This document shows, one piece after another, positions 1 through 35,336 of a DNA stretch of 35,336 bases. This stretch comes from a virus: positions 1 through 35,336 of IMG/VR virus record IMGVR_UViG_3300021389_000070. The stretch is one strand, 5' to 3'. Numbering within the stretch: the first letter of the stretch is position 1; the number at the start of each line of letters is the position of its first letter. Under the pieces are notes generated by a model. That model ran no database searches. It had not been told where the DNA came from and saw nothing but the letters and a program-made list of their open reading frames with translations. The translations under genes and the position numbers were made by a program.

Positions 1-2722
1 CATCTTTTATTAAATATTGTATTTGATTTGTATCACTTCTATATCTTATTATAACAACTACATTAGAAGTACCATCATTTAAAGATATTGACCTTGTGCT
101 ACCTCCATCAACTAAAGCTGCTATCTCAGCATACAACACACCCTCTGTACTATTTATTAAACTAGCGTTACCACTATTGTTTGCAATATCTTGTAGCCTT
201 GTGTTTGTTGCTCCGTTAGTTGGAATGTATGAAGTAGCGTATGATTGGTCTTCTAATTGCGCTCCCCAAATTAACACTTCTGATAAATTAACAGATGCGC
301 CTCTAAAATCTACTGCATAAAAGAAATCAGCTTCACTATGCGTTATGTCAAATCTTTGCCATTGGTCTGTTAAATCAAACAAAGAATTAGTGTCAGAACT
401 AGTATTTAACAAGTGTATTTTTCCTGTGCCACTTATTGTTCTAGCATATATAGATTTTCTTTTTCCTGTGTTTATTCCATTATATCCAGCAATATGAGCG
501 TTTCCACCTGTGCTTACTATTTTACTAGCAGTATTTGTACCATCTGGAGCAGTAAACCCTGTTGTAATAGAAACATCAGATATATTTGAAAATTGGCTAA
601 AATCCTCACTATAAGTTATCAAGTTCGTACTCTGTGGCTCTAGCAACCAACTTCCACATCCACTATCTGGTACTACTTCTTGACCAGTAACTTCTTTTAC
701 AGATACGTTGTCTATTGTTATTGAACCACTACTATCACTAAAATTAAAATAAAATGTAGTTAAATTTGAACTAAAATAAAATGTATGAACACCAATAGTT
801 GAAGGCACTATTGTATATGCAGCACTTCCAGAATTATTTGTATAAACTTTTAAATCTGATGTTCCTACTTTTTCAGTTATTTCATATTGTAGTTTAAATT
901 GAGAAGTTGTTGGAGATGTAACATTTGGTTGATTTATTCTTCTATTACCACTTCCTCCATTTATTGTAACACTATTATTTGAAAACGTTGCTGCCCCATC
1001 GGGATTAAACCAATTAGCACTTCCATTACTAAAATCTCCATTTACAACTAACTCACTTCCTAAAGTATCTTGATAACTAAACCCTTCGTAGTTTATTCTT
1101 GGTATGTTTGTATCGTCTGTTATTTCTTTTAATGAAACACTATTTAAGGTTATATCTACATTTGCAGATGCTCTGTAAAATTTTACATTAGTGTTTGATG
1201 TTGGTGAAATTATTCTTGTATTAATACCAGCAGTATTAAAAACTTGTTGAGATATACCACCTCCATCTATTTTTATACTTCCGCTTGTTGCCTCCGCAAC
1301 ATCTACCGTTAATTGATAAGTTCTTCCACCTATCATAGGATTAGTTGATGTGTAAAATTCAGTTATAGGTGATGTGTTTAAAAACTTTAACCTTGCAGTT
1401 CCTTGTTCTTGATTAAACTCTACATAATTATTTGCATCACTATTTGCTACTGTCCAATCTTGCCCTACTTCTTTAACTGATATGTTGGTTATAGTACCTC
1501 TAAAAGCACCACCATAAAACCTTAAAAGACCAGTTGATGTTGTTGTAAAATAAAATGTTTTACTACCTAAAGATGTTGCAGTTTGATTTGAAGAACCCCC
1601 TATGTCAATAGCTAAAGTTCCACTTATATAATCTGTTACATCTAACGTTACTTTGTATACTTTTCCAGCAGTAACTCCAACATCTTGGGTAAGATTATTG
1701 TTTAAATCACTACAAGTAGCACCTAAATTACTAATAGTCCAACCATCTCCTAAACTCCAATTTTGTCCGACTTCTTTTACTGAAACGTTGTCTATTGAGT
1801 ATGCTGCACCACTTATAGCTCTAAAATAAAATAGTCCATCAGCAAAAATATGTTTAAAATATATTGTAAAAGTGCCATTTTCTGTTATTGTATAATAAGT
1901 ATCTCCGTTTGAGTTTATTATTTTTGCTGACCCAGAACCATTATAGTCTGAAATAGTAAAAGTAGCTGTATAAGTTTTTCCATCAGTTAAAATATTTTGA
2001 AATAACAGAGATGTTACCCCTGTTCCGTTTAGGTTTCCTGTACCACCACTAATAGTTGCATTTACTTTACTCCAATCACTATCTGTGTCAAACGAGCCAT
2101 TTGTAATAAGCTCACTTCCCTCTTGTGAAAAGTTTCCGTTTAAAACTTCTTCTGTACCTATCTGTGAAAAGTCTCCATTTGAAACTAACTCTGGACTTAT
2201 TATCTGTACGTTTTCTACTAAACCTTGTGCATTAACCCTAGTTGCAGCAGAACTTCTTGAAAAGTCAAAATCTCCACTTAAATCTTCTACTACTGATACG
2301 TTGTCTATTGAACCATCAAAACCACTTTGGGAACGTAATCTAAAAACATCACTATTAGATAAACCATACCCAGTATAAGTTCCGTTTTCAGTTAAACTTA
2401 AAACATCAACATTACTTCCCCCTAATCTAACTGCTAATGTTCCAGTAGTGATATTACTTACGGTAACTGTAACTTTATATTTTGTATTAGTAACAATACT
2501 TGCTTGGTCTAAATTACTTGTTCCTCCATCACAATTAGCGCTTCCACCACTAATAGTCCAAGTACTTCCAACTGTCCAATCTGAATTAGTTGCAAAATCT
2601 CCGTTGGTTAAAAGTTCAGAACCAAATATATTCTCGTTAGGCTTAACACTTAAAATTCTACCATCATCATAAGCAGTAGGTGTAAGTAATATTGATGCTT
2701 TATCTAATAAATTATCTGCCAT
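1..2722 (-). CDS. Tail fibre / adhesin with tandem beta-sandwich modules (N-terminal 907 codons, runs off left end)
   Basis: A minus-strand frame opens at ATG 2722 (MADNLLDKASILLTPTAYDD) and stays open to base 1, giving 907 whole codons plus one base. After a short conserved head come at least five modules of about 100-120 residues. Each tends to open with an NGDF-type motif followed by SDW and to close with a DNVSVKE-type motif; the closing motifs lie near 2300, 1785, 1480, 1130 and 700. Their pattern (Gly/Asn/Ser/Thr-rich alternating strands) suggests carbohydrate-binding-type beta-sandwiches. The last part (SYATSYIPTNGATNTRLQD, then VLYAEIAALV) looks like the start of a LamG/concanavalin-like domain. 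The likely role is receptor binding at the tail tip. It is the last gene of the virion block, and its C-terminus is probably at 35133-35336. The fold assignment is inference; the modular structure is seen directly. Confidence 0.82.
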   Translation of the reverse strand, partial: MADNLLDKASILLTPTAYDDGRILSVKPNENIFGSELLTNGDFATNSDWTVGSTWTISGGSANCDGGTSNLDQASIVTNTKYKVTVTVSNITTGTLAVRLGGSNVDVLSLTENGTYTGYGLSNSDVFRLRSQSGFDGSIDNVSVVEDLSGDFDFSRSSAATRVNAQGLVENVQIISPELVSNGDFSQIGTEEVLNGNFSQEGSELITNGSFDTDSDWSKVNATISGGTGNLNGTGVTSLLFQNILTDGKTYTATFTISDYNGSGSAKIINSNGDTYYTITENGTFTIYFKHIFADGLFYFRAISGAAYSIDNVSVKEVGQNWSLGDGWTISNLGATCSDLNNNLTQDVGVTAGKVYKVTLDVTDYISGTLAIDIGGSSNQTATSLGSKTFYFTTTSTGLLRFYGGAFRGTITNISVKEVGQDWTVANSDANNYVEFNQEQGTARLKFLNTSPITEFYTSTNPMIGGRTYQLTVDVAEATSGSIKIDGGGISQQVFNTAGINTRIISPTSNTNVKFYRASANVDITLNSVSLKEITDDTNIPRINYEGFSYQDTLGSELVVNGDFSNGSANWFNPDGAATFSNNSVTINGGSGNRRINQPNVTSPTTSQFKLQYEITEKVGTSDLKVYTNNSGSAAYTIVPSTIGVHTFYFSSNLTTFYFNFSDSSGSITIDNVSVKEVTGQEVVPDSGCGSWLLEPQSTNLITYSEDFSQFSNISDVSITTGFTAPDGTNTASKIVSTGGNAHIAGYNGINTGKRKSIYARTISGTGKIHLLNTSSDTNSLFDLTDQWQRFDITHSEADFFYAVDFRGASVNLSEVLIWGAQLEDQSYATSYIPTNGATNTRLQDIANNSGNASLINSTEGVLYAEIAALVDGGSTRSISLNDGTSNVVVIIRYRSDTNQIQYLIKD
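687..2640 (-). repeat. Five tandem protein modules in the fibre gene
   Basis: Closing motifs of the (I/T)(D/N)NVSVKE type occur about every 290-510 bp (near 2300, 1785, 1480, 1130 and 700), and most are followed by a V-x-Q-W or similar start of the next unit. The repeats are clear at protein level and only partial at DNA level, so they are diverged duplications and not recent copies. Confidence 0.7.
2085..2205 (-). repeat. Three successive module heads (collapsed modules) in the fibre gene
   Basis: In the minus frame three short copies follow one another: ELVSNGDFSQIG, EEVLNGNFSQEG and SELITNGSFDTDSDW. Each looks like the first 12-15 residues of a full module, but only the third continues into one. 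On the plus strand the similar stretches tcttgtgaaaagtttccgtt and atctgtgaaaagtctccatt can be seen. This fits unequal recombination that removed module bodies and left the heads. Confidence 0.6.
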
Positions 2723-2723
2723 C

Positions 2724-2915
2724 TTATTCTATGTTTTCTAATTCGGTTAATGTTGCAGTTGTACAAGTTACATTCTCATAATAAGTTGCTCTTGCTTGTA
2801 ATGTAGTTAATAAACTAGGTATTGCACTTGGGTATGCAAAATCATAATAAATACCACCCCAACCATTTTGAACTGGACTACCCCACCAACTAACTGGATA
2901 TATTTCGTTTGCCAT
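2724..2915 (-). CDS. Small virion-associated protein of unknown function (63 aa)
   Basis: The 63-aa product (MANEIYPVSWWGSPVQNGWG...) is rich in Trp, Gly and Tyr, with no membrane segment or known motif. Its stop lies one base from the start of the fibre gene, and its start overlaps the end of the 34-aa frame upstream, so it belongs to the head/fibre operon. The position just before a fibre gene fits a small tail or connector accessory protein, but that is inference from position only. Confidence 0.65.
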   Translation of the reverse strand: MANEIYPVSWWGSPVQNGWGGIYYDFAYPSAIPSLLTTLQARATYYENVTCTTATLTELENIE

Positions 2916-2994
2916 CTTTATTTTTTATCTTTTTAAACAATATCTCCATTTTTTTAACATTGGAGTCTTTTGGTTTGTACATCTTTTTCTTCAT
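2890..2994 (-). CDS. Possible 34-aa basic peptide
   Basis: ATG 2994 lies one base after the stop of the 173-aa head-completion gene and opens a Lys-rich frame (MKKKMYKPKDSNVKKMEILF...) ending at TAG 2890. It overlaps the start of the next gene by 26 bp. Tight coupling at both ends and the absence of other sense in this gap support it, but at this length it could be chance. Its function is unknown. Confidence 0.4.
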   Translation of the reverse strand: MKKKMYKPKDSNVKKMEILFKKIKNKDGKRNISS

Positions 2995-2995
2995 A

Positions 2996-3517
2996 CTATC
3001 CTAAAAATATACCTCCAGAAAAATTAGAATCTGTATCTGGACTCATCTGCTCATTCGTAGATGTATTATACTCTGGAAACAAATTATTATTATAGTCCAT
3101 ATAATCTAGAAATCTTCTAGTGTAAAAGTCAGCAGTCTCATTAACTTTACCCATTAAATGCACTAACTCATCCTTATCTATAGGTTGCTTATTGTCTCCA
3201 ATATGCTTGTAAACACCACCATTACCAATGTTGTAAGAAGCAAATGGCAAGTAAGAACTTTGACTGAACCAAATCAACATAGGCTTTACGTATTGATTAA
3301 CTAAGTTTTTATAGTTAACATTAGCAATATCATCAAGCGTATCTGTCAATATTAAGTTCTGTAGCTTATCGTATAGGTTTCCACCTAAATAGTTTTGGAT
3401 ATGCAAATCTTGAGCAACCTCTACAAATTGTATTAGTTTATCATCATCTGTGTTTCCAGATATAATAGACTTTCTTTTTAAGTCATTTAATGTTATAAAT
3501 AATGCTTTAGTTGCCAT
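2996..3517 (-). CDS. Head completion / head-tail connector protein (DUF6712-like)
   Basis: The 173-aa protein opens MATKALFITLNDLKRKSIIS and has a helical pattern with an HIQNYLGGNLYDKL segment. That segment is typical of the phage protein group I know as DUF6712, a head-tail connector-like family in Bacteroidota phages. It starts 4 bp after the portal stop and precedes the fibre cluster. Such proteins sit below the portal and close the capsid. The family call is from memory of motif and position; the coding call is strong. Confidence 0.75.
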   Translation of the reverse strand: MATKALFITLNDLKRKSIISGNTDDDKLIQFVEVAQDLHIQNYLGGNLYDKLQNLILTDTLDDIANVNYKNLVNQYVKPMLIWFSQSSYLPFASYNIGNGGVYKHIGDNKQPIDKDELVHLMGKVNETADFYTRRFLDYMDYNNNLFPEYNTSTNEQMSPDTDSNFSGGIFLG

Positions 3518-3520
3518 ATC

Positions 3521-5281
3521 TTATTTTTTATTTGTTGGATAAGCCCCTCTATCTGGTCTATCAATCATTTTTTGAGTCATCTCACTTGGATTTTTAGGTT
3601 CTTTTAAACCTTTCTCGTAAGCTGAATTAGGGTCTACTCTCTTATCTCCTTTCAACTTATATACTCTTAATTCCCAAAAATGATGACAATTTTTTCCTCC
3701 CTTGAATTTTAGCAAACTATAATTCTGTTTGTTATGACCTAACTCTTTGTTAACTCCTCTAAAAGACATCATATTAACATCTTCCTTTCTAAACACTATC
3801 TTTCTCTCTGTAAACGTTTCCATCTTCTTGCAGAAAGTTCTACTATCTGGAGATTTTCTTACAGGCATATAAGCATATCTAACTTTATAGATGTCACTAT
3901 CTTCTTTAGATGACTTATTGCTAGACTTAATTTCAGCCATTTTAACCTCACTTAACTCCTCAGCATACTTCTCAGTATGTATAACCTCCCAATCATCGCT
4001 TATAATCTCTCCTAAGCCCTCTAATTGCTCTAGCATATCATCTCCTTCTTCATCAGAAAAGTCTGTTGGCTCTTCTTGAGAACTTAGTTTCTCTCCTGTT
4101 TCTTCTTCTCTCTTAATCTTAGTAGAGATGTTGTCTAGTTCTGTAAACTCTATAGGTTGCAATGTTACAAAGTATAAGTTTAAATATATTCCGTTTATAG
4201 CTAGTATCTCACAGAAATCATCTAATAAATCCTTTTGGAAAGGTCTAACAACAAAGTTGTCCATAAGTATAGATGCAGTTCTTAATTCCTCTGCATTGTT
4301 ACCGAAACCTGTATTATCTTTAATACCTAATAAAATAGGAGATACAATTCCGTGTCCTAACATTATCTTCTCTCTACTCTCATCAGCTAAGAATTGATAT
4401 TGTGCGTGAGCATCTGGTAAATGTATAGGGTCTATAGTTGCAGAACTATCCTTGTCTTCGTTAAAAGCTATAATTGTTCTACCTGCATTATTTGTTCCTC
4501 CAAACTTATCGTTTATTTTGCTTTCTATTATTTCTTGTGTCTCCTCTGGAGGAATACCGTTGTTGAAATTAATAAATAAACTAGGCTGTAAACCATTTTT
4601 TATATTGTTGATATGGTAGTTGGATACCTCTACCTCTAAATCACAGTACTGTAAACATCCGTGATAGTCACTAGGAGTATAATACCAAAATCCACTTTGA
4701 TAAGGTTTAGATACAAATATCTCAGAAGTTTCTCTTTTACTACCTTGACCAAAAGCAGGTATTCTTTTAGGCTTATCGCCTCTCTTGTACTCAGCCCAGT
4801 TAGGGTGATAATACCAAGCTTTAATGATTCCATCTACAGCTTTCTCAGCTCTAAGCGTTTCTATTGGAAAGTGTAATGCTTTTAGTACTTTCTTTTTTGT
4901 TTTATTGTAAACAACTTGTATAGCAGCCATTCCTAGTTCCTTTCTGTCGCTTACTATTCTTTTAATATCTTTAGGTTTAAATATTAATTGAGTCTCTGCC
5001 CACTCTACAGGCTTTTCTTTACTATCAGTACATTCTAATCCTCTACCATAAATCATATCAGATATACCTTTAATACATCTTGAGTTAGTAGGACTACCTA
5101 AGTTTAAGTCTATTAATCTACCAAAGTGATTATTGTCTTCTCCCCAGCTAACCCAATTATCGCCTTTTCTCTCTATAGCTTTAGGCATCTCATAGCTAGA
5201 TAATTCAACGACACTAAAGTTCTTAGTATACGTCTTTGGCTTACTTACTGAATAATTCTTTTTAATATTTATTTTACCCAT
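3521..5281 (-). CDS. Portal protein with fused C-terminal domain
   Basis: The 586-aa protein has a portal-like order: an N-terminal wing (SWGEDNNHFGRLIDLNLGSP, then CIKGISDMIYGRGL), a central stem region (KIMLGHGIVSPILLGIKDNT, then NNAEELRTASILMDNFVVRP) and an acidic linker near residues 400-460. From about residue 463 a separate basic domain follows, with FCKKMETFTERKIVFRKEDV, FKGGKNCHHFWELRVY and a Pro/Lys-rich tail. Portal dodecamers form the DNA entry channel. The C-terminal domain recalls extensions on other Bacteroidota phage portals; its role is unknown. The gene shares one base with the upstream neck gene. It lies about 19 kb from the terminase, which is unusual. Confidence 0.88.
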   Translation of the reverse strand: MGKINIKKNYSVSKPKTYTKNFSVVELSSYEMPKAIERKGDNWVSWGEDNNHFGRLIDLNLGSPTNSRCIKGISDMIYGRGLECTDSKEKPVEWAETQLIFKPKDIKRIVSDRKELGMAAIQVVYNKTKKKVLKALHFPIETLRAEKAVDGIIKAWYYHPNWAEYKRGDKPKRIPAFGQGSKRETSEIFVSKPYQSGFWYYTPSDYHGCLQYCDLEVEVSNYHINNIKNGLQPSLFINFNNGIPPEETQEIIESKINDKFGGTNNAGRTIIAFNEDKDSSATIDPIHLPDAHAQYQFLADESREKIMLGHGIVSPILLGIKDNTGFGNNAEELRTASILMDNFVVRPFQKDLLDDFCEILAINGIYLNLYFVTLQPIEFTELDNISTKIKREEETGEKLSSQEEPTDFSDEEGDDMLEQLEGLGEIISDDWEVIHTEKYAEELSEVKMAEIKSSNKSSKEDSDIYKVRYAYMPVRKSPDSRTFCKKMETFTERKIVFRKEDVNMMSFRGVNKELGHNKQNYSLLKFKGGKNCHHFWELRVYKLKGDKRVDPNSAYEKGLKEPKNPSEMTQKMIDRPDRGAYPTNKK

Positions 5282-5631
5282 TATATTGTTATGTATTTAT
5301 CATCGCCATCTGTATCGTTCTCCTCGTAATAATCAGTACTTATAGTATGGTAGATGTCCGTATTTGTTTGACTTGTAACGTATATCTTATCTCTATACCA
5401 TAAATTTGAACCTCTAGTCATCTCTAAAACATAAGCTCTTTCAGCAATAAACTTATCTGAAGATAGAGTTATATCTATGTAATCATTATTGACTGATGCT
5501 GTAACATTTGAAATTGTTACTATGTTGCCTGTTCCGTCTTCTCTTATTGTAGCATTGATACCTGTTGTATCTAATGTTCTAGGTAAGATAGAAAAAGTTT
5601 GTGAGCTTGATGTTGGCAATAATCTAATCAT
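5281..5631 (-). CDS. Neck / adaptor-like structural protein (116 aa)
   Basis: This beta-rich 116-aa protein opens MIRLLPTSSSQTFSILPRT and has an alternating strand pattern (YIDITLSSDKFIAERAYVLE), no membrane segment and an acidic C-terminus (EENDTDGDDKYITI). It lies between the tail-tube and portal genes and overlaps the portal start by one base. I recognise it only as a recurring small protein of flavobacterial siphoviruses near the portal. A neck or head-decoration role is inferred from position. Confidence 0.65.
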   Translation of the reverse strand: MIRLLPTSSSQTFSILPRTLDTTGINATIREDGTGNIVTISNVTASVNNDYIDITLSSDKFIAERAYVLEMTRGSNLWYRDKIYVTSQTNTDIYHTISTDYYEENDTDGDDKYITI

Positions 5632-5669
5632 AAACTTATAACGTGTATTCGTTTTTTTGTTTTTATTAC

Positions 5670-5697
5670 AAAAGAAAAGGTCTACCGAAGTAGACCT
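5670..5697 (-). terminator. Intrinsic terminator with UUCG tetraloop, after the tail-tube gene
   Basis: Read on the minus strand, an 8-bp perfect stem AGGTCTAC / GTAGACCT encloses TTCG (a C(UUCG)G tetraloop) and is followed by TTTTCTTTTG. It lies between the tail-tube gene (ends 5726) and the neck gene (starts 5631), so it could attenuate transcription after the highly expressed capsid and tube genes. Confidence 0.8.
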
Positions 5698-5725
5698 AAA
5701 CTAAAAACATAAAGTAAACGTAAAA

Positions 5726-6259
5726 CTATGATTGAACTACAACAGTAAATCCTACAGTTGCAGGGTCAGAGTCTAAAAAGTTTGCAGGTTTTCTTTCCAT
5801 ACCAGTTAAAGTTAATGTATAACCACTAAGGTCATTCATTGCTTGTCCTGTTACTATAGTACCAGCAGTTACTTGACAGCCATTTTCAAATCCAGCTAAA
5901 AAGTAATTGTCATTTTGGTCTTGAACGATAACTCTTGGTCTACCATAAGAAAGTAATTTTAATTCTTTATGGTCTTCAACAGTTAACTTCTTTAAAGTCA
6001 ATTCAACTACTTGTTCGAAGGCAGTAGTTCCTGTTTCAGCACTAGACTGAATATTTTGCGTGAAAGAAGAAGCATCTCTTACTTCATACTTGTAAACGTT
6101 TGGTGTTCCAGATACAGCGTCAATAACATCTGTATTAGTAGCATCAAATGTGTAACTAGCAGTAGTAGTATCTTCAAAATTCGATAAGTAGATAGCTTTT
6201 ATACCTCCAACCGAATCTTTACATACTTCTTTTCTTCCTATTGTTAAATCACAAGCCAT
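5726..6259 (-). CDS. Major tail (tube) protein-like
   Basis: The 177-aa protein opens MACDLTIGRKEVCKDSVGGI and is almost all beta-strand, with a stretch LLSYGRPRVIVQDQNDNYFL and an ending with FLDSDPATVGFTVVVQS. The length and all-beta pattern fit a tail-tube (gpV/Hcp-like) protein, and flavobacterial phages encode very similar proteins near the capsid gene. It lies directly after the major capsid gene and before a strong terminator, as expected for an abundant virion protein. Identity as tube and not decoration protein is inferred. Confidence 0.65.
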   Translation of the reverse strand: MACDLTIGRKEVCKDSVGGIKAIYLSNFEDTTTASYTFDATNTDVIDAVSGTPNVYKYEVRDASSFTQNIQSSAETGTTAFEQVVELTLKKLTVEDHKELKLLSYGRPRVIVQDQNDNYFLAGFENGCQVTAGTIVTGQAMNDLSGYTLTLTGMERKPANFLDSDPATVGFTVVVQS

Positions 6260-6280
6260 TTGTTGTATTGGTTTTAATAT

Positions 6281-6302
6281 CCCTCCCCATAAAAGAGGAG
6301 GG
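6281..6302 (-). other. GC-rich hairpin between capsid and tail-tube genes
   Basis: CCCTCC (6281-6286) pairs with GGAGGG (6297-6302) across a 10-base A-rich loop. No T-run follows on either strand, so a classic terminator is unlikely. An RNA processing or stability hairpin 3' of the capsid message is plausible. It is notable because GC-rich stems are rare in this DNA. Confidence 0.5.
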
Positions 6303-6322
6303 TATTGTTAATAATCATTTAA

Positions 6323-7252
6323 TTAAGCTGGAGTGTAAAGAACGATGTCAGCACCAAATCCGTGTTGTACACCAGCAGTAAATCTCATTACGAAACGTAC
6401 ATTCTGACTTCCGTCTAAGTCTGACATATCTAATACTTTTACTTCGTTATGGTCAGATAATAATCCTGTTCCAAAGAAGATGTTAGAAGCTTCAGCTAAG
6501 TACATATAGTTAGAGTCTAATCCGTTTGCTAAGAATACCTCTACTCCATCAAATAATAATGAGTTGATAGCTTGGTTGTTTCCTTTTGCTTCGTAACCAG
6601 CAGCTCCTAATCCGTCAGCTCCAAATCCTCCTAAAGCTCTTACATAAGCTTTATAAACGTTTTGAGCAACGTATAATTTAACGTCTGATTTTCCATATAA
6701 TGCAGAAGGCATAGCGTCAATAACTTTACCCATTTCAGCGACTACGTTAGCAGAAGTGATAGTAGTTCCTACTACATCGTTTACAGTTGAATCAGCAGTA
6801 GCTAAAGCTACTAATCCATCAAATTCTCCAGCAGTTGCAGTAGCACCCATCCAGATATTTTTCTCATTCTTCTCAGCAATCTTAGCAATAATCTCAGCGA
6901 TTAAAAACTCTTGGAAAGAAGGAGGTAAGTTGTCAAATGCAGAATATCCCATAGATATTGCATCCCAGTCATCTCTAAAATCAGATTTACACAAGTTTAA
7001 GTTTACTTGGAATTCCTCTGGTTGTAAGATTTTCTCGTCTAAAGTAACAGTGTCAGTAGCAGCGAAATCACAGCTTCCATCAGCGATTAAGTCTGTGGTA
7101 GAAAGTCTCTTGATTACTTGCTTGAACTTTACATTTGGTTTAACAGTAATACCACCATTTTCGATAGTATTTGCAGATAATAAAGCTGCTGAGATGTACC
7201 CTGCTGCTTTTTCTCCTGCGTAAGTTGTTGTAATTGAAGTTGTTGTTGCCAT
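6323..7252 (-). CDS. Major capsid protein, HK97 fold
   Basis: The 309-aa protein opens MATTTSITTTYAGEKAAGYI. It has an E-loop-like N-terminal half (FKQVIKRLSTTDLIADGSCD), a long helix followed by AEIIAKIAEKNEKNIWMGA (spine helix) and a C-terminal part with YLAEASNIFFGTGLLSDHNE and VRFVMRFTAGVQHGFGADIV. This order is typical of HK97-fold capsid proteins of Bacteroidota phages. It lies just after an acidic scaffold-like gene and a protease gene. Codon use is slightly richer in GC-ending codons than in neighbours, as expected for high expression. Confidence 0.88.
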   Translation of the reverse strand: MATTTSITTTYAGEKAAGYISAALLSANTIENGGITVKPNVKFKQVIKRLSTTDLIADGSCDFAATDTVTLDEKILQPEEFQVNLNLCKSDFRDDWDAISMGYSAFDNLPPSFQEFLIAEIIAKIAEKNEKNIWMGATATAGEFDGLVALATADSTVNDVVGTTITSANVVAEMGKVIDAMPSALYGKSDVKLYVAQNVYKAYVRALGGFGADGLGAAGYEAKGNNQAINSLLFDGVEVFLANGLDSNYMYLAEASNIFFGTGLLSDHNEVKVLDMSDLDGSQNVRFVMRFTAGVQHGFGADIVLYTPA

Positions 7253-7258
7253 CTTTTT

Positions 7259-7723
7259 TTATTTATTAAATAGTTTGTTGTAGATTGAGTCTTTCACAGT
7301 TCTACTTCTGTTTTGTGAATATAAATGTTGTTGTTTTTGCTCTACTTGAGCTTCTGGAGAATGTACTATTTCTTCTGCTTCAGCAGATAATTCAGTAACA
7401 TCTTCTTTAATTTCTACTTCCTCTGATAATTCAGCAGGAACGTCTTTTTCTTCTGAAGGAGAAACGATTTCCATCATTTGACTAACAGAAGCCTTTAATG
7501 AATTTAACTCTTCGTATAAAGAATCGTATTTCTTCTTTAATGATTCAAGGTCTGAATCTTCAGAAATAACTTCTTCTACAGGAGCTTCTTCGATAACTTC
7601 TTCAGCTTGTTCTACTTTTTCCTCAGCTAGTTCAACAACCTCTTCTACAGGTGTTTCAACTACTTCTTCAGAAGAAAGTAAAATACTTTTGAAAGCATCT
7701 ACAATTTCTTTTGGACTTTTCAT
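7259..7723 (-). CDS. Scaffold-like acidic coiled-coil protein
   Basis: The 154-aa protein is extremely Glu/Val-rich (VEEVVELAEEKVEQAEEVIE), with a predicted coiled coil at about residues 60-95 (SLKKKYDSLYEELNSLKASV) and a basic C-terminus (SRTVKDSIYNKLFNK). Phage scaffolds are typically acidic and helical with a short basic capsid-binding C-terminus. The gene lies 6 bp upstream of the capsid gene and downstream of the prohead protease, the usual place for a scaffold. No sequence family can be named. Confidence 0.72.
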   Translation of the reverse strand: MKSPKEIVDAFKSILLSSEEVVETPVEEVVELAEEKVEQAEEVIEEAPVEEVISEDSDLESLKKKYDSLYEELNSLKASVSQMMEIVSPSEEKDVPAELSEEVEIKEDVTELSAEAEEIVHSPEAQVEQKQQHLYSQNRSRTVKDSIYNKLFNK

Positions 7724-7793
7724 AAATTAAAATTTATTATTAATAACTCTATAACACTAATAACTAGGAATATAAATCTTGTTGTATTTTTGA

Positions 7794-7934
7794 TTAAATG
7801 TTTCCTATTCCTTGATTAATCATTTTTCCCTTACAACACTCTCTACTATATCTATTTCCGTCTTTACATAGACATCCTCTTCGCTTATTCTTTGGAGATG
7901 TTCTACTCCATTGCTGTTCTCTTTTTCTATTCAT
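7794..7934 (-). CDS. Small Cys-rich protein (46 aa)
   Basis: ATG 7934 overlaps the end of the protease gene by 8 bp and opens MNRKREQQWSRTSPKNKRRG, followed by GCLCKDGNRYSRECCKGK and an ending in IGNI. The CxC...CC cluster with surrounding basic residues suggests a small metal-binding protein. I recall very similar short RGCLCKDG...ECC proteins in many flavobacterial phages near the capsid or protease gene. Function is unknown; a role in head assembly is possible from position. Confidence 0.7.
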   Translation of the reverse strand: MNRKREQQWSRTSPKNKRRGCLCKDGNRYSRECCKGKMINQGIGNI

Positions 7935-8964
7935 CTTTTAGCTTATTTAGTATTTCATTTAATATTGCTAAAGCCTGTGAGTCTTCTTCAGATAGAGATA
8001 GCTTCTCTAATTTATTTATAGCCCACTCGATACCACTTGTTCCTCCCCAGCAATCCCACATAAGACCACCACATCCTTCTGAATAAGGCACATCTTTATG
8101 TTGTTGATGTCTTTTAAATGATGCCATTCTAGCAATAGTATCTCTAGTTAGTGGCTCTCTGTTAGCTAGTTGGTTTGCTCTTTGTTTTCCAACAGGAGTA
8201 CCACAACTTCCCCATCCATTCTTTTCTACCCAGGCTAAAGCTCTTTTAGCATTGTTAGTTGCAGATTGTGGATAGTCACTATAGGACTTTAATTCTTGTT
8301 CTTTATATCCTTCTGGTTTGCTATGCACCCAACCTTTTGCTGTATACTTGTCGTGTTCCTTTTTATCCATTATCTCTACTTCATCTCCAGTCTTAGGGTT
8401 GTACATAATGTGAGGATATTCTACCAAGTCTTGTTTAGCTAACTCTTGTTCTTTTTGACTAAAGAAACCTTCTATACTAAAACCAAGATATTTACCTTGT
8501 TTTACATCTTCCCATATCTCATCATTATCAATCTTCATAACTACAGCCCAAGCACCTTCTGGAGCATCTAACTTGTATAGGTTAGTTTTATCCATATTAG
8601 GGTCTTCTACTATCCAAGACTCTATAAGGGACACTCCCTTTACTGTTAGTTCGTGTTCTATAGTAGCATTATTGTTCTTTAGTCTTTTAAGGTAAAGTTC
8701 AGACGCCTTCTTAACAGTCTCTTTAGAAAACATTATCTTATAAGCATAGTCTCCACTTTTTCTAAATATTTCCTTGTCTGGAACTAAAGCTAGTCCTACT
8801 ACAATTCTTTTCTCGTCATCTACAGATTTGAATTCTACTTTATGTCTACTTAAAGCTACAAAATTTTCTTCTATTGCAGGACTTTCTACTAGGGAGATAG
8901 CTTCTATTCCATCCTCTAAATTGTTTTCGTCTATTATTAATTCTATAATGTCTAAATCTTCCAT
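7927..8964 (-). CDS. Prohead protease (XkdF/S78_2-like) with fused C-terminal domain
   Basis: The 345-aa protein has a protease-like domain at about residues 1-170: VGLALVPDKEIFRKSGDYAY, His104 in TIEHEL, SLIESWIVEDPNMDK, and KYLGFSIEGFF with Ser163. This is the pattern of the XkdF-type phage serine protease family (Peptidase S78_2), which cuts scaffold and capsid during maturation. After a linker, residues 227-323 form a second domain (SYSDYPQSATNNAKRALAW, SCGTPVGKQRANQLA, ARMASFKRHQQHKDVPYSEG, CGGLMWDCWGGTSGIEWA). I recall this module as widespread in phage head proteins with no known function. The gene is next to scaffold and capsid genes. Confidence 0.82.
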   Translation of the reverse strand: MEDLDIIELIIDENNLEDGIEAISLVESPAIEENFVALSRHKVEFKSVDDEKRIVVGLALVPDKEIFRKSGDYAYKIMFSKETVKKASELYLKRLKNNNATIEHELTVKGVSLIESWIVEDPNMDKTNLYKLDAPEGAWAVVMKIDNDEIWEDVKQGKYLGFSIEGFFSQKEQELAKQDLVEYPHIMYNPKTGDEVEIMDKKEHDKYTAKGWVHSKPEGYKEQELKSYSDYPQSATNNAKRALAWVEKNGWGSCGTPVGKQRANQLANREPLTRDTIARMASFKRHQQHKDVPYSEGCGGLMWDCWGGTSGIEWAINKLEKLSLSEEDSQALAILNEILNKLKDE

Positions 8965-8974
8965 AATTATTATT

Positions 8975-11185
8975 TTAACCTATTGTTGCTGTGTTGGATA
9001 TACTTAAATCTAATTGTTGTTGACTTGTTATTTCTGATGAAACTACATACGCTTGTATTGGTTGGCTTAATTGACCAGCTATTGATTGTGTTAATTGATT
9101 TGATTGTGTGCTACCTGCTAGGTTAAAATTAAACTCTCTACCTTCTCCTTCTCCACCACTTCGACCTGCTGCTGCCCCTATTGAACCTCCACTACCTGCT
9201 GATGACTGAAACTTCTGTCTAGCAATAGCTGCTACATTTAATAAACCAGATGATATTGTTGCTGCCATAGCGACAAATCTAGCTATAGTTCCTCCTTTAG
9301 TTTCAGCAAGAACCCTGTTGGCTGCTAGGTATGTACTTATAGTTGCATTAGCTATATTTGCTGCCTTATTTAACTTAAATCTTTTTTTCTCTATTTTCTC
9401 TTGCTTCTTTCTTAACTTCTCATCATTTCTAGCTATCTGTAACTGTATTCTTTCTCTTTCGTCTTTAGATAAGTTTTCATTTAAAAGCCTTTGATTCAGC
9501 TCATTGTTTAAAGCATTTGTTTTATTTTGCTCTATAGTTAGTTGTCTGTCAAACTCTCCACTCATAAAGCTAGTCATAGCAGATTGAACTTTCATATACT
9601 GCTGAAGACCCTCTTCTAAAGTGAATTCATCCTTAATTTCATCCTTCAATGGCTTGGCTATTCCTATTTGAGAAATCTTAGCAGCTTCTGCTTTTTTAGT
9701 GTAGTAATTTTGCCATCTTATTAATAATGTTGGAAAATTCTCATCCATAATTTTCAACTGATTCTTAATATCAATATCAAAATCATCTAATTCTTGACTA
9801 GCTTGAGCCTTAGTCATTTTGCCAATTTTAACTTGGTAATCTAAGAATAATTTAAGTTTAGATTTATAACTTTCGGCTTCTTTGACAAACTCTTCCCTGT
9901 CTTCTTTATTCTTTCTTTGTAAATTTTCGATATGATACTTTCTCTCTATCTCTATCTTCTCTACTTGAGTTTTAGCATCTAGTAACTCTCTTTTCTTAGA
10001 TAATTTAGCTATTTGGTCTAAATAATCTTCAGCTTCTTTATTAAATTCTTTAGGGTCTCTTATAGGAGGTAATTTGTCTTTATCACCATCTTTGTTGAAT
10101 ATAGAAAACATCTCTTCTCCAACTATCATTTTAGTTAAACTATCCACATATTCGTTAGCATCCTTTAGGTCTTTTTTTCTAAAATCCCTTAAAGCATCAA
10201 ACCTTTGCATAGTAGAACTTTTCATATATTTATCTAGATGTGCTTTTTTTTGAGTCTCTGTCAAATTACTCTTATCTATTTGATTTTTTGTTCTATCAAT
10301 GTACTTCTGTCTTTGTTTTTCTAGGTCTTCAAGCGTGCCTTCAAATGCTCCAACACCACCTTCAGCTATTCGCTTACCTCTTTCTATTTCTATTTCTACT
10401 ACTTTAGATTGAGCTTCTGTTATTTTTTCTAAAACAGCTTGAGCTTTAGCATTTTTAACTAAAGACTCAGTTAATTTGTCTATATTCTCTTGAGATGTTT
10501 TTGTTAATTTACCTTGCTCATCTATTGTTAAATTCAAGTCCTTAAACTCATTGTTAACATTTGATACTATTTTCTTTTTATCTTCAAGAGAAACGTTTGT
10601 ACTTCCTAATACATTTTTAAGAATCATTAATTTAGCAGCTTGACTGTCTACTAGTTTAGAAAAATCTGCTGTAGAGTCTGATGCTTTCTTAGACTTCTGA
10701 CTATAAAAGTCTAAAAGAGCTGTTAACCCTTGAAAAGCAACCAATATACCAGCTGGACCAAGAAGTGATTTTCCGAACCTAATCAAAGCACCTCCAAAAC
10801 CAATAGTTTTACCTGTAGCTGCATCAACACCCTTAGACATAAAAAATAAGTTTGAAGCTAATTGTTGCACGTTGTTCGCAACACCTCTAATTCCGTAAGG
10901 AGCATCAGATAAAACTCTACCAAATTCTAATGTAGCTGAAGTAGCTGCTCCTGTTTGACTAGTAAATCCTCCTACAGACTTTCCTAGTGTATTAAACTGC
11001 TTCCTGTTTATATTTACTGTACTCTCTACTTTTTTAGAAGTTACAACAAAATTACCTAATTCCTTTCTTAGTTCCTTTATAGGTACTTTGGAAGATATAA
11101 TTTGATTATTTATATTCTTTAATGTAGCACTAGTTCCTCCGTCATTGAGAATTATCTTTATTTTAATATCTTTCTCTTTAGCCAT
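8975..11185 (-). CDS. Tail tape measure protein
   Basis: The 736-aa protein has a hydrophobic, Gly/Ala-rich segment at about residues 85-165 (FGRVLSDAPYGIRGVANNVQ, LLGPAGILVAFQGLTALLDF), then long Lys/Glu-rich coiled coils, and a second hydrophobic part near 610-660 (ANIANATISTYLAANRVLAE, FVAMAATISSGLLNVAAIAR). This is the usual tape-measure layout. At about 1.5 angstrom per residue it would set a tail of about 110 nm, which fits a siphovirus. It lies between the tail-tip genes and the protease. Confidence 0.85.
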   Translation of the reverse strand: MAKEKDIKIKIILNDGGTSATLKNINNQIISSKVPIKELRKELGNFVVTSKKVESTVNINRKQFNTLGKSVGGFTSQTGAATSATLEFGRVLSDAPYGIRGVANNVQQLASNLFFMSKGVDAATGKTIGFGGALIRFGKSLLGPAGILVAFQGLTALLDFYSQKSKKASDSTADFSKLVDSQAAKLMILKNVLGSTNVSLEDKKKIVSNVNNEFKDLNLTIDEQGKLTKTSQENIDKLTESLVKNAKAQAVLEKITEAQSKVVEIEIERGKRIAEGGVGAFEGTLEDLEKQRQKYIDRTKNQIDKSNLTETQKKAHLDKYMKSSTMQRFDALRDFRKKDLKDANEYVDSLTKMIVGEEMFSIFNKDGDKDKLPPIRDPKEFNKEAEDYLDQIAKLSKKRELLDAKTQVEKIEIERKYHIENLQRKNKEDREEFVKEAESYKSKLKLFLDYQVKIGKMTKAQASQELDDFDIDIKNQLKIMDENFPTLLIRWQNYYTKKAEAAKISQIGIAKPLKDEIKDEFTLEEGLQQYMKVQSAMTSFMSGEFDRQLTIEQNKTNALNNELNQRLLNENLSKDERERIQLQIARNDEKLRKKQEKIEKKRFKLNKAANIANATISTYLAANRVLAETKGGTIARFVAMAATISSGLLNVAAIARQKFQSSAGSGGSIGAAAGRSGGEGEGREFNFNLAGSTQSNQLTQSIAGQLSQPIQAYVVSSEITSQQQLDLSISNTATIG

Positions 11186-11186
11186 C

Positions 11187-11327
11187 TTATAATCTTCTTT
11201 GTTTTAGGTTGTACTTAAATTCTTTCCAATTTGTAGTGGATTGATATTTTCCTTTAGCTATTAGTATATCCTCATCAGATATTAGCCAATCATCTTCATT
11301 TAATAAATCTATTATATCTTTTAGCAT
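11187..11327 (-). CDS. Small acidic/basic protein (46 aa) before the tape measure gene
   Basis: ATG 11327 starts one base after the stop of the 1017-aa tail gene. The frame (MLKDIIDLLNEDDWLISDED, ending NLKQRRL) runs to TAA 11187, directly before the tape-measure ATG at 11185. Tight packing on both sides supports a real gene. It is helical, with an acidic N-terminus and a basic C-terminus. The function is unknown; I see no homology. Confidence 0.6.
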   Translation of the reverse strand: MLKDIIDLLNEDDWLISDEDILIAKGKYQSTTNWKEFKYNLKQRRL

Positions 11328-11328
11328 A

Positions 11329-14300
11329 TTATAATGTTGTTATTGTTACTGGTCCAGCAGTGTTACTTTCATTTCCATTAGCATCATAAGATGAAACAAA
11401 AAACTTATAAGTAGTTGCACTTGTTAAACCTGTAACGCTATAAGTTGTATTTGTAGTTGTTGCTATCTGAGTAGTCGCTTGATAAACTTTATATCCATCA
11501 GCAGCAGTTCCGTCTGGATTAAAAGAAGCTAACCAAGAAAGGTCTACACTTGTAGCAGTCACATTACTACCTGTGAAATCAGTAGGAACGCTTGGAGGCA
11601 CTAAATCAGTTACATCTGTAGTTTGAGTTGTTACAGTATTACTAAATCCAGAATTTGCTGTGGTTGCAAACGAATCGTAAGCTCTAACCTTAAATTGATA
11701 ATTAGTCCCTGCACTTAATCCTGTTATATTGTGGGTAAAGTTTGCTGTTGCAAAATCCTCACTAGAAACATTGGAACTAAGTAAGAAATCTCCTGTAGCA
11801 CCTATTCTGGCATAAACACTATATCCTGTTTCTCCTTGAGTGTTATCAAACGTAGATACATCCCATTCTAGCAATACTGAATTATCCGTTCTACTAACTA
11901 CAGCTAAATTTGTTGGGTCAGTTGGTGTGCTATTTCCTGTTGAAGTAGAGGCTAGTAACACTTCAGACCTATGAGACTCAACCAAATCAACACTTAAAGA
12001 TGTAACTTGAATAGAATATGTTTGCCCTGCTGTTAAGCTTCTTAATAAAGCAACAGGAGCATTAGGAGTAGAACCTGTGTATGTTATATCCCCAAATCCG
12101 TGCACAACTCCATCTATGTATGTTGCGTAACGCACAGCTCTAACTCCAGTAGCAGGTACAGTCCAGCTAATATTCATATTATCAGTACCCCTGTTAGTAA
12201 CACTAATTCCATACGGAGTGTCTGGTCTTGTTTCTTCTGCAAAATTACCACTAATAAGCTCCAACTTAGATTTACCTGTTAGTAGATTTGTTTGAAGTTT
12301 ATTGATATTATAATCTAAGCCATTTACTCTAAACACATCACTTAATTCATAACTCAATAATACGCTTAATGGAAGTGTGGCATTCATAGTTACTATCCTA
12401 GCAGACTTGCTAAAAGCTTTTCCTATGTATGTTTGGTAAAAGTTTCTAAATAAGCTATTTGAATTTTCAATACCTGTAAACTCATCATATTCAGAATTGA
12501 AGTTTATAGTCTGTGAGCCATCAGTATTTGAATTACTAGGTCTAAAATATTTATCTATTAAAGGATTTGAAACACTAACAACACCTGTAAAAGCAACAGG
12601 ATAGGTTGATGTATTTACTGGCGTAGATACTGCAAAGTGTAGTATCGGTTTAGTTTTTACTGTGTTTTCGTTTGAGTCAACTAACCAACCATATTGAAAT
12701 GGTGTTGCGTAATTTACATTACTAGGGTCTGTTGTTCTTTCATACAGAAGATGTTCGAACCCAACCTTTACTTCGTATTTTCCACCATCAGAAACAAAAG
12801 ATGCTAAATCTCTGTTATCTCTAGTTAAATCTCCAAATTCATCGTTTAGTAGCTCGTTTTGGTTTTTTATTCCAAAAGTCTGAGGTTTAGCATAAGTGAA
12901 TTTTATCTCTGAATATGTTGGAGGTCTTGATACGGTAGTTTCTGATATATCAACATACTTAGATACATCTATAACTTTTCCGTTAGTATAGTAAGAATTT
13001 AATGGTTGTATCATTATCCTACTTCTAGAAGGTAAAGACTCATCTCTCTGGAAAAAGGCAGTTAGATTAAACATCTTAAATATTGATTGCAGAAAATCTA
13101 GAACCTTCATCTTAGGTATTTGACTTGTAACAACAATATAAGATGCTGTAAACTCTGGAGAGTTGGGACTAGTGAAACTATAATCCTCAAAGTCATAAGA
13201 AATTATAATGTCAGTATTTTGAAAAGTAACAGCTGTTCTTTCCGTTATACCTAGAGAAGCATTAAAGCTGTTTAATGTAGAGCCTTCGCTTGTTGTAACA
13301 TAGAAGTTTAAATTCCAATTTCTAGGCTCTTCAGAAGATAGTATATCGTAGTCTAACACAAGACTGCCATCAGAATCTAGTCCATTAGCGTAACCTAAAG
13401 TATCTCCAGACCTAGTGTCTACAACTCTAAGATTGTATGGTCCAGTGCCACTCTGAGGACTTATACTAAATGTTAAAGTATAACTTTTAAATCTATCTGT
13501 TATAAGACTACCTATACTTAAATTAACTCCAAAGTCTTGCTGAGTAAATATGCTTTCTGTGTCTCCTACAGCACTTTCTATAGCTCCCTTGTCCCTGTGC
13601 AAGTGTAAATAAAGCTCGTTAAAAGGAGGTGTGTCTAACCAGGTCTTGTCAAAAAATAATCCGTCATATTTATTCTCTATTGCATTTATAATGTGCCTCG
13701 CTTTTATAGATGGTTTTAAATCTCTAAAATTTATTCCATTATGTGCTGTAGTTCCGTGTTTATGTAGGTTGTTACTAGGAGTTGGTTCGTGGTCTGGATG
13801 CCCGTGGTCATTAGGGTCTGAGTCGTAATAGTAATAAGAATTACAAGATATAAATGGATAGATAATATCCCCTTCAGAACCCCCTATCATTGCATCTGTA
13901 GCTGCATCATACTTCAATCCTGTCTTTAGACCAGTTCTAACAACACCTTCATTGTAATCGTGATTAAACTTATTCAAATAATCTAGGTTACCTAATTCAT
14001 CGTCTCCAAGTATCTCAGCTAAGGCAACAGAAGACCCAAAAAACACTATCTTGTACGCATAAGGCTTATTGTATTTAATATCTACATCATCAAGTCTTAT
14101 TTTACCAAATCTAAAGTCAGCTCCTGCCATTTTTATAGAGCCTTTAGCCTTAAACCTAGCATCATATCCATTTGCTATACTATAATTGTAGTAATGCTTA
14201 AATATTCTGTTATTATTAGGAGATGCAGGTACTTTAAATGACTGAGAATAGTCTGTAAAGATTTTACCTATATCTTTAACATCTTTTATTACTTGATTTA

Positions 14301-14382
14301 AGTTTATTGGCTCAAAATCAAATAAATCAACCCTATCTTTGTTCCCATTCTCGTCTTCTATGTAAAGCTCAAGGTTTTTCAT
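11329..14382 (-). CDS. Large tail-tip / baseplate protein with three C-terminal FN3 domains
   Basis: In the 1017-aa protein, residues 1-700 have a baseplate-like pattern (DVKDIGKIFTDYSQSFKVPA near the start; KMKVLDFLQSIFKMFNLTAF in the middle). Three fibronectin-type-III-like repeats follow at about 718-818 (PDTPYGISVTN...NISWTV), 819-926 (TPTDPTNLAVVSR...VLLEWDV) and 927-1017 (PPSVPTDFTGSNVTATSVDL), each with the conserved Trp and Y-F/V-V strand. FN3 domains on phage tail proteins usually aid surface attachment. A His-rich stretch lies at about residues 190-214. The gene abuts the 468-aa tail gene (stop at 14383). Confidence 0.8.
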   Translation of the reverse strand: MKNLELYIEDENGNKDRVDLFDFEPINLNQVIKDVKDIGKIFTDYSQSFKVPASPNNNRIFKHYYNYSIANGYDARFKAKGSIKMAGADFRFGKIRLDDVDIKYNKPYAYKIVFFGSSVALAEILGDDELGNLDYLNKFNHDYNEGVVRTGLKTGLKYDAATDAMIGGSEGDIIYPFISCNSYYYYDSDPNDHGHPDHEPTPSNNLHKHGTTAHNGINFRDLKPSIKARHIINAIENKYDGLFFDKTWLDTPPFNELYLHLHRDKGAIESAVGDTESIFTQQDFGVNLSIGSLITDRFKSYTLTFSISPQSGTGPYNLRVVDTRSGDTLGYANGLDSDGSLVLDYDILSSEEPRNWNLNFYVTTSEGSTLNSFNASLGITERTAVTFQNTDIIISYDFEDYSFTSPNSPEFTASYIVVTSQIPKMKVLDFLQSIFKMFNLTAFFQRDESLPSRSRIMIQPLNSYYTNGKVIDVSKYVDISETTVSRPPTYSEIKFTYAKPQTFGIKNQNELLNDEFGDLTRDNRDLASFVSDGGKYEVKVGFEHLLYERTTDPSNVNYATPFQYGWLVDSNENTVKTKPILHFAVSTPVNTSTYPVAFTGVVSVSNPLIDKYFRPSNSNTDGSQTINFNSEYDEFTGIENSNSLFRNFYQTYIGKAFSKSARIVTMNATLPLSVLLSYELSDVFRVNGLDYNINKLQTNLLTGKSKLELISGNFAEETRPDTPYGISVTNRGTDNMNISWTVPATGVRAVRYATYIDGVVHGFGDITYTGSTPNAPVALLRSLTAGQTYSIQVTSLSVDLVESHRSEVLLASTSTGNSTPTDPTNLAVVSRTDNSVLLEWDVSTFDNTQGETGYSVYARIGATGDFLLSSNVSSEDFATANFTHNITGLSAGTNYQFKVRAYDSFATTANSGFSNTVTTQTTDVTDLVPPSVPTDFTGSNVTATSVDLSWLASFNPDGTAADGYKVYQATTQIATTTNTTYSVTGLTSATTYKFFVSSYDANGNESNTAGPVTITTL

Positions 14383-15789
14383 TTATCTAACGTTGTTTGT
14401 TGTGTTAAAGGAAAATTCTACGTCTATTGTGTAATTTATTAGCTTATTATTTAAACTAGTCTTATAATCTATGTTTTGATTTGATATGTTAATTGGTAAT
14501 ATTTGTTGATTGTAATCCATCCAAACCTGTTCACTTAGCATAAGTTGCTTAAATATCTCGTTAAATGACTCTGGAACAAAACCACTATTTATTGTTAATG
14601 TTTGCTTAGACATAGTGTCAAAATCAACACCTCTATGAGACGAAATAATATTGTTTCTATAGTCTTTTATTGTGTTACCTTCAAATTTCTCTCTCTCTAT
14701 TTGCATAGATAACCTAGAAGATTTAAAAAACCAAAGTTCTTGTTTAGCTCCTAACTTATTTCTAAATATTATCTTATAAGGAGTGTATTTACATTCCTCT
14801 ATGTCTTCAACTTTTATTATCCTATCAGCAACAGACTCCGTCACAGAAACATCATCTATGGAAAGTGATAAGCTATCCTGCTCGTTGGTAGTTTGTGCTT
14901 GAAACTGTATTCTATCAAATTCTCCTACACCACTTGCTTGGTATGTTCCGTTTCCTGTTATGTTTACAGAAAATGGATACCTCATACTCACATTTCCTGT
15001 ACCTCCGTATCCAGTAACACTAAAAGATACATCTAAACTTTTTCCAACCAATCTTTCTGAATCTTGATAAAGTCGTTGTACATTTAAGTCTGAGGAATCT
15101 AAAAAAGCTTCGTTATTGCTAATACTCCAATCATCTCCTTTTACCCAATCTGTATCTGTGGCGAAATCCCCATTCACAGTAATCTCTGGACCGTTATGAG
15201 ACTCCACTCTTACCTCTGTAACATCATCTAATCCTGCCCCTAAAGAAGCAACTATGCTAGAGCTTTGAACATTGGCTGATGGAGTTGTGTTTGTTTGATT
15301 AAGAAGTATTGTTGAGCCACTAAAAAACGTAACTTCGCTAAAACGTCTATAATCTAAAGGTATAAGAACATCATTGCCATCAAGATTGTATATTAAATCG
15401 CTGTCTATAAGGCATCCTGCTAACGAAGTATTATTGTATCCTTGTTCGTAGTAAGAATATCCGTAAACAGCATAGTCTCCAGTCTGCATACTACCTTGAG
15501 AAACAGCTGATGTAGTGGTTGTAGTTATTCTATAATCAACCCATACCACACCATTATCCGAAGAAGTGCCTGTATACCTTGTATCAATAAAATCCTTAAC
15601 TAAGTCAGATATATCCCAATATACAGTATTAGGTATGTCTGTTACTGTAGAATTTATTGTATAACTTACTTCAGTAGGTCTGCTTGTTACTGCTGTACCC
15701 TCATACACCCATAATTCTATAGATGCAGATACTAGGTCTGTAGCTGTTGCTTTTATCCAATAAGGACTTCTAGCTAATATCTTACTCAT
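14383..15789 (-). CDS. Distal tail / tail-tip protein with inserted fibre-type module
   Basis: The 468-aa protein opens MSKILARSPYWIKATATDLV. The outer parts (1-200 and 320-468, e.g. VEDIEECKYTPYKIIFRNKL and REKFEGNTIKDYRNNIISSH) look like a tail-tip protein common in flavobacterial siphoviruses. Residues 202-319 form a separate module opening with NGDFATDTDW and closing with SIDDVSVTES, the same type as the tandem modules of the fibre gene. The start overlaps the upstream gene by 8 bp, and its stop abuts the 1017-aa gene. The role is probably linking tail tube to fibres. Confidence 0.75.
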   Translation of the reverse strand: MSKILARSPYWIKATATDLVSASIELWVYEGTAVTSRPTEVSYTINSTVTDIPNTVYWDISDLVKDFIDTRYTGTSSDNGVVWVDYRITTTTTSAVSQGSMQTGDYAVYGYSYYEQGYNNTSLAGCLIDSDLIYNLDGNDVLIPLDYRRFSEVTFFSGSTILLNQTNTTPSANVQSSSIVASLGAGLDDVTEVRVESHNGPEITVNGDFATDTDWVKGDDWSISNNEAFLDSSDLNVQRLYQDSERLVGKSLDVSFSVTGYGGTGNVSMRYPFSVNITGNGTYQASGVGEFDRIQFQAQTTNEQDSLSLSIDDVSVTESVADRIIKVEDIEECKYTPYKIIFRNKLGAKQELWFFKSSRLSMQIEREKFEGNTIKDYRNNIISSHRGVDFDTMSKQTLTINSGFVPESFNEIFKQLMLSEQVWMDYNQQILPINISNQNIDYKTSLNNKLINYTIDVEFSFNTTNNVR

Positions 15790-16315
15790 TGCTTATATTT
15801 ATTATTTTTCTTAACTCAGTTCTTAAATCTTCAGCGTAGGCTTCTGTTATCTCAACACCTATTTTATCTTCAATCTCCTTATACACCCTTTCAAATAGGT
15901 TACTACCTTTGTAACCAAACCTTTTTATTGTACCTCTCTCAGAAGTACTTCTCATTATAGCAAAAACAGCACTTTTGTAAGCACTATCCTTTAGTGTTGA
16001 TGTTTTAGCAAACTTATAACCACTTTTTAGCTTCCTATAAGGTCTAATACCTTTGGCTTTTATCCAAGACTCTATACTTTTCTTCTTTTTCTCCCAACCT
16101 ACATTACTATTGGATGGTAGAGTACCATCAACAACGTATTTAGCATATCCTACATTAGATGTTATTTCTATAGAGTTATCTTTTACCTTAGCATTAAATG
16201 AATTAGCAAACTTACCTGTAGCAACAGTCTTATCTAGTCTAGCTCCTCTCTGAAGCCTAACTTTAAACTCTTCAGCTATCTTATTTAACTCTGCTACAAG
16301 ATTCTTCTTATCCAT
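15782..16315 (-). CDS. HK97 gp10-like tail completion protein
   Basis: In the 177-aa basic helical protein, residues 5-65 (AELNKIAEEFKVRLQRGARL, ITSNVGYAKYVVDGTLPSNS) match the HK97-gp10-like pattern, with an N-terminal helix followed by the Y-A-x-Y-V-x-x-G strand. The C-terminus ends in a helix (YAEDLRTELRKIINISNE). Such proteins complete the tail end that binds the head. It overlaps the next gene by 8 bp and shares one base with the gene before. Confidence 0.72.
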   Translation of the reverse strand: MDKKNLVAELNKIAEEFKVRLQRGARLDKTVATGKFANSFNAKVKDNSIEITSNVGYAKYVVDGTLPSNSNVGWEKKKKSIESWIKAKGIRPYRKLKSGYKFAKTSTLKDSAYKSAVFAIMRSTSERGTIKRFGYKGSNLFERVYKEIEDKIGVEITEAYAEDLRTELRKIINISNE

Positions 16316-16776
16316 TAGCAGATGTTTATCTCGTTAGGCATCTGTATTTGTATAGAACCTTCCCATCCTGCTAACATATTCTCATATTTCTCCATAAAAG
16401 GAGTTGCATTTAAGTCATCATCCGTAATTAGCCTAACATCCCATAAATCTCCTCTTTTTAACTGCATAAATAGGTAGTTTAAGACGTTTAACTGCGTATT
16501 TAAGACATCTTGAGAGTTATCGTTACCATAGAAGTTATCTGTAGCCTTATCTTTACTTATATCAACTATATCCATACAAATAACGTTTAGTGTTACTGTA
16601 ATTGTCCTAGAACTTAGAGTTGTTGTGTCAACAATTAAGTGTGTTAAGGGAAATATAGTTGTTTTTGCTAGGTCAACATCAGATAAGTTACCTGTAGTAA
16701 CAGTATTACATTGTGGATGCTGTAGTAATTGAGCTTTTAAGCTGTCTAGTACGTTGTAAACTTGGTTTTGTGCCAT
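16315..16776 (-). CDS. Tail terminator-like protein
   Basis: The 153-aa protein opens MAQNQVYNVLDSLKAQLLQH and has a mixed alpha/beta pattern (TLNVICMDIVDISKDKATDN, LNVLNYLFMQLKRGDLWDVR, GWEGSIQIQMPN). Size, fold pattern and place next to a gp10-like gene fit tail-terminator proteins, which cap the tail and join it to the head. The start ATG overlaps the stop of the -1 frame extension upstream (TAATG), so it is translationally coupled to the frameshift product. Family assignment is inferred from position and pattern. Confidence 0.62.
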   Translation of the reverse strand: MAQNQVYNVLDSLKAQLLQHPQCNTVTTGNLSDVDLAKTTIFPLTHLIVDTTTLSSRTITVTLNVICMDIVDISKDKATDNFYGNDNSQDVLNTQLNVLNYLFMQLKRGDLWDVRLITDDDLNATPFMEKYENMLAGWEGSIQIQMPNEINIC

Positions 16777-17045
16777 TATCTATTCTTATTTTGTATATCT
16801 TTTACTAATCTAGCCTCTAATTTGGCTCTGTCTTGTACATATTCTAAGTACATCATACATTGGTGTAATGGAAGCTTTGAAACTTCGTCAAGTCTTCGTA
16901 CATCGTCTTGTGCGAGGCATAAAAACGATTGATAATCTCCCCATTTTCTTCCAAAAGCTGCTTTCCTTCCTTGTTGGTCGTTAATTTCGCCTGTTCCATT
17001 AAAGAGTCCATTGTATATTTCGACAATTTTGTCCCTAAACGATAA
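16776..17045 (-). CDS. -1 frame C-terminal extension of the tail chaperone (GT-like; full fusion 17572-16776, about 265 aa)
   Basis: After the T9 slip the -1 frame encodes 89 residues: LSFRDKIVEIYNGLFNGTGE, then AAFGRKWGDYQSFLCLAQDD, VRRLDEVSKLPLHQCMMYLE and YVQDRAKLEARLVKDIQNKN. It is helical and protein-like, and its W-G-x-Y plus L-P-x-x-x-x-x-x-L pattern is like C-termini of related phage proteins. The stop overlaps the next ATG (TAATG). About 190 bp are thus coded in two frames. The last 26 codons could also be read from ATG 16856, which overlaps the zero-frame stop. The fusion product would be 176 + 89 residues. Confidence 0.78.
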   Translation of the reverse strand, partial: LSFRDKIVEIYNGLFNGTGEINDQQGRKAAFGRKWGDYQSFLCLAQDDVRRLDEVSKLPLHQCMMYLEYVQDRAKLEARLVKDIQNKNR

Positions 17046-17572
17046 AAAAAAACCTGCATTCCTAACGCTACATTAACTGGTGCATCTTTCATCACTTCTG
17101 AGAACTTATCACTACCCTCATAGTCAGCTATTCTGTAGTGATACTTGTTGCTTATGTCTTTTATTACAGGTCTGTAAAGAACTGCCATTAATTTATGCAA
17201 GTCTTTTACGTCTTTCATATAATTTTCAGCATCTTTAAATGCTCCGTATGATATTTTATCTAGAGATGGTTCAAAACCAAACTCCACAGTAACACCTTTT
17301 GCGTCAGTCATCTTAAATCTGTTTATAAATGGCTTATCTTCCTTGAAACAGTCATTTATGTGACTCAATATGTTGTCAAAAGTGTTAATTGGTATCTTAA
17401 AAGACTCCTTTAAGTCCAATCCACAGAATATTTCTAAAGTTTTCTTGTTGATAAACTCATAATCTTCTGCCTCCTTGTTATCTTCCCATAATTTAGCGTA
17501 TTCTTGGTACTGCTGTACAGTTATGCCACTTAAATCGTTGGGAATACTAATATCAAGTTCTATTTTACTCAT
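16853..17572 (-). CDS. Tail assembly chaperone, zero-frame product (239 aa)
   Basis: This helical 239-aa protein opens MSKIELDISIPNDLSGITVQ. It has QYQEYAKLWEDNKEAEDYEF, INKKTLEIFCGLDLKESFKI and DLHKLMAVLYRPVIKDISNK, then VNVALGMQVFFYRLGTKLSK. This is a recurring protein of Bacteroidota siphoviruses placed at the head of the tail genes. It is the first gene of the leftward virion operon and stops with TGA inside ATGATG. In many long-tailed phages the gene at this place is made in two lengths by frameshifting (G and GT of lambda). The run of nine T at 17044-17052 inside this gene, with an open -1 frame after it, indicates the same here. The role is to hold the tape measure during tail assembly. 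Confidence 0.78.
   Translation of the reverse strand: MSKIELDISIPNDLSGITVQQYQEYAKLWEDNKEAEDYEFINKKTLEIFCGLDLKESFKIPINTFDNILSHINDCFKEDKPFINRFKMTDAKGVTVEFGFEPSLDKISYGAFKDAENYMKDVKDLHKLMAVLYRPVIKDISNKYHYRIADYEGSDKFSEVMKDAPVNVALGMQVFFYRLGTKLSKYTMDSLMEQAKLTTNKEGKQLLEENGEIINRFYASHKTMYEDLTKFQSFHYTNV
17044..17052 (-). promoter_or_regulatory. Slippery run T9 for a -1 ribosomal frameshift
   Basis: On the minus strand the zero frame reads CAG GTT TTT TTT TAT CGT, which contains the ideal X XXY YYZ heptamer (T TTT TTT). Slipping back one base leads to TTT TTT TTA TCG, a frame open for 89 codons to TAA at 16776. This is the only clear slippery site in the gene at a place where both frames stay open. Confidence 0.8.
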
Positions 17573-17613
17573 AATCTTATAACGCTTTTTATGTTTTTTG
17601 TCTTTTTATTAGG

Positions 17614-17640
17614 TTGATAAATAAAATAATACTATATTTG
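17614..17640 (+). promoter_or_regulatory. Promoter for the plus-strand accessory operon
   Basis: TATATTTG at 17633-17640 matches the Bacteroidota -7 consensus TAnnTTTG. A TTG at 17614-17616 lies 16 bp upstream as a weak -33 element. The site is in the divergent gap between the leftward tail operon and the rightward operon, about 45 bp before ATG 17686. Confidence 0.6.
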
Positions 17641-17685
17641 CTAACATCAAAGTCAAATTAATATTAATTATTAACAATTTAAACA

Positions 17686-17847
17686 ATGGATTTAGTAAGA
17701 TATGAAGTAAAAATAGGGTTTTTTAAGGGCTTATTACTAGGTTTAAGGCATTATCCCTTTGAAAACGAAGAAATATACGAAGAAGACATAGTTTTCTACT
17801 TTGGAATCATTCAATTAGTAATAACCAGAATATATCAAAAGAATTAG
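17686..17847 (+). CDS. Small conserved phage protein (53 aa)
   Basis: The 53-aa frame (MDLVRYEVKIGFFKGLLLGL, then RHYPFENEEIYEEDIVFYFG, ending VITRIYQKN) is the first gene after the divergent promoter. Its mixture of aromatic residues with VKIGFFKGLLLGLRHYPF recalls short proteins I know from many flavobacterial phages. Its function is unknown. No classical transmembrane helix is certain, though both halves are hydrophobic. The next gene starts 1 bp after its stop. Confidence 0.75.
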   Translation: MDLVRYEVKIGFFKGLLLGLRHYPFENEEIYEEDIVFYFGIIQLVITRIYQKN

Positions 17848-17848
17848 T

Positions 17849-18208
17849 ATGAATACAAGAGAAAAATGGGCAGAAATGCAAGAAGATGGGCAATACAAGT
17901 ATGTAGAGGAGGTTTTTAGCAATGCTGAAGCTAGAAAAAACATACCTGTGTTTAGTGGAGTACTAAAGTACTTCCCAAATGCTTTAAAAGAAGTAGCTAA
18001 GTGTAGTAAAGCTGGTAATGACCAACATCACCCAGATAAACCATTACATTGGGATATGGATAAGTCTAAAGATGAGTATGATGCTTTAACAAGACACCTT
18101 ATAGACCATACTATAAATCCTATAGATGACGATGGTGTATTACACTTAACTAAAGTAGCTTGGAGAGCTTTAGCTGGATTAGAAAGATATTTAACTAACA
18201 AACATTAA
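17849..18208 (+). CDS. DUF5664-like putative dATP/dGTP diphosphohydrolase
   Basis: In the 119-aa protein, residues 40-115 follow the DUF5664 pattern: YFPNALKEVAKCSKAGNDQH, LTRHLIDHTINPIDDDGVLH and LTKVAWRALAGLERYL. This phage family is annotated as dATP/dGTP diphosphohydrolase-like (all-alpha, MazG-like), with the R-H-L, D-D and H-L-x-x-x-A-W-x-A-L core. A role in trimming host nucleotide pools or excluding a base from phage DNA is possible. No DNA-modification synthesis gene is seen nearby, so the substrate is open. It lies in the first part of the accessory operon, 1 bp after its neighbour. Confidence 0.7.
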   Translation: MNTREKWAEMQEDGQYKYVEEVFSNAEARKNIPVFSGVLKYFPNALKEVAKCSKAGNDQHHPDKPLHWDMDKSKDEYDALTRHLIDHTINPIDDDGVLHLTKVAWRALAGLERYLTNKH

Positions 18209-18219
18209 AACAAATAGAT

Positions 18220-18381
18220 ATGCACAGAAAGAAACTAATACAGAAGTTGCAACAACTGACTGATAAACTACCAGTATCAGATAAAAGAAAAGAAGTGAAG
18301 CAAGACTTACTTGATTTAAAACTAAGTAAAACAGATTATCACTTTATAACACTAAAAGATAAATATAAAAATGAAGAATAA
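18220..18381 (+). CDS. Small Lys-rich protein (53 aa)
   Basis: The 53-aa frame opens MHRKKLIQKLQQLTDKLPVS and ends LKDKYKNEE. It is highly charged and helical, probably a short coiled coil. It lies 11 bp after the DUF5664 gene and overlaps the start of the following membrane peptide by 11 bp. Its function is unknown. Confidence 0.6.
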   Translation: MHRKKLIQKLQQLTDKLPVSDKRKEVKQDLLDLKLSKTDYHFITLKDKYKNEE

Positions 18382-18475
18382 ATCTACAACATTGCAAGGA
18401 GTAATAACATTCTTCTTAGTATCTTCTGTATTAGCATTAGTAATAATATTAACAGTAATAGCAGTAAATAAATAA
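18371..18475 (+). CDS. Single-pass membrane peptide (34 aa)
   Basis: The 34-aa frame MKNKSTTLQGVITFFLVSSV...VNK has one strongly hydrophobic segment from about residue 10 to 31, with Lys at the N-terminus and at the C-terminal end. It overlaps the gene before by 11 bp and is followed 3 bp later by the next gene. Its place far from the lysis genes makes a holin unlikely. An accessory membrane protein is possible. Confidence 0.55.
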   Translation: MKNKSTTLQGVITFFLVSSVLALVIILTVIAVNK

Positions 18476-18478
18476 ATT

Positions 18479-18733
18479 ATGAAAATAGAATACTGCTCTA
18501 GTGATTACTCCTATAATGAATGGGGTAATCTAGGACTTGATTGGAGTAATAGATACAAAGTTAAGTATTGTGTAGAGGCTTACTTATTTAGACAAAGTAA
18601 CTACCTAAAAGGACTCAATAACAAGCACATAATGAAAAGCACTTTTGGATTAATGAGTTATAAATCGATAAAGGAAGATATTGAATTATGGTATAACAAA
18701 TGTATTGGAGCATATAATCAAATCAAATATTAA
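18479..18733 (+). CDS. Hypothetical protein (84 aa), Tyr/Asn/Cys-rich
   Basis: The 84-aa protein opens MKIEYCSSDYSYNEWGNLGL and is rich in Tyr, Trp and Asn, with Cys at 6, 31 and 75. I recognise no family. It is tightly placed in the accessory operon (3 bp after the membrane peptide, 13 bp before the next gene), which supports expression. Confidence 0.6.
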   Translation: MKIEYCSSDYSYNEWGNLGLDWSNRYKVKYCVEAYLFRQSNYLKGLNNKHIMKSTFGLMSYKSIKEDIELWYNKCIGAYNQIKY

Positions 18734-18746
18734 TTATAAATAAATT

Positions 18747-18899
18747 ATGAGTACAAAAAAGAAACATACAACCAAAGAGAGGTTTAAGATTATAGAAAGT
18801 GCTATAACGTCAATATACGTTGCCACTAATAAACTTAACCGAAAAGTAGAAGAACTAGAAAAACAATTAGAAACCTTAATACCAAAAGAAAATGAATAA
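18747..18899 (+). CDS. Small coiled-coil protein (50 aa)
   Basis: The 50-aa frame opens MSTKKKHTTKERFKIIESAI and ends with the heptad-like VEELEKQLETLIPKENE. A basic N-terminus and coiled-coil C-terminus suggest oligomerisation and perhaps nucleic-acid contact. It overlaps the next gene by 8 bp. Function is unknown. Confidence 0.6.
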   Translation: MSTKKKHTTKERFKIIESAITSIYVATNKLNRKVEELEKQLETLIPKENE

Positions 18900-19038
18900 C
18901 TTTGAATTAAAACCAACAGACAAAAAAGACCACTACAGATTCTTCATCAATGGAGTAGATGTAACAGGAGAACAAGAAAGAAGTACCTTTAGACATATCA
19001 TACAAGTTCTAGATAATGGTATAACTACAGGATTATAA
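18892..19038 (+). CDS. Hypothetical protein (48 aa)
   Basis: The frame MNNFELKPTDKKDHYRFFIN...NGITTGL gives 48 residues with a beta-hairpin-like centre (HYRFFINGVDVTG). It overlaps the gene before by 8 bp and the gene after by one base (TAATG), which supports coupled translation. No family is recognised. Confidence 0.6.
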   Translation: MNNFELKPTDKKDHYRFFINGVDVTGEQERSTFRHIIQVLDNGITTGL

Positions 19039-19184
19039 TGACAGATAAGTATAAACTTAGATTAATGCACATCATAGGGTGCATAAAGAACAACTACATC
19101 TCCGAGATAGAAGGATACAATTCCATTCTTAAACTCATAAGAGACTCGGAGAATGATACAGAAACAATAACTATAGATGTATAA
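19038..19184 (+). CDS. Hypothetical protein (48 aa), 3' end duplicated downstream
   Basis: The frame MTDKYKLRLMHIIGCIKNNY...TETITIDV gives 48 residues and is helical. Its last 22 bases (19163-19184) recur exactly at 19652-19673 after the GIY-YIG gene. The gene therefore lies at the left edge of an inserted segment, and its original downstream neighbour was probably the gene now at 19666. No family is recognised. Confidence 0.6.
   Translation: MTDKYKLRLMHIIGCIKNNYISEIEGYNSILKLIRDSENDTETITIDV
19163..19184 (+). repeat. 22-bp direct repeat, left copy, flanking the GIY-YIG gene
   Basis: A 22-bp stretch (starts aacaataactat, ends gatgtataa) is identical to 19652-19673, 489 bp to the right. In both copies it encodes TITIDV-stop and, in another frame, the ATGTATAA start of a downstream gene. 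This is the expected footprint of a homing-endonuclease gene that moved with a piece of target sequence. Confidence 0.85.
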
Positions 19185-19195
19185 ACAAAGTAATT

Positions 19196-19648
19196 ATGGA
19201 AGACAAAAGAAAATATAACAAAGGAACAAAAGGAAACAAAGGAGGTAGACCAAAAGGAAGTCCATTAATGAAGGCTATCGATTTAAGTTGTGAGAAGTTT
19301 ATTAAAGAACTATTAAGTAATGAAATGATTAAAAATAAAGCCATTAAAGAGCATATTAAAAAAGAAAACATAAAAGACTTTCTTTATTTAATAAAAGTTG
19401 GTAAAGATTATAAAATAGGTATTACGTCAAATATATCAAACAGATTTAAACAATATAGAAGTCATAGTGGTTATAATGCAGAGATTATTTACTTGACAAA
19501 AATAAGCAACCCTAATGAGTTGGAAAAACTATTAGTAAATAGATATAGTCACTTATGTACAAGAGGAGATTGGTTTACTTTTAAACAAGAAGATGTACTT
19601 GATTTAATAACATACTCATCAAATTTTATATACAATGAAAGAAGATGA
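19196..19648 (+). CDS. GIY-YIG / T5orf172-type endonuclease with GGRPKG hook
   Basis: In the 150-aa protein, residues 1-25 are basic, with two KG repeats and GGRPKGSPL (AT-hook-like DNA binding). Residues 61-140 match the T5orf172/MUG113 branch of GIY-YIG nucleases: FLYLIKVGKDYKIGITSNIS, NRFKQYRSHSGYNAEIIYL, a Glu in NELEKLLVNRYS and RGDWFTF near the end. The first half of the GIY-YIG motif is replaced by YLI...YKIGIT, as usual in this branch. It is a free-standing mobile endonuclease bracketed by the 22-bp duplication. It lies 11 bp after the upstream stop. Confidence 0.75.
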   Translation: MEDKRKYNKGTKGNKGGRPKGSPLMKAIDLSCEKFIKELLSNEMIKNKAIKEHIKKENIKDFLYLIKVGKDYKIGITSNISNRFKQYRSHSGYNAEIIYLTKISNPNELEKLLVNRYSHLCTRGDWFTFKQEDVLDLITYSSNFIYNERR

Positions 19649-19651
19649 AAT

Positions 19652-19673
19652 AACAATAACTATAGATGTATAA
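19652..19673 (+). repeat. 22-bp direct repeat, right copy
   Basis: This copy is exactly the same as 19163-19184. Here it ends a short in-frame remnant MKEDEITITIDV (ATG at 19635) that overlaps the end of the endonuclease gene. The start codon of the 135-aa gene (ATG 19666) lies inside the repeat. Confidence 0.85.
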
Positions 19674-20073
19674 GACAAGTTGGAGTACAGAACACCTTAA
19701 ACAACTAAAAGACATAACTAACCATAAAGTAATATACGATGGCTATGAGTTTGTATGGATGTCTAAGTTAGATGATGAATGGAATAGACACTATGTAGCT
19801 AACTTTACTAACTATAACAAACCTATGTCTTGGATACACGTAAACGTCTATAAGTGGAATAAAGAATATAAGAATAGACATTCTAAGTATCTAGAAGATA
19901 TGCGTAAAAGTCTGGAGGTAGATATTCGTATAAAGGAGATAAGTAGAATAGCTAATATAAAGACTAAACAAAAGATAAAAGAAATACTAAACCTAAAGCC
20001 AGATATAACCAATAAAGATATATCTGATATATTAGGAGTAACAATAAGAACAATAGAAAGACATAGAAAATGA
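19666..20073 (+). CDS. Hypothetical protein with C-terminal HTH (135 aa)
   Basis: The 135-aa protein has an aromatic N-terminal half (MYKTSWSTEHLKQLKDITNH, YEFVWMSKLDDEWNRHYVAN) of unknown fold. The C-terminal part (EILNLKPDITNKDISDILGV, TIRTIERHRK) reads as a homeodomain/MerR-like helix-turn-helix. The N-terminal half probably belongs to the phage gene present before the insertion. The HTH is like that of the next gene and could come from a mobile module. Its stop overlaps the next ATG (ATGA). Confidence 0.6.
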   Translation: MYKTSWSTEHLKQLKDITNHKVIYDGYEFVWMSKLDDEWNRHYVANFTNYNKPMSWIHVNVYKWNKEYKNRHSKYLEDMRKSLEVDIRIKEISRIANIKTKQKIKEILNLKPDITNKDISDILGVTIRTIERHRK

Positions 20074-20624
20074 AAGAATTTGAAGTAGTGCTTAATAAAT
20101 TAATTAAGGCTGAATCAGAAATAGTTAGGTTAAAAAAAATAATAGAAAAAATAAACCCTAATCCAAAATTAAAAGAACAATACAACAATATTGAAGACAT
20201 CGCAAGAAACAATAATTATTCTAATAAAGATAAGGTTATTATGATTCTCGATATTAACGAAAATATGTCAACCTCAAAAATATCTAAGATAACAAATATA
20301 TCAAAAAGAAGCATACAAAGATACAGGAAATCAATAGGTAAAGTCTATAAGCACCCTTTAAAACCTAATGAATCTAAAATATTAGAATCCAAGACTTATT
20401 TAATGAAGAACAGCAGGAATGGTATGTATAAAATTGGTAAAAGCATTAATCCATCTCGCAGAGAAAAAACATTACAGAGTGAAGAGCCTATGATAAAAAT
20501 AGTAAAAACTTGGAACTACGATATAGAAAAAACACTTCATAAAAAATACTCAAAACAAAGAGTTAGAGGAGAGTGGTTTAAGCTAAGCTATATACAGGTT
20601 AAATATATTTGTACTAATTATTAA
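20070..20624 (+). CDS. HTH + T5orf172/GIY-YIG protein (184 aa)
   Basis: The N-terminal 35 residues are helical (EVVLNKLIKAESEIVRLKKI). Residues 55-95 form an HTH (NENMSTSKISKITNISKRSI, QRYRKSIGKVY). From about 108 to 184 the T5orf172 pattern follows: TYLMKNSRNGMYKIGKSINP, SRREKTLQSEEP, IEKTLHKKYSKQRVRGEWFK. HTH plus nuclease is typical of phage mobile endonucleases. It is the last gene of the plus operon, followed directly by a terminator. Its nuclease domain is clearly distinct in sequence from the one at 19196. Confidence 0.72.
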   Translation: MKEFEVVLNKLIKAESEIVRLKKIIEKINPNPKLKEQYNNIEDIARNNNYSNKDKVIMILDINENMSTSKISKITNISKRSIQRYRKSIGKVYKHPLKPNESKILESKTYLMKNSRNGMYKIGKSINPSRREKTLQSEEPMIKIVKTWNYDIEKTLHKKYSKQRVRGEWFKLSYIQVKYICTNY

Positions 20625-20667
20625 AAAGTGTCGGTACTACCAAGCTTAGTAGCGACAACTTTTTTTT
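20623..20667 (+). terminator. Intrinsic terminator at the end of the plus operon
   Basis: AAAAAGTGTCG pairs with CGACAACTTTTTTTT around an inner CTAC...GTAG stem, with one small bulge, and ends in eight T on the plus strand. The stem begins right at the stop of the 184-aa gene. Because A-runs and T-runs flank both sides, it may also work on the other strand. Confidence 0.8.
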
Positions 20668-20969
20668 GACAAGTGTTGTAAACCAGTACTTTACAAAATA
20701 CAAAATCAGCCCTATAGTAAACTACTTTTTTCTATTTTTTCAGATTTGAATATCCAGTTTTTATTGAAAAGATATTTGGTTGAAATCTAAACATTGGGCA
20801 TCTTACTTCCACCATAACGCATTTTACGTCTATTTTAAGCTATCCTAATAAATTACTAGTATATTGGTATTATTTTAGTGTAAAAGTGTCTTAAATCGCT
20901 TAATTTGGCTTGTTTACCATACATTACCCTACTATATTTAATCCTCAATAACTTACAAAATTATTGCAT
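20668..20969. other. Non-coding gap between two converging operons
   Basis: About 300 bp between facing terminators. I see no open frame of note, no tRNA and no clear repeat. It may be a relic of the insertion that brought in the neighbouring minus-strand island. Confidence 0.5.
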
Positions 20970-20996
20970 AAAAAAAAGCTACTAAAAAAGTAGCTT
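20970..20996 (-). terminator. Intrinsic terminator for the minus-strand island
   Basis: On the minus strand AAGCTAC / GTAGCTT form a perfect 7-bp stem around TTTTTTA, followed directly by TTTTTT. It lies about 30 bp after the last gene of the 22.9-21.0 kb cluster. Confidence 0.85.
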
Positions 20997-21026
20997 AATT
21001 TATATCAATATGTTAGTGTTTTTATA

Positions 21027-21233
21027 TCAAATTTCTATAGTTAATTTATTTATTTGAGGTTTAATAATTTCTACTAATTTAAACGTTTGATACTTTAAAC
21101 GATAACGTGTTAAATCATTAGTTAAAATATATTCTTTAATTGTATTATTTTCTACATTAAATAGAATAAAAGCTTTTTTTGTATTGCTTAATTTTAGTAA
21201 TAAGCTCAGGCTAATTTTATAGGTATTAATCAT
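21027..21233 (-). CDS. Hypothetical protein (68 aa)
   Basis: The 68-aa protein opens MINTYKISLSLLLKLSNTKK and ends QINKLTIEI. It is rich in Ile, Leu, Asn and Lys, mostly beta-strand, with no membrane helix. It is the last gene of the leftward island. Composition is even more AT-rich than the virion genes. Its function is unknown. Confidence 0.5.
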   Translation of the reverse strand: MINTYKISLSLLLKLSNTKKAFILFNVENNTIKEYILTNDLTRYRLKYQTFKLVEIIKPQINKLTIEI

Positions 21234-21245
21234 TTTTATTTATTT

Positions 21246-21842
21246 TTAATTATTAAAATATTTTTGTGTAGTTATCCAAATTATTGCTTGTAGTTCAAAA
21301 CCATTTAAATTTAATTTACTGGCTTTTTTAATTGTAAGGCTTTTAATTTGCTGGTAAGCTGTTTTGCCTATTGAAGAGCTATTAATGCTTATATTGTCTT
21401 TAAAACAAGCTCTTAAATGCCAAATATCAATAGTTAAAAAATCATTGTTTAAATATGCTATATTATTGACAAAATTAAACGTCTTTAAGCTATTGTTTGT
21501 TATGTTAACGTTATTAGCTAAAATATTAAATGCTTTAAATTTGTTTGTATGGAATGTACAAACCTTAATATCTACAGGATGTAAAGCCAGTACAAACGCT
21601 TCGCAAACTTTGTCAGCATCTTTGAGGTTTTGTTTCCATTTGTTACGAGGTGATAAAGCACTAATTACTTGAGAAACCTTGTAAACATCTAAATTGTATT
21701 TTTTAGCTATGTTAGCAGCTTGTTTATTGGCGTTTTTATACCAGTTTAAACCAGCTTTAATATCTTGTTTTGTTGCTATATTAAAAAAAAAGTCTAAATT
21801 TTTACTAATTTTTTGTAGCTTATAATTACTTATTTTCTTCAT
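21246..21842 (-). CDS. HhH-glycosylase-like phage protein (DUF7178-like), 198 aa
   Basis: In the 198-aa basic helical protein, residues 25-75 (GLNWYKNANKQAANIAKKYN, then VSQVISALSPRNKWKQNLKD, ADKVCEAF) resemble a phage family I recall as DUF7178. That family carries the same A-A-L-S-P-x-x-x-W-x-x-N core and a later T-I-D-x-x-x-x-R. Here the latter is FLTIDIWHLRACF, followed by LNGFELQAIIWITTQ. The layout is like endonuclease III/HhH DNA glycosylases, but I see no Fe-S cluster Cys set. A role in DNA repair or base excision is a guess. It abuts the 169-aa gene (stop/start 1 bp apart). Confidence 0.55.
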   Translation of the reverse strand: MKKISNYKLQKISKNLDFFFNIATKQDIKAGLNWYKNANKQAANIAKKYNLDVYKVSQVISALSPRNKWKQNLKDADKVCEAFVLALHPVDIKVCTFHTNKFKAFNILANNVNITNNSLKTFNFVNNIAYLNNDFLTIDIWHLRACFKDNISINSSSIGKTAYQQIKSLTIKKASKLNLNGFELQAIIWITTQKYFNN

Positions 21843-21843
21843 T

Positions 21844-22353
21844 CTATTGCTTTTTTAATGCGTCTATACTATTGTGTAAATAATTAGCTGTAAATAATCT
21901 TTGATTTTTAACAAAATCGTTATTCATATAAAAATAATGCGATTGTCCTATTATTTCAGCGTTAATTAGCTCTTTTTCAAAATACCAATTTTGTGGCAAT
22001 TGGTCCTTTTGTATATTACAAACTATTGACTCTTCAGTAATGGAATAGCCTAAGTTATAATTTAGATGTATATAATCGTGCCAAGCTCGAAAATAATGGT
22101 TTATTTTTTCATTCCCAAAAATAGTATTTTCACTTGCTCCAGTCCAAATGTGTATCTTACCCGTTTTTCTATATATTTTTTTGTGATTTTCAAAAGTAGA
22201 TTGAATGTCTTTTTCGTCAAAATTATCAACCTCAGTAAATACAAATATATGTTTGTGATTTTCAAACCAAGTTTTTATAAAGTCATTTAATTGTCTGGAG
22301 AATGGGGTATTTTTACCTTCTTTTGATGCTAAAAATAAATATTTGCTTTTCAT
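21844..22353 (-). CDS. Hypothetical protein with HDxxH and ExxGQ motifs (169 aa)
   Basis: In the 169-aa protein, after an N-terminal half with KTWFENHKHIFVFTEVDNFD and KTGKIHIWTGASENTIFGNE, there is FRAWHDYIHLNYNLGY and later WYFEKELINAEIIGQSHYFY. The pairing of R-A-x-H-D-x-x-H with a distant E-x-x-G-Q resembles a motif pair seen in other phage-encoded proteins of unknown function and suggests a metal or nucleotide site. It is coupled to the 198-aa gene and may act with it. No function can be named. Confidence 0.5.
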   Translation of the reverse strand: MKSKYLFLASKEGKNTPFSRQLNDFIKTWFENHKHIFVFTEVDNFDEKDIQSTFENHKKIYRKTGKIHIWTGASENTIFGNEKINHYFRAWHDYIHLNYNLGYSITEESIVCNIQKDQLPQNWYFEKELINAEIIGQSHYFYMNNDFVKNQRLFTANYLHNSIDALKKQ

Positions 22354-22357
22354 GGTT

Positions 22358-22564
22358 TTATTGTATTTTAAATGTTACTAATTTGTTTAGGTTACTATTA
22401 TAATACTTTTTTAATCGTATTATAATTAATTTATTTAATTCTATTCTGTTTTTGTGCCACTCGTTTTGCTTTAAACTTTGTCTTAAATTATAGTTTTGCA
22501 GCTCGTTTATTAGCTCTAAAATTCTGGTTAACTTTTCAAATATTTTTATTTTGTCTTTATACAT
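22358..22564 (-). CDS. Hypothetical helical protein (68 aa)
   Basis: The 68-aa protein opens MYKDKIKIFEKLTRILELIN. It is strongly helical and basic with amphipathic repeats (ELNKLIIIRLKKYYNSNLNK). It stops 4 bp before the 169-aa gene. Function is unknown. Confidence 0.5.
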   Translation of the reverse strand: MYKDKIKIFEKLTRILELINELQNYNLRQSLKQNEWHKNRIELNKLIIIRLKKYYNSNLNKLVTFKIQ

Positions 22565-22575
22565 TGTTTAAAGTT

Positions 22576-22662
22576 TTAATTGTTAATAGCGTAAGCTGCA
22601 CCGCTTGCAAGCTCTTTTAAGATTTGATTTGCTTTTTTTAATACTTGTTTAATTGTTTGCAT
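22576..22662 (-). CDS. Possible 28-aa peptide
   Basis: ATG 22662 opens a 28-aa frame MQTIKQVLKKANQILKELAS...AYAINN that fills the gap between two larger genes. It is amphipathic and helical with an Ala-rich end. It is a weak call because of length; spacing and orientation fit. Confidence 0.35.
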   Translation of the reverse strand: MQTIKQVLKKANQILKELASGAAYAINN

Positions 22663-22681
22663 TTTATTTGGTTTTTAGTTA

Positions 22682-22915
22682 TTACTTGTTTAAAATATAG
22701 TTAATTAATGTTTCTTTATTGTCACTACTTAAAGACGTGTACAAATACATAAAAGCTGTTTGACTGTTGCCAAATCTATTACAGTAGTTAGAAAATTTAT
22801 TTCTAAGATGCTGAGCGAGATATTCATCAAAAATATTTTCAATAAATTTATGCTCGTAATTAAACGAATACATTATTACTTTGTCTACAGCGTTAAAATT
22901 TGTTTTGTTTTGCAT
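22682..22915 (-). CDS. Hypothetical protein (77 aa), first gene of the minus island
   Basis: The 77-aa protein opens MQNKTNFNAVDKVIMYSFNY and has YLAQHLRNKFSNYCNRFGNS and TLINYILNK near the end. It is helical, with no known family. It is the promoter-proximal gene of the leftward island, next to the 560-bp AT-rich non-coding region. Upstream, TATTTTTG on the minus strand (22992-22985) could be its -7 element, but no -33 element is seen. Confidence 0.5.
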   Translation of the reverse strand: MQNKTNFNAVDKVIMYSFNYEHKFIENIFDEYLAQHLRNKFSNYCNRFGNSQTAFMYLYTSLSSDNKETLINYILNK

Positions 22916-23119
22916 TTTATAAGATTTTTAATAATTAATAATACTTAAACCTACAAAAAAACATTGGTTTTTGTACTTTTTTGGCAAAAATAAAGTGTTA
23001 AAGTTTGAATTTTTATCATATTACTAAAAAACAAGAAATTTTATTAATTATAATATAATGAAAAGCACCAAAAACTAAGAATAATTCATTGCGAATACTT
23101 CAAAAAACCTGTTAAAATG

Positions 23120-23145
23120 TGTTAACGTTTTGCGAATAATGTAAT
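23120..23145. repeat. 26-bp direct repeat, copy 1
   Basis: This copy starts tgttaacgttttgcg and ends aataatgtaat, identical to 23263-23288. The GTTAAC core is palindromic. Exact identity over 26 bp in non-coding DNA points to a protein-binding site. Confidence 0.85.
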
Positions 23146-23262
23146 TTAGCTGTTTTTAAGTCAATTTTATAGCTAAAAAAACCCACTTTTTTACAAAAAT
23201 CAATCAAAAACAAGCGTAATTTTGTCACTTTTTTATGACTTTGTGTCACTTTTGCTTAAAAA

Positions 23263-23288
23263 TGTTAACGTTTTGCGAATAATGTAAT
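23263..23288. repeat. 26-bp direct repeat, copy 2
   Basis: This copy is exact and lies 143 bp to the right of copy 1. A shorter related tgcgaata occurs at about 23091. Confidence 0.85.
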
Positions 23289-23479
23289 AAAACAAAAAAA
23301 GTACAAAACACAACAAAACCAGCTTTTAAAATGTAATAAAGGTATTTTCTAAAATATAGCTTTGTAATATAAAAGTTAAACAAATGTACAGGCACGCAAC
23401 TACAAAAAATATTTCAATTAACCAAACAAAAAAAGTTAAATTATTTTTTAGCCAAAAGACAAGAAATTTACAGCCCCAC

Positions 23480-23540
23480 CCCCATTATATTAAACATAGT
23501 ACCCCCATCATATTAAACATACCCCATCATATTAAACATA
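23480..23540 (+). repeat. Three 19-bp tandem repeats (iteron-like)
   Basis: The unit CCCCATCATATTAAACATA occurs at 23503-23521 and 23522-23540 (head to tail, no gap), and with one change (ATTATA for ATCATA) at 23480-23498. The block ends 20 bp before the 53-aa gene at 23560. Further exact copies lie before and after the next gene. Confidence 0.92.
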
Positions 23541-23559
23541 AACTTAAATAATTATAACA

Positions 23560-23721
23560 ATGGTAACAGAAATTTTATTAAAAGAATACAACAATTTGGA
23601 ATTTGTTTTTGGTAAAGAATATATCTCTATGATGTTTAGAGATTTCAATTCTTACTGTGAAGTTAGAGAGGATAGTACATTTCACGAGATTAGAGAAGAA
23701 CTAATCAATTTAGAATATTAA
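23560..23721 (+). CDS. Small acidic protein (53 aa) between repeat blocks
   Basis: The frame MVTEILLKEYNNLEFVFGKE...EELINLEY gives 53 residues, acidic and mixed alpha/beta. It starts 20 bp after three 19-bp repeats, and its stop is followed 8 bp later by another copy. No family is recognised. Its place between the repeats suggests shared regulation with the 86-aa gene downstream. Confidence 0.6.
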   Translation: MVTEILLKEYNNLEFVFGKEYISMMFRDFNSYCEVREDSTFHEIREELINLEY

Positions 23722-23729
23722 TTTAATTA

Positions 23730-23747
23730 CCCATCATATTAAACATA
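23730..23747 (+). repeat. 19-bp repeat, single copy before the 86-aa gene
   Basis: CCCATCATATTAAACATA (18 of the 19 bases; the first C is replaced by A) lies 6 bp before ATG 23754. The short gap puts the repeat where a ribosome or a leader-binding regulator would act. Confidence 0.9.
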
Positions 23748-23753
23748 AACAAA

Positions 23754-24014
23754 ATGAAACAAACTATTTACTACAAAGCATCTGGTTACGACAGAACTAT
23801 TTATAATTTTTTTATAATAGATAGGGAAACAAAAGCATTTGTATTTTTAAAAAGGCTAACTAAGATAGATAAAGACCCTGGTGTTGTTCCTGGAGAACTT
23901 GAAAATAACTCTGATACAATTAGGTTAAGTAAGAAGAAGTTTAATGTGTACTTCAGCGAATGGAACAACCAACCATTAGTTGAAAATCATAACTACACAT
24001 ACACAGGACCTTAG
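23754..24014 (+). CDS. Hypothetical protein (86 aa) between repeat blocks
   Basis: The 86-aa protein opens MKQTIYYKASGYDRTIYNFF and is beta-rich, with FIIDRETKAFVFLKRLTKID and an ending HNYTYTGP. No family is recognised. It is preceded by one 19-bp repeat and followed by two, so each gene here sits in a repeat-gene-repeat unit. Confidence 0.6.
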   Translation: MKQTIYYKASGYDRTIYNFFIIDRETKAFVFLKRLTKIDKDPGVVPGELENNSDTIRLSKKKFNVYFSEWNNQPLVENHNYTYTGP

Positions 24015-24017
24015 TAC

Positions 24018-24055
24018 CCCCATCATATTAAACATACCCCATCATATTAAACATA
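24018..24055 (+). repeat. Two 19-bp tandem repeats
   Basis: Two exact, directly adjacent copies of CCCCATCATATTAAACATA (24018-24036, 24037-24055) lie 3 bp after the stop of the 86-aa gene. Confidence 0.92.
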
Positions 24056-24158
24056 GTGAGTTACCCCTTCATAACAAAGACGGAATAAAAATAAAAAAGG
24101 AGCAACAAAATTAATTGTTACCCCTTCATAATAAACGCACCCCTTTATATTAAACGCT
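24056..24158. repeat. Degenerate repeat relatives before the terminase 3' end
   Basis: GTTACCCCTTCATAA occurs twice (about 24060 and 24118), and CCCCTTTATATTAAACG occurs at about 24139-24155. All share the CCCC-x-T-x-ATA-x-TAAAC skeleton of the 19-bp repeat. No gene is seen here; the terminase stop follows. Confidence 0.65.
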
Positions 24159-25373
24159 CTATCTTATTGTGTAAATTCCTTTGTTCTTACTTGTAGCTAA
24201 TCTCATCAAAGCATATCTTATAGCATCACAGAAGTGATTAAACTTATCGATTGGTCTTACACCTTTCTCGTGCCATACATAGTTGTTAAACTCCTTTATA
24301 ACACCTTTACTTCTTGGGTCTACTATTATCTCATAGTCCTGCATAAGTGCTATACCAGATAATATACTACCACTTTTCTTTACAGCAGGTTGTATGTTCA
24401 ATCCTTTCTTCTTTAGCTCCTTTATAAGTCTAGGTTCAGAAGAATCACAAACTATCAAATCTAAGCCACATTCAGCTCTATTCATATTTGCTATATCTGA
24501 CGTAGAAAGCCCTGTTTTACCATAAATCTCCTTTACATAGACTCTATTGTTAAAATCATCTACAGATATCTTTACAAGCGTTGTGGGGTCTTCAGAGAAC
24601 CCAAAATCCTGCCCATAAATGGTCTTTTCCGTCTGTATGTAGTCTCCAACTTTCCAATTTCTTATAATTGTTCCTTCTGCTTTTGCTAACCATCCTCCTA
24701 ATATCTGATGCTGGTATTTATCTGGTCTTCTAGCCTTCATATCTAGTATTCTAGCCATAAAGGAATCCGATAGGTTATCTTTATTATCTTTATAGGTTGT
24801 ATGGATGTAAGTTGTGTCTCCTTTAGTTCCATTGTAACCATCATCAACAATATTACCTAAAAAGAACCTTTGGTATATCCAATGCTCTTTTGTAGTTGGG
24901 TTTAGTATTAAAATAACCCTGTTTTGCTTGTTTAGAGACCTTATAGAGAAGTCTATCTTGTCAAATGTACCTTCATCATCAAGTTCCTCTGCTTCATCCA
25001 CTACAAACGTTGTAATTCCGTTTAAAGACTTAAGTGCTGCTGTCTGGTTACCACTAGATGTCCTTATACCCTTAAATATAATGGAAGAACCTGTTTGCAA
25101 GTTGGTTATCTCATCCTTAGTTATCCTAAAGTGAGAATTTACTCCCATCATATCAATTTTTTCTACAAATTCTGGTATAATAGACGTATGTGCAGATGAC
25201 ATTGTATAACGAGTAAACAGTATCTTGTGTCCACTTTCGTATGTAAGGTTTAGTAGGAATACGTTTATACCAAAAGACTTACCACTACCCCTACCTCCAG
25301 TAATAACATTGTATCTTGTCTTACTTTGGAATAAAGGTATGTACTTGTCGTGTAAATTTATGCTATTCTTCAT
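24159..25373 (-). CDS. terL: Terminase large subunit
   Basis: The 404-aa protein has an N-terminal packaging ATPase with Walker A GGRGSGKS (residues 26-33), Walker B TTFVVDEAEEL (Asp126, Glu127) and coupling motif VILILNPT. The C-terminal RNase-H-like nuclease has Asp256 (YGQDFGFSED), Asp310 (LIVCDSSEPR) and Asp383 (FCDAIRYA). This is the Terminase_3/PBSX-like family. It translocates DNA into the prohead and cuts it. It overlaps the small subunit by 11 bp. Unlike in most phages, the next gene is not the portal: the accessory region starts just behind it. Confidence 0.95.
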   Translation of the reverse strand: MKNSINLHDKYIPLFQSKTRYNVITGGRGSGKSFGINVFLLNLTYESGHKILFTRYTMSSAHTSIIPEFVEKIDMMGVNSHFRITKDEITNLQTGSSIIFKGIRTSSGNQTAALKSLNGITTFVVDEAEELDDEGTFDKIDFSIRSLNKQNRVILILNPTTKEHWIYQRFFLGNIVDDGYNGTKGDTTYIHTTYKDNKDNLSDSFMARILDMKARRPDKYQHQILGGWLAKAEGTIIRNWKVGDYIQTEKTIYGQDFGFSEDPTTLVKISVDDFNNRVYVKEIYGKTGLSTSDIANMNRAECGLDLIVCDSSEPRLIKELKKKGLNIQPAVKKSGSILSGIALMQDYEIIVDPRSKGVIKEFNNYVWHEKGVRPIDKFNHFCDAIRYALMRLATSKNKGIYTIR

Positions 25374-25734
25374 CTTCTGGTGTTACATCTATAATATCTT
25401 CTTGTGCAGGAGGTTGGTGTCCATAGAAATTTATAACAGGTGTTGCTGATTTCTGTGTAGCATTACCAAAACCATCTTTAGGTTTACCGTAAACATACTC
25501 TAGTAATAGTTTTCTATCGTTATGGTTTTTCTTAGCCTCTTCTGCTAGACTCATCCAGAAGTCTTGTTCAGAACCAAATACCTTTTTAATGGCTTTGACT
25601 CCGAACTCCTTCATCCTTTCTCTCTTAGCTTTGTTTATAGCTGCTGTAGTAGGCTTAACAACATCTAACTGACCTTTCTTCCTTTTGTTATACTTCCTAC
25701 CATCAGTAGGTTTAATCTCATTTGATTTAGCCAT
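25363..25734 (-). CDS. Terminase small subunit-like
   Basis: The 123-aa protein has a basic N-terminus (DGRKYNKRKKGQLDVVKPTT), a helical core (KKVFGSEQDFWMSLAEEAKK, LLLEYVYGKPKD) and an acidic, Pro-rich C-terminus (DIIDVTPEDEE). The F-G-S-E-x-x-F-W ... Y-G-K-P core is one I know from small terminase-like genes of Bacteroidota phages. It overlaps the large subunit by 11 bp. Its role is binding the packaging site. Confidence 0.75.
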   Translation of the reverse strand: MAKSNEIKPTDGRKYNKRKKGQLDVVKPTTAAINKAKRERMKEFGVKAIKKVFGSEQDFWMSLAEEAKKNHNDRKLLLEYVYGKPKDGFGNATQKSATPVINFYGHQPPAQEDIIDVTPEDEE

Positions 25735-25787
25735 AAGTTTAATCTTAATACTATAACGATATATTTAGGTTTTTGTTTACAACTAAG

Positions 25788-25812
25788 CACAAAGCACATT
25801 AAAACGTGCCTT
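25788..25812 (-). terminator. Weak hairpin upstream of the terminase genes
   Basis: On the minus strand AAGGCAC pairs with GTGCTTT (one G-U pair) around an 8-base loop. The following bases are only moderately T-rich (GTGCTTAGTTGT). It may separate the early block from the packaging genes. Confidence 0.4.
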
Positions 25813-25826
25813 GTACAACTGTTGTA

Positions 25827-26381
25827 TTACCAGTGCATACCTTCCATTGATGTACTACTTTCTATTATCTGACATTTGTCTTTACTTTTCCAAGACCAAG
25901 ACTTTATTCTAAGAGTCATCATTTCATACATTTCTTCTATTCTGTCTTGTGGAATAACATCTGCTAATTCGTGTATCTTGTTTCTTTCTCCTGTCTCAAG
26001 CTTTTTAGTTATCCTTTCATTTATTATCCTAATTCTCTCAGATTTTTTGTTCTCTATTCTTTCTCTCTCTTTCTTCTTATCATCAAAGAATAAATCATAA
26101 ACATTCCTAAACTTTACATAGCTCTCATAATAAACATCTATCTTTTTTAATGCGTGAAATATAGAAGACCTATTTCTTTTTACACCTATGTCTTGAAACC
26201 AATCTGAAATCATCCTATCGTTCATCCCATTTATATCAACCATAATTTTATAAAGCAAAGCTCTAAAATAAGCTTCATCTTGATGTCTTGATGTTGATGT
26301 TAAATCTATTTTTGTTATTTCTACAAATTTGTCAGCAAGTTGTTTAGCTGCTTCTACATTGTATGTTCTAGTTTTTCCCAT
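25827..26381 (-). CDS. DnaA C-terminal-like HTH protein
   Basis: The start MGKTRTYN at 26381 is preferred over the longer frame from 26429, which would overlap the gene before by 62 bp. In the 184-aa product, residues 10-85 read like DnaA domain IV: AAKQLADKFVEITKIDLTST, SRHQDEAYFRALLYKIMVDI, MISDWFQDIGVKRNRSSIFH, ALKKIDVYYE. The R-x-x-S-x-x-x-H-A-x-K-K-I end is the DNA-binding signature. A Lys/Glu-rich coiled coil follows (FFDDKKKERERIENKKSERI). There is no ATPase part. It may bind an origin or regulate late genes. Confidence 0.68.
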   Translation of the reverse strand: MGKTRTYNVEAAKQLADKFVEITKIDLTSTSRHQDEAYFRALLYKIMVDINGMNDRMISDWFQDIGVKRNRSSIFHALKKIDVYYESYVKFRNVYDLFFDDKKKERERIENKKSERIRIINERITKKLETGERNKIHELADVIPQDRIEEMYEMMTLRIKSWSWKSKDKCQIIESSTSMEGMHW

Positions 26382-26610
26382 TGTTATCTCTGTTTTGTAT
26401 TTTTTCGTATTCTTTCCATATCTTAACATAAGCCTCTGTAAGCGACAATATATCTGGATATGTATGTTTTTTGTGTCCTAGTTCTATTGATACTCTCCAA
26501 CCACCTTCAAATGCCTCTGGATATATTACATACCCTTTTTTAAAGCAATGACTTTGAGCATCGTTATTTGTTTTATAATAATTAAATGAAGTCTTCTTCT
26601 TCTTCGCCAT
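26368..26610 (-). CDS. Hypothetical protein (80 aa)
   Basis: The start MAKKKKTSFNYYKTNNDAQS at 26610 is preferred over the longer frame at 26631, because it shortens the overlap with the gene before. The 80-aa product has GYVIYPEAFEGGWRVSIELG and ILSLTEAYVKIWKEYEKIQN: a small strand-rich part followed by a helix. No family is recognised. It overlaps both neighbours (29 and 14 bp), so the three genes are probably translated together. Confidence 0.6.
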   Translation of the reverse strand: MAKKKKTSFNYYKTNNDAQSHCFKKGYVIYPEAFEGGWRVSIELGHKKHTYPDILSLTEAYVKIWKEYEKIQNRDNNGKN

Positions 26611-26797
26611 AGTAATAATCATCTTCTGCATTGCTTTTATAATTCAATGCTCTAAGTAAACCATCACATTCTTCATAAGACTCATCTTCTTCTGCTTGTT
26701 CTATCCATAGCCTTATATCCTTTTTAGTGTAACCTAAAAATAATAAGTCAAGCCCTAGTTCATAGAAGTGGTCAGATACATCCTTGTTAAATGGCAT
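26582..26797 (-). CDS. Small acidic protein (71 aa)
   Basis: The 71-aa protein opens MPFNKDVSDHFYELGLDLLF and ends with the very acidic DDYYYGEEEEDFI. The N-terminal helix pair (LGYTKKDIRLWIEQAEEDES) could be a small protein-binding fold, and the acidic tail could mimic DNA. No family is recognised. Its stop overlaps the next gene, and its start lies 1 bp after the exonuclease stop. Confidence 0.6.
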   Translation of the reverse strand: MPFNKDVSDHFYELGLDLLFLGYTKKDIRLWIEQAEEDESYEECDGLLRALNYKSNAEDDYYYGEEEEDFI

Positions 26798-26798
26798 A

Positions 26799-27569
26799 CT
26801 ACAATTCTCCGTAAAAAGTATATTGTTCTAAATCGTAGTCACTCATAATATAATTCTTATAAGCATCTGTAGCCTCCTGTAGCTTTTGTAATCCACTATT
26901 TATAAATCCTGCTGTAATAGTATAGACTCCAACATCTAAGGTTCTCTTATCTACTACTAGGAATATAAAATCATCTGCGCTAAACAAGTCTAGATACAAA
27001 GCTGCCTGTAAGTCATAACTGTATTTCTTAGCTGAGTATTCAAAGTCTTGTATGTTAGCTGTAGTTTTTAAGTCTATGATAGTTGCTCCTTTTTTTGCAT
27101 CTGCCTTACCTCTAAATGGTAATCCCATAAACTCTCCTATCGCAGGTATTTCAAACTCACACCCACTTAGTAGAGAAGCAGCTTCTTCATTAGCCAACAC
27201 AGATTTAGCTATCTTCTGTGCCTTGTTAAGCTCTAAGTTAGTATAAACTAAATCCTTACCTAATTCTTCAGCAGCTAACTTAAAGTTTTTACTAGCCTTA
27301 GTCCCATCTACAAATGTAAACTCATCAAGTCTATGTGGCTCTAGTACACATAAGTGTGTTAGTCTACCGTCTCTAAGTGCTTGACTATCTGGCGAACCTT
27401 CAGTAAGTGATGTTGCGTATGCTTTAGGAGACTCTATTAATTTCTTACAGGAAGAAGATGATAATGCGTGTTGTCCTAAGTAGCCATAGTAAAAAGAATC
27501 ATCATACATCTTAGGTATGATTTCGGAAACCTTGAATTCATCTCCGTTTAGCAGTTTTATATTTTTCAT
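26799..27569 (-). CDS. PD-(D/E)XK exonuclease (RecE/exonuclease VIII-like, DUF3799)
   Basis: The 256-aa protein has the family's opening (LGQHALSSSSCKKLIESPKA), then LRDGRLTHLCVLEPHRLDEF with His72 in the H-x-x-V-L-E-P motif. The catalytic core is FRGKADAKKGATIIDLKTTA with Asp157, Asp166 and Lys168, and a helix with YDLQAALYLD (Gln188) follows. This is the phage RecE-like/DUF3799 nuclease group. It resects double-strand ends and works with the ERF annealing protein encoded 4 kb upstream. A candidate promoter lies 25-50 bp before its start. Confidence 0.85.
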   Translation of the reverse strand: MKNIKLLNGDEFKVSEIIPKMYDDSFYYGYLGQHALSSSSCKKLIESPKAYATSLTEGSPDSQALRDGRLTHLCVLEPHRLDEFTFVDGTKASKNFKLAAEELGKDLVYTNLELNKAQKIAKSVLANEEAASLLSGCEFEIPAIGEFMGLPFRGKADAKKGATIIDLKTTANIQDFEYSAKKYSYDLQAALYLDLFSADDFIFLVVDKRTLDVGVYTITAGFINSGLQKLQEATDAYKNYIMSDYDLEQYTFYGEL

Positions 27570-27591
27570 AATGTTTGTATTTAAATGAACT

Positions 27592-27622
27592 GCAATATAG
27601 TAATATTATTTGTTATATCAAA
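27592..27622 (-). promoter_or_regulatory. Candidate promoter before the exonuclease gene
   Basis: On the minus strand TTTG (27622-27619), a 19-base spacer and TATATTGC (27599-27592) match the Bacteroidota TTTG/TAnnTTTG promoter with two mismatches in the -7 box. The start codon lies 22 bp further on. Confidence 0.5.
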
Positions 27623-28088
27623 TAAATTTAATCTTTTTTACAATTAGATGTTCTAGTGAGTTTAGTGGAGGTGTCCACCCTTTAGCATTATTATCTCCTC
27701 CAAAACTATTACCTTTAACTTTAATGTCACTGTTTCTTAGATGGTTAAGTAAGTCTAGTCTTTTAAATACATAGGCAGTCTCTACACCTTCTAAGCTTTT
27801 AAGGATATAAACATAGTATGTTGCTTTGGATGCAATGATGCCACTATCTTCTCCCTTCTTTGTATTTAAAAACTCTATGTATAGGTTGACAGGTCTTGAA
27901 TATCTATCAGCATAGTAATAACCTTTAGCATCGTACTTAACCTCATAAGTAACTTCATTTCCTTTGTATTTGGCTTTTATATCCCAATCGTAGAATCTTT
28001 TGTTTGGTGCTTTCTCTATCTCTGTGTGTGTCTTAGACAATTCATTAAGCCACAAACTCTCTCCTATGTTACCTTTTAAAAAACTCAT
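27618..28088 (-). CDS. Putative PD-(D/E)XK nuclease (156 aa)
   Basis: The 156-aa protein opens MSFLKGNIGESLWLNELSKT. Glu10 in GNIGE, Asp36 in YDWDIKAKYKG and Glu49-x-Lys51 in TYEVKYDAKG fit the E ... D ... ExK site of restriction-endonuclease-like folds. The rest (YYADRYSRPVNLYIEFLNTK) is typical of small phage nucleases. A role in branch cutting or in host DNA attack is possible. The gene lies between the exonuclease and the Cys-rich gene in the recombination block. Confidence 0.65.
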   Translation of the reverse strand: MSFLKGNIGESLWLNELSKTHTEIEKAPNKRFYDWDIKAKYKGNEVTYEVKYDAKGYYYADRYSRPVNLYIEFLNTKKGEDSGIIASKATYYVYILKSLEGVETAYVFKRLDLLNHLRNSDIKVKGNSFGGDNNAKGWTPPLNSLEHLIVKKIKFI

Positions 28089-28090
28089 AT

Positions 28091-28513
28091 CTATTTGTAT
28101 GTTGTGTAAACCGACATCAAAGGTTTCAACACCTTGCTCTTAAAAGCACAAGATATACATCCTGTTATCCTTATCTTAAATATTCTGTTAGCTATTGCAA
28201 ACAATTCTTTTTGAGCAAACCTGTCGTATATCCTTGTATCATTATCAAAGTACTTAGATAGTATTTTATATTCTTCTTCAGTTAAGCACTCAACAGTTCT
28301 GTATCTAAAAAGTTCATTTAGTTTTTCCTGTCTCTCATCACATCCACAATCTTCTCCAGCAACAAACTTAACAACATCCTTAATACCTGTTGCTTCTGTT
28401 ATCTTAGCTACAGTGTCTCCAAGACCTTTAGATTTCTTGGCATTCTCTTTTTCAAACTTAGCTTTCCACTCCTTGTAAGCTTTAGTCCTTTTGTCTCCTT
28501 TAAATTCTTCCAT
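28091..28513 (-). CDS. Cys-rich protein of unknown function (140 aa)
   Basis: The 140-aa protein has a basic N-terminus (FKGDKRTKAYKEWKAKFEKE), then GLGDTVAKITEATGIKDVVK, FVAGEDCGCDERQEKLNELF and later RITGCISCAFKSKVLKPLMS. Four or five Cys (CxC ... CxxC) could hold one zinc. I recall the EDCGCDERxxKLN motif as very common in Bacteroidota phages, with no assigned role. It follows the sigma-like gene by 2 bp, so a role in transcription is possible. Confidence 0.7.
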   Translation of the reverse strand: MEEFKGDKRTKAYKEWKAKFEKENAKKSKGLGDTVAKITEATGIKDVVKFVAGEDCGCDERQEKLNELFRYRTVECLTEEEYKILSKYFDNDTRIYDRFAQKELFAIANRIFKIRITGCISCAFKSKVLKPLMSVYTTYK

Positions 28514-28515
28514 AG

Positions 28516-29106
28516 TTATAATAATTTGTCGTAGTCTCCATTAAAGTAATCTTGAGCATCTTCATCAAACTTTTCTCTTAGTCTTCTCTTGCAATTCTTG
28601 GATGTATTGTATAGTGAGGTTAGGCTTATGCCTTTGTACTGATTACCATCCTCATCTATAAACTTACTTTCCTTCTCCAAACCTCTTAGAGATATATCTG
28701 TCTTGTAGTAAATGTCCGTAAACATTATATCGTACCTATGCCATTGTTTTATTTCCTTGTCGATACTATCCATTAAGTTTTGGAAGGCATAATTTTCTTT
28801 AATGTCAAAAGCATCTAAAACTTGGTAAGAGTAAACAACCTCATCATACTCAACGAGAGGCTGCTTACCTTTTACCCTCTTATAATCAATACAAACACTA
28901 AACAAAGTACTGTAGAAGTAACCGAATCGTATTCCGTTATCTTCGTTTAAAATCTTATTAACGTCTTTTAAAGACCTGTGTATTTTTAAATATGCTTCTT
29001 GCACTAAATCCTCAGCAAACATATTAGAGCCTACAAACTTAACAGCCAATCCAACCCACTTTTTGTGGCTCTTGTAAAGCTCTGCTAATAACTCATTCTT
29101 AGTCAT
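28516..29106 (-). CDS. Sigma-factor-like protein (ECF type)
   Basis: The 196-aa protein has a sigma-region-2-like N-terminus (LAELYKSHKKWVGLAVKFVG, AEDLVQEAYLKIHR, with the D-L-V-Q-E signature, then FGYFYSTLFSVCIDYKRVKG). After a linker, residues 125-185 are region-4-like (DIMFTDIYYKTDISLRGLEK, SLTSLYNTSKNCKRRLREKF). This layout is that of ECF sigma factors. It may redirect host RNA polymerase to phage promoters. Phage family members with region 2 and a partial region 4 are known in Bacteroidota phages. Its targets are unknown; the 19-bp repeats are candidates. Confidence 0.75.
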   Translation of the reverse strand: MTKNELLAELYKSHKKWVGLAVKFVGSNMFAEDLVQEAYLKIHRSLKDVNKILNEDNGIRFGYFYSTLFSVCIDYKRVKGKQPLVEYDEVVYSYQVLDAFDIKENYAFQNLMDSIDKEIKQWHRYDIMFTDIYYKTDISLRGLEKESKFIDEDGNQYKGISLTSLYNTSKNCKRRLREKFDEDAQDYFNGDYDKLL

Positions 29107-29139
29107 ACATAAATATATGACAAAATGAAAATATAATAA

Positions 29140-29541
29140 TTAAAAGTTATTAACAATTACAACTTCTATCCTACCATTGCCTTTGTCGTATTCTGTAGGT
29201 AGTAATGTCTCTGTTTTAACAAAGTCATCATTATCATCTTCCCAGCAACCATAGTGTGTTATGGCATCCAATAGAAATTTAGATACAACAGCTATTGCAT
29301 TCATTTTATCTCTTCTTCTTTTGTCTGGACTAAATAATTGATAAGTTATATTAACAGGTGTGTCTATCTTAATCCCTTCTAGCTGGTCTCTCATAACCTC
29401 AAAGAATACTTTTTTAGCATCACCTTTAACAATATAATGTAAGTGAATAAACTTATTCATATTAAGCCAAACGTTTAAATTCTTCTTTGTCTTTCTAGGT
29501 ACTACTACATACATAGGAACTATAAGTTTTAACCCTGACAT
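29140..29541 (-). CDS. RusA-like Holliday junction resolvase
   Basis: The 133-aa protein carries the RusA core: YQLFSPDKRRRDKMNAIAVV (Asp78 in R-R-D-x-x-N), KFLLDAITHYGCWEDDNDDF (Asp92, Asp102, Asp103). The family forms dimers that cut four-way junctions with these acidic residues. Length agrees with the family (about 120-140). It shares one base with the ATPase gene. It probably resolves branched replication DNA before packaging. Confidence 0.82.
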   Translation of the reverse strand: MSGLKLIVPMYVVVPRKTKKNLNVWLNMNKFIHLHYIVKGDAKKVFFEVMRDQLEGIKIDTPVNITYQLFSPDKRRRDKMNAIAVVSKFLLDAITHYGCWEDDNDDFVKTETLLPTEYDKGNGRIEVVIVNNF

Positions 29542-30386
29542 TATATTATATTGTCTAAATATGATGTATCTACTACTTCTGGTAAACCTGCCTCATTAAC
29601 CTTAAAGCTAAAGTCATCAAAAGAAAAGCTTCTACTTCTTTTACAGCTAACAGTAACCCATCCTTTATTCTGTGTGTTCTTCTCTAGTTGTATCTGTGTC
29701 TCCGTCTTTTTCTCAAGGAATGAACCTAAGTGTCCTGTAGGTTTAGTTGACCCAAAATTACTATGTATAACCGTAATAATGTGACAATTATGCTCTGCTG
29801 TCCATTTCATAATCCTTTGAACTATCTCAGAAGATTCTGTAATATTATTTACATCAGAAACTAAATCAGCAATTCCGTCAATAACAACTAATCCAATATT
29901 CTTAGACTGTAACTTGTCAGTCAATATGTATTCTATAAAATCTATCCTTTCTGTATAAGACATCTTTCTTAAAGCGTAAGTGTGATAGTCATCATCAATC
30001 TCTCCTGCATTCATATCTACAGGTCTTCTAAACACCTTTTGTGCGTGATACCTTCCTTGCTCCGTATCGAAGTGTATAACCCTTCTCTTGTCTCTTAATC
30101 CTTTTATGTGTCCACTAAACTTATTGCTACCTTTTAAATATGTGCTTACCAATAAACTTACAAAGTAGGTCTTCATACTTTTAGGAGGTGCTTGTATAAA
30201 GCTAAAGTTTCCATAAGTGGCTAAAGGTATTGTATAAGTTTTGTTACCTTTAAGCGTAGTTAAGTTAGCTTCTCCACAAGATATGGCTATTGGAGGTTCT
30301 TTTATCTCTTCAGATATGTCTACATAAGCATCTTCCTCCAGGAGCTTCATAAACATTCTTTGTTCTTCTTTTTCTTCTATACTCAT
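29541..30386 (-). CDS. RecA/RepA-like ATPase (AAA_25-type, replication)
   Basis: Start MSIEEKEE at 30386 is preferred because the longer frame from 30425 would begin inside the upstream zinc-ribbon gene. In the 281-aa product the P-loop is FIQAPPKSMKTYF (66-73), which lacks the usual first Gly. FDTEQ (106-110), Walker B LVVIDGIADL (Asp170), sensor HIITVIHSN and GHLGSFLEKKTETQIQL follow. This is the RepA/DnaB-like recombinase fold found in phage replication helicases. No other helicase or polymerase gene is in the window, so it probably loads host replication proteins. Confidence 0.8.
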   Translation of the reverse strand: MSIEEKEEQRMFMKLLEEDAYVDISEEIKEPPIAISCGEANLTTLKGNKTYTIPLATYGNFSFIQAPPKSMKTYFVSLLVSTYLKGSNKFSGHIKGLRDKRRVIHFDTEQGRYHAQKVFRRPVDMNAGEIDDDYHTYALRKMSYTERIDFIEYILTDKLQSKNIGLVVIDGIADLVSDVNNITESSEIVQRIMKWTAEHNCHIITVIHSNFGSTKPTGHLGSFLEKKTETQIQLEKNTQNKGWVTVSCKRSRSFSFDDFSFKVNEAGLPEVVDTSYLDNII

Positions 30387-30400
30387 ATTGATTTGTTTAT

Positions 30401-30538
30401 TTATCTGTTTGATGCATCTAGACAACTAAAGCAACAGTATAGCTTACCAAGCTGTATCTCTACACCACATTCCATACATTCACTATTGTCTTCTAAAGAC
30501 TCGTAGTAGTTGTTTAATTCTTCGTCAAATACTTCCAT
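30401..30538 (-). CDS. Small zinc-ribbon protein (45 aa)
   Basis: The frame opens MEVFDEELNNYYESLEDNSE and contains CMECGVEIQLGKLYCCFSC, a CxxC ... CCxxC zinc ribbon. It starts 11 bp after the terminator-like hairpin at 30549-30575 and ends overlapping the region before the ATPase start. Function is unknown; probably a nucleic-acid or protein contact. Confidence 0.7.
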   Translation of the reverse strand: MEVFDEELNNYYESLEDNSECMECGVEIQLGKLYCCFSCLDASNR

Positions 30539-30548
30539 AATGTTGTAA

Positions 30549-30575
30549 TAAAAAAGGGAGGCTTTTACACCTCCC
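30549..30575 (-). terminator. Intrinsic terminator after the SSB-like gene
   Basis: On the minus strand GGGAGG pairs with CCTCCC around TGTAAAAG, followed by TTTTTTATT. It lies 8 bp after the SSB-like stop and would reduce read-through into the ATPase and resolvase genes. Confidence 0.85.
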
Positions 30576-30582
30576 CAATAAA

Positions 30583-30891
30583 TTAAAATGGCAAATCGTT
30601 TGAAACGGTTGTTTGTCTTGATTTAACATTGTTCTCCTTTGATTGGAAAACTGCTTTAGTACAATTTCCATCTGTCCATACCACTTGACCATTACCTAAA
30701 TAGTCCTTAGCTTTCTTAGCTTCTCTCTCTTCTTTAGTTTGAGAATCAAATACTGAAACGTTCTGACCATACTGATTTGTATCGTCATTTACCGATAAGG
30801 TAAAGTTGTAAAAGTTTCCTGTTTTACCTTTTACGATTTTTTGTTTAGGCAACTTGTCTAAGTTGATACTAACATTAATTAATGCACTCAT
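30583..30891 (-). CDS. Single-stranded DNA-binding protein-like (OB fold)
   Basis: Start MSALINVSINLDKLPKQKIV at 30891 is preferred; the longer frame to 30936 adds residues without support. The 102-aa product has an OB-fold pattern (FYNFTLSVNDDTNQYGQNVS, VWTDGNCTKAVF) and ends VSNDLPF, like the acidic-hydrophobic tip of bacterial SSB that binds partner proteins. It lies 52 bp after the ERF gene, a usual pair in phage recombination sets. Confidence 0.78.
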   Translation of the reverse strand: MSALINVSINLDKLPKQKIVKGKTGNFYNFTLSVNDDTNQYGQNVSVFDSQTKEEREAKKAKDYLGNGQVVWTDGNCTKAVFQSKENNVKSRQTTVSNDLPF

Positions 30892-30943
30892 ATTATAATT
30901 GTTTAAATTTGTGTCTAAAAGAATCCGTAGACACATCGGATAT

Positions 30944-31504
30944 TTATTTTAATAAAGCCTCTGCTACTTTCTTACTAATCTTATACTTGGTTCTAAGGGT
31001 ATCTATATCTCCACCTTCCTTTAACCATTTCTGTGCTTTAGGAAACTCTGGTGTACCTTCGTTTAACCATTTAGTCGGTTCTTCTGACTTAGCACCTTTA
31101 CCGTGTGTATTTGTAGCATCAGCATCTTTAGTGTCGTCTATTAAAAACATTCCATTTAAGGCATATTTCCGAGCATAACTGCTAGAGCTACCAAATGACT
31201 GAGCTATGTCCATACCTTTTCTGTTAGGGTCTATACCTGCCTGTGCCTGTACACTAACCTTTGCATCCATATCTCCTAATGTAACTGTTGCTTCTGCAAA
31301 CAATACTCCTCCTAATTCTTTTATCTCATCAGAGATAGTTAAAGCTAAAGCATACTTGCTTAGCAGTGGCTTAACTGCCTCTAGTATGTCTTCACAACTT
31401 CTGTAGTTGTACTTACCAAAATTATTCCTTTGGTTCTTTGGTGCTTTCAATTCTTTTTGAATTGCGATTAACTTGTCGTTAAAATCTAAATCTTTTTTAC
31501 TCAT
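30944..31504 (-). CDS. erf: ERF-family single-strand annealing protein
   Basis: The 186-aa protein has the ERF core: IAIQKELKAPKNQRNNFGKY, NYRSCEDILEAVKPLLSKYA, LALTISDEIKELGGVLFAEA, then AQAGIDPNRKGMDIAQSFGS and SSSYARKYALNGMFLIDDTK (the A-R-K-Y-A-L motif). A linker and a small C-terminal helix bundle follow (LRTKYKISKKVAEALLK). ERF proteins anneal complementary single strands and are paired with an exonuclease, here the RecE-like one at 26799. Confidence 0.9.
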   Translation of the reverse strand: MSKKDLDFNDKLIAIQKELKAPKNQRNNFGKYNYRSCEDILEAVKPLLSKYALALTISDEIKELGGVLFAEATVTLGDMDAKVSVQAQAGIDPNRKGMDIAQSFGSSSSYARKYALNGMFLIDDTKDADATNTHGKGAKSEEPTKWLNEGTPEFPKAQKWLKEGGDIDTLRTKYKISKKVAEALLK

Positions 31505-31643
31505 CTTTATTATTGTTTAATTTACTAATTTCTAAATACTTTCTAATCCAATACCTTAACTCTGACTTAGTCTTTTTAATAACTACTATTAAATGTACTA
31601 CTGATGCAATAAGTAAGATTAAGGTAAGTAATATCAACATCAT
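31497..31643 (-). CDS. Small membrane protein (48 aa)
   Basis: ATG 31643 (ATGATG overlapping the stop of the gene before) opens MMLILLTLILLIASVVHLIV and then a basic helical tail (KTKSELRYWIRKYLEISKLN). One N-terminal membrane helix with the tail probably in the cytoplasm. It overlaps the ERF start by 8 bp. Function is unknown. Confidence 0.6.
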   Translation of the reverse strand: MMLILLTLILLIASVVHLIVVIKKTKSELRYWIRKYLEISKLNNNKDE

Positions 31644-31804
31644 AACGACCTTAATATTATTTCTTTATAACCCTCTGGAAGCTCATCAGTTTCACAGAGT
31701 TCTATAACTAATTCTTTAAGTTGGTCTTTCTCTATTGTTAACCTACCTACTAAAGCCTCTAAAGCTTTAATTCTTTCGTTTTGATACTGTATTGTTTCTT
31801 TCAT
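31640..31804 (-). CDS. Small coiled-coil protein (54 aa)
   Basis: Start MKETIQYQNERIKALEALVG at 31804 is preferred over the longer frame at 31825. Residues 1-35 are a heptad-patterned coiled coil, followed by ELCETDELPEGYKEIILRSL. Its stop overlaps the next ATG (ATGA). Function is unknown. Confidence 0.6.
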   Translation of the reverse strand: MKETIQYQNERIKALEALVGRLTIEKDQLKELVIELCETDELPEGYKEIILRSL

Positions 31805-31840
31805 TATAATTATTTTATGGTGCAATCTACAATTAATATT

Positions 31841-32140
31841 TTAATCTACCAAATTTATTTTTATATTCCTTTTATTAATATGTAAATAATCCTTTTCTTC
31901 TCTAACTTTAAACTCAACACAAACCCTAGTTAAGTTAGTATCTTCCTTTAACATATCCCACATCATGTCATCTATAGCCACCCAACCTACTTTTGGTTCT
32001 CTGCTAATAGCTGAGTCTAATCTTTCTAACTCTCTATCCACATCTCTTAGGTAATTGCTTACATTTTTGTTATCTGTAAATTCTAGTAACAAATCTATTG
32101 TCCTGTTTCTTATCTGTTCTATTGACTTTGAATAATCCAT
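31841..32140 (-). CDS. Hypothetical protein (99 aa)
   Basis: The 99-aa protein opens MDYSKSIEQIRNRTIDLLLE and is helical, with YLRDVDRELERLDSAISREP, then a strand part VGWVAIDDMMWDMLKEDTNL and KVREEKDYLHINKRNIKINL. No family is recognised. It lies in the early operon, 2 bp after the 46-aa gene. Confidence 0.6.
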   Translation of the reverse strand: MDYSKSIEQIRNRTIDLLLEFTDNKNVSNYLRDVDRELERLDSAISREPKVGWVAIDDMMWDMLKEDTNLTRVCVEFKVREEKDYLHINKRNIKINLVD

Positions 32141-32142
32141 AT

Positions 32143-32283
32143 TTATCTTGAACGTTTATATTCTTTACTATCTACCCATCCAGTTATTGGATTTACATTT
32201 TCCTCCCAAAACTTGTAGTCTCCATAAGTAAAATAGTTTGTTCTTTCTCTTTCTTCTTGAAATAATTCTTTAGTCTTTTTCAT
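32143..32283 (-). CDS. Small hypothetical protein (46 aa)
   Basis: ATG 32283 opens MKKTKELFQEERERTNYFTY and continues to WEENVNPITGWVDSKEYKRS. It overlaps the end of the gene before by 14 bp and stops 2 bp before the next. Function is unknown. Confidence 0.55.
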   Translation of the reverse strand: MKKTKELFQEERERTNYFTYGDYKFWEENVNPITGWVDSKEYKRSR

Positions 32284-32473
32284 TTCTTAAATCTATTAGT
32301 ATTAAATTTCTTTTCATTGTATCTGGAATTTTTCTTAGATACCTGTTGTAGTACCAATATTCTGCGTCTTCTTTGTTTGTGTAGAAGCAAGAATAATCGT
32401 GTAAGTTACCATCATTATCTGACGCTCTGTATATCCAATTCTTTACTTCGTTAAATCTTCTTAATGTAATCAT
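32270..32473 (-). CDS. Hypothetical protein (67 aa)
   Basis: ATG 32473 opens MITLRRFNEVKNWIYRASDN and the product ends LILIDLRNEKD. It is rich in Tyr, Trp and Asn (YTNKEDAEYWYYNRYLRKIP). An upstream TTG could add two residues but is less likely. A good TTTG-N20-TAGATTTG promoter ends 3 bp before this ATG, so its mRNA may have almost no leader. Confidence 0.6.
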   Translation of the reverse strand: MITLRRFNEVKNWIYRASDNDGNLHDYSCFYTNKEDAEYWYYNRYLRKIPDTMKRNLILIDLRNEKD

Positions 32474-32476
32474 ACG

Positions 32477-32508
32477 CAAATCTAGTAAATATAATTTAGA
32501 CTACCAAA
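32477..32508 (-). promoter_or_regulatory. Strong Bacteroidota promoter, nearly leaderless gene
   Basis: On the minus strand TTTG (32508-32505), 20 bases, then TAGATTTG (32484-32477) match the TTTG/TAnnTTTG consensus exactly. The start codon ATG 32473 follows 3 bp later, so the transcript start should fall at or near the ATG. Confidence 0.7.
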
Positions 32509-32524
32509 AAATAATTAATATATT

Positions 32525-32905
32525 TTACCAAATAGCAAAGTAAGAAGGTTGTAAGCTATCTGTATCAAAGTATAAGGTATCTTCGCTAACAGCTATTCTT
32601 TCTATGCCACACTCTATAAGTCCTTTAATAAGTCTCATTCTTTTCTTTGTAGATAAGACTCTAATCCTTATCCCTAAACCAACCCTATGTGCATTCTTAG
32701 ATGGCAGGAACATTTTATCAGCTACAGGTTTTGAAGTGTATCCTAGTATAATATCTGGTCTTATTCTGTACATCTTACAAACAACGTCTAAAATGTACAC
32801 AGGCTCTCTTTCCATAAATAAATAACCAGAACCTTCAGAATCTGGAGAATCAAACATAGACCATCTTAAATGTGTTAAACCTTCTGTATCTTTCTCATTA
32901 TCCAT
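32525..32905 (-). CDS. Degenerate M15 peptidase-like protein (126 aa)
   Basis: The 126-aa product aligns by eye with the phage's own endolysin (34330-34653): SMFDSPDSEGSGYLFM at the start, an I-L-D helix, GYTSKPVAD, NAHRVGLGIRIRVLSTKKRM, GIERIAVSEDTLYFDT and the final W. His73 stands where the first zinc ligand is, but the Asp of V-D-I-K is Arg80 or Arg82 (GIRIRV), and the His of H-V-D is Tyr112 (LYFD). Two of three zinc ligands are lost, so it is probably a binding domain without activity. It is the first gene of the early leftward block. Confidence 0.65.
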   Translation of the reverse strand: MDNEKDTEGLTHLRWSMFDSPDSEGSGYLFMEREPVYILDVVCKMYRIRPDIILGYTSKPVADKMFLPSKNAHRVGLGIRIRVLSTKKRMRLIKGLIECGIERIAVSEDTLYFDTDSLQPSYFAIW

Positions 32906-32955
32906 AAGTTACGCTTTATCTATATCAAATATATCATAAATAAATGACATAATTG

Positions 32956-33045
32956 TTAATTTATGTTAACAGGTAGGTATTGACTTTCTAATTTTTTTAG
33001 TATAACTTCGTCTTCATAAAATGAAATACTTCTCCTTTTAACCAT
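32956..33045 (-). CDS. Possible 29-aa leader peptide
   Basis: A short basic frame MVKRRSISFYEDEVILKKLE...LPVNIN lies upstream of the early block. The next short frame (ATG 32950, MSFIYDIFDIDKA) fills the gap to the 126-aa gene. It could be a leader peptide or a small gene; support is weak. Confidence 0.3.
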   Translation of the reverse strand: MVKRRSISFYEDEVILKKLESQYLPVNIN

Positions 33046-33206
33046 ATCTTATCGTAGCCTCCCAAAAGGCGAAGATAAAGATATTATCTTTAAGTATTAA
33101 GATTTAAGTATGTAAAGAAAACATTATAGTTATACCAATACAGGATAACTATGTTCTAATTTTAGGGAATAAATATTTGTAGATGAATATCTTGTTTTTA
33201 TTTTTG

Positions 33207-33214
33207 TAGGTTTG
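33207..33214 (+). promoter_or_regulatory. -7 element for the HNH gene
   Basis: TAGGTTTG matches TAnnTTTG and lies 17 bp before ATG 33232. A TTTG at 33176-33179 is too far (27 bp) for a good -33 box, so this is a partial promoter call. Confidence 0.5.
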
Positions 33215-33231
33215 TTTAAAATTTAACTATT

Positions 33232-33852
33232 ATGAGTAAAAAATGTATATCGTGTAATGTAATTAAAAATATTACTGACTTCCATAAATACAAAAGAAGT
33301 AGTGATGGTGTTAGGGCAAGATGCAAGAATTGTAGAAAGGAATATTATATTTTAAACGCTGATAAAGAAAGAGCGAGAGTTAAGAAATATTATTCTGAAA
33401 ATTCGGACAAAGTTAAAAAATATCAAAAAGAGTATGGAAGAAATAATAGGGATTTAATTAATGCCAGAGAAAGAAAGTATAAGAAGAACAAAAGACATAC
33501 TAACGAGGTTTTTTTAATAAGTGAAAATATATCTTGTTTAATAAGAAACACCTTAAAGCTTTATAACCATAAGAAAAAATCAAAAACAAGAGATATATTA
33601 GGTATTGATGCTAATGAATTTAAAGACTACCTAAACAACAATCCTTATGGGTTTACGTACAATGATAAAGAAATAGATTTAGACCATATAGTGCCAATAA
33701 GCAAAGCTAAATCGCAAGATGACGCAATAGCTCTAAATCATTACACAAACTTTCAACTACTTCCTAAAGAGTATAATAGGAATATTAAAAAAGATAATGA
33801 ATTTGATAGAGAACATTTTGAGCAGTGGCTAAGTAAAGCTAATTGTATTTAG
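33232..33852 (+). CDS. HNH homing endonuclease with zinc ribbon
   Basis: In the 206-aa protein, residues 1-40 hold a CxxC ... CxxC zinc ribbon (KKCISCN, ARCKNCRKEY). A very basic linker follows (NARERKYKKNKRHTNEVFLI), then the HNH core: IDLDHIVPISKAKSQDDAIA (Asp-His), LNHYTNFQLLPKEYNRNIKK (Asn and the N-x-x-x-x-N-I-K-K end). It is a free-standing mobile endonuclease of phages. It is alone on the plus strand between two minus blocks and ends 8 bp from the holin-like gene on the opposite strand, so it is probably an insertion. Confidence 0.85.
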   Translation: MSKKCISCNVIKNITDFHKYKRSSDGVRARCKNCRKEYYILNADKERARVKKYYSENSDKVKKYQKEYGRNNRDLINARERKYKKNKRHTNEVFLISENISCLIRNTLKLYNHKKKSKTRDILGIDANEFKDYLNNNPYGFTYNDKEIDLDHIVPISKAKSQDDAIALNHYTNFQLLPKEYNRNIKKDNEFDREHFEQWLSKANCI

Positions 33853-33860
33853 TTTATTTT

Positions 33861-34328
33861 TTACTTCTTTCTAATCTTAGCAACCTTTTCAACTGCCCTA
33901 GCACCATAATATCCACTATATGCTAGTAACAACAAAGAAGATAATAAATCTATCCACTCAGAAGCTATTTTAAATCCTTCTAAGGCACTATCTAGTATAA
34001 TGTAGATAAATAGTGTTAATGTAAGAAAAGCTAGGCTTAAAGGTCTTATATTCTTACTTAGCCAACTATCAGAGGTCATATCAGATTGCCAACGTTTAGT
34101 CACTTCCTGCATCTCTATAACGTCTTGCTCTAGTTCTTTAACTAACATTTCTTTTTCTGCTTCTGTTAGTTCTTTACTGCTACCAATAGCATTTAATATA
34201 TCAGAAACTTTACCACCAGTAACTGCATCAAATATAGGAGATACTTTTTTACCAGTCTTTACAAGACTTCTTAATAGATTACCAAAAAAAGTACCTTTGC
34301 CATTGTTTTTTAGTTTTTTGTTTTCCAT
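33861..34328 (-). CDS. Holin-like membrane protein (GTA holin 3TM type)
   Basis: The 155-aa protein has a soluble N-terminus (GTFFGNLLRSLVKTGKKVSP, then SSKELTEAEKEMLVKELEQD), RWQSDMTSDSWLSKNIRPLS, then two hydrophobic segments (FLTLTLFIYIILDSALEG; WIDLLSSLLLLAYSGYYGAR) and a basic end. This is the layout of the family called holin of 3TMs for gene-transfer release. It follows the endolysin by 1 bp. It would permeabilise the inner membrane. Confidence 0.78.
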   Translation of the reverse strand: MENKKLKNNGKGTFFGNLLRSLVKTGKKVSPIFDAVTGGKVSDILNAIGSSKELTEAEKEMLVKELEQDVIEMQEVTKRWQSDMTSDSWLSKNIRPLSLAFLTLTLFIYIILDSALEGFKIASEWIDLLSSLLLLAYSGYYGARAVEKVAKIRKK

Positions 34329-34329
34329 A

Positions 34330-34653
34330 TTAGTATGTCCAAATTACTTGTTGAGATTTGTCTTTATCGTCATCAACGTGAATAAATGTGTCTGCAATAC
34401 CTATACGATTAAAACCAACTTGTATAAGTGCATTTAAAACTTTGTATCTAGTTCTACTATCAGTTGCTTTTATATCTACTGCTAAACCTTTAATATGACT
34501 TGAGGTAGGGTTTTTTATAGACTCTGGATGTTCTGGACTTCTGTAAGCAGAATTAATTACAAATGGTACTTTAGCAAACTCCCTAGCTTTGTCTAGCTTA
34601 GCAAGGAAGTCTATATCCATTTTATATTCTACTTCTTTAAAGTATTTTGTCAT
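34330..34653 (-). CDS. Endolysin, M15-type peptidase
   Basis: The 107-aa protein has the M15_3 layout: VPFVINSAYRSPEHPESIKN, then SSHIKGLAVDIKATDSRTRY (zinc ligands His53 and Asp60), GFNRIGIADTFIHVDDD (His92) and a final V-I-W-T-Y. The family cuts peptide bonds in peptidoglycan cross-links (D-Ala type carboxy- or endopeptidase). It lacks a separate wall-binding domain, as usual for phages of Gram-negative hosts. It overlaps the small membrane gene by 17 bp. Confidence 0.88.
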   Translation of the reverse strand: MTKYFKEVEYKMDIDFLAKLDKAREFAKVPFVINSAYRSPEHPESIKNPTSSHIKGLAVDIKATDSRTRYKVLNALIQVGFNRIGIADTFIHVDDDKDKSQQVIWTY

Positions 34654-34804
34654 CGTTTTTTTTACCTAGATTGTAAATTTTCATAACTGTATAAACAATT
34701 GATGCTAAAAGTAAAGTTAATTTTAGCCATTGTTCTATATCAGAAAAACTAACCATAAAGGTTATAAAGTTTAAAGCACCTAATTTTATATCTTGCATAT
34801 CCAT
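34637..34804 (-). CDS. Small membrane protein, possible second holin (55 aa)
   Basis: ATG 34804 opens MDMQDIKLGALNFITFMVSF, then WLKLTLLLASIVYTVMKIYN and a Lys-rich end (LGKKNDDKIL). One certain membrane segment lies at about residues 27-43, and a weaker one at 9-20. It overlaps the endolysin start. In many Bacteroidota phages such a small protein lies next to the lysin. Holin or spanin-like roles are possible. Confidence 0.65.
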   Translation of the reverse strand: MDMQDIKLGALNFITFMVSFSDIEQWLKLTLLLASIVYTVMKIYNLGKKNDDKIL

Positions 34805-34807
34805 CTG

Positions 34808-35131
34808 TTAATTTTTAGGCACTTCTGCGTTTCTTGGATATCCATAAAATTGATGTGCTGCATTGTCAGCAGGATAAACTTCATTACTTCCAAAGTCTAA
34901 TTCATCTGTACTTATAACATCATAAGCCCAACCATCATAATATACAGGATGCTCAGGGTCTGTTGTCTTAGCAGGGTCTATTACCTTTCCAATATTTACA
35001 ACACCTTTTGTTCCGTTAATGTATTGCATTGACGTAACACCTTCTATTGTTATTTCTTCCCAAACGTTGTTATCTATTAAGACTTGTTTGCCTTGTTGTT
35101 CTGTATCAAAAACTAATTTGTATATGTGCAT
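34808..35131 (-). CDS. Hypothetical protein (107 aa) after the fibre
   Basis: The 107-aa protein opens MHIYKLVFDTEQQGKQVLID and has NGTKGVVNIGKVIDPAKTTD and YYDGWAYDVISTDELDFGSN. It is beta-rich, with no signal peptide. It starts 1 bp after the fibre stop. Similar proteins follow fibres in flavobacterial phages, so it may be a fibre chaperone or cap. Function is unknown. Confidence 0.7.
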   Translation of the reverse strand: MHIYKLVFDTEQQGKQVLIDNNVWEEITIEGVTSMQYINGTKGVVNIGKVIDPAKTTDPEHPVYYDGWAYDVISTDELDFGSNEVYPADNAAHQFYGYPRNAEVPKN

Positions 35132-35132
35132 T

Positions 35133-35336
35133 TTATATTGTTGTTAAAGATTGTAATTCTGCATCTGTTAATGCTTCTTTGTAGACTGCTAGTGCTTTTG
35201 CTTTTCCGTAGAAAGGATTTGCTCCATTAGTGTCAAAGCTTAAATTATTTAAATTTGACAAAGATATTGGAGATGTTGATGTAAAAATTTTACTACCATC
35301 AACCCAAAAAGTAATGTCATTATTTTTATACTTTAA
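35133..35336 (-). CDS. Tail fibre C-terminus (67 codons, runs off right end)
   Basis: The open minus frame enters at base 35336 with LKYKNNDITFWVDGSKIFTS and ends NGANPFYGKAKALAVYKEAL, TDAELQSLTTI, stop TAA at 35133. The K-Y-K-x-N-D ... W-V-D-G-x-K plus F-Y-G-K ... A-V-Y-x-E-A-L-T-D-x-E-L end is that of LamG/concanavalin-like domains closing phage fibres. It is probably the end of the gene starting at 2722. Direct joining of base 1 to base 35336 leaves the two frames out of phase, so 3n+2 bases are missing. Confidence 0.75.
   Translation of the reverse strand, partial: LKYKNNDITFWVDGSKIFTSTSPISLSNLNNLSFDTNGANPFYGKAKALAVYKEALTDAELQSLTTI

Follow-up and report, generated by a model that had tools for sequence, protein, structure and literature searches.

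Does a run of nine T within a short phage gene cause that gene to be decoded into two products and, if so, which machine slips and what would the products do? We addressed this question in a window of 35,336 nt, comprising positions 1 to 35,336 of the IMG/VR virus record IMGVR_UViG_3300021389_000070. The zero-frame gene is an ORF at 16853..17572 (−; 239 aa, coordinates including the stop) that would encode a short, G-like product. The nine T of the putative slip site lie at 17044..17052 (−) and are read GTT TTT TTT TAT, with the heptamer T TTT TTT in phase. The −1 frame extension, which would provide a T-like helical domain for a long product, occupies 16776..17045 (−) and consists of 89 codons followed by a TAA (16778..16776, −) that overlaps the ATG of the next gene (16776) as TAATG. 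A preliminary description had reported a nine-T run in the right −1 phase inside a 239-aa gene and an 89-codon −1 frame ending on the next gene; all coordinates hold in the window sequence. It had further proposed that about 190 bp are coded in two frames. The overlap measures 190 nt (16856..17045, −), and its dual coding is supported by a depletion of zero-frame stops and by residue conservation beyond what the −1 protein demands. The genome is AT-rich, and the window contains two T9 runs compared to 6.6 expected from dinucleotide shuffles. Since T9 is not rare in such a genome, the evidence for a programmed event lies in conservation and dual coding, not in the run as such.

Relatives were sought in IMG/VR with the −1 domain and, independently, with the zero frame, yielding at least 579 and at least 570 confirmed relatives, respectively. 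For the comparison of loci, we kept the best 80 of each scan and two Bacteroidetes MAG contigs; the alignment of the −1 domain comprises 40 sequences. All 354 loci with both coding segments show the −1 relation and none an in-frame fusion. Some of these loci are the same contig counted twice, and the slip site and its surroundings are represented by 271 distinct sequences; another four loci stop short of a readable −1 domain and are not part of the 354. The run consists of 9 T in 312 loci, 10 T in 41, and 12 T in one, and is never shorter than 9 T. Close relatives (86–97% identity) retain T9 and both frames. The cultured Nonlabens phages P12024L/S carry a homologue (31% identity) with the sequence CTT TTT TTT TAT CAT TTA GGG and a recognizable −1 domain; in P12024L, gp40 and gp41 (JQ823123.1, L001:9001-9695) are the halves of one frameshifted gene that have been annotated as separate hypothetical proteins. 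Comparison of related phages had been put forward as a test of the frameshift, and both the T-run and the two frames are kept.

Dual coding was assessed statistically in 84 clusters at 80% identity. For the window, the probability that the zero frame stays open as long as observed, conditional on the −1 protein and on the codon usage of the family, is P = 0.003. The same test across the 84 clusters, randomizing synonymous codons of the −1 protein, gave a median P of 0.006, and the reverse test (zero-frame protein kept, openness of the −1 frame scored) a median P of 0.002. The openness of both frames, which had been noted as protein-like from the translations, thus exceeds chance. In the first 57 columns of the −1 frame, 6 zero-frame stops were seen, whereas 213 would be expected from the −1 proteins alone; past column 57, stop counts return to near expectation. 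Several zero-frame residues are conserved far beyond what the −1 protein demands, leucine occurring in 84/84 and 82/84 clusters at positions where that protein alone does not call for it, and third positions of −1 codons vary less freely inside the overlap than beyond it. Stop depletion, residue conservation, and codon-position entropies together indicate purifying selection on both frames of the overlap and hence on both products.

Conservation in relatives and the dual-coded overlap point to a programmed frame transition with a short and a long product. Judged from the sequences of these loci, we regard a widely conserved −1 frame transition in marine flavobacterial phages as real. A programmed −1 frameshift that gives two products with a tail-chaperone-like role, whichever machine slips, is in our assessment the likely explanation. 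Decoding would in the majority of cases keep the frame and yield the 239-aa product. In a minority of events, a slip back by one on the nine T would lead into V-F-F-L-S-F-R... and yield a product of ~267 aa, whose last 89 residues would form the conserved helical domain. By analogy with lambda gpG, the short form may be an abundant tail-assembly chaperone coating the tape-measure protein; by analogy with gpGT, the long form may be a minor chaperone that brings in the tail tube protein through its extra domain. The ratio of short to long form would then be set by the slip.

The best-surviving alternative concerns the level at which this occurs. In transcriptional slippage, a run of at least 9 T would lead RNA polymerase to insert an extra U or to omit two, and ordinary translation of the share of mRNA with 10 U would give the long product; the proteins would be the same as with ribosomal slippage. 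We assign this reading a chance just short of even. T runs of n > 8 have been reported for transcriptional slippage (PMC3711429), and slippage of bacterial polymerase has been reported on 9 A or T (PMC5009743). The run in the present family is an uninterrupted, length-conserved homopolymer of 9–12 T that occurs in several codon phases: (ATG/TTA) TTT TTT TTT CTG, ATA TTT TTT TTT TAC, and CTT TTT TTT TTG. Across the 271 distinct sequences it is never shorter than 9 T, although 7–8 would serve the ribosome. A T follows the slip codons in all but two sequences, and both of these contain an extra upstream TTT and so still have 9 T; assuming independence of the sequences, which holds only in part, this coincidence has P ~0.0008. 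TTC never breaks the homopolymer, although it makes up 28% of upstream Phe codons and most sequences could exchange TTT for TTC at the second slip codon without altering the protein of either frame. This argument rests on the absence of 7- or 8-T runs; the third-base count of the second TTT was left out, as it is conditional on run detection.

Stimulatory signals were likewise considered, as an RNA structure or a Shine-Dalgarno (SD)-like stimulator is usual, albeit not obligatory, at ribosomal −1 sites. A search for a stem-loop or pseudoknot behind the run had been suggested, and no such stem-loop was found: the mean folding z-score 3′ of the run in 148 relatives equals that of controls in windows of 40, 70, and 100 nt, and is −0.12 for the window itself. 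SD-like sequences upstream of the run show only a small enrichment of 3–4-nt matches. In the host bacteria, ribosomes largely ignore SD sequences (PMC8710568).

Several points argue for the ribosome instead. The T TTT TTT heptamer is in phase in every sequence, and the two T beyond it may be explained by hydrophobic flanks (V/L/I before the heptamer, L/F after it in the −1 frame). Lambda-type tail chaperones provide a precedent for ribosomal slippage and, to our knowledge, all experimentally studied tail chaperones use the ribosome. The originally proposed slip on T TTT TTT agrees with the presence of the heptamer in every sequence, while polymerase slippage becomes a serious alternative because 7 T suffice for the heptamer and yet the run never falls below nine. 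Weighing a run that never drops below 9 T and occurs in several phases, together with the lack of a detectable stimulator, against ribosomal precedent and hydrophobic flanks leaves the level nearly even: if forced to choose on the sequences, we would give the ribosome an even chance, RNA polymerase almost the same, and any other mechanism very little. The broader proposal, that RNA-polymerase slippage on an obligatory 9–10 T, not ribosomal frameshifting, sets the ratio of two tail-chaperone forms across marine flavobacterial siphophages that make up a very large family so far without annotation, is one we put forward tentatively, as somewhat less probable than its negation.

We next consider the identity of the products. 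In our analysis, they are very probably a tail-assembly chaperone in a short and a long form, and the lambda G/GT reading appears to be the best available. On coding potential and gene order, the locus shows a two-length product with a −1 long form within a tail module. The next gene (16315..16776, −; 153 aa, phrog_30964), with its ATG overlapping the TAA of the −1 frame, is the same in 82 of 84 representative relatives. The conserved order comprises TerL (in many), the frameshift gene, the phrog_30964 gene, an HK97-gp10-like gene where recognized, a gene like that at 15789..14383, and an fn3 protein. In the window, a probable tape-measure protein (8975..11185, −; 736 aa) follows after the fn3 gene, downstream and in the same direction. 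Its role is suggested by its sequence character; it matches the C-terminus of P12024L gp50 (1e-8) and MAG contig L121, as well as, weakly, the tail family phrog_226 (0.015).

An unlikely alternative is that the frameshift is real but that the gene encodes, in two lengths, some other factor of head or tail assembly. This reading draws on the lack of detectable kinship to known chaperones. The zero-frame protein matches phrog_32199 (5e-17), a family of unknown function, and searches against Pfam and NCBIfam gave no convincing family match and against annotated PHROGs none, only PHROGs of unknown function being hit. No sequence similarity to lambda G/T was found. The model of the zero-frame protein (pLDDT 80) combines an alpha/beta core with a long helical hairpin at the C-terminus, whose second helix is modelled with low confidence, and the AlphaFold model of the −1 domain (pLDDT 77) is all helical; neither a PDB fold search with both models (no significant match) nor a PDB sequence search with both profiles (no match) identified a counterpart. 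Matches in BFVD are uncharacterized phage proteins, among them a weak 'tail assembly chaperone' at E 0.9. Five family members match phrog_166 ('tail protein') with E from 0.002 upward, the window itself being without a match. Chaperone families of the gpG/gpGT kind diverge past sequence recognition.

The position of the gene can also be read in favor of another assembly factor, as it lies near TerL in many relatives and does not adjoin the tape-measure gene. Of 84 representatives, 37 have TerL upstream, with many contigs not extending far enough to include it. Chaperone genes usually, though not strictly, lie directly upstream of the tape measure, whereas four genes lie in between in the window, with a similar gene order in relatives. 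Against this reading stand the size of the protein, its two-length design, and its place where a module containing HK97-gp10-like and tail genes begins, as well as the absence of a second G/GT candidate around the tail genes of the window. The size and architecture of the gene and its position heading the tail module fit the earlier assignment as a tail chaperone gene, but neither sequence nor fold searches showed similarity to chaperones.

The weakest alternative, a sequencing or assembly error in the length of an error-prone homopolymer with one frame used in reality, has a negligible probability and was rejected on conservation, given that the same layout recurs in 354/354 loci from many samples, including cultured P12024L and two MAG contigs, and that the frame relation is identical in loci with 9 and with 10 T and is accompanied by a dual-coding signature. 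The preliminary description had named this error as the main alternative, adding that one of the two good frames would then have to be chance. Separate initiation of the −1 frame was rejected as a general mechanism and is unlikely because an in-frame ATG near its start is present in just 5 of 148 relatives.

How does this family compare with known systems? As in lambda gpG/gpGT, one tail-region gene has a −1 slip towards its 3′ end, a short and a long product, and a −1 frame that runs into the next gene. In contrast, the slippery sequence of lambda is not a homopolymer of 9–12 T, the present family has a long dual-coded overlap (190 nt in the window) and no sequence similarity to the lambda proteins, and the lambda gene adjoins the tape-measure gene while the present gene does not. 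P2-type tail chaperones E/E′, which slip on T TTT TTG, share a T-rich slip in a tail chaperone gene but differ from the present run, which always has at least 9 T. With Thermus dnaX and Shigella mxiE/spa13 (transcriptional slippage on A/T runs), the family shares a homopolymer of about nine or more and the lack of a detected RNA stimulator; polymerase slippage has been experimentally shown there, while here it is suggested by sequence. The closest named counterpart is P12024L gp40/gp41 (PHROG 32199, with a −1 domain like PHROG 38404), a homologue that likewise has T9 and the −1 domain but differs in a shorter zero-frame tail (25 codons after the slip) and in its annotation as two proteins.

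The kind of event is therefore known, while the gene family is a new, unannotated one of marine flavobacterial phages; literature searches found no description of this frameshift. PHROG 32199 and PHROG 38404, both of 'unknown function', can be joined as the two parts of a single frameshifted gene whose proposed role in tail assembly is testable, which also corrects entries like the P12024L gp40/gp41 annotation. The slip signal is unusual enough to make the level of slippage worth testing: with a run that invariably has 9 T or more and no RNA stimulator detected, the family is a clean natural system in which to ask if a phage can use polymerase slippage, and not the ribosome, to fix a structural ratio.

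Some further observations concern genome organization. TerL (25373..24159) and the tail module of the window are set apart by a block of other genes (17849-24014), many of which are plus-strand; in contrast, the frameshift gene of many relatives has TerL 0.5–2.5 kb upstream. The region 3521-11185 has an unusual order, with the probable tape measure followed by genes for protease-like, capsid-like, probable tail tube, and portal-like proteins (roles suggested by sequence character), downstream of tail-tip genes. The only other T9 of the window (21783-21791, −) lies near the start of an ORF (21842..21246) and is read as codons FFF. Other T9 runs in the loci of relatives are mostly intergenic and often terminator-like, and in many relatives (e.g., L064, L089, and L304) terminator-like sites consisting of a stem-loop and T9 lie directly upstream of the frameshift gene, ~500–600 nt upstream of the slip site.
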